Source: Haloarchaeobius sp. HME9146
GTDB lineage: Archaea > Halobacteriota > Halobacteria > Halobacteriales > Natrialbaceae
Direction of reading: 5' to 3'
NCBI RefSeq assembly: GCF_025399835.1
Contig: NZ_JAODVR010000001.1
Location: forward strand, 1,054,001-1,118,000
Length of the DNA: 64,000 bases
Part shown: piece by piece, positions 1 through 64,000 of the stretch
How the letters are laid out: every line of letters starts with the position of its first letter
Numbering within the stretch: the stretch's first letter is position 1
Translations under genes and position numbers: made by a program
The notes under the pieces: generated by a model
Told to the model about the DNA's origin: nothing
Database searches by the model: none
Seen by the model: only the letters and a program-made list of their open reading frames with translations

Positions 1-121
1 CGGCGCGGTCGTGGTCACCCTATATAATACCGGTCGTCGCAGAGATTTCCAACAGTTGTCGTATCACCGAAGACGGCTGAAATCACCGTTGCGGTTCCGT
101 TCGTTGCACGCACACCCGATA

Positions 122-131
122 GTGTTTAATA
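122..131 (+). promoter_or_regulatory. candidate TATA box, leaderless promoter of the eIF1 gene
   Basis: A TATA-like stretch (tgtttaatag) lies about 27-36 bases before the ATG at 158. No Shine-Dalgarno sequence precedes that ATG, so transcription probably starts at or next to the start codon, as is common in haloarchaea. A second TATA-like stretch (tatataata, 21-29) could drive a longer transcript. Confidence 0.4.
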
Positions 132-157
132 GGGCGATTTCGTACATGCGCAGTGTA

Positions 158-451
158 ATGTCGGAAGTCTGCTCGACGTGTGGATTGCCCGAGGAACTCT
201 GCGTCTGCGAGGACGTCGCTAAGGGTGATACTGAACTCACAATCCGCATTGACGAGCGCAGATACGGTAAGGAAGTAACGGTCATCGAAGGGTTCGGTTC
301 GAAAGACGTCGACCTCGACAGTCTTTCGTCCGACCTCAAATCGAAGTTCGCCTGCGGTGGGACGGTCGAAGACGACCACATCGAACTGCAGGGCAACCAC
401 TCGGGCCGCATCGAGGATTTCCTCCGCGACCGCGGATTCAACGTCGCCTGA
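158..451 (+). CDS. translation initiation factor SUI1/eIF1 homologue
   Basis: This is a 97-residue protein of the SUI1/eIF1 family, which acts on the small ribosomal subunit in start-codon selection. The N-terminus carries a Cys cluster (C5, C8, C15, C17) that could bind zinc, as in other archaeal SUI1 proteins. The SUI1 core follows, with the recognisable FACGGTV segment at residues 64-70 and a C-terminal stretch ending in LRDRGF. The open frame extends upstream, but the ATG at 158 fits the family length and sits at leaderless distance from a TATA-like box. The gene stands alone; the next gene is convergent. Confidence 0.93.
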
Positions 452-572
452 ATCCACGCGTCACCGTGTCTTTTCGTATTTGTTGCGAGCGATAGCGCCA
501 GCCGTGTGAGTCGGCCCGTGGACTCTCGTCGTCGAGTCCTCGGCTCGGCCGAGCACAGGGCGTCGCCCCGGC

Positions 573-941
573 TCAGAAGGGTGCGTCGGTCGCGTTCTCG
601 TCGGTCGCACCGTCGTCCGAACTGCCGTTTCCTTCGTCGAACTCCCACTCCCACGCTTCCAGGCCACCGGCCATGCTCTCGACGGTCCCGTCGAAGCCTT
701 CGTAGGAGCCGATGAGGCGGGCAGCCTGCACGCTGGCTTGCCCGTGCGGGCAGACCGTGACCACGTGGTCACAGCCCTCGAAGCGCTCTACGTCCTTCGC
801 GAGCCGCTGGAAGGGGAGGTTCGTCGAGCCGGGGATGTGTGCCCGCTGGTAGTTCAGTTCGTTGCGGATGTCGACTACACAGACGTCACTGTCCGTATCG
901 AGGAGTTCCTTGACCTCGTCGGGCTGGATCTCGCCGTCCAT
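573..941 (-). CDS. rhodanese-like domain protein
   Basis: A 122-residue single-domain rhodanese. The active-site loop is VCPHGQAS with the sulfur-carrying cysteine at C64, and the family landmarks VVDIRNELNYQRAHIPGS (residues 22-39) and AGGLEAW (91-97) are present. Such proteins move sulfane sulfur or act in thiol chemistry; the acceptor here is unknown. The last 20 residues are a low-complexity acidic tail, as is common in haloarchaea. The frame is open further upstream, but the ATG at 941 gives the normal family start. The region just upstream (942-1157) contains a pair of identical palindromes that could regulate this gene. Confidence 0.9.
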   Translation of the reverse strand: MDGEIQPDEVKELLDTDSDVCVVDIRNELNYQRAHIPGSTNLPFQRLAKDVERFEGCDHVVTVCPHGQASVQAARLIGSYEGFDGTVESMAGGLEAWEWEFDEGNGSSDDGATDENATDAPF

Positions 942-1087
942 CGTTGGCGGTAGTTGACCAGCACGCCGGTTAAGCGTGCTGGACACGGAACCGTCGTGAG
1001 ACGGCCGGCTCCAGGGGTTCAAATACGAAGCCGCGGCCAGCATCGTCGATGCTGTGAGTCTCGCCCGCTGTCGAACGAGGCTGGTGT

Positions 1088-1125
1088 CCGGTGCACCGGC
1101 AGTGGGTTCCGGCGCGGTGCACCGG
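1088..1125. promoter_or_regulatory. paired palindromes upstream of the rhodanese gene
   Basis: A perfect 12-bp palindrome, ccggtgcaccgg (1088-1099), is followed by a second copy sharing cggtgcaccgg (1115-1125). Their centres are 26 bp apart, about two and a half helical turns. They lie in the 216-bp gap between the 3' end of the nuclease gene and the 5' end of the rhodanese gene. A dimeric regulator site is one reading; a GC-rich terminator-like structure is another. Confidence 0.35.
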
Positions 1126-1157
1126 CTGTTCGCTACCCGATGCCAGCGACTGCTGTG

Positions 1158-2498
1158 CTAACTGTACGAGCCGAACAGCGGGAACGAGGAGTCGATGTTC
1201 CCTGTCGTGATGAGGCTGCTGTCGCCGCGGCCCTTGCCGGCGTTGTTCTGGTCGTCGAACACCTGGTCGTCGTTGAGCCGGAGGTCCGAGCCGAGGTCGG
1301 CCGCGAGCGCGTCGAGGTTCGACCGGGCGGAACTCGACGCGAGCGCGCTACCCAGCAATACGACAGCGCCGCCGTTCGAGACGAACGTCGAGAGTGCGTC
1401 GACCTCGCCGGTGGTGAACGCCTGCGGCGGGTTCGTGATGAGGATCGCGCGAGCCGTCGAGAGCGCGTTGTCGCCCACCCCGTCGAGCGTGTTCACCTGC
1501 TCGAACGCGATGTCCTGGCCTTCGAGATACCGCTGGTAGTGGACCGCGTCCTCGTTCGAGAGCGCGTGCTCGGCGTTGAACTGGCCGTGGCCACCGTCGA
1601 TGAGGAGCTGGCCGGACGTCGAGGAAAGGTAGTCGACGAGGTTGGTGAGGAACACCTCGTGCTGGCCGGTCTGCTGGTCCTCGTAGGCTTCGTTGATGGA
1701 GAGTCCGCCGACCATGGCAACACTCGCAGACTCGTCCACGCCGACGAGCGGAATCTGGTCGTAGCTGACGCCACCGGAGAGCTGCTGGTACGCCGTCGAC
1801 TCAGCGAACACCGGCACGCGGCCCGGGTCGATGGCACCGGTGTCGGTTCGTACCGACGAGACCTTCGGGAAGAACAGCTCGGAGACGGGGTCGTCGTCGA
1901 CCTCGCTCGTGTTCGCGGGGTCGCTCTGGGCCCAGACCCCCGCTCCGGCGGCCTGTGCGTCGTGCTCGGCCTGCCAGAAGTCGTCGTGTTTCGTCAGGCT
2001 GGAGCCGTACACCCGGGCGTACCCCTGTTCGATGAGGTCGCGGTTGTACAGCGTGTACGTCCCGTCGCCGTCGGGGTCGTACCGGATGTACGCCAGCAGG
2101 CGGCCGTAGGGGTCGACCTCGTCCTCCGCCTCGTCGACGGCGATCTGGACGGCCGTGCCGTCGGGGAAGACGTCCTGAGCGTAGTCCTTGGCGTTCTCGC
2201 CCCACGTGGTGAGGTGCTTGTCGTCCTCGATACCCTCCCACTCGGGGACGGACTCGTACTTGCCGTTGCGTTTCGTCTCGGGTGTGTCGACCCCCAGGAC
2301 GCGGATCTCGTACTCGGTCCCGTCGCTGTCGAGCGTGACGTCGACGGTGTCGCCGTCGGTCACGTCGGTGACGGTGGCGTCGTACCACGTCCCCGGTTCG
2401 AGCTGGCTGTCGGCAGCCATCGCCGGGTCGGCGGCCGCGAGGCCGAGTGCGCTGATACCGCTCGCTGCGAGCCCTCGAAGTACGTCTCGTCGGTGCAT
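1158..2498 (-). CDS. Tat-exported thermonuclease-like protein with C-terminal DUF4350-like domain
   Basis: A two-domain secreted protein of 446 residues. Residues 1-28 form a Tat signal (MHRRDVLRG, a hydrophobic run, then AMA). Residues 36-180 are a staphylococcal-nuclease (SNase) domain that keeps the three catalytic positions: R66 and E74 in the R-V-L-G-V-D-T-P-E stretch and R133 in DPYGRLLAY. The C-terminal half, from about 230, contains LLIDGGHGQFN and ILITNPPQAF-type strands and resembles DUF4350/GATase-like domains, which are not catalytic nucleases. An in-frame GTG at 2516 would add six residues. The ATG at 2498 is preferred because an AT-rich box lies about 30 bases upstream of it. 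A role in extracellular DNA breakdown is inferred. Confidence 0.85.
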   Translation of the reverse strand: MHRRDVLRGLAASGISALGLAAADPAMAADSQLEPGTWYDATVTDVTDGDTVDVTLDSDGTEYEIRVLGVDTPETKRNGKYESVPEWEGIEDDKHLTTWGENAKDYAQDVFPDGTAVQIAVDEAEDEVDPYGRLLAYIRYDPDGDGTYTLYNRDLIEQGYARVYGSSLTKHDDFWQAEHDAQAAGAGVWAQSDPANTSEVDDDPVSELFFPKVSSVRTDTGAIDPGRVPVFAESTAYQQLSGGVSYDQIPLVGVDESASVAMVGGLSINEAYEDQQTGQHEVFLTNLVDYLSSTSGQLLIDGGHGQFNAEHALSNEDAVHYQRYLEGQDIAFEQVNTLDGVGDNALSTARAILITNPPQAFTTGEVDALSTFVSNGGAVVLLGSALASSSARSNLDALAADLGSDLRLNDDQVFDDQNNAGKGRGDSSLITTGNIDSSFPLFGSYS

Positions 2499-2524
2499 CC
2501 AGCTATCGCTGCTCACGGACCATC

Positions 2525-2537
2525 ATTAAAATTTACT
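2525..2537 (-). promoter_or_regulatory. candidate TATA box of the exported nuclease gene
   Basis: An AT-rich stretch, centred about 33 bases upstream of the ATG at 2498, is the only such sequence in this GC-rich intergenic gap. Its spacing fits a leaderless transcript starting at 2498, and it is too close to the alternative GTG at 2516. Confidence 0.4.
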
Positions 2538-2572
2538 ACTGGTAATCAGTATCAGTAAATAGTTCTCCAGCG

Positions 2573-3109
2573 CTACAGCAGGCCGTCTTCCTTGGCCAGC
2601 AGCAGCCCTTCGATGGTCGCGTCGTTGGTCGGCTGTTCGCGGGCGCGGTCGATGGCGTCCTCGATGGGGACCGTGTGGATGGTGAGGAACTCGTTGCTAT
2701 CGAGGTCACGCTCGCAGGGCGCCAGCCCTTCGGCGAAGACGATACCACGGCGGTGGCGAAGCACGCCGGTCGAACACCAGTACTCCTGCAGGAGCGAGAC
2801 GCCAGCCGGGTCGTAGCCGGTCTCCTCGCGGAGTTCGCGTGCCCCGGCGGTCGTGAACGACTCGCCGGACTCGACGATTCCCGCGGGGAGTTCCAGGTGG
2901 GTCTCACGGATGGTCGGGCGGTACTGTTCGACGAAGAGGATATCCTCGCCGGTGGTCGCGACGATCACGACCGCTGCGGGTAACTCGGCCCAGTAGTAGT
3001 CCTTCTCGCTGCCGTCGGGCTGTTCGACGCGGTCGTACCCACCGGTGTACCAGCCGGTCTCGTACTCGGCGACCGACTCCAGGACGGGCCATTCGTCGTG
3101 CTCAGTCAT
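2573..3109 (-). CDS. NUDIX hydrolase, ADP-ribose pyrophosphatase-like
   Basis: A 178-residue NUDIX hydrolase. The NUDIX box runs from G77 to Y99, with the REL-REETG core at residues 91-98 that binds divalent metal. The upstream FVEQYRP segment (59-65) and the LPAGIVE stretch are typical of the ADP-ribose/nucleoside-diphosphate-sugar pyrophosphatase branch, so hydrolysis of ADP-ribose or a related nucleotide is likely. The start at 3109 overlaps the last 8 bases of the upstream gene (3102-3479), which suggests translational coupling. An upstream in-frame start at 3172 lies inside that gene and is less likely. Confidence 0.9.
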   Translation of the reverse strand: MTEHDEWPVLESVAEYETGWYTGGYDRVEQPDGSEKDYYWAELPAAVVIVATTGEDILFVEQYRPTIRETHLELPAGIVESGESFTTAGARELREETGYDPAGVSLLQEYWCSTGVLRHRRGIVFAEGLAPCERDLDSNEFLTIHTVPIEDAIDRAREQPTNDATIEGLLLAKEDGLL

Positions 3110-3479
3110 CAGGTGACTGTGTGATGCCCAGGCGGTAAATCGTACCGTTTCGCTGGACGTAGACGGTGTCACCTTCCACTGCTTCGGCGTTCCACGTCCG
3201 GAGTGCGGAGAACTCGTCGAACGGCGAGTTGCTGAACGCCTCCTTCACCCCGAACGGTCCCTTGTAGTACGCACTCGACCGACCGTCGTCGAGTGCACCG
3301 AAGACGTACTCGTACCGTCGTTCGGACAGATTCGACGCCTCGACTGCGGCGTGGTCGGTGTCGACCTCGGTTGCGGTCACGTAGTACGGGTCACCGCTCT
3401 GGAGCAGGGAGGGCAGTGCACCCAGCGCGAGGAGGAGGACGACGACCCCGACCAGGACCAACAGGTATCGCTGTCGCAT
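3102..3479 (-). CDS. small membrane-anchored protein of unknown function
   Basis: A 125-residue protein with one N-terminal hydrophobic helix (about residues 5-27) and a hydrophilic remainder, probably outside the membrane. I do not recognise the soluble part, which contains an RRYEYVFGALDDGR stretch and a VYVQRNGTIYRL strand near the end. It is co-directional with and overlaps the NUDIX gene by 8 bases, so the two are probably co-transcribed. Its function is unknown. Confidence 0.72.
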   Translation of the reverse strand: MRQRYLLVLVGVVVLLLALGALPSLLQSGDPYYVTATEVDTDHAAVEASNLSERRYEYVFGALDDGRSSAYYKGPFGVKEAFSNSPFDEFSALRTWNAEAVEGDTVYVQRNGTIYRLGITQSPDD

Positions 3480-3534
3480 GGTCGGTCGTTAGAACGGGTG
3501 CAGTAAGGGGGTTTCGTCGGCGGCCGACCGTCTC

Positions 3535-3948
3535 TCAGAAGTACTCGCGGTAGATCCGCCCGATGGCCTGTCTGCGGAGGGTGCCGACGGCGGCCTCTTC
3601 CTCGTTCTGGAAGGTCGCGGCGACGGCTTCGCCGGCGAAGGGGGCGGCGTGCCAGGCGACGTTGTCGACGTTCTCGCTGCCGGTCTCGGTCACCTCGCCA
3701 TCGAAGTCGGCGCGCCAGTCCTCGTACTCCTCGCGCGTGCCGACGTGGACCGCGAGTTCGGCGGCGAACAGCACGTCCCGGGCGGTCTCGACGACGTCGC
3801 TGTCCACGCGCTCGGCGTACTCCTCGCGGTCGAACGACATCGCCTTGGTGACCTCTCTGACCACGAGCTGTGCGGTCGGGCCGGCGGACTCATACGCCTC
3901 GCGGGCGGCGGCTTCCGTCTCGGGCGTCAGGCTGCCCTCGGTGTGCAT
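3535..3948 (-). CDS. DUF5809-like haloarchaeal protein
   Basis: A 137-residue soluble, mainly helical acidic protein. The order of landmarks (an early AREAYESAGPTAQ stretch, SFDREEYAERV near residue 40 and WHAAPFAGEAVAATFQ near residue 100) resembles the haloarchaeal DUF5809 family, whose function is unknown. It sits 24 bases downstream of the DUF5810-like gene on the same strand; the pair looks like one small operon. The family name is from memory of the sequence pattern, not from a search. Confidence 0.78.
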   Translation of the reverse strand: MHTEGSLTPETEAAAREAYESAGPTAQLVVREVTKAMSFDREEYAERVDSDVVETARDVLFAAELAVHVGTREEYEDWRADFDGEVTETGSENVDNVAWHAAPFAGEAVAATFQNEEEAAVGTLRRQAIGRIYREYF

Positions 3949-3972
3949 GGTCGAACTCGTGTGCCCCGGCGG

Positions 3973-4401
3973 TTACTCGTTTTCGGTGTCGGCCGAGTCA
4001 TCCTCGTCGTCGTTCTCGTCCCCGTCGTCGGATTCGTGCATCTGCCGAGTCAGCTCGCGGGCTTCCTCCAGCACGTCGGCCTGGTCGCTGGTGAGGTCGC
4101 CGCGGCCGCCGGCACCACGCCCGACCTGCTCCGCCACGGCGTCTTCGAACCGTTCGTGGCCGTGGTCGTGGTCGTGCTGGTGCGTCGTGTCGTCGAACAC
4201 GCCGTCGAACTCGGCTTCCTCGACGTGTTCGGTCACGACCGGGCCGAGTTCGGCCGGGTTCGAGGACTCCCAGTCGGGGGCGTGGTCGTCGAGCCAGTCC
4301 TCGTGCTCGTCGCTGTGGAGCATCGCGGTGAACGCGAGGTGGTTCGCGAGGTGCTCCGCGTCGGCGTGTGGGACCTCACACACTGGACAGGCGTATCCCA
4401 T
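3973..4401 (-). CDS. DUF5810-like zinc-finger protein
   Basis: A 142-residue protein with a C2H2-like metal motif at its start: CPVC (C5, C8) followed by His residues in the AEHLANHLAFTAMLH region. A His/Asp-rich stretch follows (THQHDHDHGHE, about residues 73-83), then a long acidic tail. The arrangement matches haloarchaeal DUF5810 proteins, whose role is unknown; the His-rich segment could also bind metal. The tail is low-complexity Asp/Glu. It lies 24 bases upstream of its DUF5809-like partner. Confidence 0.78.
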   Translation of the reverse strand: MGYACPVCEVPHADAEHLANHLAFTAMLHSDEHEDWLDDHAPDWESSNPAELGPVVTEHVEEAEFDGVFDDTTHQHDHDHGHERFEDAVAEQVGRGAGGRGDLTSDQADVLEEARELTRQMHESDDGDENDDEDDSADTENE

Positions 4402-4450
4402 GCTCGTGAGGAAGAGAGCGATGCGTAAAACGAGAACGATGACTCGCCGC

Positions 4451-4921
4451 TCAGAGTTCCTTGACCATCACGAGCGCGGCCTCGCCGTCGTCGTAGTAGC
4501 GCGGGACCTTCCGGAGAGGCTCGAACCCGAAGTCCCGGTAGAGGTTCTTCGCGGCGTCGTTGGTCTCGCGCACCTCCAGCTTCACCGACCCGGCACCCTG
4601 GGTCACGAGGGTGGCGATGGCGCGACCGAGCAGCTGCCGACCGATGCCCTGGCCGCGGCGTTTCGGGTGGACCGCGAGGTCCTTGACGTGGCCGATACCG
4701 CGGCCGTGGTTCGGGATGCAGTCGGCGACGACGTAGCCGGTCACCTTCTGGCCCTCGGTGGCGACGAGGAAGCCGGGCGTGTCGAGGAAGCGCTGGAAGG
4801 CGTCGAAGGGCCACGGCTGCGGGAACGACGATTTCTCGATGCGGTAGACGGCGAGCAGGTCGGCCTGTTCGGCCGGCCTGATGGTCACGTCGTTCGACGG
4901 GGTCGGGGCCGTGGTCGTCAC
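4451..4921 (-). CDS. rimI: ribosomal protein S18-alanine N-acetyltransferase family (RimI/Ard1-like GNAT)
   Basis: A 156-residue GNAT acetyltransferase. The acetyl-CoA pyrophosphate loop RRGQGIGRQLL lies near residues 89-99, preceded by the VKDLAVHP strand, with a C-terminal FGFEPLRKVPRYY segment typical of RimI/Ard1 N-terminal acetyltransferases. Archaeal members acetylate the N-termini of several proteins rather than S18 alone. The start is GTG at 4921 and overlaps the stop of the upstream HPP gene in a 4-base GTGA, which indicates translational coupling. No ATG is available nearby. Confidence 0.9.
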   Translation of the reverse strand: MTTTAPTPSNDVTIRPAEQADLLAVYRIEKSSFPQPWPFDAFQRFLDTPGFLVATEGQKVTGYVVADCIPNHGRGIGHVKDLAVHPKRRGQGIGRQLLGRAIATLVTQGAGSVKLEVRETNDAAKNLYRDFGFEPLRKVPRYYDDGEAALVMVKEL

Positions 4922-5406
4922 GGTGGGTAGGTTCGTCCCCTGTGCCTATCAATCACATGGGTCGCGAGCCGGAAGGTCAGGTAGAGCAGAGTGACGGCGG
5001 CGACGACCACGCCGACGGCCCGCAGGGTTCCGAGGAGTCCGAGCGAGAGGATGAGCGTCGTCGCACAGGCGGGCGGGTGGACGGTCCCGGTCGCGCGCAT
5101 CCCCGCCGTCGTTCCGGCGACGGCGAGCGCACCGGCGGCCGCGAGGCGTGCCGAGGCCGGCGCGAAGGGCGCGAACTGTGCCGTCGCGACGAGCCCCGGC
5201 GCGACGAGCTCGTTGGCGGTGAAGCCCACGACCGCGCCGATCGCGTGGCCGCCGACGATTCTGCGAGGTCCGGGGTCCTCGGCCGTCGCGAGCACGAACG
5301 CGGTCGGGCCCAGGCTCGGGAAGACGAACGGCAGGCCGGTCACCCAGGCGACGACGCCGCAGACGGTGAACAGCCCGCCGGCGACGAGGCTCTGGCGGTG
5401 GTCCAT
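4918..5406 (-). CDS. HPP family integral membrane protein
   Basis: A 162-residue protein with four predicted membrane helices and the family signature TGTVHPPACATTL near residue 107. HPP proteins are thylakoid or cell-membrane transporters; plant and cyanobacterial members move nitrite, but the substrate here cannot be told from sequence. The FVFPSLGPTAFVLAT segment near residues 27-41 is another family landmark. It overlaps the rimI start by 4 bases, so the two genes are likely co-translated. Confidence 0.88.
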   Translation of the reverse strand: MDHRQSLVAGGLFTVCGVVAWVTGLPFVFPSLGPTAFVLATAEDPGPRRIVGGHAIGAVVGFTANELVAPGLVATAQFAPFAPASARLAAAGALAVAGTTAGMRATGTVHPPACATTLILSLGLLGTLRAVGVVVAAVTLLYLTFRLATHVIDRHRGRTYPP

Positions 5407-5479
5407 CGGGATGGACTCGTCTCTGGAGGGGTTTCAGCGCGTCGAAGAAAAGATTCGAAATCGAGTGTGGTGAGCGGGC

Positions 5480-7453
5480 TCAGTCGTCGGCTGGTGCCGC
5501 ACCGGAGCCGCCGGTCGCCTGCTCCTTCGTCCACGCGAGCTTGCCACCGAGGGCGAGCATGTCGCGCTCACGCTCGGACGCGTCGAGCGTCGCGGTGAAC
5601 TCCCAGTCGTCGTTGACGCGGACGGTGAACTCCTCCTGGCCGGAGTCGACACCCTCGCGGACGTCGTCGACGACCTCGAGGTCGTCGCCCTGCTCGAGCT
5701 TCTCGTACGTCTCCTCGTCGATGAGGTACGGCACGATACCGAAGTTGAACAGGTTGGCGCGGTGGATGCGCGCGAAGCTCTGTGCGAAGACGCCCTCGAT
5801 GCCGAGGTACATCGGACACATCGCGGCGTGCTCACGCGAGGAGCCCTGCCCGTAGTTCTCGCCGGCGACGAGGAAGCCGCCGTCGGCCTCGAGCGAGCGC
5901 TCGGCGAACGTGTCGTCGACACGCGAGAGCGTGAACTCGGAGAGCTTCGGGACGTTCGACCGGTACATCAGGATGTCCTGGGTCGCCGGGATGATGTGGT
6001 CGGTCGTGATGTTGTCGTCCATCTTCAGCAGCGCCTCGCCCTCGAGCTTGGCGTCGAGCTCGTCCTTCAGCGGGACGTCGCCGATGTTCGGGCCCTTGAT
6101 GAGCTCGTCGTCGACGGCCTCCTCGGGCGTGATGAGGTCTGCTTTCGAGCCGTCGTACTTGTCCGGCAGGACGTAGTCGGGCGCGTCGAGGTCGCCGAGT
6201 TCGTCGGCGAGGTCGCGCGGGTCGACGATCTCGCCCTTGATGGCGGCTGCCGCGGCGACTTCGGGGCTGCAGAGGTAGACGTTGTCGTCCTCGATACCGG
6301 AGCGGCCCTCGAAGTTGCGGTTGAAGGTACGCAGGGAGACGGAGTCGCTGGCGGGGACGTGACCGATGCCGATACAGGCACCACACGTCGCCTCGGAGAA
6401 GTTGACACCGGCGGCCATCATCTCCGCGACCCAGCCCTCACGGGCGAGCAGCTCGGAGGCCTGCTTCGAACCGGGTGCGACGATCATCTCGGTCTTCTTG
6501 TTGACCTCGCGGCCTTCGACCATCTTGGCTGCGGGGAGGATGTCCTCGTAGCCACCGTTCGTACAGGAGCCGACCATGACCTGCTCGACCTGCTCGCCCG
6601 CGACCTCGCGGACGGGCACGACGTTGTCGGGCATGGACGGGCACGCGATGAGCGGTTCGATGTCCGAGAGGTCGACGACGATGGTGTCGGCGTACTCGGC
6701 GTCCTCGTCGGGACCGACCTGTTCGTAGTCGTCCTCGCGACCCTGGCGTGCGAGGTAGTCCTTCGTCTTCTCGTCGGTCGGGAAGATGGAGGAGGTCGCA
6801 CCGAGCTCGGTACCCATGTTGGTGATCGTGGTGCGCTCCGGCACGGAGAGCGTCTCGACACCGGGACCGGTGTACTCGAGGACCTTGCCGACGCCACCCT
6901 TCACGGAGAGGCGACGGAGCAGCTCGAGGATGACGTCCTTCGCGGAGGACCACTCGGGGAGTTCACCCTCGAGTCGGACGTTGTGTACCTCGGGCATCTC
7001 GATGTAGTACGGGGCCCCACCCATGGCGACGGCGACGTCGATACCGCCGGCACCGATGGCGAGTTCGCCGAGGCCACCGGGCGTCGGCGTGTGGGAGTCC
7101 GACCCGAGCATCGTCTTGCCGGGTGCGGCGAAGTTCTCCTTGTGGACGTTGTGGCAGATACCGTTGCCGGGGCGAGAGAAATACGCGCCATACGTGCCCG
7201 CGGCGGAACGGAGGAAGCGGTGGTCGTCCGTGTTCTTGAAGTCGAACTGGTAGGTCTGGTGGTCGCAGTACTGGGCGGCGATCTCGGTCTGGACCTCGTC
7301 CAGGTCCATCGCCTCGAACTGCAGCCACACCATCGTCCCCGTGGTGTCCTGCGTGAGGACCTGGTCGATCTCGATCCCGATCTCCTCTCCTGTCTCGAGT
7401 TCACCTTCGACGAGGTGCTCCTCGAGAATCTTCTCGGTAAGAGTCTGTCCCAT
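5480..7453 (-). CDS. acn: aconitate hydratase
   Basis: A 657-residue aconitase, interconverting citrate and isocitrate in the TCA cycle. It has the [4Fe-4S] ligand motifs: the GSCTNGG cysteine near residue 297 and the CGAC pair near residues 357-360. The substrate-binding LGSDSHTPTPGG loop lies near residue 115, and a C-terminal swivel domain contains GENYGQGSSREHAA. The length fits the compact aconitase type common in haloarchaea, shorter than the roughly 900-residue AcnA. The frame extends to 7549, but the ATG at 7453 starts directly before the conserved N-terminus (MGQTLTEKIL). It is monocistronic, and the gap to 7702 holds the divergent promoters. Confidence 0.96.
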   Translation of the reverse strand: MGQTLTEKILEEHLVEGELETGEEIGIEIDQVLTQDTTGTMVWLQFEAMDLDEVQTEIAAQYCDHQTYQFDFKNTDDHRFLRSAAGTYGAYFSRPGNGICHNVHKENFAAPGKTMLGSDSHTPTPGGLGELAIGAGGIDVAVAMGGAPYYIEMPEVHNVRLEGELPEWSSAKDVILELLRRLSVKGGVGKVLEYTGPGVETLSVPERTTITNMGTELGATSSIFPTDEKTKDYLARQGREDDYEQVGPDEDAEYADTIVVDLSDIEPLIACPSMPDNVVPVREVAGEQVEQVMVGSCTNGGYEDILPAAKMVEGREVNKKTEMIVAPGSKQASELLAREGWVAEMMAAGVNFSEATCGACIGIGHVPASDSVSLRTFNRNFEGRSGIEDDNVYLCSPEVAAAAAIKGEIVDPRDLADELGDLDAPDYVLPDKYDGSKADLITPEEAVDDELIKGPNIGDVPLKDELDAKLEGEALLKMDDNITTDHIIPATQDILMYRSNVPKLSEFTLSRVDDTFAERSLEADGGFLVAGENYGQGSSREHAAMCPMYLGIEGVFAQSFARIHRANLFNFGIVPYLIDEETYEKLEQGDDLEVVDDVREGVDSGQEEFTVRVNDDWEFTATLDASERERDMLALGGKLAWTKEQATGGSGAAPADD

Positions 7454-7701
7454 AGCATCCTGAAATCCACCTCCCGCAACCATAAATCCCGCGTGTTTAT
7501 GGATGGAAGACCGTGCAGAATTCGCCGTCTCTGCTGTCGGTTCGTGCAACGTTTGCCGAGGGGCACAACAGACGCTGGACGCGGTCGCAGAGACCGGTCA
7601 GCAGGACCCACGAAGCCCGTACTCGTCGTCACGCTTTTGTCCAGTGCAGTCCTACAGGGGCGAAGATTCTTCACCGCCGGAACTGTCGGGTGATTCACAC
7701 C

Positions 7702-7986
7702 ATGGCAGACGACACTCCCTCGGTCTCCGTCACCGGGTACCTGGCCGGGCTCGCGGCGGCCATCGTACTCGGCACACTCGCCTACGGGTTCGTTCTCGTC
7801 CCGCTGCTGTTCGGAGACGCCGCGTTCGTCCAGGACACGTCGCGCCCGGACTCCCAGATGCAGGCCATCGGTCCCGGGTTCACGCTCCCGACCGTCCTCG
7901 GCATCGCCTTCGTCACGGTGGTCGCGGTCGCCCACGGCTGGCTCTACGTCAACTACCCGCGGCTGCTGGACGGGTTCGGTCGCTGA
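7702..7986 (+). CDS. small two-helix membrane protein of unknown function
   Basis: A 94-residue protein with two hydrophobic segments (about residues 9-36 and 60-80) separated by a short polar loop. I recognise no functional motif. The frame is open upstream to 7513, but that part reads as Arg/Ser-rich non-coding translation; the ATG at 7702 begins a normal acidic N-terminus. It is transcribed divergently from aconitase, with a 248-base gap between the two starts. Confidence 0.68.
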   Translation: MADDTPSVSVTGYLAGLAAAIVLGTLAYGFVLVPLLFGDAAFVQDTSRPDSQMQAIGPGFTLPTVLGIAFVTVVAVAHGWLYVNYPRLLDGFGR

Positions 7987-8071
7987 GCCGCCGGCGTCCC
8001 ATCGGGTGTGAGCAGGCCGCACACCGCCCAGAACCCGCAAACTACATTCCACTTCGTCGGACATCTCGCGT

Positions 8072-8551
8072 ATGCACCGTTCAGGCGCTTTCGTCGCAGA
8101 GCACGTGACACCGACTACCCCACAGCAGGTCCAGCCCAATGGGGTCGACCTCACGCTCGACGCCGTGTTCGAACAACGCGAGCCGGGGCGCATCGGCCGC
8201 GACGGCAAGGAGGTCGGCTCCCGGAGCGAACTCGAACCCGCCCAGTACGAGGACGACTCGCCGCCGACGCACTACCTCGAACCCGGCGGCTACGTGGTCC
8301 GGTACGCCGAGCGCATCCACATCCCCGAGGGCCACGTCGGCTTCCTCTACCCGCGCTCGTCGCTCCTGCGCAACTCCTGCATGCTGAACACGGCGGTATG
8401 GGACGCCGGCTACGAGGGTCGCGGTGAGGGCCTATTGCAGGTCCACCACGACATCGAACTGGAGGAGGGTGCCCGCATCGCCCAGCTCGTGCTCGCCGAG
8501 GCAGCCCACGAAGAAGAGTACGACGGCAGCTACCAGAACGAGAACCTCTAA
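8072..8551 (+). CDS. dUTPase / dCTP deaminase family protein
   Basis: A 159-residue trimeric-fold pyrimidine nucleotide enzyme. The family motif PRSSLLRN is at residues 94-101, followed by the substrate loop TAVWDAGYEGRGEG (107-120). In dCTP deaminases a Glu in the last stretch is catalytic, whereas dUTPases keep the Asp of DAGY-type motifs. From sequence alone this protein fits the archaeal dUTP diphosphatase/dCTP deaminase group, and I lean to dUTPase because of its short length and the NxxxWDAGY motif. It would keep uracil out of DNA and supply dUMP. It has its own promoter region after the preceding small membrane gene. Confidence 0.85.
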   Translation: MHRSGAFVAEHVTPTTPQQVQPNGVDLTLDAVFEQREPGRIGRDGKEVGSRSELEPAQYEDDSPPTHYLEPGGYVVRYAERIHIPEGHVGFLYPRSSLLRNSCMLNTAVWDAGYEGRGEGLLQVHHDIELEEGARIAQLVLAEAAHEEEYDGSYQNENL

Positions 8552-8555
8552 GAAC

Positions 8556-9365
8556 TCAGTCCAGCGCCACGACGCGGTTCGACTGCGCCGTGCTGTTCAT
8601 CGCCGCGCAGGGCTTTTTCTCCCCGCCGGCGGCCTTCGGGAGTTCGATCTCGTGGGTCGTGTTGTAGTCCGAGAAGGACATCTCCACGCTGAGGTTGGCC
8701 GCCCGACCGTTGACGACGTAGGTCGCGTTCATCGTCGATTTCACCAGTTGCTTGGAGTCCCTGTCGATGTACTGGCGGTAGGTCACGTCGCCGAAGTCGA
8801 CGTTCCCGGTGTCGTCGCCGACGAGCTGCTGGATGACCTCCTGGCTCGGCGTGACCTCGATGACGTACACTTCCTGGCCGTTCGCCAGCGTCTCGTTGCG
8901 CAGCGTCGACTTGGAGTTGTTCAGGATCTCCTGTTGGGCACCGAGGCTGGCGTTGGTGCGCCACGGGCTCTGGTCGACGTCTTCTTGCCGCCACTCGTCG
9001 CCGATGTGGAGGCACTGCTGCTCACCGAAGATGAACGCCTCGGAGAACGAGCGCGTCTGGGTCGAGTTCGTCCGGACGGCGGTGACGATGTTCGTCGCGG
9101 ACATGCGCTGGGCGCTTACGTTCACGGTCCCGTTGGACTCGGTGCGCAGTTCGTTGTCGGAGAACTCGACGACCGTGACCATCGAGTAGTTGTAGGCGCT
9201 GACCGACTGCATCTGGTTCACCGCGTCCGCTTTGATCTCCTTTTCCTCCGGGGAATCGTCGTCGCTGCCGTCGTCGGTGGGTGTGCCGACGAAGGCACTA
9301 CAGCCGGCGAGGGCGACGAGGAGCGCGAGGGCGACCGCGATGAAGACGTGTTTCCTGCTGTTCAT
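8556..9365 (-). CDS. exported lipoprotein, haloarchaeal LolA/LppX-like
   Basis: A 269-residue lipoprotein. The signal ends in the lipobox LAGC with the lipidated cysteine at C22, followed by an acidic linker (TDDGSDDDSPEE). The rest is beta-rich, with many Asn-X-Ser/Thr sequons that could be glycosylated. It reads like the haloarchaeal outer lipoproteins related to LolA/LppX folds, such as sequences with YRQYIDRDSKQLVKSTM and YVIEVTPSQE strands. Its role at the cell surface is unknown. It is convergent with the dUTPase family gene, the stops lying 4 bases apart. Confidence 0.78.
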   Translation of the reverse strand: MNSRKHVFIAVALALLVALAGCSAFVGTPTDDGSDDDSPEEKEIKADAVNQMQSVSAYNYSMVTVVEFSDNELRTESNGTVNVSAQRMSATNIVTAVRTNSTQTRSFSEAFIFGEQQCLHIGDEWRQEDVDQSPWRTNASLGAQQEILNNSKSTLRNETLANGQEVYVIEVTPSQEVIQQLVGDDTGNVDFGDVTYRQYIDRDSKQLVKSTMNATYVVNGRAANLSVEMSFSDYNTTHEIELPKAAGGEKKPCAAMNSTAQSNRVVALD

Positions 9366-9538
9366 GACGAGATGGTCGTTCGCCAGACAGTAGCGCCCAG
9401 GCTGCTACAACCTTTTTGGTCCTGAACCGGTTCCGGGTTGGGTTTTCGGGTGACCGTGTGGAAACGTACTGAGTGGGTGGTGCGGGCGTTTCGGCGGATT
9501 CGAGTCTCGTGGTGGTGACTCGTCGTGAGGTTGTGCGC

Positions 9539-11515
9539 TTACTCCTCGCGGTCAGGGTGGTCGTGGAGTTCGGTGTCGACGCCGGGCAACGACCCGAGCA
9601 GGCGGTCGCGAACCTGATAAGCCGCGCTCCCGGCCCCGACGACGCCGAGGGCTCCGAGGCCGCCCGAGGAGACGCCCAGCACCGTGTTGTCCTCGGTCGT
9701 CTCGGGCAGCGGGGTCCACGTCTCGCCGCCGTCGGTGCTGTAGGAGACGGGGCCGAAGGTGTACGTCTGCGTGTTCTCCAGGCCGCTCGGGGCCTCTGCG
9801 AAGTAGGTCAGCTCGTCGCCTTCGGTGGGCAGGTCGAACGTGACTTCGGTCCGGCCGTTGACCGTCTCGGTCGTCGTGGCATCACCGCCGACGACGGCCC
9901 ACTCGGCTGGAATCTCGTCGCGGACCCGGACCTCGGTGTCGGTCGCGATGGTGAGGTCGACCCGGTTGGTCTGGCCGGCCGTGAACGTCGAGCCGTCGTC
10001 CTCGCGCTCGGCGGTGACGTGGGTCCCGCCGTCGGCGTCGAACGGGATGTACTCGTGCCGGAGCGCGTAGACGCCGGTGTTGATGTCCGCGGCGAAGGTG
10101 ATGCCGTCTCGCTCGACCGCGCCCCAGGTGAACGGGGTTGCGGAGTTCAACCCCTCCATCTTCGAGTCCTCGGGCACGTCCTCGTGGGGCAGGTAGTACC
10201 CCTTCTCGCGGAGTTGCCAGATGTCCGTGTCGATGTCGAGGTACCGGACGCCACCGTGGTAGTGGGCGAGGTGGACCCAGCCGTCCTCGGTCACGTCGAA
10301 ATTGTGCGGGCTCAGGGTGAAGTTCTGGAAGCTGGTGTCCGAGAGGAGCTCCCACGAGTCCAGTTCGGCCAGGTTGGGCGAGCCGTCGTACCCCTCGTCC
10401 AGCCCGTCGGCGTCGAGCAAGTAGAGTTCCCCCGAGGAGCCGCCGTCGACGCTCGGCGTCTCCTGTCCGGCGACGACGATGCGCCGGCCGTCCAGCAGGA
10501 CGGGCGCGGGTTCGGCGTAGTGCGCCCGGTCCATCTCGAACCGGCCGATCTCCTCGATGTTCGCCGGGTCAGAGAGGTCGAGTACGCGCAACCCCATGTC
10601 CCAGTACGAGAGGTAGCCGGTCGGTTTCCCGGTCCGGGGGTCGTCCTGGATGGTGATGTCGTGGATGTACTTCGTGCCGCCGGTGCCGACGCCACCGTCG
10701 CCGTCGATGGTCCAGCGGTTCACCAGCGTGAACTGGCCGGTCGCTCGGTCGAAGTGCAGCGCGTAGAGACCCGCGGTCCCGTCGGCGTCGAGGTCCTTGC
10801 AGGCGAAGACGTAGTCCTCGCCGCCGACCCGGTGGTAGGTGGCGTTGTGGCTCCCGGTCGTCCAGGCGGTGTAGGCCCCGACCACCTCGGGGTTGCCCTT
10901 GTCCCGGACGTCGACCGCGACGACGCTCCCCGCCGTGGCGTCGGTCGACTCGCCGTCGGTGCCGGGTGTCGGGTCCGTCTCGTTGAACAGCGCGGTGTAG
11001 GGCTGCTTCGAGAGAAAGACGTACGCGCCGTCCGCCGAGACCTTCACGTCCATCACGGCGGAGGCGGCGTCGTCGTTGCGGACGAACGAGAGCACCGAGA
11101 GCTCGGCGTTCCGCAGTTCGGTGAACGACTCGGCGTCGGTGAACTCGGAGATGTCGAGGATGGCCATGCCGCGGTCGTTCGTCGGGTCGTCCGAGGAGAA
11201 GAACCCGACGTAGGCGAAGTCGCCGTGGGTCCGAATCTCGGTGATGGCGCCGTAGTGTGGCTCCTCGGGCCGCCCCGCGTTGCTCGAGGTGCCGACGCCC
11301 CCGAGGCTGTGGTAGTCCAGCTTCTCGACGTTCTCGCTGTCGGTGTGCTGGGTGGGGTCGGTGTGGTCGTGGTCGCCGCTGGTCGTGGTGGACCCGCTGG
11401 AACCGAGGCCGTCGTGGGCGCTGGCGGTCCCGGTGGCAGCGAGGCCAAGGGCGCCCGCGGCCGCTGTCTTGATGACGGTTCGTCGGTCGAATCCGCGGTC
11501 TGTGTCGTGTGTCAT
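9539..11515 (-). CDS. Tat-exported LVIVD beta-propeller protein with shared C-terminal module
   Basis: A 658-residue surface protein. A Tat signal (FDRRTVIKTAAAGALG, residues 9-24) ends near the ATGTASA cleavage region. Residues about 50-490 form a beta-propeller with LVIVD-type strands such as GLRVLDLSDPANIEEIG. Residues 501-615 are a beta module (EDDGSTFTAGQTN onward to YTFGPV) that also ends two neighbouring subtilases. A hydrophobic helix near 610-630 may anchor it. Propeller proteins of this kind are thought to bind ligands or scaffold partners; no enzyme motif is seen. The start at 11515 has the same 13-base sequence upstream as the subtilase at 15264. It is last in a four-gene same-strand array, 43 bases after the preceding gene. 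Confidence 0.85.
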   Translation of the reverse strand: MTHDTDRGFDRRTVIKTAAAGALGLAATGTASAHDGLGSSGSTTTSGDHDHTDPTQHTDSENVEKLDYHSLGGVGTSSNAGRPEEPHYGAITEIRTHGDFAYVGFFSSDDPTNDRGMAILDISEFTDAESFTELRNAELSVLSFVRNDDAASAVMDVKVSADGAYVFLSKQPYTALFNETDPTPGTDGESTDATAGSVVAVDVRDKGNPEVVGAYTAWTTGSHNATYHRVGGEDYVFACKDLDADGTAGLYALHFDRATGQFTLVNRWTIDGDGGVGTGGTKYIHDITIQDDPRTGKPTGYLSYWDMGLRVLDLSDPANIEEIGRFEMDRAHYAEPAPVLLDGRRIVVAGQETPSVDGGSSGELYLLDADGLDEGYDGSPNLAELDSWELLSDTSFQNFTLSPHNFDVTEDGWVHLAHYHGGVRYLDIDTDIWQLREKGYYLPHEDVPEDSKMEGLNSATPFTWGAVERDGITFAADINTGVYALRHEYIPFDADGGTHVTAEREDDGSTFTAGQTNRVDLTIATDTEVRVRDEIPAEWAVVGGDATTTETVNGRTEVTFDLPTEGDELTYFAEAPSGLENTQTYTFGPVSYSTDGGETWTPLPETTEDNTVLGVSSGGLGALGVVGAGSAAYQVRDRLLGSLPGVDTELHDHPDREE

Positions 11516-11521
11516 GGAATC

Positions 11522-11534
11522 GTGTCGAATCGCT
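11522..11534 (-). promoter_or_regulatory. 13-base motif shared upstream of two array genes, copy 1
   Basis: The sequence gtgtcgaatcgct (as read on the + strand) lies 7 bases upstream of the propeller start at 11515. An identical 13-base copy lies at 15283-15295 upstream of the subtilase start at 15264. It is either a shared regulatory element or a trace of segmental duplication. Confidence 0.35.
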
Positions 11535-11558
11535 CGAAAACGGTTCGCTGGCGGTTCC

Positions 11559-13781
11559 TTACGTCTCCTCGGCGACGACCGCGTTGTCGTCGGTACCGCC
11601 GAAGGCGACCCACTCGTCGTCGGTCTCATCGCTCCGGGCGGTGGCGGGCCCGAAGGTGTAGGTCCCGGTGTTCGAACTCCCGCTGGGGGCCTCGACGAGG
11701 TAGCGGACCGTCCGGGCGTCGTCGGCCGGGTCGACGGTCGCGTCGAAGTGGACGTACTGGACGTCACCCGCCTGCTCGACGTGGCGCACGTCGGGCGAGT
11801 ACTCGGTGAGGACGGTCCACTCGGCCGGGACCGTGTCCCGAACCTCGGCCGTGTGGCTCACCGCGCCGACGGTCACCTCGACCTCGTTCGTCTGGCCGCC
11901 GGTGAACGTCGAACCGTCGTCGTCCCGGGAGCCGGCCACCGAGAGCCACGTCGGCGTGTCCGCGTCCACGAGGTCGGTCTCGTGGAACCGTGCGAAGTCG
12001 CCCGTCTCGGCCCGGCGGACCGCGGCCTCGGCGTCGACGAAGCCTGCCCCGGCGTTCCAGGGGGTGTAGGCCGTCTGCAGGTCGCGGGCCGTCGCCTCGA
12101 CGGTGTTGATGACCTCGATAGGGTGCGGGTCGTACCCGTTCTGCCGGGCCGCGTCGATGACGAGGGCGCAGACCCCGGCCGCGTTCGGGCAGGCCATCGA
12201 GGTCCCCGTCATCGGGGTGTAGTACGGCTCGGTGTCGGGTTCGAGCGCGTCCAGCGAGTCGGTCGGGCCGACGGTGGCCATGATGGAGTCGCCGGGGATG
12301 GCGACGCCGGGGCGGTAGAGGCCGACGGGCCGGTAGCGGGTCGGCTCGCCACCCAGCTCCTCGATGCCCTCGTAGTCGATGGTGTACGAGACCGTGACCG
12401 AGACCACGGGTTCGACCTCGACGTAGTACGTCTCACCGCCCGCGATGTCGGTCGTCAGGGTCCGGTGCTGGTGGACCACCTCCTCACCCATCTGGGCGAT
12501 GACCGGCCCGTCGCGGGACCCCTCGTGGACCGAGACGCGGACCTGCTCGCCGTCGGGCTCGATGTCGAGCGTCAGTTCCAGCATATCGGCGTTGGCCGGG
12601 GCTTCCCACTCCCAGAAGTCGCTCTCGGTCTGCGCGTCCGTCGTCGCCGCCGGCCCGACCTCGCCGGTCCAGGTCCCCACGTCCACGAGGAACTGGCCGG
12701 AGTCGACCGTGGCGTGGTAGCGCCAGAGTCGCCAGAGGGCGGTCGCGCGGTCGTAGTTGGTCTCGCGGTCCTCGTCGGGGGTGCGCCCCCGCGAGGAGAA
12801 GTCGGTGACCGCCTGCTGGTCGTTGGTCGCCGCGACACAGAGCACGTGGGGTGCCTTCGCGAACCGCGAGAGCGTGTCGGCGTCGGGCCCCGAATTGCCG
12901 GCGGCGAAGACGGGGACGATGCCCTCGGTGAAGGCCTCCCACGACGCGACGTTGACCGGGTCGTTCGGGTTGTACCGCACGTCGCGGGCGACGCCGTAGG
13001 AGTTCGACACCACGTCGGGGTCGAAGTCCACGTCCGGGTCGCGGGCCCGCATCAGCATGTGGTCCCACGCGCCGACGACGTAGGGCAGGTACACCGCCGT
13101 GTTCGTCGAGTAGACGGACAGCCGGGCACCCGGGGCATTCCCACGATACTGGCCGTCGCTGGCGCTCCCGTCCCCCGCGATGATGCCCGAGCAGTGGGTC
13201 CCATGGCCGAGGTCGTCGGTGTCGGCGCTGCCCCCGAGGTCGAGCCACTCGGCGTCTCGCGATTCCAGGGGCTCGTCCACCCACTGCCAGTTGGATTCGA
13301 GTCGTCCTTCGAAGTCGGGATGCGGGCCGCTGAAGCCGGAGTCGATGACGACGGCGTCGACCGAGGAGCCGTCGTAGCCGAGCTCGTCCTGGACCACGTC
13401 GACCCCGGTCAACTCGCGGGAGTCGTCGGTGAACCACTCGAGTTCCTCGGCCTTCTTGATGCGCCGGACCCCGTCCCAGTCGGCCACCGTGGTCAGCTGG
13501 TCCGGCGTCAGCGCGGTGTAGGTCATCGGCAGTTCGCGGTACTCGTGTTTCCCGACCTGCAGGTCGAGGTCGTCCAGCCGGCCCATCGACTCGCGCGAGT
13601 CGAAGACGACGATGCCCTCGATGGGGGCGTCGCCCGAGAGGTCGAAGGCGTCGTCGAGGGTGCTGGTGTCGGTTTCGGCGGCTGCAGTGCCGATGCCGCC
13701 GGCGAACGGGAGCGCCGCACTCCCGGCGAGGACGCCGAGTCCGTGCAGGACGGTCCGTCTGTCGAGTGTGTCGTGTGTCAT
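11559..13781 (-). CDS. Tat-exported S8 subtilisin-like serine protease with internal insertion and shared C-terminal module
   Basis: A 740-residue secreted subtilase. The Tat signal is LDRRTVLHGLGVLAG (residues 6-20). Catalytic residues are all present: D147 in VVIDSG, H193 in GHGTH, oxyanion N296 in AAGNSG and S528 in TGTSMACP. Between N296 and S528 lies an insertion of about 150 residues (333-485) with TYYVEVEP-type strands resembling a bacterial pre-peptidase C-terminal domain. Residues 612-740 carry the same module as the propeller and the largest subtilase. Processing at a propeptide (about 36-115) is expected. The neighbour at 13816 is a close paralogue 34 bases away. Confidence 0.92.
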   Translation of the reverse strand: MTHDTLDRRTVLHGLGVLAGSAALPFAGGIGTAAAETDTSTLDDAFDLSGDAPIEGIVVFDSRESMGRLDDLDLQVGKHEYRELPMTYTALTPDQLTTVADWDGVRRIKKAEELEWFTDDSRELTGVDVVQDELGYDGSSVDAVVIDSGFSGPHPDFEGRLESNWQWVDEPLESRDAEWLDLGGSADTDDLGHGTHCSGIIAGDGSASDGQYRGNAPGARLSVYSTNTAVYLPYVVGAWDHMLMRARDPDVDFDPDVVSNSYGVARDVRYNPNDPVNVASWEAFTEGIVPVFAAGNSGPDADTLSRFAKAPHVLCVAATNDQQAVTDFSSRGRTPDEDRETNYDRATALWRLWRYHATVDSGQFLVDVGTWTGEVGPAATTDAQTESDFWEWEAPANADMLELTLDIEPDGEQVRVSVHEGSRDGPVIAQMGEEVVHQHRTLTTDIAGGETYYVEVEPVVSVTVSYTIDYEGIEELGGEPTRYRPVGLYRPGVAIPGDSIMATVGPTDSLDALEPDTEPYYTPMTGTSMACPNAAGVCALVIDAARQNGYDPHPIEVINTVEATARDLQTAYTPWNAGAGFVDAEAAVRRAETGDFARFHETDLVDADTPTWLSVAGSRDDDGSTFTGGQTNEVEVTVGAVSHTAEVRDTVPAEWTVLTEYSPDVRHVEQAGDVQYVHFDATVDPADDARTVRYLVEAPSGSSNTGTYTFGPATARSDETDDEWVAFGGTDDNAVVAEET

Positions 13782-13815
13782 GGCTGGGTCGTGCGTCGTG
13801 CGGTGGTTGCTGGTT

Positions 13816-15264
13816 CTACGGTTCGGTGAGGGTCACGTCAGCGAAGGTCGCGAGGTCGCCCGATTCGGCCCGGGAGACCGCGGCCTCGGCGTCGACGAAG
13901 CCCGCCCCGGCATTCGCGGGGTTGTAGTCGCTCCGGGCCTCGTACGCGGTCGCCTCGACGGTGTTGAGGACGGCCATGGGATCGGGGTCGCCGTGGCCGT
14001 TCTGGCGGTGCGCGTCGATGACCAGCGCGGCGATGCCCGCCGTGACGGGGCAGGACATGGAGGTCCCGCTGATGGCGGCGTAGTACAGTGAATTGTCGGG
14101 CGCGGTCGCCTGGAGTGCGTCGGCCGGCGACATGGTGCTGTTGACCTGGTTGCCGGGGGCGGCGACCCCGTTGCGGTAGAGGCCGACCGGCCCGCTCGAA
14201 CTCCCCGAATCGTAGTACTCCTCGAGATTCGCGAGGGCGGTCTGGCGGTCGTAGTTCGCCCCCGTCGAGGCGGCGCGAGCCCGCGAGGAGAAGTCCGTGA
14301 TGGCCTTCTGGTCGGTGGTCGCGGCCACGCTCAGGACGTGTGGAGCCTTCGCGTAGTCGTTCAGGGTGTCGTAGTCCGGCCCGGAGTTCCCGGCCGAGAT
14401 GACGGGCAACAGGCCGCTGTCGAAGGCGGTCCAGGTCGCGGTCTGGAGCGTCCCATCGGGGTTGTAGTCGTCGGCGCTGGCCGCGCCGTAGGAGTTCGAG
14501 ACGATGTCCACGTCGGCGACGTGATTAGCGAGGATGTGGTCGTAGGCCGCGGCAGCCTTCAGGATGCTGACGGCCGCACCCGAGGAGTAGACGGTGAGGG
14601 CCGCACCGGGGGCCATCCCGCTGTCCTCGCCGTTGACGGAGCCGTCGCCGGCGATGGTGCCGGAGCAGTGGGTCCCGTGGCCGATGTCGTCGGTGTCGAC
14701 GAGGGTACCGCCGTCGACCCACAGCGTCGGGTCCCCGAGGGGGTTCCCGGCCCACTGGTAGTTGTGTTCGGCGGCTTCGATGAGATCGGGGTGGTCGCCG
14801 TCGAGCCCGGAGTCCACGACCGCGACGTGGACCGAGGAGCCGTCGTAGCCACTATCGTTCCGGACCGTGTCGACACCCGTGACGTCCCGTGCGTCGGCGT
14901 TGTGGTAGTCGAGGTCGCGGTTGCGCTCGACGTAGCGGACCGCGTCCCAGTCCGCGACGGTCTGGAGCTGCGAGCCGGTGAGCAGGGTGTAGCCGACCGG
15001 GAGGACGTCGAAGGCGAGGTAGCCCTCCGCGAGGTCGAGCGTGTCGAGCCGGGAGACGGCCGCGTTCGAGTCGAAGACGACGAGCGCCTCCTGGAGGGTG
15101 TCACTGGTCAGATCGAAGGCGTCGTCGAGGCGGTCGCCCGTCGCGCCTGCCGCGCTCCCGACCCCGAAGGGGAGGGCCGTCGCGCCTGCCAGCCCGGCCG
15201 TCGCCGTGAGCAGTGTTCGTCGGTCGAGTTTCGGTACGGTCTCGCGTGTCGTGTCGTCTGTCAT
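13816..15264 (-). CDS. Tat-exported S8 subtilisin-like serine protease, compact paralogue
   Basis: A 482-residue subtilase with Tat signal KLDRRTLLTATAGLAG (residues 12-27). The triad is complete: D151 (VVDSG), H196 (GHGTH), oxyanion N293 (AGNSG) and S402 (SGTSMSCP). It is closely related to its 740-residue neighbour along the catalytic core and in the final VDAEAAV-RAE segment, but has only a short loop where the neighbour has its 150-residue insertion. It ends at TLTEP, just where the neighbour goes on into the C-terminal module. The stop is a clean TAG, so this is a naturally short version or a truncation. The ATG at 15264 is chosen because the Tat motif sits close behind it. Confidence 0.92.
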   Translation of the reverse strand: MTDDTTRETVPKLDRRTLLTATAGLAGATALPFGVGSAAGATGDRLDDAFDLTSDTLQEALVVFDSNAAVSRLDTLDLAEGYLAFDVLPVGYTLLTGSQLQTVADWDAVRYVERNRDLDYHNADARDVTGVDTVRNDSGYDGSSVHVAVVDSGLDGDHPDLIEAAEHNYQWAGNPLGDPTLWVDGGTLVDTDDIGHGTHCSGTIAGDGSVNGEDSGMAPGAALTVYSSGAAVSILKAAAAYDHILANHVADVDIVSNSYGAASADDYNPDGTLQTATWTAFDSGLLPVISAGNSGPDYDTLNDYAKAPHVLSVAATTDQKAITDFSSRARAASTGANYDRQTALANLEEYYDSGSSSGPVGLYRNGVAAPGNQVNSTMSPADALQATAPDNSLYYAAISGTSMSCPVTAGIAALVIDAHRQNGHGDPDPMAVLNTVEATAYEARSDYNPANAGAGFVDAEAAVSRAESGDLATFADVTLTEP

Positions 15265-15282
15265 GGGTAGGGTATCGATGGT

Positions 15283-15295
15283 GTGTCGAATCGCT
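15283..15295 (-). promoter_or_regulatory. 13-base motif shared upstream of two array genes, copy 2
   Basis: This is the second copy of gtgtcgaatcgct (as read on the + strand), 18 bases upstream of the compact subtilase start. See copy 1 at 11522-11534. A shorter match, tctcgaatcgac, occurs near 18369 upstream of the largest subtilase. Confidence 0.35.
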
Positions 15296-15448
15296 GTCGT
15301 CTCGGTGCGCTCCCCTGGTCGCCCGTCGCAGAAAGGGGGAAGGGGGATGGTGGCCGCCGGGTCGACCACCACGTACAGTCAGTCCCTCGCCGCCGCCGTC
15401 GCCGGTTGCAGAGCGGGGCTGGTCGCCCCGTGGTGGACCCTCTCTGAT

Positions 15449-15489
15449 CCCGGCTGCCCGTGGTGGGGGTGGGGGAGTGGGCAGCCGGG
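15449..15489. terminator. 11-bp inverted repeat with G-rich loop downstream of the large subtilase
   Basis: The perfect arms cccggctgccc (15449-15459) and gggcagccggg (15479-15489) enclose a 19-base loop rich in G on the + strand. The + strand also contains four G-runs (ggggg, ggggg, ggg, gggg) spaced by short linkers, so it could form a G-quadruplex. It lies about 40-80 bases past the stop of the subtilase at 15531, and may end its transcript or separate it from the rest of the array. Confidence 0.45.
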
Positions 15490-15530
15490 GTCGTGACGAC
15501 GGGGCGGGTCATCGGGACTCGTGTCCCGGC

Positions 15531-18329
15531 TCAGGTGGACTGGGCGACCACGTAGTTGGTCTCGCCGGTGCCCGACACCGCGACCCAGCCGCGTGCTTCG
15601 CTCGGCTTGACCTCCTGCGGGCCGAACTGGTAGGCGTCCGAGGCCGAGACGTTGTCCGGGGCCTCGGCGAAGTAGGTGTAGCTCGTCTCGGTGTCGGCGG
15701 TCGCGGTCTCGGTGAAGTAGACGTACTGCACGCCGTTGCTCACCTCGACGCGGTCCACGTCGTCGGAGTAGTCCGTGAGGACGGTCCACGAGGTCGGAAT
15801 CACGTCCCGGACCTGGCTGTCTTCGGAGGGGTTCGCCGTCAGCGTGACCTGGTTGGTCTGGCCGCCGGTGAAGACGGAGCCGTCGTCGCTCCGGGTGCCG
15901 GCGACGAAGAAGCCGTCTTCGACCGAGACGTCGAGCGTGCAGTGTGCCTGCACGTCGTCGCCGTTGACCGCGCCGGGGACGTCCACGAGCTTCGCGACCA
16001 CGTAGAACGTCCGCTCCTCGCTGTCCCGCGGGAGCGAGACCGTCGCGCTGGCGTCACCCTGCAGGCCCTGTGCCCGGGCGACGATGTTGGGTTCGCCGTA
16101 CTGCGCCGGCTGCTCGGCGTCGTAGACGAACAGGTCGATGTGGGGCGTGCTCTTCGTCTGACCCTTGTTGCCGCCGGAGTAGTAGTCGAAGCTCACGCTC
16201 GCCTCGACGGTGCCGGGGCCGGCCTGGACGTAGCCCGCGACGGCGCGGCTGTCCTCGGGCAGGTTGAGGCCGAGCACCTCGTCGGAGCTACCCGAAAGCG
16301 GGCGAGTGACCGCGTCGACCGCGGCGTCGGCGTTCACGCGACCGAAGCCCTCGTAGGGGTCGCGCCCGCCGAACTCGTAGGTCGCGGGGTGGGCGCGGTG
16401 GAACGGGGCGGCGGTGAAGGCCGTCTCGCTGGCCGTCGCGAGCAGCACCTGCTTGAGCCGGTACACGTCGTCGAGGTCGGTCTCGGCGGGAGCTGGCAAC
16501 GCGATGCTCGCCGGGGCGTCCTCCTCCATCGCCTGCGAGACGAGGCCCGCCACGCCGGTCGTGAAGGGCGTCGCCATCGAGGTGCCGGCCTTGCCCGTGT
16601 AGTCGCGGATGGGCGGCTGGTCGGACTCCGCGGCGTTCGCGTCACCCGTGAGTGCCGCGTTGATGAGGTCGTCGACGTAGCCACCGGGCGCGCTCACGTC
16701 GGGCTTCATGTACTGGTCGAGTTCGTCCTCGTCGAGCGCCCCCAGGCCGCCGGAGGAGTACGCGCTGAGCCCGTCGAGGGGGCCGGTCGCGGTCACGGAG
16801 ATACACTCGTCCGCGATGGCGGGTGAGCCGTTCCCGTTGGCCGGGGTCGCCGCGTTGCCGGCGGCGGCGCAGGTGAGGATGCCGGCCTCGGCGATGTCCT
16901 TGATGCCGGCCGGAATCGAGTCGAGGATGCCACCCACGGAGCCGAGCGGGAGGCCGCCGACGTAGCCCCACGACATGTTCACGGCACGCATGTTGAACAT
17001 GTCCGCGAAGGCCTCGGCGTGGTCGGCGAGCTGGCCGGTCGGGCCGGAGAGGCCCTGCAGGCCGACGAGGCTCTGGTTCGGTGCGACGCCGGTGTGGAGG
17101 CCGACGGGGGAGCCGGTACGGTCGCCGTTCGTACTCTGCGGGTCGACGAACGCGCCGACGCTGATGGACTCGAGGTCGCCGGAGGAGACGAGTTCGCCGC
17201 CGGTCGCTCGGGCGATGACGGTGTAGGTCCCGGTCTGCTCGGCGGGGGCCTCGACGACGACGTTGTCGGTGATGCCCGAGTCGCTGGTCAGTTCGGCCGA
17301 GTCGAGCTCGTGCCCGTCAGGGCCCTCCAGGATGAGTTCGATGGCGGTCCCGTATGCAGACCCGAAGACGCCTGTGCCGGCGTCGGCCTGGACCTCGTAC
17401 TGGCGGGTGTCGCCCAGCGCGAGTACCTCGCCGGGGGCCTCGGTCGTGACGGTCTCCGGGTCGATGGCGCTGGCACGCCCGGTGCCGCCCATGATGGAGG
17501 CACAGTGGCTCCCGTGGCCGTTCGGGTCGCGTGGCTTCTTGTGGAGGCCGTAGCGCGTCCCCTCGTCGAACCAGCCGACCGTCTTCGGGTCGTCCCCGTC
17601 GGTACCGACGCCCTCGAAGACGACGCTCGGGTCGGCGGCCTCGAACTCGCCCTCGAGCGCGTAGTAGCCCGCCGAGATCTCGTAGTCGGCCGTGACGTTC
17701 AGCCAGGTCTCGACGACGAAGCGGTAGGTGTGGCCCGACTTCACGTAGTTGTCGATGGCCTCGGGCTGGCTGCCGGTCGTCGAGGCGGCGACGCGCTCCC
17801 AGCCGTCTGCCGTCTGCTTGTCGAGGTAGAGTTCGAGGTCCTCGCCGTTCCCGTCGACGTCGCCGGGCGTCCACGTCATCGTCGCGTCGATGCCCTCGGC
17901 GTCGGTCGGCGTGGTGAACTCGTGGGTCTTCGTCGTCGGGTCCGCGAAGGTGCCCGGCCCGATGGTGCCCGAGAAGGACTCGCCCTCGCCGGCGAGTTCG
18001 ACGCGTTCCTGTTCGGACTTCGGGATGACCAGTTCACCGTCGCGGACGGTCGCCCGGACCCCGTTCCAGGGGCCGAGGTCGGGGTGGCGGGCCTCGATAC
18101 CCGAGTCGGTCAGCGCGATGGTGCGGTCCGGCCGCCCGCGATAGCCGCGGTCCCAGACGCGGCTCGCCTCGCGGGCTCGCCAGTTGAAGAAGGTGGGGTC
18201 GAGCTCGCCGGCCGCAGCCGCCGCGGTACTGGCCGCACCCGCCCCGAGCAGCCCTGCTGCGGTGAGTGTGCCTGTCGTCTGGAGGAATGTGCGACGGGAG
18301 AGGTCGGCTGTGTCGTCGTCGCGAGTCAT
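15531..18329 (-). CDS. large Tat-exported S8 subtilase with two insertions and shared C-terminal module
   Basis: A 932-residue secreted protease. The Tat signal is LSRRTFLQTTG (residues 10-20) with an AAASTAAAAA-type cleavage region. The triad is complete but widely spread: D75 (LTDSG), H272 (NGHGSH), oxyanion N492 (AAGNAA) and S584 (AGTSMATP). About 190 residues separate D75 and H272, and another 110-residue beta domain (about 290-400) follows H272; both look like pre-peptidase C-terminal-type inserts. A jelly-roll-like region precedes the shared module (803-932). The start at 18329 has ggagg seven bases before it; the frame extends to 18473, but that would bury the Tat motif at residue 59. 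It is first in the four-gene array. Confidence 0.9.
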   Translation of the reverse strand: MTRDDDTADLSRRTFLQTTGTLTAAGLLGAGAASTAAAAAGELDPTFFNWRAREASRVWDRGYRGRPDRTIALTDSGIEARHPDLGPWNGVRATVRDGELVIPKSEQERVELAGEGESFSGTIGPGTFADPTTKTHEFTTPTDAEGIDATMTWTPGDVDGNGEDLELYLDKQTADGWERVAASTTGSQPEAIDNYVKSGHTYRFVVETWLNVTADYEISAGYYALEGEFEAADPSVVFEGVGTDGDDPKTVGWFDEGTRYGLHKKPRDPNGHGSHCASIMGGTGRASAIDPETVTTEAPGEVLALGDTRQYEVQADAGTGVFGSAYGTAIELILEGPDGHELDSAELTSDSGITDNVVVEAPAEQTGTYTVIARATGGELVSSGDLESISVGAFVDPQSTNGDRTGSPVGLHTGVAPNQSLVGLQGLSGPTGQLADHAEAFADMFNMRAVNMSWGYVGGLPLGSVGGILDSIPAGIKDIAEAGILTCAAAGNAATPANGNGSPAIADECISVTATGPLDGLSAYSSGGLGALDEDELDQYMKPDVSAPGGYVDDLINAALTGDANAAESDQPPIRDYTGKAGTSMATPFTTGVAGLVSQAMEEDAPASIALPAPAETDLDDVYRLKQVLLATASETAFTAAPFHRAHPATYEFGGRDPYEGFGRVNADAAVDAVTRPLSGSSDEVLGLNLPEDSRAVAGYVQAGPGTVEASVSFDYYSGGNKGQTKSTPHIDLFVYDAEQPAQYGEPNIVARAQGLQGDASATVSLPRDSEERTFYVVAKLVDVPGAVNGDDVQAHCTLDVSVEDGFFVAGTRSDDGSVFTGGQTNQVTLTANPSEDSQVRDVIPTSWTVLTDYSDDVDRVEVSNGVQYVYFTETATADTETSYTYFAEAPDNVSASDAYQFGPQEVKPSEARGWVAVSGTGETNYVVAQST

Positions 18330-18624
18330 GTCACGTCCTCCCAGTGCGGAGACTCCCTGTTCAAGCCGCGACCAAATGTCTCTCGAATCGACAGCTTCGG
18401 TCGCCGAGTCCGCCGTCGATTCCGTCGCTATCCCCTTCGAGTCCTGTGGTTCTCGTCTGTCGTCGTGTCCCATGGTGGTCCATCCCGAACGAGGACGATG
18501 GCCTCAAAAGGGATTGTGACAAACCCATCCAAATGAGGGTCTCAGGGTCTGAGGGGGAAGAAAACGATGCCAGCCGAATCGGTAACAGCCACAGACCATT
18601 GTCGACACCGACACCCTAACCTGA

Positions 18625-20577
18625 TTAGGTACTGCGCGCGTCGTCGCCCTCGAACAGGCTCTCGAGCAGCTTGCGCTCGGCGACCCGGATGTGCTGGTGG
18701 AACGTCGGCGGGGTCACACCGAGGAGGTCGGCCATCTGGTCGCCCGAGGTCTCGCGGGGCCAGTCGAAGAAGCCGGCACGGTACGCCGTCTCCAGCACCT
18801 CCAGCTGGCGGTCGGTCAGCGACTGCTCGATGTCGGCCCGGTAGCCCACGTCGGTCCGCGTCCCGCGCTCGACCTCCCGCTGGGAGAGCAACTCCACCTC
18901 GAGCACCTCCGAGACGCGCTCGAGCACCCGGGAGACGGCAGTGTCGGTGGGGACGTCGGCCACGATGCGACACTCCCCGTCGCTGACCCGGACGGTCCGG
19001 ACCGACCCGCCCACGTCGGCGATGGTCTCGACGACGGAGTCACCGTCGACGACCACCCGGACGAGCGACTCGGCGTCGCGCTCGGCCAGTATCTCGACCT
19101 GTGCGGGAGCCGTCTCGACGAGGTCGTCGAGGTCCTCGAGCGCCTCGCCCCGCACCGCGAACAGCTCCGACACCGACCCATCCGGGTTGCTGACGGTCCC
19201 GGTGAGTTCCAGCGTCGCGTCGGTCTCGTGGGCGATCTGGACGAGGAACTCGTCCGGGTCGGTCACCGCGAACGTCAGTTCGGTGCGCGTGTCGGTCACC
19301 AGCGCCTTGCGCGTCTCGGCTGCCCGGATGGCGTGGCCGACCGTCTCGCCGAGTTCGGCCAGCACCGTTCGCTCCAGCGCTTCGAAGGCGAACGGCTCTG
19401 GCGCGTAGACGCAGAGGCAGCCGTACACCACGTCGTCGTAGACCAGCGGGATGGCCGCCGCGGACTCGTAGCCGTGGTCGAGCGCGGCCCGGCGCCAGGC
19501 GGTCGCGACCGGGTCCTCGGCGATGTTCTGGGCGAACTTGACCGACCGTTCCCGGACGGCGGTTGCGGCGGTCACATCGTCTTCCTGCCGCTCGACGGCG
19601 GCGGGGCGGTCCTCGAGGTAGGCGGAGCCGTCACCCGCCCAGGCGGTCGGCTCGACCCGGCCGCTCTCGGGGTCGTACTCACCGACCCACGCGAACTCGT
19701 AGGGGTCCGCGTCGGCGAACTGGTCACAGAGCGTCTCCTCTATCTCCTCGCGTGAGTCCGTCCGGACCAGCGCGCTCGTCACCCGACGGATGACGTCGTT
19801 GACCCGGTTCAGCGTCTCGAGCCGGTCGGCCTGTGCCTCGAGTTCGGCCTCGCGGCGGCGACGGTCCCGGATGTCCCGCCCGATGCCGCAGATGACCTGT
19901 CGGTCCCCGTCGCCGAGCAATGCGGCCGTGAACTCGTGGGGGCGCTCCTCGCCCGCTTTCGTCTGCATCCGCGCGGTCTCCATCGCCTTGCCCTGCATCA
20001 CGACGCGCCCGATGGCGTTCTCTATCTTCTCGTGCTCGTCTTCCGGGAAGAAGTCGGTCGGGCGCATCTCGCGGATCTCCCGGTCGCTGTAGCCGGTCAC
20101 GGCGGTGAGTTTCCGGTTCCACCGGAGGAAGTTCCCGTCGAGGTCGAAGACGAAGAAGATGTCCCGCAACTCGTCGAGGGCGGCACTGGCCAGGGTCGCG
20201 TGGCTGGCGCTTTCGGGCTGGTTCCGGACGAGGTTGTCGACGGTGGCGGCGAGGTGGTCGCCCCAGTCGTCGGTGGGGTCGCCACGTGGCACCGTCGCGG
20301 CTGCCCCGGAGTCGAGCGCGGTGGTCGCGGCTACGTCGTCCTCGTACACGTAGACGACCGGGGCGTCGTGCCGCCCGAGTGTCGCGACGAGTTCCGTGAC
20401 CGACCGGTCGTCGAGCGAACCACAGACCACGCACTGGACGTGTTCGTCGAGCATGTGCTGTGCGCTGGTGAGGGTCCCGGCGATGTGCGCCTGGAGCTCG
20501 CGGGCGGTGAGACACAGGCCGAGTGCGTCCGCGTCCTCGCCGTCGTCGACCACGAGGACCTCGACCTCACGTGACAT
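18625..20577 (-). CDS. bacterio-opsin activator-type regulator (receiver-like, PAS, GAF, HTH_10)
   Basis: A 650-residue sensor-regulator. Domains in order: a response-receiver-like fold (1-115, beginning VEVLVVDDGED), a PAS domain (about 140-255, with FFVFDLDGNFLRWN and the GIGRDIRDRRRRE end), a GAF domain (about 275-410), a Bat-type ligand domain (about 425-580) and a C-terminal HTH_10 DNA-binding domain starting LTDRQLEVLETAYRAGFF (about 590-640). Such proteins sense light, oxygen or redox state in haloarchaea, but the signal here is unknown. The open frame continues upstream to 21423, but that part is antisense to another gene. The ATG at 20577 starts the receiver domain and faces a divergent regulator. 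Confidence 0.9.
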   Translation of the reverse strand: MSREVEVLVVDDGEDADALGLCLTARELQAHIAGTLTSAQHMLDEHVQCVVCGSLDDRSVTELVATLGRHDAPVVYVYEDDVAATTALDSGAAATVPRGDPTDDWGDHLAATVDNLVRNQPESASHATLASAALDELRDIFFVFDLDGNFLRWNRKLTAVTGYSDREIREMRPTDFFPEDEHEKIENAIGRVVMQGKAMETARMQTKAGEERPHEFTAALLGDGDRQVICGIGRDIRDRRRREAELEAQADRLETLNRVNDVIRRVTSALVRTDSREEIEETLCDQFADADPYEFAWVGEYDPESGRVEPTAWAGDGSAYLEDRPAAVERQEDDVTAATAVRERSVKFAQNIAEDPVATAWRRAALDHGYESAAAIPLVYDDVVYGCLCVYAPEPFAFEALERTVLAELGETVGHAIRAAETRKALVTDTRTELTFAVTDPDEFLVQIAHETDATLELTGTVSNPDGSVSELFAVRGEALEDLDDLVETAPAQVEILAERDAESLVRVVVDGDSVVETIADVGGSVRTVRVSDGECRIVADVPTDTAVSRVLERVSEVLEVELLSQREVERGTRTDVGYRADIEQSLTDRQLEVLETAYRAGFFDWPRETSGDQMADLLGVTPPTFHQHIRVAERKLLESLFEGDDARST

Positions 20578-20731
20578 GCGCCGAGCTAGGAAGGTCAACC
20601 AGTTGAGTGTACTGTTCGACGACGGTCGTGTGACCCGGGTCTGCCACGCTAATCGGGCCACTGGATGCGCTCCCGGTTCCGGCAAATATGGCAACACATT
20701 TGGTTTCGAATGACATGGCCTAGGCAAAGGC

Positions 20732-22141
20732 ATGAACGTCGATAGGGGCGGGACCGGGGGCTCGACGGCGGTGCTGGCGGTCGCCCTCGTGGTCCTCGTC
20801 GTCCTGTTCGGGACGGCCGCCGCCATGACAGCCCCGGTCCCCACCGGAAACCACGGCAGCACACAGCTCTCTTTCGACCTCGCCGACAACGAGACCGATA
20901 TCGTCGATGGCACGGTGGACGACACCACCGACACGACCGGCGACACCACGGAGGAGACCGTGGATGACACGACGAACACGACTGACGACACGACGAATAC
21001 GACCGACGACACCACGGAAACCGTGGAGAACACGACCGACGACACCGTCACCGCGTCCGGGTCGCTCTCGACCGACGTGACCACCGGCGACACCACGGCC
21101 TCGACCGACACGGACGCGACGCTCGACGACGGTCTCACGACGAACACCTCCGGTGAGACCTCGGGCACGGTCGACGGGTCCGGGAACGCGAGCCTCACTG
21201 CCGAGGAGGACGCGGTCTCGCTCTCGACCGACGCCAGCGTCGAGTCCGTCTCACTGTCGGCGGGTGTCGTCGTCCCCGTCGAGTCCTTGCTGACGGTGCT
21301 CGAATCCAGCGACCCTGCCACCGGGGAATCGACCGACAGCACCAGCCGCCGACTCGACCAGGCGGCGGCCCGCGGCGGCCAGTTCGCGCTCGGGTCGACC
21401 GGGGAGCAATCCGGCGCTGACACGGGCGGCCTCGACGGAACCGGCTACCAGCGCGCGGAAGCCGGCGGCGATGCAGGCTCCAGCGAGCCCGGCGGCACCC
21501 CCGGACCACTCCAGTCGGTCCCTGGCCCGGTCCAGACCGGCGTCCTCGTCGGGTCGCTGGCGGCTGGTGGCGCGGCCGCGACGCGGTGGCGGTCGATACT
21601 TCGTTGGCTCCGGAACGCGGTCGAGGACTCGCCGCTGGCGGCCGTGCTGCGCTACAGCCGGTACGACGGCTCGGACCCGCTGGCGCACGACGACCGCGAG
21701 ACCATCCACCAGGTCGTGACCGACGCCCCCGGTGTCTACCTCTCGGCTATCAGCGAGGCGTCGGGGGTCCCGCTCTCGACCGTGCGTCACCACGTCCGTG
21801 TTCTGGAGGAGGAGGACCTCGTCACCAGCGTGAAGATAGAGGGCAAGCGCCGGTACTTCCCGGCCGATACCGGCGACGTGGAACTCCACGCCGCCCTGTC
21901 GAACCCGTCGCGGGCCGCGATTCTCGAGCGGCTGGCCGAGACCGAGGGCACCCGGGTCGGCGAACTCGCGGAGGCCCTCGACCGCGACCCGAGCACCCTC
22001 TCACATCACCTCGGCCGCCTGGAAGACGCGGGGCTGGTCGAACGCGAACGCGAGGGACGGTCGGTGCTGAACCGGCTCACCCCGTCCGCCAGGGACGGGC
22101 TGGCGGCGGCAGCGGCAGAGCCATCGCTGGCAGACGATTGA
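20732..22141 (+). CDS. membrane-anchored regulator with two winged-helix domains
   Basis: A 469-residue protein. A membrane helix lies at about 11-33, followed by a long Thr/Asp/Ser-rich, probably exposed segment (about 50-230) with DDTTNTT-type repeats. A second hydrophobic stretch follows near 265-285 and then a cytoplasmic part. That part carries two winged-helix domains: ISEASGVPLSTVRHHVRVLEEEDLV (about 340) and VGELAEALDRDPSTLSHHLGRLEDAGLV (about 410). The layout fits haloarchaeal membrane-bound helix-turn-helix proteins that could couple a surface signal to transcription. It is divergent from the Bat-type gene, with a 154-base gap between their starts. Confidence 0.8.
   Translation: MNVDRGGTGGSTAVLAVALVVLVVLFGTAAAMTAPVPTGNHGSTQLSFDLADNETDIVDGTVDDTTDTTGDTTEETVDDTTNTTDDTTNTTDDTTETVENTTDDTVTASGSLSTDVTTGDTTASTDTDATLDDGLTTNTSGETSGTVDGSGNASLTAEEDAVSLSTDASVESVSLSAGVVVPVESLLTVLESSDPATGESTDSTSRRLDQAAARGGQFALGSTGEQSGADTGGLDGTGYQRAEAGGDAGSSEPGGTPGPLQSVPGPVQTGVLVGSLAAGGAAATRWRSILRWLRNAVEDSPLAAVLRYSRYDGSDPLAHDDRETIHQVVTDAPGVYLSAISEASGVPLSTVRHHVRVLEEEDLVTSVKIEGKRRYFPADTGDVELHAALSNPSRAAILERLAETEGTRVGELAEALDRDPSTLSHHLGRLEDAGLVEREREGRSVLNRLTPSARDGLAAAAAEPSLADD
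20905..21060 (+). repeat. Thr/Asp-rich low-complexity coding repeat
   Basis: Degenerate units of 12-15 bases, mostly gacgacacgac and acgaatacgac variants, encode DDTT/NTT motifs in the exposed segment of the membrane-anchored regulator. They encode likely O-glycosylated spacer sequence. They are not direct repeats with unique spacers and do not form a CRISPR array. Confidence 0.6.
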
Positions 22142-22161
22142 GCGCTGCGCGAGAACGGTGA

Positions 22162-22815
22162 TTACTGGTTCGGCAGGTCGTCCGCGAGGGTCTCGCGGAC
22201 CAGCGTCTCCATGCCTCGTCGGAGTCGTTCGGAGGCCGCCTGACCGGAGACGCCGACGTCGGCACCCAGCCCGCGGAGCGTGGTCTGGCGCGGGATGTCG
22301 AAGTAGCCGACCTCGACGGCGCGAGTGAGTATCTCCTTCTGTGCCGGGGTCAGGTCGGCCGCGTTGTCGTCCTGATCTATCGTGTCGCTGTGGATGGATT
22401 CGACGGTGGGTGTGAGCCCGACCTCCTCGCAGACGTCGCGAAACCCGGCGAACGACTCCCGGTCCGGGAACAGCGTCTTGACGGTCCAGCCGTCGCCGTC
22501 GCTCGTCGCGTTGAGGATGACCCCGTCACGCTCGATGGCGGCGGTGTACGCCTTCGCATCGGCGATGCCCTCCGGACACGTCACACGGTAGAGCCGACGA
22601 GCGTGTTCCGTCGCGAGGACGGTGCTGTCGACGACGGTCGGGTCATCGTCCAGCGCGTCCTCGAACGTCTCGAAATCACCACCGCTCACCCAGAAGACGA
22701 CGCGAAGAGGAATCGTTCCAGTGGTGTCGAACTGTTCGACCGAGGCCTGCATCCCGTCGGGGACAGAAAGTGCGTGTTGCAGAAGTTTGGAGTCGAGATT
22801 GAAACGAACGAACAT
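22162..22815 (-). CDS. HTH_10 family transcription regulator
   Basis: A 217-residue member of the haloarchaeal bacterio-opsin-activator family without sensor domains. The N-terminal part (1-150) is the Bat-associated beta/alpha domain, with VRFNLDSKLL and FVSGGDFETF-like strands. The C-terminus is an HTH_10 domain starting LTPAQKEILTRAVEVGYFDIPRQTTLRGLG (about 154-183). It is convergent with the membrane-anchored regulator, the stops lying 20 bases apart. Immediately upstream of the start is an AT-rich stretch (22816-22832) that is too close to be a standard TATA box for this start, so a downstream start cannot be excluded. Confidence 0.85.
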   Translation of the reverse strand: MFVRFNLDSKLLQHALSVPDGMQASVEQFDTTGTIPLRVVFWVSGGDFETFEDALDDDPTVVDSTVLATEHARRLYRVTCPEGIADAKAYTAAIERDGVILNATSDGDGWTVKTLFPDRESFAGFRDVCEEVGLTPTVESIHSDTIDQDDNAADLTPAQKEILTRAVEVGYFDIPRQTTLRGLGADVGVSGQAASERLRRGMETLVRETLADDLPNQ

Positions 22816-23138
22816 GAAATTCTTTTAATTTGTTGTTTCGCTAACGTCTGGCAGCGGCGTACCTCTCGTTTGACGCATCACCGGCTGGTTCATATGCGTA
22901 GTGACCGCTTCAGTAATCATTCACGTTGTGCGACCTATATCAGTGGTGCATGGATATACAGGGCGAGTCGCCCTGCCGCCGTTCGGCAACGCGGATACTG
23001 TCTGGAACTGGATACATGACGTGATGCGACCGGTCGAGGGTGGTCGCGCTCGCCGTCTCTCGACAGCGAGCGATTCCGGAACCGCCGCGGGGGTGGATAC
23101 GCTGCATAGTTTTGGTCGATGCGTGCGTACCTGAGACG
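22816..23138. other. 323-base gap between the HTH_10 regulator and PPK2
   Basis: This region lies between two genes transcribed in opposite directions away from it. It is AT-richer than its surroundings near both ends: a TTTTAATTTG-type stretch at 22816-22832 and cctatatcag near 22931. These are candidate promoter elements for both genes. I see no RNA gene, coding frame or clear repeat in it. Confidence 0.5.
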
Positions 23139-23984
23139 ATGCCATCCGACTCGCGGGCGGACCACTACAACGAGGCAGGCGTGTTGAAGAAGAAGCAGTA
23201 CAAGCGCGAGCTGAACCGCCTGCAGGAGGAACTCGTCAAGCTCCAGCACTGGGTCAGCGAGCAAGGGCTCCGCGTCGTGGTGGTGTTCGAGGGCCGCGAC
23301 GCGGCCGGAAAAGGCGGCGTCATCAAGCGCATCACCCGTCGGCTGAACCCCCGGGTCGTCCGGGTCGTCGCGCTCGGGAAGCCGACCGAGCGCGAGCAGG
23401 GGCAGTGGTACTTCCAGCGCTACGTCGAACACCTACCGAGCGAGGGCGAGATGGTCCTGTTCGACCGGAGCTGGTACAACCGCGCCGGCGTCGAGCGCGT
23501 GATGGGCTTCTGCAGCGACGAGGAGTACGACCGGTTCCTCGAGGAGTGCCCGCGGTTCGAGCGCATGCTCGTCCGCGAGGGCATCGTCCTCGTGAAGTAC
23601 TGGTTCTCCATCAGCGACGAGGAGCAAGAGCGGCGCTTCCAGAAGCGCAACGAGGACCCCAAGCGCCGCTGGAAGCTCAGCCCGATGGACCTCGAAGCTC
23701 GCGCCCGCTGGGAGGAGTTCTCGAAGGCGAAAGACGAGATGTTCGAACACACGGACATCCCCGAGGCACCCTGGCACGTCGTCCACGCCGACGTGAAGCG
23801 ACACGCCCGGCTCAACTGCATCAGCCACCTGCTCGACCAGGTCGACTACGAGGACCTGACGCCCGACCCCATCGAACTCCCACCTCGCGAGGAGCGCGGC
23901 GAGTACGAACGGCCACCCATCGAGGACCAGCACTGGGTCGAGGCGCGCTTCGGCGAGAATCCGACTCCCGGGCGCTCGGAGTGA
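23139..23984 (+). CDS. ppk2: polyphosphate kinase 2 family protein
   Basis: A 281-residue PPK2 enzyme, transferring phosphate between polyphosphate and nucleotides. The Walker A loop is GRDAAGKGG (residues 52-60), and the Walker B/lid-forming segment LFDRSWYNRAGVE spans about 107-119. The family landmarks QGQWYFQRYVEHLP (87-100) and the SPMDLEARARWEEFSKAKDEMF stretch (about 190-211) are also present. The length fits a one-domain class I or related PPK2. The frame opens earlier at 23040, but the ATG at 23139 begins the usual charged N-terminus. Phosphorylation of ADP or GDP, or nucleotide recovery, is likely, but the direction cannot be read from sequence. Confidence 0.94.
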   Translation: MPSDSRADHYNEAGVLKKKQYKRELNRLQEELVKLQHWVSEQGLRVVVVFEGRDAAGKGGVIKRITRRLNPRVVRVVALGKPTEREQGQWYFQRYVEHLPSEGEMVLFDRSWYNRAGVERVMGFCSDEEYDRFLEECPRFERMLVREGIVLVKYWFSISDEEQERRFQKRNEDPKRRWKLSPMDLEARARWEEFSKAKDEMFEHTDIPEAPWHVVHADVKRHARLNCISHLLDQVDYEDLTPDPIELPPREERGEYERPPIEDQHWVEARFGENPTPGRSE

Positions 23985-24020
23985 CCGGCCTGCCAGACCC
24001 CCGGACATGTGAGGGGACCC

Positions 24021-24026
24021 ATATTA
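24021..24026 (+). promoter_or_regulatory. candidate TATA box of the ornithine cyclodeaminase family gene
   Basis: The sequence atatta lies 28 bases upstream of the ATG at 24052, with GC-rich DNA on both sides. The spacing fits a leaderless transcript. Confidence 0.5.
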
Positions 24027-24051
24027 GCCCACGTTTCTGCAATCCAGTACT

Positions 24052-25047
24052 ATGCAAACCCACCTGCTCGACGGTGACGACGTACAGCAGTACTCCCCCA
24101 TGACAGCCCTCGTCTCGGCCATCGAGGACGCCTTTGCGGCCTACGAGACCGGCGACGCCCAGATGCCCCCGAAGTCCTACATCGACCTGCCGCAGTACAA
24201 CGGTGACTTCCGGTCGATGCCCGCCTACATGGACGCGGGCGACTGGGACGCCGCCGGCATCAAGTGGGTCAACGTCCACCCCGACAACCCCAGCGAGTTC
24301 GACCTCCCGACCGTGATGGGGACGATGATCTACTCCGACCCCGAGACTGGCTTCCCGCTAGCAATCATGGACGGCACCGAACTCACCATGCGCCGCACCG
24401 GCGCGGCCGCCGCGGTCGCGACCGACCACCTCGCCGTCGAGGACGCGTCCTCGCTCGGTATCGTCGGCGCTGGCGTCCAGTCCTACACCCAGGTCGAGGC
24501 CATCGCCGCGGTCCGCGACATCGAGGAGGTCGTCGTCAGCGACCTCGACGAGGCCCGCGTCGCCGCCTTCATCGACGCCTTCGAGGACGAGTTCGACGTG
24601 CGCGAGGGCTCCATCGCGGAGGCCGCCTCCTGCGACGTGCTCTCGACGGTGACGCCGGTCGAATCGCCCATCGTCTCCGCCGAGGACCTCGGCGAGCACA
24701 CCCACGTGAACGCGATGGGTGCCGACGCCGAGGGCAAGCACGAACTCGCCGACGAGGTGCTCCTGAACGCGAAGCTCGTCATCGACGACTACGACCAGAC
24801 CACCCACTCCGGCGAGATCAACGTCCCGTTCCACGAGGGCGTGCTGGGCGACGACGACATCGACGGCCAGATCGGCGAGATCGTCACGGGCAAGATTGAC
24901 GGGCGAACTCCCGAGGACGGCGTGACCGTCTTCGACTCGACCGGCCTCGCAATCCAGGACGTCGCCGCCGCACACGTCGTCTACGAGGCGGCGAGCGCCG
25001 AGGACGAGGAGACGCAGACCCCGTCGCTCATCACGGCCGGGCAGTAA
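24052..25047 (+). CDS. ornithine cyclodeaminase / alanine dehydrogenase family protein
   Basis: A 331-residue member of the mu-crystallin/ornithine cyclodeaminase family. It contains the Rossmann nucleotide loop GIVGAGVQSYTQVEA (about residues 138-152), the N-terminal PPKSYIDLPQ segment (about 42-51) with a family Lys, and the LTMRRTGAAAAVATDHLA helix (about 109-126). Archaeal members include NAD-dependent alanine dehydrogenases (as in Archaeoglobus) and pyrroline reductases, so alanine/pyruvate or cyclic imino-acid chemistry is plausible; the substrate is not decided by sequence. It stands alone with a likely leaderless promoter. Confidence 0.88.
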   Translation: MQTHLLDGDDVQQYSPMTALVSAIEDAFAAYETGDAQMPPKSYIDLPQYNGDFRSMPAYMDAGDWDAAGIKWVNVHPDNPSEFDLPTVMGTMIYSDPETGFPLAIMDGTELTMRRTGAAAAVATDHLAVEDASSLGIVGAGVQSYTQVEAIAAVRDIEEVVVSDLDEARVAAFIDAFEDEFDVREGSIAEAASCDVLSTVTPVESPIVSAEDLGEHTHVNAMGADAEGKHELADEVLLNAKLVIDDYDQTTHSGEINVPFHEGVLGDDDIDGQIGEIVTGKIDGRTPEDGVTVFDSTGLAIQDVAAAHVVYEAASAEDEETQTPSLITAGQ

Positions 25048-25133
25048 TCGAAGTAGCCGACCCATCTCGCCCAGTCGATTGATGCGCCTCCGGGCCGAAC
25101 CGATGCCACAGCCGGCGACATCGGCAGACACAC

Positions 25134-25865
25134 ATGACGATACTCATACTCAAGCGGACCGGGTTGGCGATGACGGTCCTGGCGCGATGGGAGGACGGCG
25201 AGTGGCTCGACACGCCGGACGACGAGCCGTTCCGATACGCGGACGATTCCTATTTCGACCGGTTCTCCGAGGAGATGATGCTCTCTCACTTCGACGGCCC
25301 CGACCTCTTCGCGACGACCGTGGCGGCCTTCCGCGGGGAGGACACCGCCGTCGGAACGGTCGTCGAACCGTTCGGGGACTCGACCCACGCCAGAATCGTG
25401 TCCGCGCTTCGACCGAAGGGCGACGAAGTAGTCTCCTCCGCGTGGCTGAGAGAGGAGCTCGAAGACGACGATGACGCTGTCCACGATGCAGTCGTCGACC
25501 TGATAGAGTGGGGCGAGTTGGAACTCGTCGCACAGAAGAGCGGCGCGGGCCGAGTTGTCCTGAACGAGTCCGTCGCAGACCCGAACCACTTGCCGGACGG
25601 GGTGGCGGACGCCGTCTGGCTGGCGTACGTCTCGAAGGGGAAAGACAAACGCTATGCGATGCGAGTGTTCGACTCGAAGTCCGCCGCATTCGAGCACTTC
25701 AGGGCGGTCAAGCGTCTTCTCCCGGACGAGTTCGAGCGTGTCAGGTCGGTCAAGGGTGTCTGGACCGCGGCGACCACCGACTTCGGCGGCTGGGAAGACC
25801 ACACAGCCGTGGTCCGTTGCGAAGCCGTCCAGAGTGGAGTGAGTGATAGTTCGGACAGAGCCTGA
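25134..25865 (+). CDS. protein of unknown function
   Basis: A 243-residue acidic soluble protein. I do not recognise a family. An N-terminal domain (about 1-110) is followed by a segment ARIVSALRPKGDEVVSSAWLREEL with possible winged-helix character, where DDAVHDAVVDLIEWGELELVAQ would be the recognition and wing parts. A C-terminal stretch contains WLAYVSKGKDKRYAMRV. A second ATG at 25170 would shorten it by 12 residues; no TATA box or Shine-Dalgarno site decides between them. It is not obviously linked to its neighbours. Confidence 0.65.
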   Translation: MTILILKRTGLAMTVLARWEDGEWLDTPDDEPFRYADDSYFDRFSEEMMLSHFDGPDLFATTVAAFRGEDTAVGTVVEPFGDSTHARIVSALRPKGDEVVSSAWLREELEDDDDAVHDAVVDLIEWGELELVAQKSGAGRVVLNESVADPNHLPDGVADAVWLAYVSKGKDKRYAMRVFDSKSAAFEHFRAVKRLLPDEFERVRSVKGVWTAATTDFGGWEDHTAVVRCEAVQSGVSDSSDRA

Positions 25866-25968
25866 GCCTGCCAGAGCCGGCCAGAGCCCGCCAGTCGCCA
25901 CCCCGGAAACGACGGATATCGGCACTATATCGCCCGTTTTTGCCTGTCCGTCCAGTAGCCCGAGACAC

Positions 25969-26778
25969 ATGAGTCGCCTCGCGTCCGCGAAGGAGTTCGT
26001 CACCACGGTCGTCGACGAGATACGAGCGAAGAACGTCACCTTCCTGGCGGGGGGGATCGCGTACAACGCCTTCGTCTCGATGGTCCCGCTGTTCCTGTTC
26101 GCGGTGTTCGCGCTCTCCCTCATCGGGGGTGGCGTCCGGAACCAGGTCCTCACGCTTCTCACGCAGACCGTCTCCGAGACCATCGGGACGCTGGTCGAGG
26201 AGATACTCAGAAGGCGGGCGGACGGAGGGATGGGCTCCTCCGTGGTCGGGTCGCTGATACTGGTCTGGGGGGCGCTGAAGGTGTTCCGGGGCCTCGACAC
26301 CGCCTTCGCGCAGATATACGAGGTCGACGCCGACACGTCCTTCCTCGACCAGCTCCGTGACGGACTCGTCGTCCTCGTCTCGCTCGTGCTCTCGATTGCG
26401 GCACTCGTCGCCGCCACGAGCGCGTTCGCTGCCTTCGCCGGCGTGGTTCCCTACCTCGGGGTGTTCCTCCCGGTCGTCCTCGCGGCGGGGCTCGTGCTCG
26501 CGTTCTTCCCGATGTACTACGTCTTCCCCGACGCCGACGTGACGGTCCGAGAGGTCCTGCCGGGCGTGCTCTTCGCGGCGGTCGGCTGGGCGCTCCTGCA
26601 GGGGCTCTTCCAGGTGTACGTCGCCGCGTCGACCGGTGACCAGGCCGTCGGCATCTTCACGGGCATCATGCTGTTGCTCACGTGGCTGTACTTCTCCGGC
26701 GTCGTGATGCTCGTCGGTGTCGTCATCAATGCGGTGCGGGGTGGCTACGCCGGCCGCGGTCGCTCGGTCGGGTCGTAG
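25969..26778 (+). CDS. YihY/BrkB family membrane protein
   Basis: A 269-residue inner-membrane protein with about six hydrophobic helices. The N-terminal FLAGGIAYNAFVSMVPLFLF segment (residues 21-40) and the C-terminal GIMLLLTWLYFSGVVMLVGVVINA stretch are family landmarks. The family was once called ribonuclease BN, but its members are membrane proteins of uncertain, possibly transport, role. The frame opens earlier at 25843; the ATG at 25969 precedes the typical short cytoplasmic N-terminus. It is convergent with the surface-protein gene, the stops lying 31 bases apart. Confidence 0.9.
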   Translation: MSRLASAKEFVTTVVDEIRAKNVTFLAGGIAYNAFVSMVPLFLFAVFALSLIGGGVRNQVLTLLTQTVSETIGTLVEEILRRRADGGMGSSVVGSLILVWGALKVFRGLDTAFAQIYEVDADTSFLDQLRDGLVVLVSLVLSIAALVAATSAFAAFAGVVPYLGVFLPVVLAAGLVLAFFPMYYVFPDADVTVREVLPGVLFAAVGWALLQGLFQVYVAASTGDQAVGIFTGIMLLLTWLYFSGVVMLVGVVINAVRGGYAGRGRSVGS

Positions 26779-26809
26779 GCCACGGGCGCGGCTGGGCGCC
26801 CGTCGTCAC

Positions 26810-28912
26810 TCATTCCTCGTCCGCGAACCGCCGCCAGAGGCCGACGGCTGCAGCGGCGAGAGCGGCGAGACCGCCCATGAGCATCCCAGCCGGGGAGGAC
26901 AACTGCGTCGCCGCGTAGTTCAGTGGATTCGTGCCCGGCGTGCCACCGCTGGCCGCGGCACCCGCGCCGGTGGTGCCCGTCCCGGTTCCCGAACCGGACG
27001 CGGTGGTGGTCACCGCGGTCGTCCCGCTCGTCGTTCCGGTGGTGGTCGTTCCGGTGCCACCGGTACCGCTGCCCGTGGTCTTCCCTCCAGTGCTGGTTCC
27101 ACCGGTGGTCTTCCCTCCAGTGCTGGTCCCGGGGTCTGCCGTAGTGGTGCCAGCGTCGGCGGTAGTAGTGGTGGTGCCGGCGTCGGTAGTCGTGGTGGTG
27201 GTGCCGGCGTCGGTGGTAGTGGTGGTGGTACCGGCGTCGGTAGTCGTGGTGGTGGTGCCGGCGTCGGTGGTAGTGGTGCCCGATTCAGTGGTGGTGGTAC
27301 CGGACTCGGTAGTCGTGGTGCCCGATTCAGTGGTCGTCGTCCCCTGTTCGGTAGTCGTGGTGCCTGACTCAGTGGTCGTCGTCCCCGGCTCGGTAGTCGT
27401 GGTGCCGGACTCAGTGGTAGTGGTACCGGAGTCGGTGGTCGTCGTCCCCTGCTCGGTCGTCGTCGTCCCCGATTCGGTAGTCGTGGTGCCCGAATCAGTG
27501 GTGGTGGTGGTACCGGAGTCGGTGGTCGTCGTGCCCTGTTCGGTCGTGGTAGTACCGGACTCAGTAGTCGTCGTCCCCTGCTCGGTCGTGGTACCCGAAT
27601 CGGTCGTGGGTTCCTGCGTCGTGGTGGTTCCCTCCCAGTCCTCTTCCGAGTCGGTGGTTCCCTCGGGCTCCTGGCCGATTTCGCCGGTGTCTGGGTCCTC
27701 CGACCAGTCCATGTTGTGCCGGCACTGCTCCGCGAGGAAGCGGATGCCGACGTGGCAGGAGTCGGTCTGGGTGACGTTCACCGACTTGGTGACGTCCAGG
27801 CCGTCGACGATGTCCATGTAGCCTCGCTGGCGGAGTTCGTCGTTGAACGTCAGGCCGAGGCGGCCGTCCTGGTCGGTGACCGGATTCCCCTCGACCAGGA
27901 CGTTCTTGATGGGGAGGTCGGTGAAGCCGAGGCGGCCCGGCTCGTCGAACTCCTTGCACGGGAGGAACCAGTTCATCACGTAGCAGTGGACGCCAGGGGT
28001 GAAACACCACTGCTTGGGGGTCTCGTCTTCGGTCACGGGCGAGACCGGCGGGATGACGACCCGGCCGTCCCCGGTCGGCCCGAACTGTTCGAGCCAACCG
28101 GACATCGACCCGGCGTAGAGGATGTCGCCGTCCTCGGTCGCGAGACCGAAGGGGTTCGTGTCGCCGTCGTCGTCCGCGTCGGTGGCGAGGTTGTCGCAGT
28201 CGGGGTCGGTCGAGACCACGACGTACAGGTAATCACAGAGCTCGCCGAGGAGGTCGGTGAGGTCACCTGCGGCCTTCTCCGGCTCGATGCGTTTCTTCTC
28301 CTCGCTCCGGGGCAGGGGGTCGCCGTTGCTGTCCTCGCGGACCAGTTCGGCGAAGACGAACGCCGGGTTGCCACAGACGTGCACGCTGAACGTGGTCTCT
28401 CCCTCGTCGTACGGTTTCACGTCGACCAGGTCGATGAACATCCCCCGTGGGCCGTCGATGAAGCCCGGGTGATACACGCCGGGTGCCTCCGCGGTCCCGC
28501 TCTGTTCCGTCTCGAAGTCGTCGGGCAGCAGGGCCGAGATGTCCCTCGCGTCCGGGAGCTCGCAGACGTCGGCGAACACGTCGGTGCTCCCGGTGACGAG
28601 GTTCCCCCACATCTCGTGGGAGGGCGCCTCGCCGGTCGCGACCGACCGAATCGCCGGGGCAGCGGCAATCTCGTACGTCTTCGAGGTCCCGGCGACGAGC
28701 GCGGGTGGCACCTCCCGCTTGAGCTCGTATCTGTCCCAGGGTTTGTACGTCGAGCGATAGTCGAGTAGCAGGTCGACCCGGCCGCTCTGGTACCAGCCCT
28801 CGATCGCCTCGCTGTCCCTGAAGAATGCGGTGGTGCCGAGACCTGTCCCTGCCCCGGCCACACCGACCACTCCCAACCCTGCCAATACCCGTCGCCGTGA
28901 AAGTTGTGTCAT
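26810..28912 (-). CDS. SipW-type exported surface protein with Thr-rich stalk and C-terminal anchor
   Basis: A 700-residue cell-surface protein. The signal SRRRVLAGLGVVGVAGAGTGLG (residues 5-26), followed by TTAFF-D, has the look of SipW-dependent haloarchaeal precursors. Residues about 35-420 form a Cys-containing globular part with Asp-rich stretches that may bind calcium. Residues about 425-600 are a GTTTTESG/EQG/DAG repeat stalk, likely heavily O-glycosylated. The end is one membrane helix (about 670-690) with positive residues (WRRF) and an acidic tip, as in anchored S-layer or archaellum-like proteins. I see no enzymatic motif. A TATA-like sequence (ttattattg on this strand) lies about 50 bases upstream of the start. 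Confidence 0.84.
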   Translation of the reverse strand: MTQLSRRRVLAGLGVVGVAGAGTGLGTTAFFRDSEAIEGWYQSGRVDLLLDYRSTYKPWDRYELKREVPPALVAGTSKTYEIAAAPAIRSVATGEAPSHEMWGNLVTGSTDVFADVCELPDARDISALLPDDFETEQSGTAEAPGVYHPGFIDGPRGMFIDLVDVKPYDEGETTFSVHVCGNPAFVFAELVREDSNGDPLPRSEEKKRIEPEKAAGDLTDLLGELCDYLYVVVSTDPDCDNLATDADDDGDTNPFGLATEDGDILYAGSMSGWLEQFGPTGDGRVVIPPVSPVTEDETPKQWCFTPGVHCYVMNWFLPCKEFDEPGRLGFTDLPIKNVLVEGNPVTDQDGRLGLTFNDELRQRGYMDIVDGLDVTKSVNVTQTDSCHVGIRFLAEQCRHNMDWSEDPDTGEIGQEPEGTTDSEEDWEGTTTTQEPTTDSGTTTEQGTTTTESGTTTTEQGTTTTDSGTTTTTDSGTTTTESGTTTTEQGTTTTDSGTTTTESGTTTTEPGTTTTESGTTTTEQGTTTTESGTTTTESGTTTTESGTTTTDAGTTTTTTDAGTTTTTTDAGTTTTTTDAGTTTTTADAGTTTADPGTSTGGKTTGGTSTGGKTTGSGTGGTGTTTTGTTSGTTAVTTTASGSGTGTGTTGAGAAASGGTPGTNPLNYAATQLSSPAGMLMGGLAALAAAAVGLWRRFADEE
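27139..27640 (-). repeat. Thr-rich tandem coding repeat
   Basis: Units of 24-27 bases encode GTTTTESG, GTTTTEQG and GTTTTDAG-type octapeptides and nonapeptides about twenty times. Third-position differences between units show that they are diverged rather than freshly copied. They form the stalk of the surface protein. With no unique spacers between units, they are not a CRISPR array. Confidence 0.9.
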
Positions 28913-29426
28913 TCGAGTCTCTCCCCCCTTAGCTGCCCCGCGGTCATGGCATCTATCAATAATAAGGGGAGAAGACAGGTTACCTATGGTGCGCTTCGAT
29001 GGCCGAAACGATTCGTTCGAGCGCCCGTACGCAGACCGTACGCCGGTCCGGGGCCGGGCGGGAACCGGCAGGAAACGGGAGTACGCGCTGGTATGGCGTC
29101 ATTACCAGGCCTTTGAACAGTCACGACCGCAGACCCGTCGCCACCTCGCCGGGAAACTGGCGACTCGCGCGACCATGGCACATTCTGGGTGGGTACGGTT
29201 TCCGTCTTCCTCGACGCTGCGCTCGTGACTGGTGGGCCTCACGCTGTTGCGTGAGCTTTCGTCTCACCAGGTCTGGGACCGGCACTATCGAGTTCGACGG
29301 GCGCACTCGGAGAAGCAGGTAAGTATCCATTCTCTGCCTTGGTTAGAGTGGGCTCTAACAGGGCTCTACTGTCCAATATCTGCTCTGTTCGTCTAGAGTT
29401 ATCATCTAGCAGCACTATAGTTATAC
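28913..29426. other. 514-base gap between the surface protein and the halolysin-type protease
   Basis: This divergent gap holds a TATA-like ttattattg on the minus strand near 28957-28967 for the surface protein and TATA-like sequences near 29396-29425 for the protease. Between them lies a stem-loop element at 29229-29270. I see no convincing coding frame; the open frames are Arg/Ser-rich shadows. Confidence 0.5.
29229..29270. other. two-tier stem-loop of unknown role
   Basis: An inner hairpin ctcacgc-tgtt-gcgtgag (29238-29255, seven perfect pairs, four-base loop) is enclosed by a second stem ctggtg/caccag (29229-29234 with 29265-29270). It could be part of a small RNA or a terminator. Its place in the middle of a divergent gap does not suit a terminator for either neighbour. 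Confidence 0.3.
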
Positions 29427-31304
29427 ATGGATTCATCGTTAGTCAGCCGGAGAGACATCCTACGAGGAGTGAGCGTCGCAGGAGTCGGCCTCGCCGGGAT
29501 GACCGGAGTTGTAACTGCACAACCGACTGGCGAGTACATCGTCGTCTGCCGGTCGTCGGCTGGTGTTCGCGCCGCGCAACGCCGGGCCAGCCATGTGCGC
29601 CACGCAGCAGTGGGGATGGGCCGGTTCGGGACCGCGGTCGTCGGGCGGTTCCCCGAGCAGGCACTCGCGGGTCTCGCCCGCCACCCCGGCGTGCGCTACG
29701 TCGCACCTGATGCCGAGGTTCACGCGGTCGGCGAGGTCACACCGTGGGGTATCGACGCCATCGGTGCGACCGCCGCGCACGACGCAGGGAAAACGGGTGT
29801 CGGGTCGCACGTGGCGATCCTCGACACCGGTATCGACCCGGACCACCAGGACCTCCAGGCGAACCTCGGCGAGGGCGTCAACTACTCCGACGACCCCGAC
29901 GGCGACGGGAACGGACACGGGACGCACGTTTCCGGGACGGTCGCCGCCGTGATGAACAACGGTCTCGACGTGGTCGGTGTGGCTCCCTCGGCCACGCTCC
30001 ACGCCGTGAAGGTCCTCGGTGACAGCGGGAGCGGGTCGTTCTCGGACATCATCGCGGGCATCGACTGGGTCACCGGCAAGGCAGCGACCGACTGGGGCGC
30101 GCACACGACGGTCATCAACATGAGCCTGGGCGCGAAGCTGCACCCCCGGAGATTGTACGCGAGCACCATCCAGGCGATCTGCGAATCGTGTCAGTCCGCC
30201 TGGGAGGCGGGCGTGGTGGTCGTCGCGGCCGCCGGCAACGACGACGACGACGCGGACAAGCACTATCCCTCCGCCTGCGACAGCGTCATCGCCGTCGCGG
30301 CGACCGACTCGAACAACCAGCGGGCCTGGTTCTCGAACTACGGGAGCACGGTCGAACTCGCCGGCCCTGGTGTTGGCGTCCTCTCGACGGTTCCCCCGGA
30401 GCTCAACGACGGCAAGACGACCGCGTCGTACTCCGGCACGTCGATGGCGAGTCCACACGTCGCCGGGGCCGCCGCACAGCTGCTCGCGACCGGCGCGTAC
30501 ACAAACGCCAGCGCCCGCCAGCGACTCCGTGACACCGCGACGGACCTGGGTAGCGCCGGCTGGGACCAGTACTACGGATACGGGCTGGTGAACGTCGCCG
30601 ACGCGCTCGGGTTGGGTGACGGTGGCGGCGGTGGCGAGGACAGCACCGGGCCGACGTTCGATGCCGGGCCGACCGCGACGGACACGGTCGACGACGACGG
30701 GACGACCGGTGACTTCGCCGTCGATGCCGGCGATACGGTCAGGGTCGAAGCGACCGTCTCCGACGCCAGTGGAGTGGCATCGGTCGTAGCCGACGCGAGC
30801 GCGTTCGGCGGGCCGGGCTCTCTCGACATGATCGACGACGGAACCGGGACCTACGCCGGGGAGTTCGTCGTCGGCGCAACTGGGTCGGTTACGGTCGCGG
30901 TCGGCGAGAGTGCGACCATCCCCGTGACGGCCACCGACGCGTCGGCCGGCGCGAACACGACGACGGCACAGACCAACGCGTTGACCGTCGAGGACAACAG
31001 CGGTGGCGGCGGAACCGGTGACCCGACCGTCAGCATCGGTCAGGTCTGGAACGAGAACACGAAGAACCCCCACGCGCAACTGCGGGTCGAGTACTACTCG
31101 GAGAACGCGGCGTTCGTCGAACTGACCGTGACGCGGGACGATACGGGCGAGACGAAGAGTTGGACCGACACGGCCCCCACCAGCGGCCAGACCGAGACGA
31201 GTCCATCCGGCGTCTTCGACTTCCACAAGGGCCAGGGCAGCTCGTACACGGTGGCGGCCAGCACCGACGGCAGTGGTAGCGACACCGTCACCTTCCAGTC
31301 GTAG
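29427..31304 (+). CDS. Tat-exported S8 halolysin-type serine protease
   Basis: A 625-residue secreted subtilase. The Tat signal is VSRRDILRGVSVAGVG (residues 6-21), cleaved near TAQ; an inhibitor propeptide (about 35-100) follows. The catalytic residues are D133 (ILDTG), H164 (GHGTH), oxyanion N271 (AAGN) and S339 (SGTSMASP), spaced as in classical subtilisins with no insertion. The C-terminus has two beta modules: an FN3/Big-like stretch (about 410-530) and a final domain of about 90 residues, both joined by Gly-rich linkers. It differs from the array proteases at 11-18 kb and lacks their shared module. It probably degrades extracellular protein. Confidence 0.93.
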   Translation: MDSSLVSRRDILRGVSVAGVGLAGMTGVVTAQPTGEYIVVCRSSAGVRAAQRRASHVRHAAVGMGRFGTAVVGRFPEQALAGLARHPGVRYVAPDAEVHAVGEVTPWGIDAIGATAAHDAGKTGVGSHVAILDTGIDPDHQDLQANLGEGVNYSDDPDGDGNGHGTHVSGTVAAVMNNGLDVVGVAPSATLHAVKVLGDSGSGSFSDIIAGIDWVTGKAATDWGAHTTVINMSLGAKLHPRRLYASTIQAICESCQSAWEAGVVVVAAAGNDDDDADKHYPSACDSVIAVAATDSNNQRAWFSNYGSTVELAGPGVGVLSTVPPELNDGKTTASYSGTSMASPHVAGAAAQLLATGAYTNASARQRLRDTATDLGSAGWDQYYGYGLVNVADALGLGDGGGGGEDSTGPTFDAGPTATDTVDDDGTTGDFAVDAGDTVRVEATVSDASGVASVVADASAFGGPGSLDMIDDGTGTYAGEFVVGATGSVTVAVGESATIPVTATDASAGANTTTAQTNALTVEDNSGGGGTGDPTVSIGQVWNENTKNPHAQLRVEYYSENAAFVELTVTRDDTGETKSWTDTAPTSGQTETSPSGVFDFHKGQGSSYTVAASTDGSGSDTVTFQS

Positions 31305-31491
31305 TCGTCCTCACTCGGCCGAGGGGCGGCTGAGACCGGTGTTTCTGGCTGTCGCTGTTCGATGAATCCAATCTTCGACGATTCTGTTTTCACTGCTCAC
31401 GTCGTTCGCTGGAAGACGGACCCGACGACCCTGTTGTCGATTCTCTCTCGAATCCACGTGATACAACTTTGTGTATCCCGGAGACACAAGT

Positions 31492-32406
31492 ATGGACCTC
31501 TCTGCCCCGCCGGCAGTGCTTCTGCTCGCGTTTGCCCCGGCACTGCTGTGGGGGTTCACGCCCGTCATCGAGAAACGGGCGCTCTCCGACGGTGGGACCC
31601 CGCTCCAGGCCGCGCTCACCGTGGTCGTCGTCGACTCCGCGGTCTACCTGCTCGCCCTCCCGGTCTTCCAGCCCGACCCCTTCGCGGACCTCACGCTCGG
31701 GACCGTCGCCGTGTTCGCGGCGGCCGGCGCGGTCGGCACCGCCATGGGCCGCCTCGCGATCTTCGCCGGGAACGCCCGCGTCGGCGCGAGCATCTCCAGC
31801 GCGGCCGTCAGCGCCCGCCCGCTGTTCGCGACCGCCCTCGCGGTCGGGTTCCTCGGCGAACCACTCTCGGCCCCGACGGCGGTCGGCATCGTCGTCATCG
31901 TCGCCGGCCTCGCCGTCCTCTCGGTCTCCCGCGGTGGCGACCTCGACGGCTGGACCACCCGCGACCTGCTGGTGCCCCTCGCCGCCGCGCTCCTGTTCGC
32001 CGCCGGGAACGTCGCCCGGCGGTGGGGACTGGGCCTCGGCGAGGCGACGCCCCTCGAAGCGGTCGCCATCAACGAGTTCGCCGCCCTGGTCGCGCTGGGC
32101 GGCTACGTCCTGGCCACCGGGCGGAAGCGCGTCGCGGGCAAGCCCCGCAAAACCTACGCGGTGTTCGCCGCCAGCGGCCTCATCACCGCCGTCGCGCTGC
32201 TCTCGATGTTCACTGCACTCGCGGCCCCGGAAGGGCGAATCGCGGTGGTGGACCCCATCGTTGCGACTGCACCGCTGTTCACGGTGGTCTTCTCGTGGCT
32301 CTGGCTGGGTGGGCTGGAACGGGTCACTCGTGGAGTGGTGGCGGGTGCAGTGCTGGTGGTTGTTGGGGCGGCGCTGGTGACGGGTGGGCCGGCGTTGGTT
32401 GGGTGA
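31492..32406 (+). CDS. EamA family (drug/metabolite) transporter
   Basis: A 304-residue membrane protein with about ten helices in two repeats. Each half starts with an EamA-like signature: LLLAFAPALLWGFTPVIEKRA near residue 10 and VPLAAALLFAAGNVARRWGL near 162. Family members export amino acids, nucleotides or other metabolites; the substrate here is unknown. The frame extends upstream to a GTG at 31471, but the ATG at 31492 begins the first helix at the usual distance. Its stop sits only 2 bases from the convergent small membrane gene. Confidence 0.9.
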   Translation: MDLSAPPAVLLLAFAPALLWGFTPVIEKRALSDGGTPLQAALTVVVVDSAVYLLALPVFQPDPFADLTLGTVAVFAAAGAVGTAMGRLAIFAGNARVGASISSAAVSARPLFATALAVGFLGEPLSAPTAVGIVVIVAGLAVLSVSRGGDLDGWTTRDLLVPLAAALLFAAGNVARRWGLGLGEATPLEAVAINEFAALVALGGYVLATGRKRVAGKPRKTYAVFAASGLITAVALLSMFTALAAPEGRIAVVDPIVATAPLFTVVFSWLWLGGLERVTRGVVAGAVLVVVGAALVTGGPALVG

Positions 32407-32407
32407 G

Positions 32408-32785
32408 TCAGCCGAATAAAAATACGAGGAGGAGGTACCACAGAACCACTGGAAGGGCCATCAGAACTGCGAACTTCTTCTCCTCGTTCGGTCCTAATCC
32501 CCTCCCAACTTCAACAGCTGTTGTCCCCGAAATCAGAATAGTCACGAGAAGAATGGAGATTCCAGTGTAGAGATTTGTTTCGCCTTGGGGAATACTGGTT
32601 CTGGGTAGAAGAGCCTCGAAGCCGATTATCAGAAAAATCGGACCGAGGGCTGCCAACCCTGTCCATGCGACGAAAAGTCGGTATCTCAAACCATCTCCGT
32701 CGCGGACGCTACTAACTGCTAAGGTAACCACGAGGGCTAGGAGAGGTGCAAGAAGCGATGCGGAAGTTCCTGTAGGCTCTTGCAT
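32408..32785 (-). CDS. small four-helix membrane protein of unknown function
   Basis: A 125-residue hydrophobic protein with four predicted membrane helices (about 10-25, 39-58, 72-88 and 107-124) and a GRGLGPNEEKKF loop before the last one. I recognise no family. The gene is clearly richer in A+T than its neighbours and has many codons rare elsewhere in the window (such as aga, ata and ttg), which suggests transfer. It is 18 bases from the stop of the 38-residue zinc-finger gene upstream on the same strand, so the two may be one transcript. Confidence 0.7.
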   Translation of the reverse strand: MQEPTGTSASLLAPLLALVVTLAVSSVRDGDGLRYRLFVAWTGLAALGPIFLIIGFEALLPRTSIPQGETNLYTGISILLVTILISGTTAVEVGRGLGPNEEKKFAVLMALPVVLWYLLLVFLFG

Positions 32786-32803
32786 GATTCTGGAAGCTCT
32801 CTT

Positions 32804-32920
32804 TCAATCAATCCGATTGTAAACCGTGTGTCCACAGTTCTTGCATTTTCTCGGCTCGCTCCAGTAGCACTTCCCACATCGAGCACATTCCCAGTTCTTG
32901 AACCGGTCCAACAGTCCCAT
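32804..32920 (-). CDS. 38-residue zinc-finger microprotein
   Basis: A short frame from ATG 32920 to TGA 32804 encodes MGLLDRFKNWEC followed by a zinc-ribbon-like array: CARCGKC (C12, C15, C18) and CKNCGH (C26, C29, H31). Small one-finger proteins with two CxxC pairs are a known and abundant group in haloarchaea, with roles in stress or swarming in the cases studied. The two Cys knuckles separated by ten residues are unlikely by chance in such a short frame. It is AT-rich like the membrane gene downstream, and both lie in the segment next to tRNA-Arg. Confidence 0.72.
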   Translation of the reverse strand: MGLLDRFKNWECARCGKCYWSEPRKCKNCGHTVYNRID

Positions 32921-33033
32921 ATCCAATTACCTCAACATAGAATCATAAAACTTCTCAGCAAGGGTTGGAGAATCTTCGATATGGGTCTGTGTGAGTACTT
33001 CTCTTGGCCAGAAGGTAATTTAGAGAGAATAAA

Positions 33034-33046
33034 GGACCCGACGGGA
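33034..33046. repeat. 13-base copy of the tRNA-Arg 3' end, att-like
   Basis: The sequence ggacccgacggga is identical to positions 33106-33118, which encode the 3' end of the tRNA-Arg acceptor and T stem. The copy lies 60 bases beyond the tRNA gene on the side where integrating elements would insert. It is followed by an inverted repeat (actcccgc ... gcgggagt, about 33044-33070). It may be a short attachment-site remnant, but no integrase is present. Confidence 0.35.
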
Positions 33047-33104
33047 CTCCCGCGAGCTTGCGAGCGGGAGTCAGTCGGGGACGCGACCGAGTAAAACGAG
33101 GGAG

Positions 33105-33177
33105 CGGACCCGACGGGATTTGAACCCGCGACATCTTGGTCCGGAACCAAGCACTCTGTCCACTGAGCTACGGGCCC
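33105..33177 (-). tRNA. tRNA-Arg (anticodon CCG)
   Basis: A 73-base cloverleaf. The acceptor arms gggcccg and cgggtcc pair with one G-U; the D arm is agctcagtgg-type; the anticodon stem-loop is cttgg-ttccgga-ccaag with anticodon CCG; the T loop is ggttcaaatcc. It reads Arg codon CGG. No CCA is encoded and no intron is seen. The 3' end of the gene is also copied at 33034-33046. Confidence 0.95.
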
Positions 33178-33260
33178 TCAGGCAACCGTAGCAATCCTGC
33201 CGACATAACGGTTGTGAACTGGACAAGAGGTGCGGCCTGTTCCGGGAACGTTTCAGTGCC

Positions 33261-34715
33261 TCATTCTTCGCCGCCGTCGGCGACCGAGGGCGTCGGCCCG
33301 CGCTCCTCGATGACCGACCGTTTCCAGGTCCCTCGCGTGAACCAGAGGCCCGCCGCAATCGCGCCGACGACGTTGCCCATGGCCATGCCGTACCAGAAGC
33401 CGGTCGCGCCCAGTCCATACCCCGCAATACCGAGCAGGGGAACCGAGTCGAACGCGAGGACCGAAACCGTCGCCACGCGGCCGATCCACAGCGCGACGAG
33501 CGAGAAGACGAGGGCGGTCTTGGTGTTGCCCGCGCCGCGGTAGGCACCCAGCAGCACCTGGAGGACGCCGATGAAGGCGAACTCCACGGTTCGAATCTGG
33601 ATGTACTCGGAGCCGAGACTGATGGTGGCGAGAGCGTCGGGGATGTCCTTGCTGACGAAGGCCTCGACGAGGACGTGCGGGAAGAAGAAGACGGCGATGG
33701 CGACGGCCAGCAGGACGCCGCCGGAGACCTTCGCGGCGAGCCAGACGGCGCGCTCGGCGCGTTCCGTATTCCCGGCACCGAGGTTCTGGCCGACCATGGT
33801 GTTGGTGGCGCGGCCGAGGCCCATCGCGGGGAGAAAGATGAGCGAGGCGATGCGGTTGCCGAGGCCGTAGGCGGCGACGACGGGGGGAGCGAACTGGACG
33901 ATCATCGCGGTCAGCGTGACCATGGCGAGGGCGCTGGCGGACTGTTCGAGCGCGCTGGGCACGCCGATGTCGACGATCTCCCTGATGACCGTCATGTCGG
34001 GGGCGAGGTGGCGCAGCTCGATGGCGGGGCCGGCGTCGGTCATGAAGAGGATGTAGAGACCGAGGATGGTCCCGAGGCCGCGGGAGGCGACCGTGGCGAT
34101 GGCAGCGCCGACGATGCCCATGCCGTCGATGGGGCCCCAGCCGAAGATGAGGATGGGGTCGAGGACGACGTTCATGGCGACGCTGGCGAGCATGACCCGC
34201 ATGGGGGTCTTGGTGTTGCCGTAGCCACGCATGAGTGCCGAGAAGACGAAGAAGCCGAACATGAAGACGATGCCGAGGAAGAACACCTCCATGTAGCGGG
34301 CGGCGAGCGGGATGACGTTGGCCTGGGTCTCGCTCTGGCTGGGGAGGAGACCGAGCATCTCCTCGGTGAAGAGGTAGCCGACGAGGCCGAGGCCGACGGC
34401 GAGGATGGAGACGAACGAGATGGTCTGGCCGGCGACCCGCCCCGCCGAGCCTTCGCTCTTCGCCCCGGTGTACTGGGCGACGAGGATGGCACCGGCGGCG
34501 GTGAAGCCGCCGGCGAGGGAGATGAGCAGGAAGATGAGGGGGAACGCGAGGCTGATGGCGGCCAGGGCGTCCGTGTCGAACTGGCCGAGCCAGAACGTGT
34601 CCGCGATGTTGTACGTGACCTGGAGGAGCTGGAGGGCGACGATGGGCCATGCGAGCCGGAACATGGGCCGCGCGAGGCCACCCTCGGTGATACTGTCTGA
34701 GGGTGCGTTGCTCAC
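33261..34715 (-). CDS. MATE family efflux transporter
   Basis: A 484-residue membrane exporter with about twelve helices in two related halves. The N-terminal LARPMFRLAWPIVALQLLQVTYNIADTFWLGQF stretch (residues 14-46) and the GYGNTKTPMRVML segment (about 164-176) are typical of MATE/NorM-like transporters. A second copy of the motif, YRGAGNTKTALVFSLVALWIGRV, occurs in the second half. These use sodium or proton gradients to expel cationic compounds. The start is GTG at 34715; an ATG at residue 18 would cut into the first helix region. Confidence 0.92.
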   Translation of the reverse strand: MSNAPSDSITEGGLARPMFRLAWPIVALQLLQVTYNIADTFWLGQFDTDALAAISLAFPLIFLLISLAGGFTAAGAILVAQYTGAKSEGSAGRVAGQTISFVSILAVGLGLVGYLFTEEMLGLLPSQSETQANVIPLAARYMEVFFLGIVFMFGFFVFSALMRGYGNTKTPMRVMLASVAMNVVLDPILIFGWGPIDGMGIVGAAIATVASRGLGTILGLYILFMTDAGPAIELRHLAPDMTVIREIVDIGVPSALEQSASALAMVTLTAMIVQFAPPVVAAYGLGNRIASLIFLPAMGLGRATNTMVGQNLGAGNTERAERAVWLAAKVSGGVLLAVAIAVFFFPHVLVEAFVSKDIPDALATISLGSEYIQIRTVEFAFIGVLQVLLGAYRGAGNTKTALVFSLVALWIGRVATVSVLAFDSVPLLGIAGYGLGATGFWYGMAMGNVVGAIAAGLWFTRGTWKRSVIEERGPTPSVADGGEE

Positions 34716-34829
34716 GGTACTTCGAAACGAAACACTCCCATTTCACTCTGTTGAATCGGGGTAACGGAGCCGAAAGAAATCACTCGGCGGGCTGTGAGAA
34801 AGACGAAAACGGAGGTATCGGGCGGGCTG

Positions 34830-35417
34830 TTACGGCGTCTCGTTCGTCTCGAGCGTGAAGTCGGCCTTGGGGTAGGCGACACACGTCAGGACGTAACCGT
34901 CCTCGAGCTCGGGGTCGTCGAGCATCTCCTGGTTGTCGTGGACGACGTAGTCGCGGGAGTCGCCACCGTCGGCGATGTGACCCGCACAGGAGACACACTG
35001 GCCCTGGCGGCAGGCGTAGGGGAGGTCCCAGCCCTCGTCCTCGCCGGCTTCGAGCAGGGATTCGTTGTTGGCGACCTCGACGGTCGCGCCTTCCTTCTTG
35101 TACTCGACGTCGAAGTACTCGACCTCGTCCTCGGGAATGTCGGCCGGGCTCGTGGATTCCTCTTCGGCTTCCTCGCCACCCTCAAGCTCGCCGCCGGCTT
35201 CGCCGCCAGCGATAGCGCCGGCAGCGCCGCCGCCACCGATGGCGCGGTTCATGGGTTCGGGGAAGTCGGTTTCGGCGACGGTCGACGCGCGTCGTTCGAG
35301 GACCTCTTGGGAGATGTCCTCGGTGGGGGTCCACGCTGTCCCACGCAAGAAGTGCATGACGACGGCGATGACCGTCAGGGAGAGCCCGATAGCCAGTCCC
35401 AGTTCGTTGATGGCCAT
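34830..35417 (-). CDS. membrane-anchored 2Fe-2S ferredoxin
   Basis: A 195-residue protein with an N-terminal membrane helix (residues 4-24), a long Gly/Glu-rich linker (about 60-95) and a plant-type ferredoxin domain (about 100-190). The cluster ligands are C136, C141, C144 and C179 in the order CRQGQCVSC ... LTC. The soluble haloarchaeal ferredoxin is about 128 residues and has no membrane anchor, so this is a distinct electron carrier tied to the membrane. Its partner is unknown. An intergenic space of about 110 bases separates it from the ribbon-helix-helix gene. Confidence 0.9.
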   Translation of the reverse strand: MAINELGLAIGLSLTVIAVVMHFLRGTAWTPTEDISQEVLERRASTVAETDFPEPMNRAIGGGGAAGAIAGGEAGGELEGGEEAEEESTSPADIPEDEVEYFDVEYKKEGATVEVANNESLLEAGEDEGWDLPYACRQGQCVSCAGHIADGGDSRDYVVHDNQEMLDDPELEDGYVLTCVAYPKADFTLETNETP

Positions 35418-35528
35418 GTGTTCGGAGATTTGGAGTACGGGTTTAATTCATTTGTGATTGGCGAGCGGCCCGTCGCGGGGTTGTCGCCACTCGTCCAGGG
35501 GACAGGTCACGCCAGTCGGACCACGCCG

Positions 35529-35939
35529 TCACTCGCGGGCGGACCGGGGTGCGTTGTACTGGAGCCGGTAGCATTCGAGCAACTCCTCGAGGATGAGGGC
35601 GTCGCGGGAGCTGCTGTTGTAGTGGTGGTCGATGAAGTCTTCGGCGTCCTGGACGTTGCCGCGGATGACGAACCGGCGGATGGTCGCCACGGATTCGAAG
35701 AAGGGGAGGCCAGAGTCGGGGCCTTCGGCGGGTTCGATGAGCTGCTCGTCGGGGAAGACGTCGTTCTTGATGTCCTCGAAGTCGACGGTCGACGGCACGT
35801 AGTCGTCCGAGAGCTGTTCGAGGATGTACTCCGAGGCGAAGCGGTAGAACTCGGATTTGCTCTCGAAGACGCCCTCCTCGACGAGTGACTCGATCTCGTC
35901 GACGGTCGATTCGGAGAATCGGACCGTACTTTTCACCAT
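35529..35939 (-). CDS. ribbon-helix-helix domain protein
   Basis: A 136-residue DNA-binding protein. The N-terminal 45 residues form a CopG-type ribbon-helix-helix: the strand STVRFSESTVDEIESLVEEG leads into FESKSEFYRFASEYIL. The C-terminal part (about 60-130) is an acidic helical domain not seen in short CopG proteins. Two-part haloarchaeal RHH proteins of this kind include the CdrL group near cell-division genes, but I cannot confirm that relation here. The target is unknown; self-regulation is common in this class. Confidence 0.82.
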   Translation of the reverse strand: MVKSTVRFSESTVDEIESLVEEGVFESKSEFYRFASEYILEQLSDDYVPSTVDFEDIKNDVFPDEQLIEPAEGPDSGLPFFESVATIRRFVIRGNVQDAEDFIDHHYNSSSRDALILEELLECYRLQYNAPRSARE

Positions 35940-36008
35940 ACCAACGGAAAACAGGACCCTAGGTTAAATAGATTGTAATTTATCGGTGGCTTGACTGGTC
36001 AGGGCCGT

Positions 36009-36908
36009 TCAGTCGCGCTTGACCTCGTGGCGACCGAAGCCGTACCGGAGCCGATTCGCCAGCCGGCGGGAGAACCGCCCCTGCTCGGGGGCACGCGAAC
36101 TGAATCGCTCGGCGAGGGACTGGTAGATGAGCGGGACAGGTACCTCCTGTTCGAGGGCCTCCTGGACGGTCCAGGTACCCGTCGAGCCGCCCGCGACGTG
36201 GTCGGAGACGTCGCCGAGGTCGTTGCCCTCCTCGCGGAACGCCTCCTCGCAGAGTTCGAGCAGCCACGACCGGATGACAGCGCCGTTGTTCCAGGTGCGC
36301 GAGACGGCTTCGAGGTCGAGGTCGTACCGGCCGTTCGCGAGCAGTTCGAAGCCCTCGCCGTAGGCCTGCATCAGCACGTACTCGACGCCGTTGTGGACCA
36401 TCTTGACGTAGTGGCCGGAGCCGGCCGGGCCCATGCGGTCGTGGCCGTCGGGGCCGGTCGCGACCGCGTCGAACACCGGGACCAGCTCGTCGTAGGCCCA
36501 CTGCGGGCCGCCGATCATCAGGGAGAAGCCGAGTTCCGCGCCCGCGGGGCCGCCGGAGGTCCCACAGTCGAGGTAGGCTGCATCGGTCGACTCCGCACGT
36601 CGCACCGAGTCCTCGAAGTAGGAGTTCCCGCCGTCGACGACCACGTCGTCCTCGTCGAGCAGCGGCTCGAGGTCGTCGAGCGCGGCGTCGACCGGTTCGC
36701 CGGCCGGGACCATCAGCCAGATGCGCTTGTCGTCGCCGAGTTCGTTCGCCAGTTCGCGGACCGAGTCGGCGGGTGTCGCACCCGCGTCCGCGGCGGCTTC
36801 CACTGCGTCATCGTCGAGGTCGAACGCGACCACGTCGTGGCCTTCGTCGAGAACGCGGTCGACCACGATGCGGCCCATCCTGCCGAGACCGATTACGCCC
36901 AGTTGCAT
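36009..36908 (-). CDS. gnd: 6-phosphogluconate dehydrogenase (decarboxylating)
   Basis: A 299-residue enzyme of the short (YqeC/GndA-like) 6-phosphogluconate dehydrogenase type. It starts with the Rossmann loop GVIGLGRMGR (residues 4-13). Further landmarks are the VVVDGGNSYFEDS segment (about 105), SGGPAGAE (about 131) and KMVHNGVEY with the catalytic Lys (about 181). It makes ribulose 5-phosphate and NAD(P)H in the oxidative pentose phosphate route known in haloarchaea. It stands with its own gap on either side and is not in a clear operon. Confidence 0.93.
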   Translation of the reverse strand: MQLGVIGLGRMGRIVVDRVLDEGHDVVAFDLDDDAVEAAADAGATPADSVRELANELGDDKRIWLMVPAGEPVDAALDDLEPLLDEDDVVVDGGNSYFEDSVRRAESTDAAYLDCGTSGGPAGAELGFSLMIGGPQWAYDELVPVFDAVATGPDGHDRMGPAGSGHYVKMVHNGVEYVLMQAYGEGFELLANGRYDLDLEAVSRTWNNGAVIRSWLLELCEEAFREEGNDLGDVSDHVAGGSTGTWTVQEALEQEVPVPLIYQSLAERFSSRAPEQGRFSRRLANRLRYGFGRHEVKRD

Positions 36909-36973
36909 GGCTCACGCTGGGACAGGTGGGCACGTAGGGATTGTGATTCGTCGGCCCGTCGTTCCGGCGAATC

Positions 36974-37609
36974 TCACCGGACCAGCACGTCGCCGACCAC
37001 GGTGAGGCCGTCGATGACCACGTCGGGGTCGCCCGCGGGGTGGTCCAGCCGGAGGTCCGCCACGTCGCCGACCACCTCGATGGCGGTCGTCGCGACGGTC
37101 CAGTCCTCGGGCACGAACACCGTCACGTCGCCGAAGACCGCCACACACTCGACCGCGACGGGTGCCTCGGCGTCGCGGAGGTCGACGAACGCGTCGTCGA
37201 ACACCGCGAGGACTTCCCTGGTGTCGAGGTCCTCGAAGGCGATGCCGTGGTTGGTGAACCAGACGTCGTCGATGCGGTACACCTGCTGGCGGCGGCGAAC
37301 GAGGACGGAGACACCCAGGACGATGAGGAAGACGGGCCAGTAGTCCCAGATTCGTGCCTCGCTCGTCATGCCGAAGAGGACCAGTTGCCAGCCCAGCCCG
37401 ACGGTGACCAGGACCAGCGGCCAGAAGACACGGGTGAAGCCGCGGGCGAACAGGACGTACACGCCGAAGCCGACCATGACGGCCGGGACGATGGCGGTGA
37501 GGTCGAGCGGAAAGAGGCCGGTCGTGTCCAGCAGGAGAACGACGCCAGCGAGGACGAGGAGCGCGCCCACCTTCCACGCGGGGGTGGGCTGGACGGTGCG
37601 CGTGGCCAT
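36974..37609 (-). CDS. membrane protein with LiaF-like C-terminal domain
   Basis: A 211-residue protein. About four hydrophobic helices fill the N-terminal half (about 12-105), followed by a beta-strand domain (about 108-211) with repeats such as VFGDVTVFVPEDW and VVGDVADLRLDHP. This pattern matches LiaF/DUF5668-like proteins, where the C-terminal beta-helix may bind a regulator or ligand; in bacteria they tune cell-envelope stress signalling. In archaea the role is not known. It is divergent from the halocyanin-fusion gene. Confidence 0.78.
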   Translation of the reverse strand: MATRTVQPTPAWKVGALLVLAGVVLLLDTTGLFPLDLTAIVPAVMVGFGVYVLFARGFTRVFWPLVLVTVGLGWQLVLFGMTSEARIWDYWPVFLIVLGVSVLVRRRQQVYRIDDVWFTNHGIAFEDLDTREVLAVFDDAFVDLRDAEAPVAVECVAVFGDVTVFVPEDWTVATTAIEVVGDVADLRLDHPAGDPDVVIDGLTVVGDVLVR

Positions 37610-37718
37610 GCGAAGAGAGATGTCACGCTCCGAGATAACAGGTCACCTCTCTCACGCGTCACCGGCCCCTGTGGTCCCGATTCGACAACCGCGTGATGCG
37701 CTCTCGTCTAGCTTTCTC

Positions 37719-37802
37719 AACTAACTTCGGCGTTACTCGGTTAGTTACGGGTTGGGTGAAACTGATTACTAACCCGGAGAAAGCCGGTTACGAGGAGTAA
37801 CC
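37719..37802. promoter_or_regulatory. inverted repeats in the promoter of the halocyanin-fusion gene
   Basis: Two inverted repeats precede the ATG at 37808: aactaac/gttagtt (37719-37725 with 37740-37746) and ggttac-gagga-gtaacc (37786-37802). They share a GTTA(G/C) core, which also occurs in gttactcggttagttac between them. The second repeat would overlap a transcript start close to the gene. They are candidate operators for a copper- or redox-linked regulator, or for the divergent LiaF-like gene. Confidence 0.4.
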
Positions 37803-37807
37803 AAACG

Positions 37808-39946
37808 ATGGACAGACGACGTTTCATCCACGCGAGCGGTGCTGCCGCCCTGGCTGCACTCGCTGGCTGTTCCGGACAGCAGTCGACTGGCACAGTGACC
37901 GAGACGGTGACGGACGCCGCCACGGACACAGCAACGAAGACGCAATCCGACAAGAGCGCCGGCTCGAACCACCCGCCGGGTGCTGACGTGCTCGGTGGCC
38001 TGGACGACCTCCAGTCCAGTGCCGAGGTCAGGGCGGCCGTCCTCGACGGCGACCAGGGCGCGGGCCAGTTCGTGTTCACGCCCGCGGTCGTGTTCGTCGA
38101 AGCGGGCGCGACCGTCACCTGGCAGATAGAGGGGATGCCCCACTCGGTCACGGCCTACCACGAGGGGAACGGGACGGTCCACCGCGTCCCCGACGGTGCC
38201 CCCGCCTTCGACTCCGGCACGATCGCCGCCGGGGAGACGTTCGAGCACACGTTCGAGACCGAAGGCGTCCACAACTACTTCTGTAAACCGCACAAGGGCC
38301 TCGGAATGGTCGGCATCGTCGTGGTCGGGAGCCCGCAGGGCGGTCCCGGGACGACCCAGCCCGGGGGCCTCTCGGGTGCGGAGGCAGCTCACCTCACGAC
38401 CCAGCTCCAGAACGCCGGCATCATGGGCGCTGGCGGCGAGAACGCCGGCCCCACCTACGACTGGATCGCCGCGACGTGGGACTCGTACTGGTACTCGCTC
38501 TACAACATGAGCACCAACATCGCGATGTCCGGCAACGGTGTCCAGTTCCCGCACAACGAGGAACAGCAGGCGGCGGCCGACAAGCGCATCCCGGCGATGC
38601 TGAAACACGCCGACACGGACAAGCCGCCGATCAAGAACCCCAACCTGAACATGGCACCGTTCACGACGGGCGACCCGCACTTCACCCAGCAGCCGGTGTT
38701 CGACTCGGGCGACGGTCGCCCGGACGCCGCGACGCTCAAGTGGGACATGTCGAAGTCCTCGAAGACGGTCTCGCCGGCCTCGCTCGGCTGGACCCACCTC
38801 AAGGGCGTCACCTGGGCGAAGAACTTCCAGAACCACTTCGACAGCCTGCCTCCAGAGATCGCCGCGAAGTTCCGCGCACAGGTCCTCACCACCCTGGCGC
38901 AGATCGGCGTCAAGGCGACGCTCATCGCGGGCGGTCCGCACGGGAACGGTGCGCTCACCCAGCCCGACGGGAGCTTCCCGCTCATCTCCGGGTTCGACCC
39001 GACGCAGCCGGCCGTGGTCGCCCCCGAGCCGAAGCCGACCCAGCACGCCGCGATGCTGTGGTTCCTCTCCGACCTCACCAGCCTCGCACAGGGCGAGTGG
39101 TTCGGCTACGTCAACCCCGAACCCCTGATTCCCGCCGAGAAGATTCAGATGCTCACCGACGGCGTCGGGGCGGCCACGATGGACACCTTCACGCCCGACG
39201 ACATCGTCTCCATGGGGTCCACTCGCGACCTCGGGCTCATGCTCGGCGCGATGGGCTGGTACGGCACCCACGCCGGGAGCGCGGAGCTCGAGGCCAGGGC
39301 CGCCACCTACGCCGAGGACCTCGCCGCGAAGGTCGAGGCGAACGTCGACGGCAACGGTGCGGTCTCCGGTGGCGCGGCGAACCAGGCCGCGACGCAGGGT
39401 ATCGTCGGCCAGGGCCTGCTGTGGGCCTCCGAGCTCGACGGTGTGGACTTCACCAGTACCGGCGAGGCGACGCTCGGCTACATGGCGGACGAGCTGTTCG
39501 ACGCCGAGGCAGGCACCTACATGTCCGCGAAGGGCGACGCGACCTACCGAATCACGGCCCGTGACGCCGGTGACATCACCGGTGGCGTGAACGCGGCCGA
39601 CGCGGTCCTCGGCATGTCGAAGGTCCGCGAGCAGTACGCGAGCTTCTACGACCAGACGTTCAACCGCGGCCGGCTCCAGCGCGCCGAGCGCCCGCCGTCT
39701 CGCGACGAGAACGCCGAGCACACGCTCCCGCTCCCGCCGAAAGCCGGCGGCGAGTTCGGGCAGGCAGCCGTCTACAACGCTGCGGTCGAGTACGATTCCG
39801 AGGCCGACTCCTGGTCGGTCGTCAACGACACCTTCGACTGCGAGCAGTCGCTCTACCTCTCGAACCAGGACATCTGGATCAGCCAGTGGGGCGGGAAGTT
39901 CTTCCAGGGCCGCGGTGTGCCCGGGCAGAGCGACACGCCCGAATAG
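37808..39946 (+). CDS. Tat lipoprotein: halocyanin-type copper domain fused to a long unknown domain
   Basis: A 712-residue exported protein. It starts with Tat motif RRRF and lipobox LAGC (C21). Residues about 75-175 are a halocyanin/plastocyanin domain with all four type-1 copper ligands: H112 (MPHSV), C159, H162 and M167 (FCKPHKGLGM). The remaining 520 residues are an unrecognised, mostly helical domain rich in Trp and Tyr early on (TWDSYWYSLYN near 215), with Asn/Gly-rich loops. Halocyanins usually end after about 170 residues and carry electrons to oxidases, so this is a fusion. The large domain may be an enzyme or substrate-binding partner; I cannot name it. Confidence 0.85.
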   Translation: MDRRRFIHASGAAALAALAGCSGQQSTGTVTETVTDAATDTATKTQSDKSAGSNHPPGADVLGGLDDLQSSAEVRAAVLDGDQGAGQFVFTPAVVFVEAGATVTWQIEGMPHSVTAYHEGNGTVHRVPDGAPAFDSGTIAAGETFEHTFETEGVHNYFCKPHKGLGMVGIVVVGSPQGGPGTTQPGGLSGAEAAHLTTQLQNAGIMGAGGENAGPTYDWIAATWDSYWYSLYNMSTNIAMSGNGVQFPHNEEQQAAADKRIPAMLKHADTDKPPIKNPNLNMAPFTTGDPHFTQQPVFDSGDGRPDAATLKWDMSKSSKTVSPASLGWTHLKGVTWAKNFQNHFDSLPPEIAAKFRAQVLTTLAQIGVKATLIAGGPHGNGALTQPDGSFPLISGFDPTQPAVVAPEPKPTQHAAMLWFLSDLTSLAQGEWFGYVNPEPLIPAEKIQMLTDGVGAATMDTFTPDDIVSMGSTRDLGLMLGAMGWYGTHAGSAELEARAATYAEDLAAKVEANVDGNGAVSGGAANQAATQGIVGQGLLWASELDGVDFTSTGEATLGYMADELFDAEAGTYMSAKGDATYRITARDAGDITGGVNAADAVLGMSKVREQYASFYDQTFNRGRLQRAERPPSRDENAEHTLPLPPKAGGEFGQAAVYNAAVEYDSEADSWSVVNDTFDCEQSLYLSNQDIWISQWGGKFFQGRGVPGQSDTPE

Positions 39947-40055
39947 CGGCCCGTCACACGCATCTCGTACTCCCCTTTTGCCGTCCTGTGTCCACCGCTG
40001 GCGCGTTTGTTCCCGTTGGCGAAACGGTTTCACGGAGGCTCTCGTTTCCCTGTCC

Positions 40056-40496
40056 ATGACCGTCGCAGACATCTTCGACGCGATGCCCTACGCCGACCTC
40101 CTCGGCATCGAGATCACCGAGGTCGAGGACGGCTTCGCCCGCGGGTCGCTCGAACTCGGCGAGGAGCACTCGTCGGTCCCCGGGCGGAGCGTCGCACACG
40201 GCGGCGTCGTCCACTCCCTCGCAGACCACGTCGGTGGCGCAGCCATCATCTCGCTGGTCCACAGGCCGACGCCGACCATCGACATCCGCATCGACCACCT
40301 CTCCCCCGCGACCGACGACCTCGTCGCCGAGGCCGAGGTCGTCCGGAACGGCGGCAACGTCGCCACCGTCGACGTGACCGTCGAGGACGTCTCCGGGCAC
40401 ACGGTCGCGACGGCACGCGCCGTATACAAGACCAACGGCGGCGACGGCGGCTCGGCGTGGATGGGCGAGCGAGAGGAGTTCCCGACCGAGGAGTGA
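40056..40496 (+). CDS. PaaI family hotdog-fold thioesterase
   Basis: A 146-residue hotdog-fold protein. The central helix has the family motif GGVVHSLADHVGGAA (about residues 48-62), and the long strand TIDIRIDHLSPA follows (about 74-85). It hydrolyses acyl-CoA thioesters, probably in phenylacetate or general acyl turnover; the substrate is not fixed by sequence. The frame starts earlier at 39915, but the ATG at 40056 gives the standard N-terminus. It shares direction with the halocyanin-fusion gene but lies over 100 bases downstream of it. Confidence 0.88.
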   Translation: MTVADIFDAMPYADLLGIEITEVEDGFARGSLELGEEHSSVPGRSVAHGGVVHSLADHVGGAAIISLVHRPTPTIDIRIDHLSPATDDLVAEAEVVRNGGNVATVDVTVEDVSGHTVATARAVYKTNGGDGGSAWMGEREEFPTEE

Positions 40497-40567
40497 CCCG
40501 GTCACAGGCGCGCGTCGACCCTGCCGTTTGGTCGGGGTTTTTCCCCGTGGGCGACGTATCAACGTGT

Positions 40568-40912
40568 ATGCTCGGTTCCCCGAAGATTCGAAAGGCAGTG
40601 TCGGCCGCGACGGCCGCGTACGGTCTGGTCAGTCTCCTGTTCCCACGGAAGGCCGCGAAACTCACCCAGCGCGTCGTGCTCGCGCCGACGTTCGAGAACA
40701 CGGCAGAACTCGAACCGCGCGACTGGTACGTCGAGTCGGCCCGCGCCTCCGGCCTCGGCATGCTCGTCGGCGGCCTGTTCGGCTACATCCTGGCCGACCG
40801 TGCCGGCGACAAGGCGGCGGCCGCGAAGGACGAACCGGTCGAACTCGACGTGGACGAGGTCGCGGAAGAAGAGGCCGAGGACGAGCCCGAGACCATCGAC
40901 ATCGACGACTGA
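40568..40912 (+). CDS. small protein of unknown function
   Basis: A 114-residue protein with a hydrophobic patch (about residues 9-26), a second one near 60-75 (LGMLVGGLFGYILADR) and an Asp/Glu-rich tail. It could be a peripheral membrane protein. I recognise no family. The start is the ATG at 40568. It lies 71 bases after the thioesterase on the same strand and may share its transcript. Confidence 0.65.
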   Translation: MLGSPKIRKAVSAATAAYGLVSLLFPRKAAKLTQRVVLAPTFENTAELEPRDWYVESARASGLGMLVGGLFGYILADRAGDKAAAAKDEPVELDVDEVAEEEAEDEPETIDIDD

Positions 40913-41062
40913 GCCGGTCGAGTCGGTCGACCGACCACCCGATTTTCGTTCCGTTCGACGCACCCGCGAACAGCCCAGTCGAGACTGTACTCTGTCGAGC
41001 GAGGCCCAGACCCTGGCCCACTGCCCTCTGTTGCTAAACAGAATCGAGGCGTAGTAGTGGGT

Positions 41063-42193
41063 ATGGGGGCGTCACTACTGGTTCTACTACCAGCCGCTAC
41101 GCCGGTTACGGAGGTGCTGCCAGTGCTGATGGCGGCGGTGCTGGTCGGTGCGGGGATATGGTACCTGGGTGACCGGCTGGACGCACGGTTCGGCCCGGAG
41201 AACGCCGAGGTCATCCAGGCGCTGCTGTTGCTGGCCGTGGCGACGCTCACGACCGTCTTCGTGGCGGTCAACTGGGACGGGACGGGAGGGGTGGTCACCG
41301 CGGTCAGCCTGCTCGAGTTCGGCGCCGACACCGTCGTTCGGGTGCTGATCACGGTCATCCTGCTGGTCGCGGCGTACACCCTCACACGCGTCCTGAAACT
41401 CCTGCTGTTCCGGAAGCGTGGGGGGAGAACGCAGCTCACGTCGGTCCACCAGCGGCTGGCTCTCTTCTACTCCGCGCAGGTGGTCGTCTTCGTCGGCTTC
41501 GCGCTCACGACGGTCGTATTCTGGGGTGTGAACCTGAGCGAACTCCTCGTGGGTGCAGGGGTCCTCGGTATCATCCTGGGATTCGCGGCCCAGGAGACCA
41601 TCGGCTCGATGGTGGCCGGATTCATCCTCATCCTCTCCCGTCCCTTCGACGTGGGCGACTGGGTGCAGATCGGTGAGCACGAGGGGTTCGTCAGCGACAT
41701 CACCATCAACAACGTGCGACTCCGCAACCTCGATGGCGAACACGTCGTCCTCCCGAACCGGACGGTGCAGAACCAGACCATCGTCAACCGGAGTCGCGAG
41801 GAGAAACTGCGGGTCCGTCTCGAGGTCGGTGTCGACTACGGTGTCCAGCCGGGACACGCGGAGGCCGTCGCGCTGGCCGCGCTCGAGTCACTCGAGGAGA
41901 TAATGTCCCAGCCGTCTCCCGAGGTGGTCGCGGTCCGGTTCGACGACTCGGCGGTCGTCCTCCGCCTCTGGTTCTGGATCGAAGACCCGATTCCACAGCG
42001 CCGGTGGCAGGCGCGCCGGGTCGCCATCCACGCGGTGAAGGAGGCGTTCGTCCGCGAGGGCATCAAGATTCCATTCCCGCAGCGGGAACTGTCGGGCCGG
42101 GCGGAGACGGGTGGCTTCCACGTTACCGACGGCGAGCAGGGCTCCAGCCACGAGTGGGACGAGTCGCCTCGGTCGGCATCGGGGCAGCCGTAG
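41063..42193 (+). CDS. MscS family mechanosensitive channel
   Basis: A 376-residue membrane channel. Four hydrophobic helices fill the N-terminal half. The pore-lining helix carries the MscS pattern GAGVLGIILGFAAQETIGSMVAGFIL (about 165-190), followed by the beta domain start RPFDVGDWVQIG. The vestibule landmark NVRLRNLDGEHVVLPNRTVQNQTIVNRSR comes next. MscS opens under membrane tension and lets solutes out during osmotic downshock. A GTG at 41057 is two codons upstream, but the ATG at 41063 is preferred. The C-terminus has about 25 extra residues, acidic and Ser-rich. Confidence 0.93.
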   Translation: MGASLLVLLPAATPVTEVLPVLMAAVLVGAGIWYLGDRLDARFGPENAEVIQALLLLAVATLTTVFVAVNWDGTGGVVTAVSLLEFGADTVVRVLITVILLVAAYTLTRVLKLLLFRKRGGRTQLTSVHQRLALFYSAQVVVFVGFALTTVVFWGVNLSELLVGAGVLGIILGFAAQETIGSMVAGFILILSRPFDVGDWVQIGEHEGFVSDITINNVRLRNLDGEHVVLPNRTVQNQTIVNRSREEKLRVRLEVGVDYGVQPGHAEAVALAALESLEEIMSQPSPEVVAVRFDDSAVVLRLWFWIEDPIPQRRWQARRVAIHAVKEAFVREGIKIPFPQRELSGRAETGGFHVTDGEQGSSHEWDESPRSASGQP

Positions 42194-42209
42194 CGGCCCG
42201 ACCAGCACC

Positions 42210-43508
42210 CTACGTCACGCCGCCTGCCTGCGGTTCGTACTCCTCGAACAGCTCGTTCTCCGCGATGTCTCGCAGGTCCTCGACCACGGTCCAGACCGCC
42301 TCGAACCCGACGTAGTACGGCGATGGGGCCACGCGAACGACGTTCGGCGGCCGGTAGTCGACGACAACGCCCCGGTCCTTGAGCGCCTGACTGATGCGGT
42401 ACGCCTCGGCGTGTTCGAGGGCGACGTGGCCACCGCGTCGCTCGGGGTCGCGCGGGGTCCCGACCGCGTATCCGAGGTCGGCCAGTCGCTCGTCTGCAAG
42501 TCGAACGAGGTAGTCCGTCAACAGCATCGACTTCTCTCGCAGGGCATCGATACCCGCGTCGTGGGTCACGTCCAGCGACCCGTCCAGCGGCGCGGCCGCG
42601 AGCACGGGAATCGTCCCGATCTGCCACGCCCCGGCGTCGGCTGCGGGGGTGAACTCGTGGTTCATCTCGAACTGGGTCGCCTTGTCGTGGCCCCACCACC
42701 CCGCGAGGGCCGGTTCCGCGTCGAAGTGGCGCTCGTTCACGTACAGCCCTGCGATGGCCCCCGGCCCGGCGTTGAGATACTTGTAGGTGCACCAGACCGC
42801 GAAGTCAACGTCGTTTTCGTCGAACTCGTGCGGGACCACCCCGACGGAGTGGGCCGCGTCGAACCCGGCGAGTGCGCCGTGCTCGTGGGCCAACTCGGTG
42901 ATTCGCTCCACGTCGAGCAGTTGCCCGGACCGGTAGAGCACCGTGGGCATGAACACGATGTCCACGTCGTGGGTTTCGAGAGCGGATTCGACCGCCTCCG
43001 CGGTGATGGTTCGCCCGTCCTCGCTCTCGACGCGCAGGAGGTGCTCGTCGGGGTCGAGGCCACGCTGGCGCAACTGGGCGGCGATGGCGTAGTGGTCGGT
43101 CGGGAAGTCGAGGTCGTTCACGAGGACGGTCTCGCCGTCGTACTGGTCCAGCATCGTGCCGACGAGCGTGTGGATGTTGACCGTGGTCGAGTTGCCGACG
43201 ACCACTTCCGACTCGCCGGCCCCGACGAGGGGCGCGAGTCGGTCGCCGAGGCGCTCGCCGTAGTGGAACCAGTCCGGGTCGGCGTCGGTCCAGCCGCGGA
43301 TGGCGAGGTCCTTCCACTCGGCGACGACCCGGTCGATGGCGGCCTCGGCGTCCTCAGAGCAGAGGCCGAGCGAGTTCCCGTCCATGTAGCGCTCGTCGTC
43401 GGGGACGTAGAACCGCTCGCGAAACGCGGCCAGCGGGTCCGCGTCGTCCAGGTCCCGGGCGAACGCGCGCGTCGGCGAGAAGTCGTCACCGACGGTCGGT
43501 GTAGGCAT
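42210..43508 (-). CDS. kynU: kynureninase
   Basis: A 432-residue PLP-dependent kynureninase, splitting kynurenine or 3-hydroxykynurenine to anthranilate (or its hydroxy form) and alanine. The PLP-binding lysine is K243 in WCTYKYLNAGPGAI. Other landmarks are the start MDGNSLGL (about 42-49), NSTTVNIHTL (about 104) and DFAVWCTYKY-NAGP. The frame is open to 44288 on this strand, but that region is antisense to other genes; the ATG at 43508 matches the normal length. It is adjacent to but separate from the glutaredoxin-like gene (77-base gap). Confidence 0.93.
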   Translation of the reverse strand: MPTPTVGDDFSPTRAFARDLDDADPLAAFRERFYVPDDERYMDGNSLGLCSEDAEAAIDRVVAEWKDLAIRGWTDADPDWFHYGERLGDRLAPLVGAGESEVVVGNSTTVNIHTLVGTMLDQYDGETVLVNDLDFPTDHYAIAAQLRQRGLDPDEHLLRVESEDGRTITAEAVESALETHDVDIVFMPTVLYRSGQLLDVERITELAHEHGALAGFDAAHSVGVVPHEFDENDVDFAVWCTYKYLNAGPGAIAGLYVNERHFDAEPALAGWWGHDKATQFEMNHEFTPAADAGAWQIGTIPVLAAAPLDGSLDVTHDAGIDALREKSMLLTDYLVRLADERLADLGYAVGTPRDPERRGGHVALEHAEAYRISQALKDRGVVVDYRPPNVVRVAPSPYYVGFEAVWTVVEDLRDIAENELFEEYEPQAGGVT

Positions 43509-43585
43509 AGCTGTCAGGTACGGGCGACAGGTGGTACTGTTTTCGGTCGCGGAAGCGCGCGAACCGGCGTGGGCCCGCTGCTGCC

Positions 43586-43831
43586 CTACGCCTCCACGTA
43601 GGTCGTCTCGATGTACTCCAAGATGTTCGCGGACTCGTTCATCGTCACGCCGGTCTCGTCGTCCACGAGCACGGGGACGGCGCGCTGGCCCGAGACGCGC
43701 TTGACCTCGTCGCGCTCGGAGTGCAGCGCCTCGACCCAGATGCTCTCGTAGTCCATCCCGAGTTCGTCGAGGCGGTCGGCGACTTTCTCGCACCACGGAC
43801 AGCCGTCGAGCTGGTACAGTGTCAGCGACAT
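43586..43831 (-). CDS. glutaredoxin-like / GST N-terminal domain protein
   Basis: An 81-residue thioredoxin-fold protein. The redox motif CPWC (C11, C14) follows the first strand LTLYQLDG, and the TVP-type cis-Pro loop appears as RAVPVLVDDETG (about 50-61). The family reads like glutaredoxin or the N-terminal domain of glutathione S-transferases. Haloarchaea use gamma-glutamylcysteine rather than glutathione, so that thiol is the likely partner. The start at 43831 gives a compact one-domain protein. Confidence 0.87.
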   Translation of the reverse strand: MSLTLYQLDGCPWCEKVADRLDELGMDYESIWVEALHSERDEVKRVSGQRAVPVLVDDETGVTMNESANILEYIETTYVEA

Positions 43832-43943
43832 GGTCGCGTGTTGGCACGCCAGCTGAAAAACCCTGCCGGGCCGAGGGGTGTGCAGGAACCGGGACACCGC
43901 AGGGGGACAGGGTTTTCTCGTCGGCAGCCCTACCCGCTCGCAC

Positions 43944-44498
43944 ATGATGGCGACCACCCACGCGTTCGTGGGACTCCTCCTGGCAGTGGCTGTCAACGCC
44001 GTCGCGCCCGAGTTCGGGCTCGTGGCGGCCATCGCGGGCCTCGCGGGCGGCACCTTCCCCGACCTCGACCTCGCGGCGGTCCACCGCAAGACGCTGCACT
44101 TCCCGGTCTGGTACTCGGTTGCGACCGTCCCGGCGGCCGTCGCGGCGCTGGTCTCGCCGAGTCCGATGACCGTCGGCGTCGCGGTGTTCCTCGCAGCCGC
44201 CGCCATCCACTCGGCCAGTGACGCCCTCGGCGGCGGGCTGGAACTCCGCCCCTGGGAGGCCACCTCCACTCGTGCGGTTTACATCCACCCGCTCAAGCGC
44301 TGGGTCGAGCCGCGGCGCTACATCCGGTACGACGGTGCCCCGGAGGACTTCGCGGTCGGCGCGGTGTTCGCGGTGCCTGGCCTGCTCGTCTTCGACGGCC
44401 TGGTCCGCCAGCTCGTCGTCGGTGGACTGCTCGTCTCGTTCGGCTACACCGTCATCCGAAAACAGCTGCCCAGGATAACGCCCGAACGCTTCCGGTAA
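43944..44498 (+). CDS. metal-dependent hydrolase-like membrane protein (YdjM family)
   Basis: A 184-residue protein with about four membrane helices. Early HAFVGLLLAV and DLDLAAVHRKTLHFPVW segments supply conserved His and Asp residues (PDLDL at about 36-40, H45 and H50) typical of the LexA-regulated YdjM/metal-dependent hydrolase group. The last 90 residues are partly hydrophobic with a VYIHPLKRWVEPRR loop. Enzyme activity in this family is not proven. A GTG-like upstream frame exists from 43878, but ATG 43944 (with a second ATG next to it) is preferred. Confidence 0.8.
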   Translation: MMATTHAFVGLLLAVAVNAVAPEFGLVAAIAGLAGGTFPDLDLAAVHRKTLHFPVWYSVATVPAAVAALVSPSPMTVGVAVFLAAAAIHSASDALGGGLELRPWEATSTRAVYIHPLKRWVEPRRYIRYDGAPEDFAVGAVFAVPGLLVFDGLVRQLVVGGLLVSFGYTVIRKQLPRITPERFR

Positions 44499-44513
44499 CC
44501 CTGCTTCTCCCGA

Positions 44514-46214
44514 CTAATCGACCGTGTAGGAGTCGTACCGCTGTACCGCGTGGCGGTAGGAGACGACCGGCGCGAGTGCGCTGGCAACGACCACTGCGTA
44601 GCCGACCGGCTGGACCGTCCCGGGTGCGAGCGAGAGTTCCCACGGGGTCACGAACGCGACGACCAGCCCCAGCAGCCCGACGACCATCTGCCTGACGAGC
44701 GGGACGAACGCGGCGGCAGCCCCGAACGCGACGGCCCCGAGCGCCAGCGAGAACACCAGCATCGCGGTCTTGCTCGGGACCACGGCCTTGCGGTTCCCGG
44801 CGACCTTCACGCTCCCGAACCGGGGGAACGAGACGCCGATTCCGGCCGCGAGGGTCGGCGCGAGGACCGTCGCGAGCGCGCCAGCCGCAGTCGCGGCGAC
44901 AGCCATCGTCGGTGAGAGCGGACTGACGAACGCGCTCACCCCGACGACGACGAGGGCGACGGGGAGGCCGGGAACCACCCCGGCCAGCACGTGCCCGGCG
45001 ACGAACTGGCGGCCGGTGAGCGGCGAACTCAGCGTGGCGGGCAGCACCGGGCTGTCGTCGCCCAGTGGGTTGAGCGTGAACGCCATCGCGGTCCCCCAGG
45101 CGACGTACAGCCCCAGCAGGAAGGGCATGTGCTCGGGGACCCGTCCGGTCTCGACGATGGTCGCGAACTGCTGGAGGAACGCGAACAGCGGGTAGCCGAG
45201 GTAGAGGAGCTTGATGGGAGCCCGTTTCGTCCGGATCCACGCGACGCGGACCACCTGCCGCGTCGGCCGGTCGAGCGGGCGCAGGAGCGGAGCCGTGAGG
45301 ACGGACAGGCGACCGGTTCCCTGGAGCGCGTTCGTCCCCGCGGCGGCGGCCGTGTCGTCTTCTTCCACCTCGCGAGCCGGGTCCGAGAACCAGTGGAAGG
45401 AGGCGACGGTCACCGTCGCAACCTGCAGCACGGGCAGGAGGGCGAGGGTCGCGAGCACCGCGAGACCGGCTCGGGCGACCGAGGGTGACACCCCCGGCGC
45501 ACCCAGCAACAGCAGGTCGCCGTACCACGACAGCGGTGACGCCTGGACCGGCTCGAACAGCAGCGAGACCGCATCACCGAACGAGCCCGTGAATATCAGC
45601 GCGAAGTACACGACGAAGGCGGCCGCGACCAGGACGGTCCGGTTCCGGGCCAGCGGCGGGTACCGGGTGACGAGGTGGTGGCCGACCAGTCCGAGCAGGT
45701 AGCCCAGCCAGATCGCGGGCAAGGCGACCCCGAGGACGACCACGGGGAGGGCCAGCAACACGCCGGGTGCCCGTGCGCCGTAGCTGAAGCCGGTGACGAG
45801 CACCGCGATGGGCAAGAGCAGCCAGGAGAGGTACAGCACGAGCTCGCTACACACCACGCCGGGCACCACGTTCCGGACCGGGCTGGCGAGCAACAGGCCG
45901 GCGGGTTCGTCGACGGTCGCCCGCTTCCCGACCGTCCTGATGGCACTCATCACGACGAGGAACACGAATCCGAGGCCGACACCACCGCGGACGAGCCCGA
46001 CCACGCCGCCCGGAACCGGAATCTCCGGGAGGTCGCCGGCCCGGAGCGTCTCACCGGCCGTGACGAGGGCGTAGGCCGCAGCGCCGGCGAACACGGTGAG
46101 CATGGCCACGGTGAGCGCCACCGCCGCGAGCTGTGTCCGGTTGTCGCCGAGGCTTCTCGCGGTCCGCTTGACCTCGACCGTGGCGATTCGGCGGACGTGG
46201 GCGAGCCGTGGCAT
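44514..46214 (-). CDS. large integral membrane protein, ABC-2 permease-like
   Basis: A 566-residue membrane protein with about twelve hydrophobic helices and an Arg/Lys-rich start (RLAHVRRIATVEVKRTARSL). The layout of two blocks of six helices around a polar middle segment (about 285-330) resembles ABC-2 type permease pairs, but no ATP-binding partner is encoded next to it. The start is placed at ATG 46214; GTG 46217 directly before it is an alternative. Function is unknown. It is followed upstream by another unknown membrane gene on the same strand (138-base gap). Confidence 0.7.
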   Translation of the reverse strand: MPRLAHVRRIATVEVKRTARSLGDNRTQLAAVALTVAMLTVFAGAAAYALVTAGETLRAGDLPEIPVPGGVVGLVRGGVGLGFVFLVVMSAIRTVGKRATVDEPAGLLLASPVRNVVPGVVCSELVLYLSWLLLPIAVLVTGFSYGARAPGVLLALPVVVLGVALPAIWLGYLLGLVGHHLVTRYPPLARNRTVLVAAAFVVYFALIFTGSFGDAVSLLFEPVQASPLSWYGDLLLLGAPGVSPSVARAGLAVLATLALLPVLQVATVTVASFHWFSDPAREVEEDDTAAAAGTNALQGTGRLSVLTAPLLRPLDRPTRQVVRVAWIRTKRAPIKLLYLGYPLFAFLQQFATIVETGRVPEHMPFLLGLYVAWGTAMAFTLNPLGDDSPVLPATLSSPLTGRQFVAGHVLAGVVPGLPVALVVVGVSAFVSPLSPTMAVAATAAGALATVLAPTLAAGIGVSFPRFGSVKVAGNRKAVVPSKTAMLVFSLALGAVAFGAAAAFVPLVRQMVVGLLGLVVAFVTPWELSLAPGTVQPVGYAVVVASALAPVVSYRHAVQRYDSYTVD

Positions 46215-46351
46215 CACGGCGAACCACCTCGCGGGCCGGGCCGTGACTGGAGGGGAGAGTGGTGCAGGCGGTCACTGGCCTGCGGCGAGTGGGGGCGGCG
46301 AATCACGGGTCGACGATTCGAGGGGGTCCGGTAAAAACGTACAGTCTCCCA

Positions 46352-47536
46352 TCACACGACGTGGGCCGCGACCACGAGCACGAGCCAGGTCACCAGCCCC
46401 ACGACCAGCGGGGGTTCGAGCTCGAAGTCGTCGAGCCGGCGGGCCCCCGCCGCGACGAGGCCGATGGCGACCGCCAGCCCGACCCGGTGCATCACGATCT
46501 CTATCGGGAGCACCGAGACGCCGATGAACCCGTAGTCGACGACGACGGCCATCCCGAAGCCGAGCGAGCCGAACAGGAACCCGTCGGTCGGCTCCAGCCG
46601 ACTCCCGGCCGCGAACGCGGCCAGCGGCGTCCCGATGACGAGCACCGGGTAGAACGCGGCGACCACGATATCCGGGTCGACCGTGAGGAGGTTCTCGACC
46701 GTGACACCACCGAGTCGAACCGCGAGCACGACGGCCGGAATCGAGAGGAACAGGACGAGCCGCCAGACGGTGTGGCGGGTCCACAGCCGGTCGAACGCCC
46801 GTTCGAGCGTCGGGACGAAGGCGGTCGCGCCGACCAGCGGGAGCAGCGCGAAGTAGACGAGCGTCGTCCAGCCGTCGTGGTCGTAGGTGTCGCCGTTGTC
46901 GTAGTACACCCGCTGGACGTCGTCGGGGCCGGCGGCGGTCATGAAGTCCTGTTCGATGTTGATGCGTGCCTCTTCGAGGCTGTCGACGGTGTGGGTGAGG
47001 GTGAACCAGTCCCAGTGTTCGGCGTGGGCCTGGACGACGGTCCAGTTCCCCTCGGCCTGGTGCAGGTCGTACACCCGGACGTGGTACTGCCCCCCGAAGT
47101 AGTCGCCGTGGTGGAGCTGGCTCGTCTGGGCGGTCCACACCGACTGGGTACCGGTCTCGTAGTAGACGTACCGCTTCGCGCCGTAGGCGTCGGACCAGCT
47201 CACGCCCGTCCCGTTGTCGACTTGTCGCTCGGACCGGTTCTCCTCCGTGAACGCCGGCTCGCTCGTGTTCCAGATGGTCTCGCCCGACCGCAGCCGCCGG
47301 GTCACCTCCGAGGCGTCCGCCCGCATGACCAGATTGATGGAACTCGCACGCCGGTCGAACGACTGTTTCGGGCCCACGTACGGCCAGATGGTGGTCTCGC
47401 TCTCCCCGAGGGTGACCAGCTTGCGGTCGGGGGGTTCCTGGTCGGGCGTACTGACCGACGGTGCTGTGAGTGTGGTCCCGACTAGCAGGACCGCGATGGC
47501 CACGGCGAACAGGATGAGCCGGTTCTTGGTCCACAT
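46352..47536 (-). CDS. membrane protein with large extracellular domain, unknown function
   Basis: A 394-residue protein with one N-terminal helix (about 8-25), a globular extracytoplasmic domain (about 35-220) rich in Trp, Tyr and Asn-X-Ser/Thr sequons, and five or six C-terminal membrane helices (about 228-390). I do not recognise a family. The arrangement suggests a surface sensor or receptor-like membrane protein. It lies upstream of the ABC-2-like gene on the same strand; the two may be co-transcribed, though the 138-base gap allows a separate promoter. Confidence 0.68.
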   Translation of the reverse strand: MWTKNRLILFAVAIAVLLVGTTLTAPSVSTPDQEPPDRKLVTLGESETTIWPYVGPKQSFDRRASSINLVMRADASEVTRRLRSGETIWNTSEPAFTEENRSERQVDNGTGVSWSDAYGAKRYVYYETGTQSVWTAQTSQLHHGDYFGGQYHVRVYDLHQAEGNWTVVQAHAEHWDWFTLTHTVDSLEEARINIEQDFMTAAGPDDVQRVYYDNGDTYDHDGWTTLVYFALLPLVGATAFVPTLERAFDRLWTRHTVWRLVLFLSIPAVVLAVRLGGVTVENLLTVDPDIVVAAFYPVLVIGTPLAAFAAGSRLEPTDGFLFGSLGFGMAVVVDYGFIGVSVLPIEIVMHRVGLAVAIGLVAAGARRLDDFELEPPLVVGLVTWLVLVVAAHVV

Positions 47537-47667
47537 CGTCTGCGTGTCCAGTTACTAGTCACTACGTCGAGAGATGATAATTGTACGCATCCAACACGGG
47601 AGACGTGGCCACTGTCCACCGCCCGAGTCAGTGAAATTTATAGGCGTCGGCGGTGAGAGCGTGTACG

Positions 47668-48729
47668 ATGGACGAGGGTCAGGACAGCGATGAGGCGGTC
47701 GTGACGGTCGAGATTCCAGCAGCACTCGCCGACCGCATCGACCGACTGTACGCGGACTGTCGCGGCTACCAGCCCTCGTCACTACAGGAGAGTCTGAGCG
47801 TGCTCTGTGACCTCGCCTCGGGGAGACTGGACCCACACCCCCCGGAGACGGCGGGGCAGGACGCTCGCGGCCCCGCCGCGGAGGTCGTCACCGACCCGAC
47901 AGAGACCGAGAGCGGTGAGCGAGACGTGGACGTCGTGAACGGCCCCTCGCCGCGCGGTCCGGCGGCAGAGACGCAGGGCGACGGGGTGGGCGGCGGAACC
48001 GGTGGCGGTGACGGCCCCAGCGGTGGCGGTGACGGCCCCAACGGTGGGGGTGACGTCCCCAGCGGTGCCGTGACCGGAGACCGGCATGAGCGACATCCCG
48101 GCGGTGCCGACGGGACGACCGACGCCGGGACCGTCACCACGGGCGCTGCCTCCGAGTTCGACGGGCCGCACGGAACCGGCGAGCGCGACGAGCGCATCGA
48201 CGAGGCGTTCCCTGCTCGCTGGAGCGCGGCCGCCCCCGTCCGGCGACAGGTCCGTGCGGTCGTGGACCACTTCGTCCGCGACCCGGCCGAGAGTTCGGGG
48301 TACGAGGAGCGCGAGGCCGCTGCGCTGGCGGCCGCGGCGGCGCGGGAGGACCGTACTCCCGAAGCGCTCCACGACGAACTGGTCGCCGCACTGTACGGCA
48401 ACGCTGGCCTCCCCGACGACCTCGCGGCCGAGTTCTTCAGCGAGGCGCTGGTCAGCGTCATCGAGATGGATACGCCGGAGGCGGGCTTCGGCGGCGTCGC
48501 AGACGGGGCGATGCGCGACCGCCCGGGCGAGGACGCCTTCGCCGTCGGTACCCTCGAGACGGAGGACGCGTTCGACGTGGACACCCTGCTCGGCGACGTC
48601 TCACAGCCGATGGCCGACTGCGAGCGCTGTGGCGAGACCCACCCGGTGAACGACCTGGAGACCGTCCTGGGCTCGAAGACCGCGACCATCGAGTTGCTCT
48701 GTGGCGACTGCGCGAGTTCGGCCGAATAG
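47668..48729 (+). CDS. protein with RHH-like N-terminus, Gly-rich linker and C-terminal zinc ribbon
   Basis: A 353-residue protein with four visible parts. Residues 10-55 resemble a ribbon-helix-helix (VVTVEIPAALADRIDRLYADC). Residues 55-180 are a disordered linker with Gly/Asp repeats (GGGDGPSGGGDGPNGGGDVPSG). A helical segment spans about 190-300, and a terminal zinc ribbon has C318, C321, C345 and C348 (CERC ... CGDC). The combination suggests a DNA-binding regulator, but the target is unknown. The start is the ATG at 47668; the frame continues to 47653 without support. Confidence 0.7.
   Translation: MDEGQDSDEAVVTVEIPAALADRIDRLYADCRGYQPSSLQESLSVLCDLASGRLDPHPPETAGQDARGPAAEVVTDPTETESGERDVDVVNGPSPRGPAAETQGDGVGGGTGGGDGPSGGGDGPNGGGDVPSGAVTGDRHERHPGGADGTTDAGTVTTGAASEFDGPHGTGERDERIDEAFPARWSAAAPVRRQVRAVVDHFVRDPAESSGYEEREAAALAAAAAREDRTPEALHDELVAALYGNAGLPDDLAAEFFSEALVSVIEMDTPEAGFGGVADGAMRDRPGEDAFAVGTLETEDAFDVDTLLGDVSQPMADCERCGETHPVNDLETVLGSKTATIELLCGDCASSAE
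47999..48065 (+). repeat. Gly/Asp-rich short tandem coding repeat
   Basis: About three tandem units of 21 bases of the type ggtggcggtgacggccccagc encode a flexible Gly-Asp linker in the RHH-like protein. They are not a CRISPR array, because the units are contiguous and coding. Confidence 0.7.
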
Positions 48730-48765
48730 TCAACGCTTTTCGCCCCCCGGTCACATCCCGCGGAT

Positions 48766-49248
48766 ATGGTTGCAGTTCTCGACCTCGTGATGCGGATGTT
48801 GCACAGCGTCACCGCCGCCGTCTGGGCGGGCAGTGTGCTGTTTCTCACCCTCGGGCTGCTCCCCTCGGCACTCGACGGGTCGCTGAACGCCAGCCCGATG
48901 GAGTCAATCGTCGGCCGGTTCCGCTGGGTCACGCGTGGCTCCGCGGTCGTCCTGTTCCTCACCGGCGGCCACCTCGCGGGCACTCTCTACACCATCGGCG
49001 ACGGCGGCGGTTTCTCCCTGTTCGGAAGCGCGCGCGGCCACCTCGTCCTGACGATGCTCGGGCTCTGGCTGGTGCTGACCGGTCTCTGTGAGGTCGGCGC
49101 GAGCAAGCTCGCCGACGGGTTCTCCGAGAAGAAGGTCCGGTCGCCGGCCGCCGCCGCGAAACCGTTCCTCTACGGTGCGAGCCTCGTCGCCGTCGCGCTG
49201 CTGGTCGTCGCGGTCCTCATCGTCTACGGCGCTGGCACGGTCTACTGA
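48766..49248 (+). CDS. CopD-like four-helix membrane protein
   Basis: A 160-residue protein with four membrane helices (about 5-30, 55-80, 92-108 and 130-155). It has a conserved His in MRMLHSVTAAVWAGSVLF (residues 9-26) and a further His near residue 69, a pattern like the CopD/DUF4149 and haloarchaeal cytochrome-like membrane group. A role in copper handling or heme-linked transport is possible but not shown. It lies 36 bases after the RHH-like gene on the same strand and 1.1 kb before the copper module. Confidence 0.75.
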   Translation: MVAVLDLVMRMLHSVTAAVWAGSVLFLTLGLLPSALDGSLNASPMESIVGRFRWVTRGSAVVLFLTGGHLAGTLYTIGDGGGFSLFGSARGHLVLTMLGLWLVLTGLCEVGASKLADGFSEKKVRSPAAAAKPFLYGASLVAVALLVVAVLIVYGAGTVY

Positions 49249-49297
49249 CACCTGTTCGAGAGCAGTTCTTTTCTGCCGACGCTACGAAATCCACCCG

Positions 49298-50065
49298 ATG
49301 ACCCACTGGACCGAGGAGATGTTCGTCGACCACCCCGAGGTGTTCGCGGTGACGATGCGCCAGCGCGTCGACGATGCCGCCGAGCAGGTCGAGCAGTTGC
49401 TCGCCCTCGTCGGCGAGCACGGCGTCGTGCCCGAGACCGCCCTGGACGTTGCCTGTGGCATCGGCCGGCACGCGGTCGAACTCGCCGACGCGGGCGTATC
49501 GGTCCGGGGTGTCGACATCTCGCCGCACTACGTCGAGACCGCCCGGGAGCGCGCCGCGGATGCAGACGTGGCCGACCGGGCGACCTTCGAAGTGGGGGAT
49601 ATGCGCGACCTCGGCACGGTCGAGGGCGAGTACGACCTCGTCACCAACATGTGGACCGCGTTCGGCTACTTCGACGAGGACACCAACGAGGCGGTCGCGG
49701 CAGGCCTGCACGAGACGGTCGCCGACGACGGTGTGCTGGTGATGGAACTCGTCAACAAGGAGGCGACGATGGCGAACTACCGGAACTCCTTCGCGGGCCG
49801 GGACGACGACCTCCTCCACGTTGAGGAGACGGAGTACACGCCGGCGACCGGGCGGATGGAGACGACGCTGACGCTGTTCGAGGAGCAAGCGGAGGGGTAC
49901 GACCACGTCGGTGAGGTGTCGTGGGATTTGCGGCTCTACGCCCCGTCGGAGCTTCGCCGCCTGCTCGAACGGGCTGGCTTCTCCGAGGTGTCCCTGTACG
50001 GCGGCCTCGACGGGAGCGACCTGGAGCGCGAGACGCACCGGCTGGTCGTGGTCGCGGAACCCTGA
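49298..50065 (+). CDS. class I SAM-dependent methyltransferase
   Basis: A 255-residue methyltransferase. Motif I is LDVACGIGRHAVELADAG (about residues 49-66) and motif II GVDISPHYVETARERA (about 71-86), followed by FEVGDMRDLG and YDLVTNMWTAFGYF. The substrate is unknown; the C-terminal half is beta-rich with a WDLRLYAPSELRRLLERAGF segment typical of small-molecule methyltransferases. The frame extends to 49088, but the ATG at 49298 begins the normal helical N-terminus. No Shine-Dalgarno sequence is clear. Confidence 0.87.
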   Translation: MTHWTEEMFVDHPEVFAVTMRQRVDDAAEQVEQLLALVGEHGVVPETALDVACGIGRHAVELADAGVSVRGVDISPHYVETARERAADADVADRATFEVGDMRDLGTVEGEYDLVTNMWTAFGYFDEDTNEAVAAGLHETVADDGVLVMELVNKEATMANYRNSFAGRDDDLLHVEETEYTPATGRMETTLTLFEEQAEGYDHVGEVSWDLRLYAPSELRRLLERAGFSEVSLYGGLDGSDLERETHRLVVVAEP

Positions 50066-50080
50066 CGAAAACGGGGTGTC

Positions 50081-50278
50081 TCAGGCCGAGGCGTCGTAGC
50101 CGGCGTCCTCGACGGCTGCCACGAGGTCGTCGACCTGTGCGTCACCGGTCACCGTGACCGAGTTCGTCTCGTTGTCTGCGGTCGCATCCTCGACGCCAGC
50201 CACGTCGAGCAGCGCGTCCTCGACGGTCTGTTCGCAGTGGCCACAGCTCATGCCATCCACCGTCAGTTTCTGGCTCAT
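50081..50278 (-). CDS. heavy-metal-associated (HMA) copper chaperone, CopZ-like
   Basis: A 65-residue metallochaperone with ferredoxin-like HMA fold. The copper motif is GMSCGHC (C12, C15). It binds Cu(I) and would deliver it to the CopA-type ATPase encoded 0.8 kb away. It starts at 50278, divergent from the Lrp-TRASH regulator, with a 130-base shared promoter region. The frame is open further upstream, but that part crosses the promoter and is not conserved in form. Confidence 0.93.
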   Translation of the reverse strand: MSQKLTVDGMSCGHCEQTVEDALLDVAGVEDATADNETNSVTVTGDAQVDDLVAAVEDAGYDASA

Positions 50279-50340
50279 AGACGAGGGTAGGGGGAGGACG
50301 ACTATTCCACTTTTCGTTCGCGGTTTAGCACTATCGCTCC

Positions 50341-50367
50341 GATTCGACTTTCGAATCCAAAGCGAAA
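50341..50367. promoter_or_regulatory. inverted repeats in the chaperone/regulator promoter, candidate copper operator
   Basis: Two overlapping symmetric elements are present. The first is gattcga-ctt-tcgaatc (50341-50357), a perfect 7-bp inverted repeat. The second is tttcga, then 8 bases, then cgaaa (50349-50367). The second has the same arms as a repeat upstream of copA (51061-51080). They lie 42-68 bases upstream of the regulator start and are shared by the divergent chaperone gene. Confidence 0.55.
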
Positions 50368-50408
50368 TCTGCCGAACACTCTTGACTCTGCGCCTCGTCT
50401 TGCGAACC

Positions 50409-50999
50409 ATGCGCGACCTCGACGATACCGACATGGAGATCCTGCAAGCGCTCGCGGCTGACGCCCGGCGGTCGTTCGCCGATATCGGCGAGCAGGTCGG
50501 GCTCTCCGGCCCCGCGGTCTCGGACCGGGTGAAACGACTGCAGGAGGTCGGAATCGTCCGCGGGTTCACCGTGGACGTGGACCGCTCGCAGCTACGCGAG
50601 GGAACGCCCGTGCTGGTTCACCTCGACCTCGATGCAGGGATGGCAGATGCGGTCAAGGCGGACCTCCGCGACTCGGAGCCGGTCGAACACCTGTTCACCG
50701 CCGCCGACGGTGACCTGACGTTCCACGCCCGGGTTCCGGATACGGCGGTCCACCGGTGGCTCGCGTCCGTGACGGACACCACGCTCATCCAGGACGTCTC
50801 GGTGGAACTGCTGTCGAACGTGGACTGGTCGCCGAGCGTCGGCGGCACCGAGTTCGCCCTCGAGTGCGCCGAGTGCGGCAACACCGTCACCAGCGAGGGC
50901 GTCTCGGCGCGGGTCGGCGAGTCGGTGTACAACTTCTGCTGTACGTCCTGTGAGGGTCGGTTCCGCGACCGGTTCGAGCGACTGGAGGAGGCCGCCTAA
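50409..50999 (+). CDS. Lrp/AsnC family regulator with C-terminal TRASH metal-sensing domain
   Basis: A 196-residue regulator. Residues 4-51 are an AsnC-type helix-turn-helix (SFADIGEQVGLSGPAVSDRVKRL), residues 52-140 a Lrp-like ligand domain, and residues 150-185 a TRASH domain with C153, C156, C177, C178 and C181 that can bind metal. The same layout is known from the Halobacterium regulator VNG1179C, which is needed for copper-dependent expression of the P-type ATPase gene. Copper sensing is therefore the likely role. It is transcribed towards copA, with 122 bases between them, and divergently from copZ. Confidence 0.93.
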   Translation: MRDLDDTDMEILQALAADARRSFADIGEQVGLSGPAVSDRVKRLQEVGIVRGFTVDVDRSQLREGTPVLVHLDLDAGMADAVKADLRDSEPVEHLFTAADGDLTFHARVPDTAVHRWLASVTDTTLIQDVSVELLSNVDWSPSVGGTEFALECAECGNTVTSEGVSARVGESVYNFCCTSCEGRFRDRFERLEEAA

Positions 51000-51060
51000 G
51001 ACGGGCTCGATACTGGCGCGAAACGCGACCTGTAGCTTCGAATTGAAGTTCGAGTGGTGG

Positions 51061-51080
51061 TTTCGACGCGGGTATCGAAA
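51061..51080. promoter_or_regulatory. inverted repeat upstream of copA, candidate copper operator
   Basis: The arms tttcga and tcgaaa are separated by 8 bases, a perfect 6-bp inverted repeat 42-61 bases before the copA ATG. A weaker symmetric element, cttcgaattgaag (51036-51048), lies just upstream. Matching arms occur in the chaperone/regulator promoter. Confidence 0.5.
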
Positions 51081-51121
51081 GCACAACCCGATTGAAAGAG
51101 GAACCCGTAGTCTCTACCAAG

Positions 51122-53692
51122 ATGCCAGAACGGACTATCCAACTCGAAATCTCCGGCATGTCCTGTGCCAACTGCTCGTCTACGGTGCAGGACGCCGTCT
51201 CGTCGCTCGACGGGGTAGGCGAGGCGTCGGTCAACTTCGCGACCGACGAGGGCAGCGTCACCTACGACTCCAGCGAGGTGAGTCTCGCCGAGGTCTTCGC
51301 CGCCATCCGCGACGCCGGTTACGAGCCGGTCTCGGAGACCACGACCATCGGTATCACCGACATGTCGTGTGCGAACTGCGCGGAGACCATCGATGACGCG
51401 CTGGAGCGGACTCCCGGAATCGTCCGGGCCGACGTGAACTTCGCCACCGACGAGGCCAGCATCGAGTACGTCCCCGGCGCGGTCTCGCGCCGAGACCTCT
51501 ACCAGGCCATCGAGGACGCGGGCTACACGCCGGTCCGCGACGAGGACGCCGACAGCGAAGACGAGGCGCGCGAGTCGGCGCGTGACGCCGAGATTCGCAA
51601 GCAGAAGCGGCTGACGCTCATCGGGGCCGCCTTCGCCGCGCCGCTGCTGTTCATGCTCCTGGAGCACTTCTTCTTCCCCGGCGTGCTCCCCGAGACGGTG
51701 CCGGGCACCGACCTCGTGATAGGCTGGGCCGCCTTCGCGCTCGCGACGCCGGTCCAGTACCTGCTCGGCAAGCCGTTCTACGTCAACTCCTACAAGGCGC
51801 TGGTGAAGAACCGGACCGCGAACATGGACGTGCTCATCGCGCTCGGGTCGTCGACGGCGTACTTCTACAGCCTCGGCGTGCTGGTGTTCGCGGTCGAGGG
51901 CGCGGGGCTGTACTTCGACACGGCCGCGCTCATCCTCGTGTTCATCACGCTCGGGAACTACCTCGAAGCCCGCTCGAAGGGGCAGGCCAGCGAGGCGCTT
52001 CGCTCCCTACTGGAGATGGAGGCCGACACCGCAACCATCGTCGACGAGGACGGGACCGAGCGCGAGGTCCCTCTGGAAGACGTGCAGGTCGGCGACCGCA
52101 TGAAGGTCCGCCCCGGCGAGAAGATTCCCACCGACGGCGTGGTCGTGGAGGGTGATTCCGCGGTCGACGAGTCGATGGTCACCGGCGAATCGGTGCCCGT
52201 CTCGAAAGAGGCCGGCGACGAGGTCGTCGGGTCGACCATCAACGAGAACGGCGTGCTCGTGGTCGAGGCCACGAAGGTCGGCGAGGACACGGCCATCCAG
52301 CAGATCGTCAAGACGGTCAAGGAGGCCCAGTCGCGCCAGCCCGAGATCCAGAACCTCGCGGACCGCATCTCGGCGTACTTCGTCCCCGCGGTCATCGCGA
52401 ACGCCCTGTTCTGGGGCGCGGTCTGGTACGTCGCCCCGACCGCCCTCACGGAGTTCGTGAACGCCCTGCCCCTGTGGAGCGTCATATTGGGTGGCCCGAC
52501 CGCCATCGGCACGCAGGAGTTCGCCATCATCGTGTTCGCCTCCGCCGTGCTCATCGCCTGTCCCTGTGCGCTCGGGCTGGCGACCCCCGCGGCAACCATG
52601 GTCGGGACGACCATCGGCGCACAGAACGGCGTCCTGTTCAAGGGCGGTGACATCCTCGAGCGCGTCAAGGACGTCGAGACGGTCGTCTTCGACAAGACCG
52701 GGACCCTGACCACCGGTGAGATGCGCCTGACCGACGTGGTCGTGGTAGACGACGCAAGAACTGATGGGGCGGGCACCACCACGACCGAGCCCGAGACCCT
52801 GGACCAGGACTTCGTCCTGCGGATGGCCGCCTCTGCCGAGCAGAACAGCGAACACCCGCTCGCCCGGGCCATCGTCGAGGGCGCGAGAGAGCGCGGCATC
52901 GACCTCGCTGACGCCGACGACTTCGAGAACGTCCCCGGGAAGGGCATCGTCGCCACGGTCGAGGGGAAGGAGGTTCGCGTCGGCAAGCGCGAACTGCTCG
53001 AATCGGCGGACATCGACACTGCCCCCGCCGAGGACGCGATGAACCGGCTGGAGAGCGAGGGGAAGACGGCGATGCTGGTCGCGGTCGAGGACCGCGTGGC
53101 CGGCGTCGTCGCCGACGCCGACACCGTGAAAGACACCGCGAAGGAAGCCGTCTCGGCCCTCCAGAAGCGCGGCGTCACGGTCCACATGATCACCGGTGAC
53201 AACGAGCGGACCGCCCGCGCGGTCGCCGAGGAGGTCGGTATCGACCCCGAGAACGTCAGTGCTGGCGTCCTCCCCGAGGACAAGGCCGACGCGGTCGACG
53301 CCATCCAGCAGGACGGCACGAAGGCCATGATGGTCGGGGACGGCGTGAACGACGCGCCCGCCCTCGCGACCGCCTTCGTCGGCACCGCCATCGGGTCCGG
53401 GACCGACGTGGCCATCGAGGCCGCCGACGTGACCCTGATGCGCGACGACCCGCTCGACGTGGTGAAGGCCATCCGCATCTCCGACGGCACGCTCCAGAAG
53501 ATTCAGCAGAACCTGTTCTGGGCGCTCGGCTACAACACCGCGATGATTCCGCTGGCCTCGCTGGGCCTGCTCCAGCCCGTGCTGGCTGCGGGCGCGATGG
53601 CGCTCTCGTCGGTGTCCGTGCTCGCGAACAGCCTGCTGTTCCGGCGGTACACGCCCGACCACGACTACGAGTTGTTGGGTTGGCTGCGCTGA
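51122..53692 (+). CDS. copA: copper-exporting P1B-type ATPase CopA with two N-terminal HMA domains
   Basis: An 856-residue Cu(I) pump. Two HMA copper domains come first (CANC at C15/C18 and C83/C86). The actuator TGES loop is at 354-357, the CPC metal-binding motif at 480-482, and the phosphorylated D524 lies in DKTGTLT; the ATP-binding SEHPLARAI and the [10 protein letters not shown] hinge follow. The CPC motif with flanking sequence marks it as a copper exporter. The ATG at 51122 begins directly before the first HMA domain; a frame start at 51092 would add ten residues. It is expected to be under the Lrp-TRASH regulator upstream. Confidence 0.97.
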
Positions 53693-53727
53693 GGGCTGAG
53701 GCCGGGTTTGGAGACTATTCGGCAGAC

Positions 53728-53760
53728 ACAGACCTCTGAGTCTGTCAAAGAGGCCTCTTT
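53728..53760. terminator. double hairpin downstream of copA
   Basis: Two adjacent symmetric structures follow the copA stop by about 35 bases: acagac-ctctga-gtctgt (53728-53745) and the perfect 14-bp palindrome aaagaggcctcttt (53747-53760). They probably end the copA transcript and also mark the edge of the AT-rich segment. Confidence 0.5.
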
Positions 53761-53900
53761 CCAGCTGGCCAGTGTCAGCCCCGATTCGCGTCTTTAGCAC
53801 CGCCCCTGAGAAAGATCGCTGATTGGGGGTTCAACATAGCAGATCAGCACACAAACTCAACAGACCTGATAATAAAGCGGAGGAGGTCAAGATTGTGTCC

Positions 53901-54596
53901 TTACCGCTTCTCAAGGACGAAGGTCTCGGTCCGTGGTTCCTGAAGTTCAATCTCTCGCTCGTAGGTGCGATCCACGAAGTGTCCATCATCGGCTGGTGGA
54001 CTAACCTGTACCAGGACATCCCCTACTAACTCGGTTCCTGGATGGTCTGCGTCTGCATACTGCAGTAACCCTGAACTGTTGGTGGTGTGGGTTCCCGAAC
54101 CCCAGCCCCCGCCGAATCGACGCTGTACGACTCGAACTCTGGCATCTTCGATGGGCGAGCCTGCTTCATCGGTTGCAAGCACCTGAAGCAAGTATGCTTC
54201 TGGCAGCTGGAACGTTCCCAGGTTCACTGGGCGATTTGAAACATCGACACAACATTGGAGGTAGTAAATATCTGGAGAACCATCCTGTTTTGGAGACGGA
54301 ATACGTCTCGCATTGGGGGTCATCTGATAGTATCCAACAGCCACGTTTCTGGGTTGATTGAGTTCCAGATCGAATACACCTCCGTCGTTGGTTTCGATAT
54401 AGTTCACTCGAAGATTGCGTCCTGCAACTCCAACAAAATCCCTTCTCGCTGGCTTCTTGTTCGTTTTCTGTACTCTCCCATGAATCTGTAGATTAGCTGC
54501 TCGGCTACTTGCAGCGGTTCCTGCAATTCCGGCCAACCCCACTCCTGCCGTGATGCCGGCCCGCTTCAAGAACCGACGCCGGTTGATATCGTTCAT
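53901..54596 (-). CDS. Tat-exported protein in an AT-rich island, unknown function
   Basis: A 231-residue exported protein. The Tat signal has RRRFLKRAG at residues 6-14 and a hydrophobic run to about residue 30. The mature part is beta-rich and Pro/Gly-containing, with LQIHGRVQKTNKKPARRDFVGVAGRN, resembling a carboxypeptidase-regulatory or Ig-like fold, then a ResS-like VRVVQRRFGGGWGSGTHTTNSSG segment. I cannot name it. Its AT content and codon use differ strongly from the window average, which points to recent transfer. Flanking intergenic DNA is also AT-rich on both sides. Confidence 0.72.
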   Translation of the reverse strand: MNDINRRRFLKRAGITAGVGLAGIAGTAASSRAANLQIHGRVQKTNKKPARRDFVGVAGRNLRVNYIETNDGGVFDLELNQPRNVAVGYYQMTPNARRIPSPKQDGSPDIYYLQCCVDVSNRPVNLGTFQLPEAYLLQVLATDEAGSPIEDARVRVVQRRFGGGWGSGTHTTNSSGLLQYADADHPGTELVGDVLVQVSPPADDGHFVDRTYEREIELQEPRTETFVLEKR

Positions 54597-55010
54597 TTCG
54601 TACCTCCAATATCAACTTCGAATTACTACCACTTCTATAATTATGAATTTTGGCTTATATGTGGGGGATAGAATCGTGTACTTGGACACGGTCTCGATTC
54701 AAATAAAAACACACAAGTTGGAAATTCTATACATACGTCCCAAACTCCTAATGTGTCTACAATAGAACAAACTTGTTAGGATTAGATAACCGTCTCCTCC
54801 TTGGCTGATGGTGGGCTCAATTCACGCCCTGTATTCAGCACGGTACTGTGAAGCTTAAATCAGGTTCCAGGAGCAGGGGCGTTTCATTCGTACTCTCAGG
54901 CTGTCGGCGCACTCACCACTCGAAGTAGAAGTTACCGAGCGTCGTTCGCTGCACACATCCTCTCCGTTCAGCAGGACGTTCGTCTCATCATCCGCTGGCT
55001 TCGACGGGAC
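54597..55010. other. 414-base AT-rich gap upstream of the exported protein
   Basis: This DNA is much richer in A+T than the window and contains several TATA-like stretches (such as attatgaat and tttggctta around 54640-54660) that could serve the gene at 54596. A small inverted repeat aacaa-ac-ttgtt lies near 54768. The part towards 55010 returns to normal composition. I see no convincing gene, integrase or insertion-sequence end. Confidence 0.45.
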
Positions 55011-56186
55011 CTACGATTCCAACTCCCTCGCTAACCGCTGCAACCGCTCGATTCTGTCCTGCGTCGACGGATGCGTCCGGAACGGAAAGCTGCGCCCGTC
55101 CGGGTCCAGCGTCGGCACGATGTCCAGCGCCGCGTACGCCTCCGACCACTCCCGGGGGTCTTCCTGTGGAATCCCGTGTTCGTCGTCCAGCCGGGACAGC
55201 GCGCTCGCGAGCGCAGCCGGGTTCCCGGTCAACTCGGCCGCCCCGGCGTCGGCGGCCCACTCTCGACCTCTGGAGAGGAACGCGACGCCGAACTCGCCGT
55301 ACCGGAGCGCCATCCGCACGAACAGGTTGAACACCACGTCGCCGGGGTCGTTCGGGTTCTCGTCGATGTACAGCCCCTCGGCGTACACAATCGGCGCGAG
55401 CGCGGTCGCCATCACCCGGCTGTCGCCGTTCGCGAGGTGGCTGACCTCGTGAGCCAGCACAGCTTCGAGTTCGTCGTCGGGAAGCAGGTCGAGCAGGCCC
55501 TGGGAGACGACGAGGAGGGCCGACGAACCGGACCCGACGGTGAACGCTTCGGGCCTGCCGCGGGGCGTGACCTGCACGGACGGTGCGGGGACGTTCCCCT
55601 GCCGGGCGAGTCTGGCGACCATCCCGGGGAGTCGCTCGTCCACCTCGTCGGCCGGGACCGCGTCCGAGATGGAGCGTTCCTGCAGTGACTGAACCGTCCC
55701 GCGGACACCGAGAACGAAGCCGTAGATGCCGAGCAGGAAGCCGATGGCGAGCACGCCGATTCCCAGGTAGAACGGGCTGAGAACCGAGAGGACGGCGAGC
55801 GTGATGGCCGCAGCGCTCTCGATGAGGAGGGAGTACAGCGCCCCCAGAACGACGACGACGATGGCCGCCTGGGGAACGTCCGAGGGCGGGAGGAGGTAGT
55901 CGTTTGTGGTGTGATGGGCGACACGCTCCCAGCCAACGTAGACGACGAAGAGAACGGCGAACGCGGCGACGGCCACGATGCCCGGATGGATGTCGAGTAC
56001 GGTCGAGAGCCGCGGGGCGTCGAGCGCGAACGTCGCCACCTTCGAGGGAATCCAGCCCACCACACCGAGCAGGAGCGCCGACCCGAGCACGCCGGTCACC
56101 AGCGCCACCCAGACCGACAGCGAGGCGACTATCGCCGTGGCGACGACCATCCGAACGACCAGAGAGAGGCGCAGCCGCAGGTCCAT
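55011..56186 (-). CDS. M48 family membrane metalloprotease
   Basis: A 391-residue zinc protease of the HtpX/M48 type. The N-terminal half has four or five membrane helices. The zinc motif HEVSHLANGD is at 246-255 (first His at 246), and a downstream Glu-containing AADAGAAELTGNPAALASAL segment (about 300-320) supplies the third zinc ligand. Such proteins degrade damaged membrane proteins. The start is the ATG at 56186, at the edge of the normal GC region beside the AT-rich island. Confidence 0.92.
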   Translation of the reverse strand: MDLRLRLSLVVRMVVATAIVASLSVWVALVTGVLGSALLLGVVGWIPSKVATFALDAPRLSTVLDIHPGIVAVAAFAVLFVVYVGWERVAHHTTNDYLLPPSDVPQAAIVVVVLGALYSLLIESAAAITLAVLSVLSPFYLGIGVLAIGFLLGIYGFVLGVRGTVQSLQERSISDAVPADEVDERLPGMVARLARQGNVPAPSVQVTPRGRPEAFTVGSGSSALLVVSQGLLDLLPDDELEAVLAHEVSHLANGDSRVMATALAPIVYAEGLYIDENPNDPGDVVFNLFVRMALRYGEFGVAFLSRGREWAADAGAAELTGNPAALASALSRLDDEHGIPQEDPREWSEAYAALDIVPTLDPDGRSFPFRTHPSTQDRIERLQRLARELES

Positions 56187-56339
56187 ACGAACATCTCAGA
56201 ACAGCAGAGTTTCAACGTTCCGGCTGTCCCGTGATGGTCGGGGTCGGAGATATCGTCGCCGACTGGTCCGGCTGGAGTGAGCGCGTGGCTATCCTGTGGC
56301 AGGCCGGGGTTTTTCTCCGCTCGAAGCCTTAGAGAACAC

Positions 56340-56858
56340 ATGATTCTCTCCCCGATACAGGTATCCGGTCTCCTCCTGCAGGTACAGGGCAACGGCGTCA
56401 ACGTCGACGTGAACCCCGCCTTCGGCCTCGTCGGGAGCGCCATCAGTGCGTTCCTGACGACGCTGCTCGTCGGGGCCATCCTCGTCGCGCTGGCCCCGAA
56501 GTACACCGAGAAGATGATGGACCGGGTCCGCGCCGAACCCATCGGCTCGGCCATCTACGGCATCGTTCTGCTGGTGCTCCTGCTGCTCGTGATGCTCATC
56601 CTCGTCATCACCATCATCGGCATCCTGTTCGCCATCCCGCTCGGCATCGTGGTGTTCGTGGCCTGGGCGATCGGCGCGGCCATCGCCTACCTGGCCATCG
56701 CGGAACGACTCGTCGGGCTCGAGGACGGCTGGCTGAAGCCCCTGCTGGTCGGTGCAGCCATCAACGGCGGGCTCGCGCTGACTGGCATCGGCGGCATCGT
56801 CTCGTTCTGTATCGGTGCGGCCGGCTTCGGCGCGGTCCTGCGGAACTGGCTCAGCTGA
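56340..56858 (+). CDS. multi-helix membrane protein of unknown function
   Basis: A 172-residue protein with about four hydrophobic segments (about 23-40, 64-90, 92-115 and 135-165) and a polar loop KYTEKMMDRVRAEP (about 45-58). Such small haloarchaeal membrane proteins resemble parts of bactofilin or DUF-type families, but I cannot assign one. The start is the ATG at 56340; upstream extension to 56277 is not supported. It overlaps the convergent sugar-dehydrogenase gene by 8 bases at their 3' ends. Confidence 0.65.
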   Translation: MILSPIQVSGLLLQVQGNGVNVDVNPAFGLVGSAISAFLTTLLVGAILVALAPKYTEKMMDRVRAEPIGSAIYGIVLLVLLLLVMLILVITIIGILFAIPLGIVVFVAWAIGAAIAYLAIAERLVGLEDGWLKPLLVGAAINGGLALTGIGGIVSFCIGAAGFGAVLRNWLS

Positions 56859-57945
56859 GCGCCACGTCGACCACTCGTTCTTCGTCAGCTGCCTCGTAGA
56901 TCGCTTCGACGAGTTCCATGTCGCGGACGCCCTCGGCCGCGCCGGCGATGGGTTCCTCGCCCCGGAGCACGCACTGGGCGAAGTAGTCGAACTGCGGCGG
57001 GAGCTGGTCGACCGCGCCGAGTTCGACCGTCTCGGTCATCCCGTCGCGTTCCAGCGTCACGGTCTGCTCGTTCCCTTCCACGAACACCGGGTCGAGTGTG
57101 ATGCGGCCCTCGGTCCCCGTGATGCGAAGCTGGTGACCCTCGTAGGCGTTGAAGCTGGCGTTGCACTGGGCCTGCACGCCGTTCTCGAAGGCGAACTGGA
57201 ACGAGACGTGTTCGTCCACGTCGGCGAATGCAGCATCTGGGCTCGCGGTCATCGCCGCGACGCTGACCGGCTCCGAGTCGAGAACGAACCGCGTCGTGTT
57301 GAGCGGGTAGAGCCCGATGTCGGTGAGGGCGCCGCCGCCCGAGAGGCCCTTGTCGAGTCGCCAGCTCTCGTCCGGCTGGCTCGGGTCGTCGAGCATCCGG
57401 AACGAGAAGGACCCGTGGATGTGGACTGGGTCGCCGATGAACCCCGAGTCGACCAGCTCGCGGGCCCGCCGGACCGCCGGCCCGAACTGCATCCGGTAGG
57501 CGACCATGAACGGGATGCCGGCCTCGTCGACCGTCTTCGCGATGCGTTCCGCGCCGTCTCGCGTCGCCGCCATCGCCTTCTCACACAGCACCGCCTTCCC
57601 GAGCCTGGCGGCGGTCTCGACGTACGGTTCGTGGAGGGCGTGGGGGGTCACGACGTACACCGCGTCGTAGTCTTCGGCGGCGACACCGTCGTGGTACTCG
57701 TCGTAGGTGATGGCACGGGCCATGTCGAACTCGTCGGCGACCGATTCGGCCTTCTCGGGTGAACTGCTCACTGCCACGGTCGTCTCGCAGTTCGTGGCGG
57801 CGGCGAACGCCGGGAGGGCGTACTCCCGGGCGAAGCCGCCGAGGCCGACGACCGCGAACTCGACGGGACCGTCCTCGACGGGTTTGCGCCAGTCTTCGCG
57901 ATGCCACTCGTCGAATCGACCGCTTGAAACGGGGTCCCCTGTCAT
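56851..57945 (-). CDS. gfo6: Gfo/Idh/MocA family oxidoreductase, D-xylose dehydrogenase Gfo6-like
   Basis: A 364-residue NAD(P)-dependent sugar oxidoreductase. The Rossmann fold starts FAVVGLGGFAREYALPAF (about residues 30-47). The catalytic-loop landmark is CEKAMAATRDGAERI (about 121-135), with the EKA motif in place of the common EKP, and a GGGALTDIGLYPLN stretch lies near 207-220. Haloarchaeal relatives oxidise D-xylose in the xylose pathway. I infer that substrate from resemblance, and glucose or fructose oxidation cannot be excluded. The frame is open to 58017, but the ATG at 57945 is preferred. Confidence 0.83.
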   Translation of the reverse strand: MTGDPVSSGRFDEWHREDWRKPVEDGPVEFAVVGLGGFAREYALPAFAAATNCETTVAVSSSPEKAESVADEFDMARAITYDEYHDGVAAEDYDAVYVVTPHALHEPYVETAARLGKAVLCEKAMAATRDGAERIAKTVDEAGIPFMVAYRMQFGPAVRRARELVDSGFIGDPVHIHGSFSFRMLDDPSQPDESWRLDKGLSGGGALTDIGLYPLNTTRFVLDSEPVSVAAMTASPDAAFADVDEHVSFQFAFENGVQAQCNASFNAYEGHQLRITGTEGRITLDPVFVEGNEQTVTLERDGMTETVELGAVDQLPPQFDYFAQCVLRGEEPIAGAAEGVRDMELVEAIYEAADEERVVDVALS

Positions 57946-58013
57946 CGTTCTCGCGTGCAGGCACGTCGGAGCCGTGAAGGATAGTTCTGCTCCCTGCGGA
58001 AATCGGGGACTGG

Positions 58014-59936
58014 TCACACCGCGGACTCTTCGCCGCCGTCACCACCTTCTCCATCGGACAGCAACCGCCGCACCAGCCTCTCGGCGTCGCCCTCGAACTC
58101 GCCGGCTTGCACGCTCCACAAGGTCGCGTACAGCCCACCCTCGGCCACGAGTTCGTCGTGGGTACCACGCTCGACGATACGGCCGTCCTCGACCACCAGA
58201 ATCTGGTCGGCGTTGCGAACGGTCGAGAGCCGGTGGGCGATGACGAACGTGGTCCGGTCCGCGGTGAGCCGGGTCAGGGCGCGCTGGATGTACAGTTCGG
58301 TCTCGGTATCGACGGCAGAGGTGGCCTCGTCCAGCACCAGAATCGCGGGGTCCTGCAGCATCGCCCGCGCGAGGGACAGTCGCTGGCGCTGCCCACCGGA
58401 GAGCTTCACGCCGCGCTCGCCGATGCGGGTGTCGTAGCCCTCCGGCAGATCAAGCACGAACTCGTGCGCCTCGGCGGCCTGTGCGGCGGCGCGAATCTCC
58501 TCCTCGGTCGCGTCGAAGCTCCCGTAGGCGATGTTCTCGGTCACACTCCCGTCGAACAGGAACACGTCCTGGCTGACGTAGCCGACGTGGTCGCGCAGGC
58601 TGTCGAACGAGAGGTCGCGCACGTCGTGGCCGTCCACCCGGATCGCGCCGGAATTCACGTCGTAAAGCCGGAGCAGGAGCTTCGCGGCGGTCGATTTACC
58701 TGCACCTGTCGGGCCGACGAAGGCGACGGTGTCGCCCGGTTCAGCAGTAAAAGTTACGTCGTGCAGAACCTGCTCGCCGTCGACGTAGCCGAAGTCGACG
58801 TGGTCGTACTCGACCCGGCCCGTGACGGTGTCGAGGGTAGTGGGTCCCTCGGACTCGGCGACGGTGACCGGGAGGTCCTTCAGCCCGAAGATGCGTTCGC
58901 CGGAGGCCCGGGCGTTCTCGTAGGAGTTGACGATGCGGCCCATGCCGGCGAGGGGGTCGACGAACCGCTGGGTCATGAACAGGAACGTGACGAACTCGCC
59001 GACGTAGAGGGTCCCCGAGAACCCCGGCGGCGGCCCGGCGACGAGCCAGTAGCCGCCGAGCAGGAACGTCGCGGCGAAGGCGACGCCCGCCAGCAGGTCC
59101 ATCCCCGGCTGGTAGAGATACTCGAGACGAGCCACCGCCCAAGTTCGCTCGTAGATGTCCCACGATGCGTCGGTGACGCGGCCGTCCTCGTACTCGCCGG
59201 TGTTGCTCGTCTTGATGACCTCCATCCCGCTGAGGTTGTTTTCTAACCTCGTATTCAGGTCGCCGAAGCTGGAACGCAGCGACCGGTAGAGCGGCCGAAT
59301 CGTCCGCATGAACCAGACAGTGAATGTGAGCAGTAGGGGTACCCCGACCAGCGTGACGAGGGCCAGTTGCCAGTTGAGGTAGAACAGCAGGGCCGCAATG
59401 CCGAACACGGTCACGACGAGCTGGATGGCTCCCGAGACGGTGCCGTTCAGGAACTGCTTGAGGTTCCGCACGTCGTTGTTGAGGACGGACATCACCTGTC
59501 CGGTCTGCTTGTCGTCGAAGAAGGCCATGTCGAGCCGTTGCATCGCCCGGTAGGTGTCGGTCCGCAGGGCGTGTTGCACCCGGTTCGAGAACAGCGAGAG
59601 GCTGACGCCCTGGGTCCAGCCGAAGACGACGCTGCCGACGAAGGCACCGACGATGAGCGCGACCGAGAGCCAGAGCTGGTCGAGCGTCGTCGTCGGCAAC
59701 AGGTCGGCGGGGACCAGTGGGAGCCGGAACGGCGTGTTGTCGTTGAACACCGAGTCGATGGCGATACCGAGCACCAGCGGCGGCACCAGGCCCACCAGGC
59801 GGGCGAACAGGCTCGTCACCAGCCCGAGGACGAACAGGTGCATGTCGTCGCGGCCGTAGGTCCGAAAGAGCCGGAGCATCGGGTCCGGGGCGTCCGCGTC
59901 GGGTTCGAAGGGGAGCGTCTCTCTGGCCGGTCTCAT
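58014..59936 (-). CDS. ABC transporter, fused permease and ATP-binding protein
   Basis: A 640-residue half-transporter of the multidrug/lipid exporter type. The N-terminal membrane domain (about 25-340) has six helices. The ATPase domain follows, with Walker A GPTGAGKST (408-416), the signature LSGGQ (about 511) and Walker B ILVLDEATS shortly after. It probably works as a homodimer and exports a hydrophobic or lipid compound. The start is the ATG at 59936, with ggagg four bases before it. The upstream gap holds an inverted repeat that may bind a regulator. Its 3' end is 68 bases from the sugar-dehydrogenase start. Confidence 0.93.
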   Translation of the reverse strand: MRPARETLPFEPDADAPDPMLRLFRTYGRDDMHLFVLGLVTSLFARLVGLVPPLVLGIAIDSVFNDNTPFRLPLVPADLLPTTTLDQLWLSVALIVGAFVGSVVFGWTQGVSLSLFSNRVQHALRTDTYRAMQRLDMAFFDDKQTGQVMSVLNNDVRNLKQFLNGTVSGAIQLVVTVFGIAALLFYLNWQLALVTLVGVPLLLTFTVWFMRTIRPLYRSLRSSFGDLNTRLENNLSGMEVIKTSNTGEYEDGRVTDASWDIYERTWAVARLEYLYQPGMDLLAGVAFAATFLLGGYWLVAGPPPGFSGTLYVGEFVTFLFMTQRFVDPLAGMGRIVNSYENARASGERIFGLKDLPVTVAESEGPTTLDTVTGRVEYDHVDFGYVDGEQVLHDVTFTAEPGDTVAFVGPTGAGKSTAAKLLLRLYDVNSGAIRVDGHDVRDLSFDSLRDHVGYVSQDVFLFDGSVTENIAYGSFDATEEEIRAAAQAAEAHEFVLDLPEGYDTRIGERGVKLSGGQRQRLSLARAMLQDPAILVLDEATSAVDTETELYIQRALTRLTADRTTFVIAHRLSTVRNADQILVVEDGRIVERGTHDELVAEGGLYATLWSVQAGEFEGDAERLVRRLLSDGEGGDGGEESAV

Positions 59937-60072
59937 CGGGCCTCCGTCGGTGGCGGGGGTCGGCGCTCCCCGGTCGTGGTTCGACCGCGCCGAGAACCGA
60001 GTCCCGCGGCTGTGATGTGTCGTGTCGCCATGGCAGGTGGTGAAAGACGGCGTCCGCTGGCCGGAGCCGTCA

Positions 60073-60087
60073 CTAACCCTACGTTAG
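60073..60087. promoter_or_regulatory. inverted repeat upstream of the ABC transporter
   Basis: The sequence ctaac-cctac-gttag is a 5-bp inverted repeat with a 5-base centre, extended on one side to gttaggtt. It lies about 140 bases before the ABC transporter ATG in a 220-base gap. Its shape is like a TetR-type operator, but no regulator gene is adjacent. Confidence 0.3.
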
Positions 60088-60156
60088 GTTCCGACAGGAT
60101 ATAGCGAGAGCGGTACCCGGGGGCTCACCCACCCGAGCAGGCGGGAGACCGACGAA

Positions 60157-61224
60157 TCAGTCGTCGGCCGCAGCGCCTTCTAGGTCGCCGTCGACCATCG
60201 CCGACACCGAGTGGATGCCCTCGCGGTCGCGGGCGCTCTCGGCGACCTGCACGAACTCGGCCTTCGACCGGGCCTCCGCGATGTCGCGGCCGCCACAGTA
60301 CGAGAGCCCGGAGCGTACCCCCGACAGGAACTCGGTGAGGCGCGGGTCGAACGGCCCCGAAACCGGTGTGAGTGCCTCGACGCCCTCCCCGTGTTCGATG
60401 AGGAGCTCCTTGTCGCTGCGGTCGTGGTTCGCCGCCTCGCTCGCCATCCCACGCGAGACCTTGTAGCGCTCGCCGTCGAGCGTGACGACCCGTCCGGGGG
60501 CCTCGTCGGTGCCGGCGAAGTAGCCGCCCATCATCACCGCGTCGGCACCCGCCATGAGTGCCTTGACGGCGTCACCCGAGGACCGGATGCCGCCGTCCGC
60601 GATGATGGTGACACCGTGCTCCTCCGCTGCAGTCGCACAGTCGTCGACCGCGGTGAGCTGGGGCATCCCCGCTCCGGTCCGTTCCCGGGTGATGCAGTGC
60701 GAGCCGGGGCCGACGCCGACCTTGATGCAGTCCGCGCCGGCCGCGGCGAGGTCCTCGACACCCTGGGCCGTGACGACGTTCCCGACGATGAGTGGCGCGT
60801 CGGGGAACGCCTCGGCGAGTCGACGCGTCGCCTCCAGACAGATCTCGAGGTGGCCGTGTGCCACGTCGACCACGAGCGCGCAGGCCCCGGCGTCGAGACA
60901 GGCCGCGGCGCGCGCCTCGTAGTCCTCGTCGATACCGATGGCGACGGCCACGCGTTGGCCGGCCGCGACCACTGCCTCGACCTCCGCGACCTGCTCCTCG
61001 ATGGTGCAGAATCGGTGGAGGACGCCGAGGCCGCCGCGGTTCGAGAGGGCCATCGCCAGGTCGGTTTCGGTCACCGTATCCATCGCGGCACTCACCACGG
61101 GGATGTCGAGTGTGAGCCCCGGCGCGAGCGTCGTCGAGAGGTCCACCTCGGTGCGACTCGCCACGGGAGAGCGCTGGGGGACGAGCAACACGTCGCCGTA
61201 CGAGAGCCCGGTTCTGAGTTCCAT
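60157..61224 (-). CDS. GMP reductase / IMP dehydrogenase family protein without CBS domains
   Basis: A 355-residue (beta/alpha)8 barrel enzyme. The catalytic cysteine is C177 in VGPGSHCITRERTGAG, and the FMN/NAD-type IMP-binding stretch SSGDAVKALMAGADAVMMGG follows. Bacterial IMP dehydrogenase has CBS domains of about 120 residues inserted in the barrel; these are missing, as in GMP reductases. It therefore more likely converts GMP to IMP for purine balance, but IMP dehydrogenase activity cannot be excluded. The start is the ATG at 61224. A 65-base AT-rich gap separates it from the Hcp-like gene. Confidence 0.9.
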   Translation of the reverse strand: MELRTGLSYGDVLLVPQRSPVASRTEVDLSTTLAPGLTLDIPVVSAAMDTVTETDLAMALSNRGGLGVLHRFCTIEEQVAEVEAVVAAGQRVAVAIGIDEDYEARAAACLDAGACALVVDVAHGHLEICLEATRRLAEAFPDAPLIVGNVVTAQGVEDLAAAGADCIKVGVGPGSHCITRERTGAGMPQLTAVDDCATAAEEHGVTIIADGGIRSSGDAVKALMAGADAVMMGGYFAGTDEAPGRVVTLDGERYKVSRGMASEAANHDRSDKELLIEHGEGVEALTPVSGPFDPRLTEFLSGVRSGLSYCGGRDIAEARSKAEFVQVAESARDREGIHSVSAMVDGDLEGAAADD

Positions 61225-61289
61225 CGTGCTGACCGCAGGCTAGAAGGACCGCCAGCAACCTAAACATACCGATTAATCGTTATAAATAC

Positions 61290-61895
61290 CTATTCGACGT
61301 CGGCCTCGACCCGGTCGACCGCCATCGTGAGCCCGTCGTACTCCAGTTCGAGGGTCTCCATAGGCCACCCAGTCTCGCTATCGAAGCTGAGGCTGCTGGC
61401 GACGACGCGGACGTTCCGCATGGTCATCGTCATGGTCCGACCGCCCAGTTCGACCGTGAGGACGACCTCACCGAGGTTCCGGCCGCTGGTGGCCGCCTTC
61501 GTGAGCTTCGGCGTCGCCTTGTCGACCCGCTTGGTGATGGTGAGCGGTCTGTGCTGGACCCGGCCCCGACGGGCGACCCGGCCTTCCTCGCTGGCGACGC
61601 CCCACGACCACGACTCGATGTCTATCTCGCCGCGGTGTTTCCGGTCGGTCGATTCGCCCTCGATGTCGTCGAACTTGAGGTAGGCCCCGGCGGCCGCCGG
61701 TTGGGTGGGTTGGCTGCCACGGAGCCGCCCGCCGCGCCGGCCCGTCGTCGGCCGACCCGTCCGGACGCGGCTCTCGTCGTCGTCCTGCTCCTGCGCCCAC
61801 GCCGCGGCGGGGATGGACCCACCGACTGCGGCGAGGGCGGCGAGCGCACCGATGCCTCGCACGAACGCGCGCCTGCTGGTCTGTCTGCTATCCAT
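61290..61895 (-). CDS. Tat-exported Hcp-fold protein
   Basis: A 201-residue exported protein. The Tat signal is TSRRAFVRGIGALAALAAV (residues 6-24), cleaved near AWA. After a Gly/Arg-rich linker (about 45-70), residues 71-201 match the Hcp (type VI secretion tube) fold: AYLKFDDIEGESTDRKHRGEIDIESWSWGV (71-100), a DKATPKLTKAATSG helix (125-138) and paired C-terminal strands. Hcp of bacteria forms hexameric rings and is secreted by the tube itself; here export would be through Tat. No other type VI gene is near. The frame goes on to 62048, but the ATG at 61895 is preferred. Confidence 0.85.
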   Translation of the reverse strand: MDSRQTSRRAFVRGIGALAALAAVGGSIPAAAWAQEQDDDESRVRTGRPTTGRRGGRLRGSQPTQPAAAGAYLKFDDIEGESTDRKHRGEIDIESWSWGVASEEGRVARRGRVQHRPLTITKRVDKATPKLTKAATSGRNLGEVVLTVELGGRTMTMTMRNVRVVASSLSFDSETGWPMETLELEYDGLTMAVDRVEADVE

Positions 61896-62050
61896 GTGAG
61901 AGGGTAGACCGCGAGGCGCGATTACCCGGCGGTAACCTTGGAGTCGTGTGGTCGACCGGAGATTCACGCCGGAGTCGAAGTCTCGGCGGGCGACAGAACC
62001 CGGGTCTCGAAAGGAGAATCGACGTGAACGATGCCACCGTATATACACAC

Positions 62051-62413
62051 ATGGACACTACTTCGGCACGGTCCGGCCTCGGTATCGTCGTGCTCCTGCT
62101 CGCGGCCGTGCTCCTCGTCCCGCTGCTGTTCGGCGGGATGATGGGCATGGGGATGGGCGGGAGCGGTGCGACCTGGCACGACCACTGGATGGGCTTCGAC
62201 GGCCAGTGGTCGTGGTGGTGGTTCGCCGCCAGCCTCCTCGGCCGGCTGCTCGTCCTCGCCGTGGTCGTCGGCGGTGGCTACCTGTTGCTGACGTCGCTGG
62301 GCGGCGGGAGCGGTGGCGACCCGGCCCTCGACGAACTCCGCCGGGCGTACGCCCGCGGCGACCTGAGCGACGAGGAGTTCGACCGTCGTCGCGAGCGTCT
62401 CGAACGCGACTGA
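62051..62413 (+). CDS. SHOCT domain membrane protein
   Basis: A 120-residue protein with two membrane helices (about 12-34 and 52-74), separated by a short loop with GMMGMGMGG and WHDHWMGFDG. The C-terminal 30 residues form a SHOCT motif (DPALDELRRAYARGDLSDEEFDRRRERL, about 89-117), a short helical element often joined to membrane proteins, of unknown function. The start is the ATG at 62051; an upstream frame is unsupported. It is divergent from the Hcp-like gene with a 155-base gap. Confidence 0.82.
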   Translation: MDTTSARSGLGIVVLLLAAVLLVPLLFGGMMGMGMGGSGATWHDHWMGFDGQWSWWWFAASLLGRLLVLAVVVGGGYLLLTSLGGGSGGDPALDELRRAYARGDLSDEEFDRRRERLERD

Positions 62414-62483
62414 GCGGGCTCCGACGACCGAGCCAACCTGTCTTGCCCCGACCCTTCTCCGGCTGGCGTCGCCACGACCAGCC

Positions 62484-63146
62484 ATGGTACAGGCACTCCT
62501 CCGGAATGTGCTGACCGACCCCGCGGTCCTCGCCGGCTGGGCCGCACTCGTGGCGGTCACGCTGGCCATCACGGTGTACGACCTGCGGACGAACAACGCC
62601 GAGCTCGCCCCCCTGATGCAGTTCGTCTGGGTGTTGACGGTGCTGTACGCCGGCCCGCTCGGGCTCGCGCTGTACGCCTACGCCGGCCGGACGCAGATCT
62701 CCCAGGACTCGCTCTGGCGGCGCGCCGGCCGGTCGGTCGCGCACTGCTTCTCGGGGTGTGGCCTGGGTGAAGTCGTCGGTATCGTCCTCGCCGCTGGGCT
62801 GCTTCGCCTGTCGACGCTCGGCGTCGCAGTCACGACGTTCGTCTTCGCCTACACCGCCGGCTTCGCGCTGACGGTGGGCCCGCTGGTACAGGAAGGGGTC
62901 GGCCTCACAGAGGCGGTGCTGGACGCGCTCTACAGCGAGACGCCATCCATCACCGTCATGGAGGTCGCAGCCATCGGGACCGACATCTGGGTCGCGGGCG
63001 AGGCTCACATCACCGAGCCGCTGTTCTGGGCCGGACTCGTCTTCTCGCTGAGTGTCGGGCTGGTCGTCGCCTACCCGGTGAACGCGTTCCTCGTCCACCA
63101 TGGCGTCAAGGATGGGATGCAGAACCCGGCGGCGATGGCCGGGTGA
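62484..63146 (+). CDS. DUF4396 family membrane protein
   Basis: A 220-residue membrane protein with about six helices. The region RRAGRSVAHCFSGCGLGEVVGIVL (about 79-102), with its Cys-containing turn, and the later FWAGLVFSLSVGLVVAYPVNAFLVHHGVKDGM stretch match the DUF4396 family. Members are found in membranes of many archaea and bacteria and are linked in some cases to metal or gas handling, but function is unknown. It lies 70 bases after the SHOCT gene and may share its transcript. Confidence 0.83.
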   Translation: MVQALLRNVLTDPAVLAGWAALVAVTLAITVYDLRTNNAELAPLMQFVWVLTVLYAGPLGLALYAYAGRTQISQDSLWRRAGRSVAHCFSGCGLGEVVGIVLAAGLLRLSTLGVAVTTFVFAYTAGFALTVGPLVQEGVGLTEAVLDALYSETPSITVMEVAAIGTDIWVAGEAHITEPLFWAGLVFSLSVGLVVAYPVNAFLVHHGVKDGMQNPAAMAG

Positions 63147-63167
63147 GCGGTCGAGAAGGACCCGGAC

Positions 63168-63983
63168 TCAGGCGCGGGTCACGGTGACCGACCCGTTCAC
63201 CGCCGACGCCTCGACCTCGTAGCCGCCGTGGCCGTGGATCGCGAGGAGCCGGCGGAACGACTGGCTCGCGACCTCGAGCTCGCAGTCCTCGACCGAGACA
63301 CGGCCGACCAGCGTCTCCGCCAGCACGTCGGCGTCGAGGCCCGCCGCGAGTCGTATCGTGAGCGAGCCGTTCGGCGAACTCACCTCGGCGTTCCGGCGCA
63401 GGGACCGGACCTCGACGTCGACCGACCCGTTCGCCGTCTCGGCGGCGTCGATGCCGGTGCAGCCGCGGGCCTCGACGCTCCCGTTGGCGGCGTGGAGCGA
63501 GACGAACCCGTCCACGTCGATGGCGTCGATGGACCCGTTGGCGACCTCGGCGTGGGTGTCACCCGAGACACTGTCGAGCGTCACGCTACCGTTCACGACT
63601 TCCACGTGGTCGACCGCGACGTCCGCCGGGATGGCGATGTCGAGGTCGGCTTTCGCCCGGACGTTCCGGACGGCCTCGCGGTCCTCGGGCTCGACGACGA
63701 CGCGGAGTGTTCCGTCGGTCACCTCACAGGTGACGCGGAGTCGGTCGAGGTGGTCGGGGTCGGCGCGGGTCCGCTTGGTCGCGGTGACGGTGACGGTGTC
63801 AGCGTCGGTCAGTCGCAGCGTCGCGTCGCCATTGACGCTCTCGACGGTGAGGCGTTCGACCGTGGCCGCGTCGACCGTCTCCTCGACGGTGGTGGTGGTC
63901 TCCGTGCCGGTCCCGAGGGTCGCCCCTTCGACGATGCCGTCGACGAGCGAACCGAGGAAGCCGCGGTTGGATTCGGTGGGCAT
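63168..63983 (-). CDS. DUF4097-type beta-strand repeat protein
   Basis: A 271-residue beta-rich protein with repeated short strands such as VEVVNGSVTLDS, AEVANGSIDAID, LHAANGSVEARG and SSPNGSLTIRL, a pattern of the DUF4097/adhesin-like family. These form a beta-helix and occur in many haloarchaea; the role may be surface or envelope-related. No signal peptide is clear, so it may act in the cytoplasm. The start is the ATG at 63983, 17 bases before the window end. It is convergent with the DUF4396 gene. Confidence 0.85.
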   Translation of the reverse strand: MPTESNRGFLGSLVDGIVEGATLGTGTETTTTVEETVDAATVERLTVESVNGDATLRLTDADTVTVTATKRTRADPDHLDRLRVTCEVTDGTLRVVVEPEDREAVRNVRAKADLDIAIPADVAVDHVEVVNGSVTLDSVSGDTHAEVANGSIDAIDVDGFVSLHAANGSVEARGCTGIDAAETANGSVDVEVRSLRRNAEVSSPNGSLTIRLAAGLDADVLAETLVGRVSVEDCELEVASQSFRRLLAIHGHGGYEVEASAVNGSVTVTRA

Positions 63984-64000
63984 GGGAGCAGAGACGCCCG

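Follow-up and report, generated by a model that had tools for sequence, protein, structure and literature searches.

The locus examined here raises the question of what a single C-terminal module may do when it is joined both to exported proteases and to a propeller without enzymatic activity. In the window (the whole 64,000-nt stretch of DNA that was analysed) four genes lie head to tail on the minus strand, from 18329 to 9539, in the transcription order S8c, S8b, S8a and propeller, with intergenic gaps of 267 bp (S8c/S8b), 35 bp (S8b/S8a) and 44 bp (S8a/propeller). S8c (15531..18329) encodes an S8 subtilase of 932 aa in which Peptidase_S8 (PF00082) is matched in two stretches (E 6e-31); its catalytic domain holds beta inserts and the module stands at its C-terminal end. 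ORF and Pfam analysis identified S8b (13816..15264; 482 aa) and S8a (11559..13781; 740 aa) as further S8 subtilases, the former without and the latter with the C-terminal module, and the fourth gene (9539..11515) encodes an LVIVD-type beta-propeller of 658 aa with the module and a C-terminal tail. All three subtilases score 104.9-109.4 bits against PF00082 (cutoff 21.8; E 1e-30 to 1e-31), and the D/H/N/S catalytic motifs can be read intact in the sequence of each. The propeller passes the LVIVD (PF08309) cutoff at 23.5 versus 20.2 bits, and the structure model of the 658-aa protein has a propeller-like fold. A twin-arginine motif and a hydrophobic stretch near the N-terminus can be read in the sequence of 4/4 array proteins, which are thus predicted Tat substrates; the Pfam TAT_signal model scores below its cutoff for them. 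These results bear out an earlier note on this DNA, which had described four consecutive exported proteins, namely three complete S8 subtilases and a propeller. S8b and S8a are 46-55% identical outside the module; their comparison agrees with the note that the 482-residue subtilase lacks the module, and their alignment suggests a PPC-like insert ahead of the catalytic Ser of S8a.

The module occupies residues ~809-932 of S8c (the last ~124 residues; 15534..15905, minus strand), ~615-740 of S8a (11562..11939, minus strand) and ~500-617 of the propeller (9665..10018, minus strand), as placed by sequence comparison and, for the S8c and propeller copies, by structure models as well. The S8a and propeller copies are 39-49% identical to that of S8c, and two-sequence BLASTP of the modules gave E values of 8e-24 (S8a/S8c), 9e-16 (propeller/S8c) and 4e-18 (propeller/S8a). 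The homology that the note had claimed for the ends of these three proteins is thereby upheld, with ranges that agree within a few residues. The genome that contains the window has exactly three modules, all of them in the array. With a length of ~120 residues and the conserved pattern DDGS-F-GGQTN / RD-P-W / EAP / FGP, the module received no domain assignment when whole proteins and modules were compared with curated Pfam and NCBIfam. Among 66 diverse modules, DUF11 (PF01345) was matched by six at E <= 0.1 (best 6e-4), leaving 60 without a match, NEW3 (PF10633) was matched weakly by four, and PPC (PF04151) by none; PPC matches fall in other regions of the M14 partner proteins. A profile search of PDB sequences with the module yielded nothing convincing, the NCBIfam models for the type IX secretion CTD and PGF-CTERM sorting matched neither whole proteins nor modules, and searches of the literature library found no paper on the module. 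The possibility that it is a common, already described domain was therefore rejected, since no curated Pfam or NCBIfam family fits most members. An AlphaFold prediction from 67 aligned modules gave a confident Ig-like sandwich of ten strands (mean pLDDT 95.8), and the best Foldseek matches were mostly Ig-like sandwiches, including adhesin, integrin and cohesin domains, at TM 0.4-0.66 and 7-18% identity. Judged by the fold model, the module forms an Ig-like domain family of its own with a distant likeness to DUF11; it is uncatalogued in the libraries searched, real, and recurrent among haloarchaea.

Several known domains resemble the module in fold or placement. DUF11/TIGR01451 repeats and NEW3 share the Ig-like sandwich, and the DUF11 strand pattern 'D-x-P-x-x-W/L-x-V' is found in the module too; however, DUF11 surface repeats occur in tandem, whereas the module is single-copy, always C-terminal, has its own motifs, and in most members has no Pfam match. 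The module profile also has weak matches in repeat proteins of the phylum's other orders. Archaeal and clostridial cohesins (2xdh, 2vo8, 2jh2), which mediate assembly, have a similar sandwich topology (TM ~0.5-0.57), but no sequence similarity was detected between them and the module, and TM values in this range do not justify placing the module in their family. The type IX secretion CTD of Bacteroidota, itself a single Ig-like domain, forms the extreme C-terminus of many exported hydrolases that are otherwise unrelated. The module shares this placement but not the sequence, and it is found on archaeal Tat substrates, which have no outer membrane to cross and for which no sorting machinery was found. 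PGF-CTERM/archaeosortase tails provide a C-terminal surface-retention signal in haloarchaea; the module, in contrast, is a folded domain without a PGF motif, and its hydrolases have no membrane segment. Choice-of-anchor B/LVIVD propellers (TIGR04312, PF08309) likewise have an LVIVD propeller followed by a C-terminal attachment region that varies, but the propeller of the window scores 28.8 bits against TIGR04312, far under the cutoff of 100, and the libraries searched do not record the module for that family. Among Ig-like accessory and attachment domains the module is unusual for its partner range and strict position.

A class-wide search found the module in 38/391 sampled Halobacteria genomes and 20/86 genera, with 1-12 copies in each positive genome; of the six genomes sampled from the window's genus, two are positive. 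A scan of 84,980 species found 54 loci, all haloarchaeal, with the single peptide pattern FT[GA]GQT[ND][QRE][VI], which derives from a closer module set and may miss divergent or non-haloarchaeal copies. In the phylum-wide search the extra matches in other lineages were weak and came partly from tandem-repeat proteins, and no module was found in phage records. In Haladaptatus and Halocatena there are module copies on plasmids, annotated by the catalytic domain alone. S8c-type subtilases are present in 36/391 genomes, all 36 among the 38 module-positive ones, and propeller homologues in 25/391, of which 23 are module-positive. S8b homologues were found in 57/391 genomes, many of which lack the module altogether, and are independent of it; S8b-type matches in four genomes (G019, G100, G306, G252) contain one in-frame TAG or TGA and are probably broken genes or sequence errors.

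The profile search proposed in the earlier note shows that every recurrence of the module is at the end of an exported protein. In 169 distinct modules it is always the last domain, present as a single full copy per protein, and nearly all hydrolase copies end <= 6 residues from the C-terminus. A twin-arginine motif is present in 158/169 module proteins (~93%), and the remainder include truncated frames. The partners comprise three S8 types, S15+PepX_C proteins (X-Pro dipeptidyl peptidases), M14 carboxypeptidases, Metallophos/Pur_ac_phosph_N proteins and LVIVD propellers, while a few match no family; what they have in common is export, not substrate. Three unusual partners are a Vgb-lyase-like/PKD protein (L113:7179-8636), a calcineurin-like phosphoesterase (L107:7874-10366) and a protein without a Pfam family (L130:7841-10411). 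In L072, L074, L127, L128 and L135 several module-bearing propeller genes stand in tandem on one contig, so that propellers seem to have multiplied in a number of metagenome-assembled genomes. In the module tree, in which many forks are unresolved, the partner types need 26 label changes versus 91.7 when labels are shuffled, and the propellers need 3; this indicates that most fusions are ancient and have been passed down, with some exchange between hydrolases. Recent tandem copying of the module inside the array was rejected, as each of the three modules in the window is nearest to a module of the same protein type elsewhere. A clean, module-less version of S8a also exists.

Next, we compared gene order in other Halobacteria, where the array proved to be conserved in part; similar gene order recurs in other genomes, and the idea that the array is unique to this strain was rejected. 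The commonest neighbour of module genes is an S8b-type subtilase (26 distinct), and no recurring dedicated sorting or attachment gene was found beside them. Where a hydrolase gene adjoins a propeller gene, both proteins carry the module in six loci (the window, L035, L043, L097, L111, L103) and neither does in four (L154, L155, L156, L166), and one pair is mixed (L105, in which the propeller gene is frameshifted). Joint presence or absence gave a Fisher p of 0.015, or 0.005 without L105, in this hand-assembled set of 11 loci, the p values ignoring relatedness. Propeller-subtilase adjacency persists where both proteins lack the module, and many module-bearing propellers are not adjacent to proteases. 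The note's suggestion of an extracellular protease set with a propeller partner thus gains circumstantial support from neighbours that mostly both have or both lack the module and from the persistent adjacency. In several families the subtilase loci are bordered by genes for aconitase and dCTP deaminase, at 5480-8551 in the window and also in L035, L049, L050, L090, L104, L161, L162, L164, L165 and L166, some of these loci having one gene only; the flank extends to loci without any module, suggesting that it marks a recurrent syntenic site.

The propeller of the window runs ~41 residues past its module (9542..9664, minus strand) into a short Gly/Ala-rich hydrophobic segment followed by a basic one, a putative membrane anchor on hydropathy. 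Its best 17-residue hydropathy is 1.64, which is marginal; propeller tails are weakly hydrophobic overall (17-residue mean 0.55-1.64), and the window's tail was modelled at low confidence, so that the membrane anchor stays a proposal. The 35 module-bearing propellers are bimodal, 19 with <= 5 residues behind the module and 16 with a tail of 31-46 residues. That every propeller has an extra tail was rejected, since a subset with a late insertion in the module ends there. In the module-less propellers of L154 and L166 a hydrophobic-basic tail directly follows the propeller; that of L156 has no tail and that of L155 is disrupted near its end.

Two genes near the array encode possible regulators. 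HTHmem (20732..22141, plus strand; Pfam HTH_20, PF24266) is a predicted membrane-bound one-component winged-helix regulator. Its N-terminus is hydrophobic, and it also holds a long stretch rich in Thr and Asp, a further hydrophobic segment, which is weak, and two winged helices. Such regulators, often divergent to S8c, were noticed in the window and in L043, L048, L049, L050, L091, L093 and L102. In all, 9/53 S8c genes have a divergent HTHmem homologue, ~110-440 bp away for seven of the loci and 2.4 kb away for the window and its same-genus relative; four further homologues stand beside other module genes. The fetched DNA, 2.65 Mb in all, has only 20 HTHmem-type ORFs; since it was chosen around these loci and overlaps in part, the count shows linkage and not a genome-wide rate; the window's genome has one full-length copy. 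HTHmem is therefore a candidate sensor-regulator of the array or of the wider set, as predicted from its sequence and position. A bat-like PAS-GAF-BAT-HTH_10 gene (18625..20577, minus strand; Pfam) is the next gene upstream of S8c, in the same orientation, and possibly regulates the array too, a weaker case than HTHmem: similar ORFs occur near module genes in 13 loci, and the family is common. Further along the window, 26810-28912 (minus strand) encodes a protein of 700 aa that looks exported: its long stalk is rich in Thr (TTTT-ESG), and a hydrophobic segment stands at the C-terminal end. The gene is the probable cause of the strong AT skew (-0.34) between 26 and 28 kb.

What, then, would the module do? 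Haloarchaea export many proteins folded through Tat. Our preferred reading, held tentatively and at somewhat below an even chance, is that the module may be a lineage-specific Ig-like C-terminal attachment domain that serves surface retention or positioning of a Tat-exported haloarchaeal degradative set. Module-bearing enzymes and propellers would be exported folded, after which the module would bind a common envelope component, such as a membrane-tailed propeller, the S-layer or another surface protein; the hydrolases would thereby stay near the cell and their digestion products would not be lost to the brine. Tailed propellers, with or without the module, would be the membrane-tethered members of the set, and HTHmem, from its gene position and predicted topology, would probably tune expression to outside conditions. 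The C-terminal placement, the shared export signal, the wide partner range, the Ig-like fold model, the partial synteny, the mostly matching module state of adjacent pairs and the linkage of HTHmem to S8c argue for retention; 19/35 propellers that end tail-less at the module, the weak hydrophobicity of the propeller tail, and the lack of a recurring sorting gene next to module genes, argue against it. Since no membrane segment follows the module in the hydrolases, retention requires a separate receptor. A bolder version takes the module for a dedicated archaeal sorting and retention domain analogous to the type IX CTD, with one receptor and a regulated surface degradosome that would include the membrane-tailed propeller and the membrane-bound regulator; we consider it unlikely. 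The earlier note had offered a common docking, anchoring or activation step, and of these anchoring or positioning is plausible, docking is weakened by genomes with a lone S8c, and activation limited to proteases is contradicted by the phosphatases that carry the module.

A serious rival, possible though it persuades us less, is that the module could be an accessory domain that binds substrate or stabilises the enzyme, gripping salted-out proteins and resisting autolysis in the manner of the SptA extension and P/jelly-roll domains. Where a subtilase has a C-terminal beta-sandwich extension, this often binds substrate or stabilises the enzyme. In SptA, a haloarchaeal subtilase, a beta-sandwich extension behind the catalytic domain binds insoluble substrate, and the enzyme without it has lower activity on protein substrates and lower stability (PMC3158780). 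Most partners of the module are peptidases, and such a role fits the genomes that have a lone S8c. However, the SptA extension is halolysin-specific and has two conserved, disulfide-forming cysteines (PMC3158780), whereas the module is common to five protein families and has essentially none (any Cys in 6/173 modules). Its presence on metallophosphatases and non-enzymatic propellers, which need no protein grip, favours a positional role. Module-module docking, in which propellers would be membrane-tailed scaffolds for module-bearing hydrolases in a protease-propeller complex, appears improbable. It agrees with the propeller adjoining a hydrolase in several lineages with module presence or absence mostly shared, and the near-single lineage of propeller modules in the tree may represent a complementary partner version; but at least six genomes have a lone S8c as the single module protein and no module-bearing propeller, so that docking cannot be the general rule unless divergent partners escaped the search. 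The propellers located away from proteases and the adjacency that persists with no module on either protein also count against it, and joint presence could stem from shared ancestry of whole loci. Least likely, in our estimate, is a mobile Ig-like filler without attachment function that recombines among neighbouring Tat genes and perhaps helps folding before export. The patchy distribution, within the window's genus as well, the swaps among hydrolase types in the tree and the module-less S8a would all fit such a filler, but S8c-type subtilases are confined to module-positive genomes, modules mostly follow partner type, and the strict C-terminal position with its highly conserved motif pattern implies selection.

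A practical consequence is that one profile finds the set of proteases, carboxypeptidases, dipeptidyl peptidases, phosphatases and propellers. An uncatalogued domain family is defined and linked to a predicted membrane-bound regulator. Little is known of the means by which haloarchaea hold soluble hydrolases close to the cell, and a shared domain of this kind would give a direct handle on that question.

Follow-up and report, generated by a model that had tools for sequence, protein, structure and literature searches.

The stalked protein encoded next to an exported subtilase array in the DNA analysed here (the window, 64,000 nucleotides of Haloarchaeobius sp. HME9146) is, as we read its sequence, likely to be a membrane-anchored one-component regulator of an exported-protease and surface-protein regulon, acting via a candidate operator. 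Its architecture, charge bias, synteny, motif, promoter position and co-occurrence were computed. In the proposed mechanism, the cell would export the N-terminal part to form a Thr/Asp/Ser-rich stalk, disordered and probably glycosylated; the protein would be anchored in the membrane by its Gly/Ala-rich second segment, with both winged-helix (wHTH) domains in the cytoplasm. The tandem wHTH would bind a ~20-bp direct repeat, TTTGGACGGKTTTGTCA, immediately adjoining the TATA box of its targets; the one strong site in this genome is the promoter of S8a, with which the array begins. The stalk would signal conditions at the cell surface, and the wHTH pair would set how strongly exported proteases and surface proteins are expressed.

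The locus and the stalked family

The features of the locus are given below, in positions of the window.

11559–13781 (-): S8c, 740-aa subtilase with a Tat-like signal
13816–15372 (-): S8b, 518-aa subtilase with a Tat-like signal
15531–18473 (-): S8a, 980-aa subtilase (PF00082), probably Tat-exported by sequence, candidate target
18513–18538 (-): candidate operator CCTCATTTGGATGGGTTTGTCACAAT, located 39 bp upstream of the S8a start codon; PWM score 37.8, the site being among those used to build the matrix
18625–20577 (-): Bat-type sensor/regulator gene, 650 aa, codirectional with and upstream of S8a
20682–20717 (+): footprint GCAAATATGGCAACACATTTGG... between the Bat and stalk genes, almost unchanged in the congener; it may be a variant site
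20732–22141 (+): stalked tandem wHTH regulator gene, 469 aa, divergent; family of 113 distinct loci
20762–20824 (+): N-terminal hydrophobic segment (export signal/anchor), residues about 11–31; Kyte-Doolittle peak 2.79
20834–21517 (+): Thr/Asp/Ser-rich stalk by residue composition, residues 35–262, six N-X-S/T sequons
21524–21580 (+): Gly/Ala-rich second hydrophobic segment, residues about 265–283 (Kyte-Doolittle 1.08; charge bias), then an Arg-rich helix
21653–21682 (+): YSRYDGSDPL signature, in loose form in 99 of 113 family rows
21689–21883 (+): wHTH domain 1 (PF24266, HTH_HVO_0163_N) by Pfam; AlphaFold pLDDT 96–98 over most of the domain
21896–22045 (+): wHTH domain 2 (ArsR/HTH_20-like) by Pfam; best Foldseek matches CzrA/SmtB
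22133–22138 (+): C-terminal Asp-Asp of the stalked protein; 100 of 113 family rows end in Asp
22162–22815 (-): small BAT-HTH_10 protein gene, 217 aa, probably an incidental neighbour

The original prediction had described a cluster of three regulators at 18625–22815, and open reading frames and Pfam domains confirm all three genes. The Bat protein carries PAS_4 (E=2.4e-15), GAF_2 (1.3e-17), BAT (7.5e-30) and HTH_10 (1.2e-20) domains, all above cut-off, and the small protein matches HTH_10 (3.7e-14) and BAT (8.5e-10). Their distribution among congeners does not bear out one conserved unit. S8a and the stalk gene occur in two of six genus genomes (G000 and G003) and in none of G001, G002, G004 and G005, with G004 holding only a 174-aa relative. 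A close Bat ortholog (83% identity) is likewise present in two of the six, the other four genomes offering at best Bat-like proteins of 34–38% identity, and the Bat gene plausibly belongs to the locus. The small HTH_10 protein was rejected as part of a three-regulator unit, being found in all six genomes and having a promoter without a site among the window's best twelve.

The stalked gene is not a chance open reading frame, because it has an ortholog in congener G003 (69% identical over residues 27–469, with the same architecture) and belongs to a family that recurs in 113 distinct haloarchaeal loci (142 loci with a stalk-family gene before duplicates were dropped; L047 had none). The family is typified by an export signal, a Thr/Asp/Ser-rich stalk, a Gly/Ala-rich second segment, an Arg-rich juxtamembrane helix, a YSRYDxSDPL signature, two wHTH domains and a terminal Asp, the signature's conservation in alignments A1 and A2 being partly by selection, as rows were chosen there by a pattern containing YSRYD. 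Aspartate as last residue, frequent in the family (see list), is found in 9.7% of 401 background genes. Moreover, the helix stretches STxRHH and PSTxSHHL are conserved, and many weaker wHTH relatives occur in open frames of about 170–300 aa.

An exported Thr-rich segment joined to two predicted DNA-binding domains in one chain, as originally proposed, is supported by domain matches, composition and hydropathy. The stalk contains 21.5% Thr, 13.6% Asp and 11.8% Ser by composition count, and is predicted to be glycosylated. HTH_HVO_0163_N matches residues 320–384 (E=1.5e-14; 54.2 bits against a curated cut-off of 31) and HTH_20 residues 389–438 (E=3.6e-21; 75.3 bits against 27); the fold is ArsR/SmtB-like, with CzrA and SmtB proteins as best Foldseek matches, aligned to one domain. 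Hydropathy predicts membrane segments in the same chain as these domains. Two such hydrophobic segments are present rather than one, at about residues 11–31 and 265–283, and the second, weakly hydrophobic in the window copy, is the likelier membrane anchor. In the 99 of 113 rows with the signature found, the 25 residues before the second segment average 0.9 K/R vs 4.3 D/E, and the 30 residues before YSRYD average 4.2 K/R vs 1.35 D/E. Because of this charge bias (positive-inside), the wHTH part would be placed in the cytoplasm, a topology that we infer.

Linkage to subtilases and possible release from the membrane

S8a carries a Peptidase_S8 domain (PF00082, 108 bits against a cut-off of 21.8) and, in its sequence, the Tat motif SRRTFLQ, with PF10518 scoring 19.1 bits, under its cut-off of 22.7. 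The tie between the stalked regulator and the protease array, originally drawn from their position side by side, extends beyond adjacency: subtilase genes lie 5' of the stalk-family gene in 16 of 113 loci, and a common candidate operator is shared. A 3' subtilase gene was found in one locus, the window's own fourth subtilase. S8a and S8b served as queries in the first count; when four queries were used, the 16 loci came back unchanged and the one 3' gene was added; the 16 are possibly a minimum, as more distant S8 types may escape the four queries. Chance linkage was considered and rejected: about 4 genes would be expected over 113 stretches of 20 kb, vs the 16 loci seen, loci that are not mutually independent and many of which hold two or three subtilase genes. 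The expectation is based on 80 genomes with about 565 PF00082 counts in all, or ~7 per genome (G272, G370, G312, G090, G314, G193 and G013 left out). The linked loci are spread over several branches of the family tree, and a tree group test, taking in labelled rows only, gave no evidence of a single origin. Additionally, several motif-bearing S8a copies lie far from a regulator gene.

This linkage bears on how a membrane protein could reach its promoters, for which the original prediction named two routes, DNA located at the membrane and proteolytic release. Exported subtilases, or another site-1 protease, might cut the stalk and a site-2 or rhomboid protease the second segment, freeing a wHTH fragment to act at promoters, a form of regulated intramembrane proteolysis (RIP) coupled to the very proteases controlled. 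We regard such release as possible, though doubtful. The low-complexity stalk and small-residue membrane segment, the linkage of the family to exported subtilases, the Asp at the C terminus of most family members and the M50 and rhomboid genes of this genome are consistent with it; however, no cleavage site was identified in the stalked protein, most family loci lack an adjacent subtilase, and the presence of M50 and rhomboid genes proves nothing for release because both families also occur in all 14 control genomes. A full feedback loop, in which subtilases or surface damage would act on the stalk, an intramembrane protease would free the wHTH fragment and the fragment would set subtilase and surface-regulon expression via the operator, is unlikely.

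The candidate operator and its distribution

The direct repeat abuts the TATA box of S8a and of other, mostly exported, proteins, its half-sites TTTGGAC and TTTGTCA starting 10 bp apart. It was first spotted by eye in regions upstream of stalk genes, captured in a five-site matrix and then refined on 28 sites. The S8a site is the only match to the motif at ≤1 mismatch in the whole genome. A sequence at 20676–20701, overlapping the Bat/stalk footprint, has a PWM score of 5.3, not significant alone. Sites scoring ≥18 occur in 36 of 113 family loci, against a shuffled per-strand maximum of 15.0. Palindromic operators were also considered and set aside: CGTA-N-TACG occurs in 15 and TGAC-N-GTCA in 10 of 110 upstream regions (the commonest 4-base dyads of five crude shuffles occur in 3–5 regions), and a direct repeat was seen instead.

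Genome-wide, the motif pattern is found in 65 of 391 genomes, with 127 matches vs 16 for a reversed-pattern control. The regulator family (E exponent -40 or lower) is present in 61 of the 65 motif genomes vs 99 of 391 overall (Fisher p=8e-40, kinship uncorrected). Within 15 genera, 33 of 57 regulator genomes carry the motif vs 1 of 78 genomes lacking the regulator (CMH p=2.5e-9, hand tally); counting the omitted mixed motif-free genera g52, g54, g72, g74 and g77, which hold six regulator genomes, leaves the statistic the same and turns 33/57 into 33/63. The same pattern is visible at S8a promoters, where 21 of 22 genes from regulator genomes carry the motif (scores 20.7–42.4, on a 28-site matrix trained on part of the sites scored) and none of eight from regulator-free genomes does, all eight scoring ≤4.3. 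The association has exceptions in both directions: among the 81 genomes whose family match is strong (E exponent of at most -58), 21 show no motif at ≤1 mismatch; the motif is absent from L238, a locus with an S8a gene and a relative of the family (E=3e-53); and four genomes have the motif and lack the regulator, three of these sites looking like chance and the fourth lying in G288.

In relatives, the predicted targets are subtilases, surface proteins, an M14-like carboxypeptidase and, in some cases, the regulator's own gene. Among 116 targets, drawn from sites in 30 loci and 40 stretches, a part of the 127 matches, together with family loci, and including near-copies among related species and some entries that are probably not genes, 92 were classed as exported vs 85 of 361 background genes, by a crude classifier that called at least five clear Tat proteins 'none'.

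We infer that the stalked protein itself binds the motif, as we do the sign of regulation and the stimulus. It is quite unlikely that another regulator, the Bat or an HTH_10 protein, is the binder and the stalked protein a co-regulated neighbour or further target. Genes of 216-aa HTH_10-type proteins make up eight of the 116 predicted targets (one Pfam-tested), the motif lies at the family genes themselves in five loci, and Bat homologs occur near S8a in five of eight regulator-free loci (L233, L239, L241, L242 and L245), Bat-like genes being numerous generally. Yet the motif is missing from the S8a promoters of regulator-free genomes, including those linked to Bat; it tracks the stalk family within genera and precedes an exported-protein gene in Natrialbaceae genomes with the regulator. 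That the stalk gene encodes a surface protein with exported wHTH domains that have lost their role in transcription is very improbable: it would suit the weak second segment of the window copy and the short family members, such as that of Halocatena marina (L086), with an export signal and no second segment, which do not fit a cytoplasmic DNA-binding domain, but not the Arg-rich, acid-poor juxtamembrane segment of most rows, the conserved STxRHH and PSTxSHHL stretches or the co-occurrence of the family with a promoter motif.

Relation to known systems

Like the proposed stalked regulator, membrane-anchored bacterial regulators of the ToxR/CadC type combine a DNA-binding domain and an extracytoplasmic sensor in one membrane protein. 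Their wHTH is N-terminal and of the OmpR type, and their periplasmic domain is folded; in the stalked protein the wHTH is tandem, ArsR-like and C-terminal, and the stalk is of low complexity. In the archaeon Sulfolobus acidocaldarius, surface structures are controlled by ArnR and ArnR1, one-component HTH regulators bound to the membrane, described in the available text of PMC6396743 with an N-terminal HTH, a putative HAMP and sensing domain and two C-terminal membrane segments; of the two systems, as far as that text goes, only the stalked protein has an exported stalk and a tandem C-terminal wHTH. The first wHTH belongs to PF24266, a Pfam domain of about 70 positions, outside which the stalk lies. 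A membrane-tethered regulator with an exposed segment is also found in RIP of anti-sigma factors or SREBP (compare PMC10202637); cleavage of the stalked protein is a hypothesis. For the halolysin SptA of Natrinema sp. J7-2, to be compared with the 980-aa subtilase S8a, promoter elements beside BRE/TATA govern an exported subtilase, and the regulatory proteins of halolysin expression 'remain to be determined', according to the available text of PMC6085418. No description of the stalked family or the motif was found in literature searched by topic, with few subscription journals covered.

The control of extracellular proteases in haloarchaea is an open question, for which a candidate regulator, a candidate 20-bp operator and predicted targets across many genera can now be named. 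If the stalk is a sensor, archaea would read the state of their cell surface by means of a low-complexity, mucin-like segment.

Locus layout and architecture of the stalk regulator family

Judged by its relatives, the window is haloarchaeal. The original prediction grouped three regulator genes at this locus, and each was found at its position. The gene of the stalk regulator starts at 20732, is divergent from that of the Bat-type sensor, with 154 bp separating the two start codons, and is convergent with the small HTH_10 gene. Three subtilase genes lie downstream of Bat on the same strand, at lower window coordinates, and a fourth was found on the other side:

11559-13781, minus strand, subtilase S8c
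13816-15372, minus strand, subtilase S8b
15531-18473, minus strand, subtilase S8a
18625-20577, minus strand, Bat-type sensor
20732-22141, plus strand, stalk regulator (469 aa; export signal, Thr/Asp/Ser-rich stalk, two winged helix-turn-helix (wHTH) domains)
22133-22138, plus strand, C-terminal Asp codons of the window copy, from the comparison of family C-termini
22162-22815, minus strand, small HTH_10 protein
29421-31301, plus strand, fourth subtilase (627-aa frame), 3' of the regulator

Close by, 26810-28912 on the minus strand encodes a second Thr-rich protein near the locus (700 aa, probably exported), in which long GTTTTESGTTTTEQ repeats occur.

When the stalk protein was searched against 61 genomes, a set of full-architecture relatives emerged, along with many matches to the wHTH part only. 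A first alignment comprised 14 full-architecture relatives chosen by a pattern that includes YSRYD; in these preselected rows, YSRYD..DPL precedes the first wHTH domain and a C-terminal Asp is present in all 14. The family was widened via named contigs (45 loci) and 391 class genomes, 146 of which hold a match at E<=1e-25 (a count that includes soluble relatives), giving 113 loci once duplicates were dropped. A script detected a first and then a second hydrophobic stretch in 103 of these 113 rows, with between about 125 and 1270 residues separating the two (upstream open frame is included in a few cases), and a loose form of the signature YSRYDxSDPL is present in 99. Furthermore, the final residue is Asp in 100/113 rows versus 9.7% of 401 background genes, with 52 rows ending in DD, 37 in AD and 7 in SD. 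The tail ahead of this residue varies, and the Asp end may act, for instance, as a degron or a docking tail.

Across the 99 rows with the signature, mean counts are 4.2 K/R and 1.35 D/E in the 30 residues ahead of it, and 0.9 K/R and 4.3 D/E in the 25 residues ahead of the second hydrophobic stretch. Because this charge bias fits the positive-inside rule, the wHTH part is predicted to be cytoplasmic. AlphaFold models two well-defined winged helices (pLDDT 96-98), and the closest solved structures are ArsR/SmtB regulators, with the alignment covering one domain.

Six short members (L086, L089, L091, L188, L197, L200; open frames of about 250-330 aa) combine what looks like a classical export signal with a YSRYD-type signature and two wHTH domains, and lack the second membrane segment and the Arg-rich helix; read literally, their DNA-binding part would be exported. 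Together with one unlabelled row, they form one branch of the tree (support 92/94).

Subtilase neighborhoods

Of the 113 loci, 16 have between one and three subtilase genes in the roughly 9 kb 5' of the regulator; a repeat with four subtilase queries recovered the same 16 loci plus a single 3' gene, the fourth subtilase of the window (29421-31301). In a unidirectional arrangement, a gene that we take from its sequence to be dCTP-deaminase-like is followed by S8b, S8c and the regulator (L040, L051, L053, L063, L174; at L159 both subtilase stretches matched, with one called frame), and in a second arrangement S8a is divergent from the regulator (L078, L156, L163, L166, L193, L199, L202). The window is a variant with Bat between S8a and the regulator. 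Twin-arginine signals were seen in the S8 genes examined, including L159 and the S8a gene of L078, except in cut frames or frames starting upstream. The dCTP-deaminase-like gene also lies directly upstream of the regulator in several subtilase-free loci (L054-L059, L068, L092).

At the thresholds used, S8a and the regulator occur together in two of six genomes of the genus (G000 and G003) and were not found in G001, G002, G004 and G005, G004 holding a 174-aa relative (8e-30). A close ortholog of the window Bat is present only in G003 among congeners. Peptidase_S8 matches number 18 in the window genome, 19 in G003 and 5-9 in the other four congeners.

A candidate operator and its distribution

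An identical string was seen upstream in four S8a-divergent loci (L078, L156, L163, L166), which, with the window S8a promoter (copy at 18513-18538, minus strand), made up a first matrix. Scanning 6.4 million strand-bases, duplicate loci counted, recovered the motif in many further loci, with scores of 20-42 towards the top of the list; 60 shuffled loci scored no higher than 16. The 28-site consensus (ACGTTTGGACGGKTTTGTCANAA, read gene-ward) consists of two half-sites built on TTTG with a 10-bp offset, an arrangement that suits a chain bearing two wHTH domains. By eye, a TATA-like CCTTTTA follows a few bases after the motif in most sites, and the motif lies a median of 35 bp from the start codon (interquartile 31-42). 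Sites scoring 18 or more occur in 36/113 family loci, and in five the regulator gene itself lies behind a site, at 77-176 bp. The regulator may act positively or negatively; for the sptA promoter, elements of both signs adjoining BRE/TATA are described (PMC6085418).

Across the 391 genomes, TTTGGAYGNNTTTGYCANAA with <=1 mismatch gives 127 matches in 65 genomes, and the backward-read pattern 16. The regulator family (E exponent -40 or lower) is present in 61/65 motif genomes versus 99/391 overall (p=8e-40, with no correction for kinship). Within 15 mixed genera, the motif occurs in 33/57 regulator genomes versus 1/78 regulator-free ones (CMH p=2.5e-9; counts hand-tallied, five mixed motif-free genera with six regulator genomes being omitted, leaving the statistic unaffected). 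Moreover, S8a promoters score at least 20.7 in 21/22 genes of regulator genomes and at most 4.3 in eight regulator-free genomes, several of the high-scoring promoters, and none of the regulator-free ones, having belonged to the matrix training set. The exception among the 22 is L238, whose family relative is stalkless.

Exceptions occur in both directions. The motif is present without the regulator in G155, G163, G288 and G296, the sites in G155, G163 and G296 being without ordinary promoter context. Conversely, at <=1 mismatch it is absent from 21/81 genomes with a strong family match (exponent -58 or lower), some of which carry short forms or members from a divergent clade of the tree.

Five loci from genomes without the stalk regulator (L233, L239, L241, L242, L245) have a Bat-type gene close to S8a and a motif-free S8a promoter. 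At L249 (11997-12710) and L250 (7048-7584), a short stalkless wHTH relative is lined up with two subtilases and a Tat-type protein of 1064 aa, and motif-like sites occur in both flanking promoters, those of S8a and the 1064-aa gene. Separately, dyads were seen upstream of 110 stalk-family genes, CGTA-N-TACG in 15 and TGAC-N-GTCA in 10; the commonest dyads of crude shuffles reached fewer regions (3-5).

Predicted targets and mode of action

Among distinct predicted targets, 92/116 are classed as Tat or Sec/membrane versus 85/361 background genes. They include S8 subtilases, the regulator itself, large surface-type proteins (judged by eye) and, by Pfam, a protein resembling purple acid phosphatases and an M14-like carboxypeptidase that carries a Tat signal. 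In eight loci, the targets are 216-aa proteins, and the one tested combines HVO_0513_N with HTH_10. Natrialbaceae targets include an exported family of about 380-450 aa; its single tested member had no Pfam match and ends in what we take to be a PGF-CTERM-like tail. The motif precedes this conserved protein (AYAGTHVAFDVEGDAVTDYRVGGE) in many Natrialbaceae (L305-L321 and others), and two such genes lie close together in L307 and L308. In the window genome, the single motif match (<=1 mismatch) is the S8a promoter.

The protein may act while still anchored or once it has been cleaved. M50 and rhomboid genes are present in the window genome and in 14/14 control genomes. Membrane-bound archaeal one-component regulators are known, ArnR and ArnR1 being examples (PMC6396743); the stalk family is predicted to be membrane-anchored too. 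No type combining an exported mucin-like stalk, a tandem C-terminal wHTH part, a conserved Asp end and a shared candidate operator for an exported-protease regulon emerged from the literature searched. The best-supported reading is of a regulator whose stalk would be exposed at the cell surface and coupled to a cytoplasmic tandem wHTH part, predicted to act at the promoters of exported proteases.
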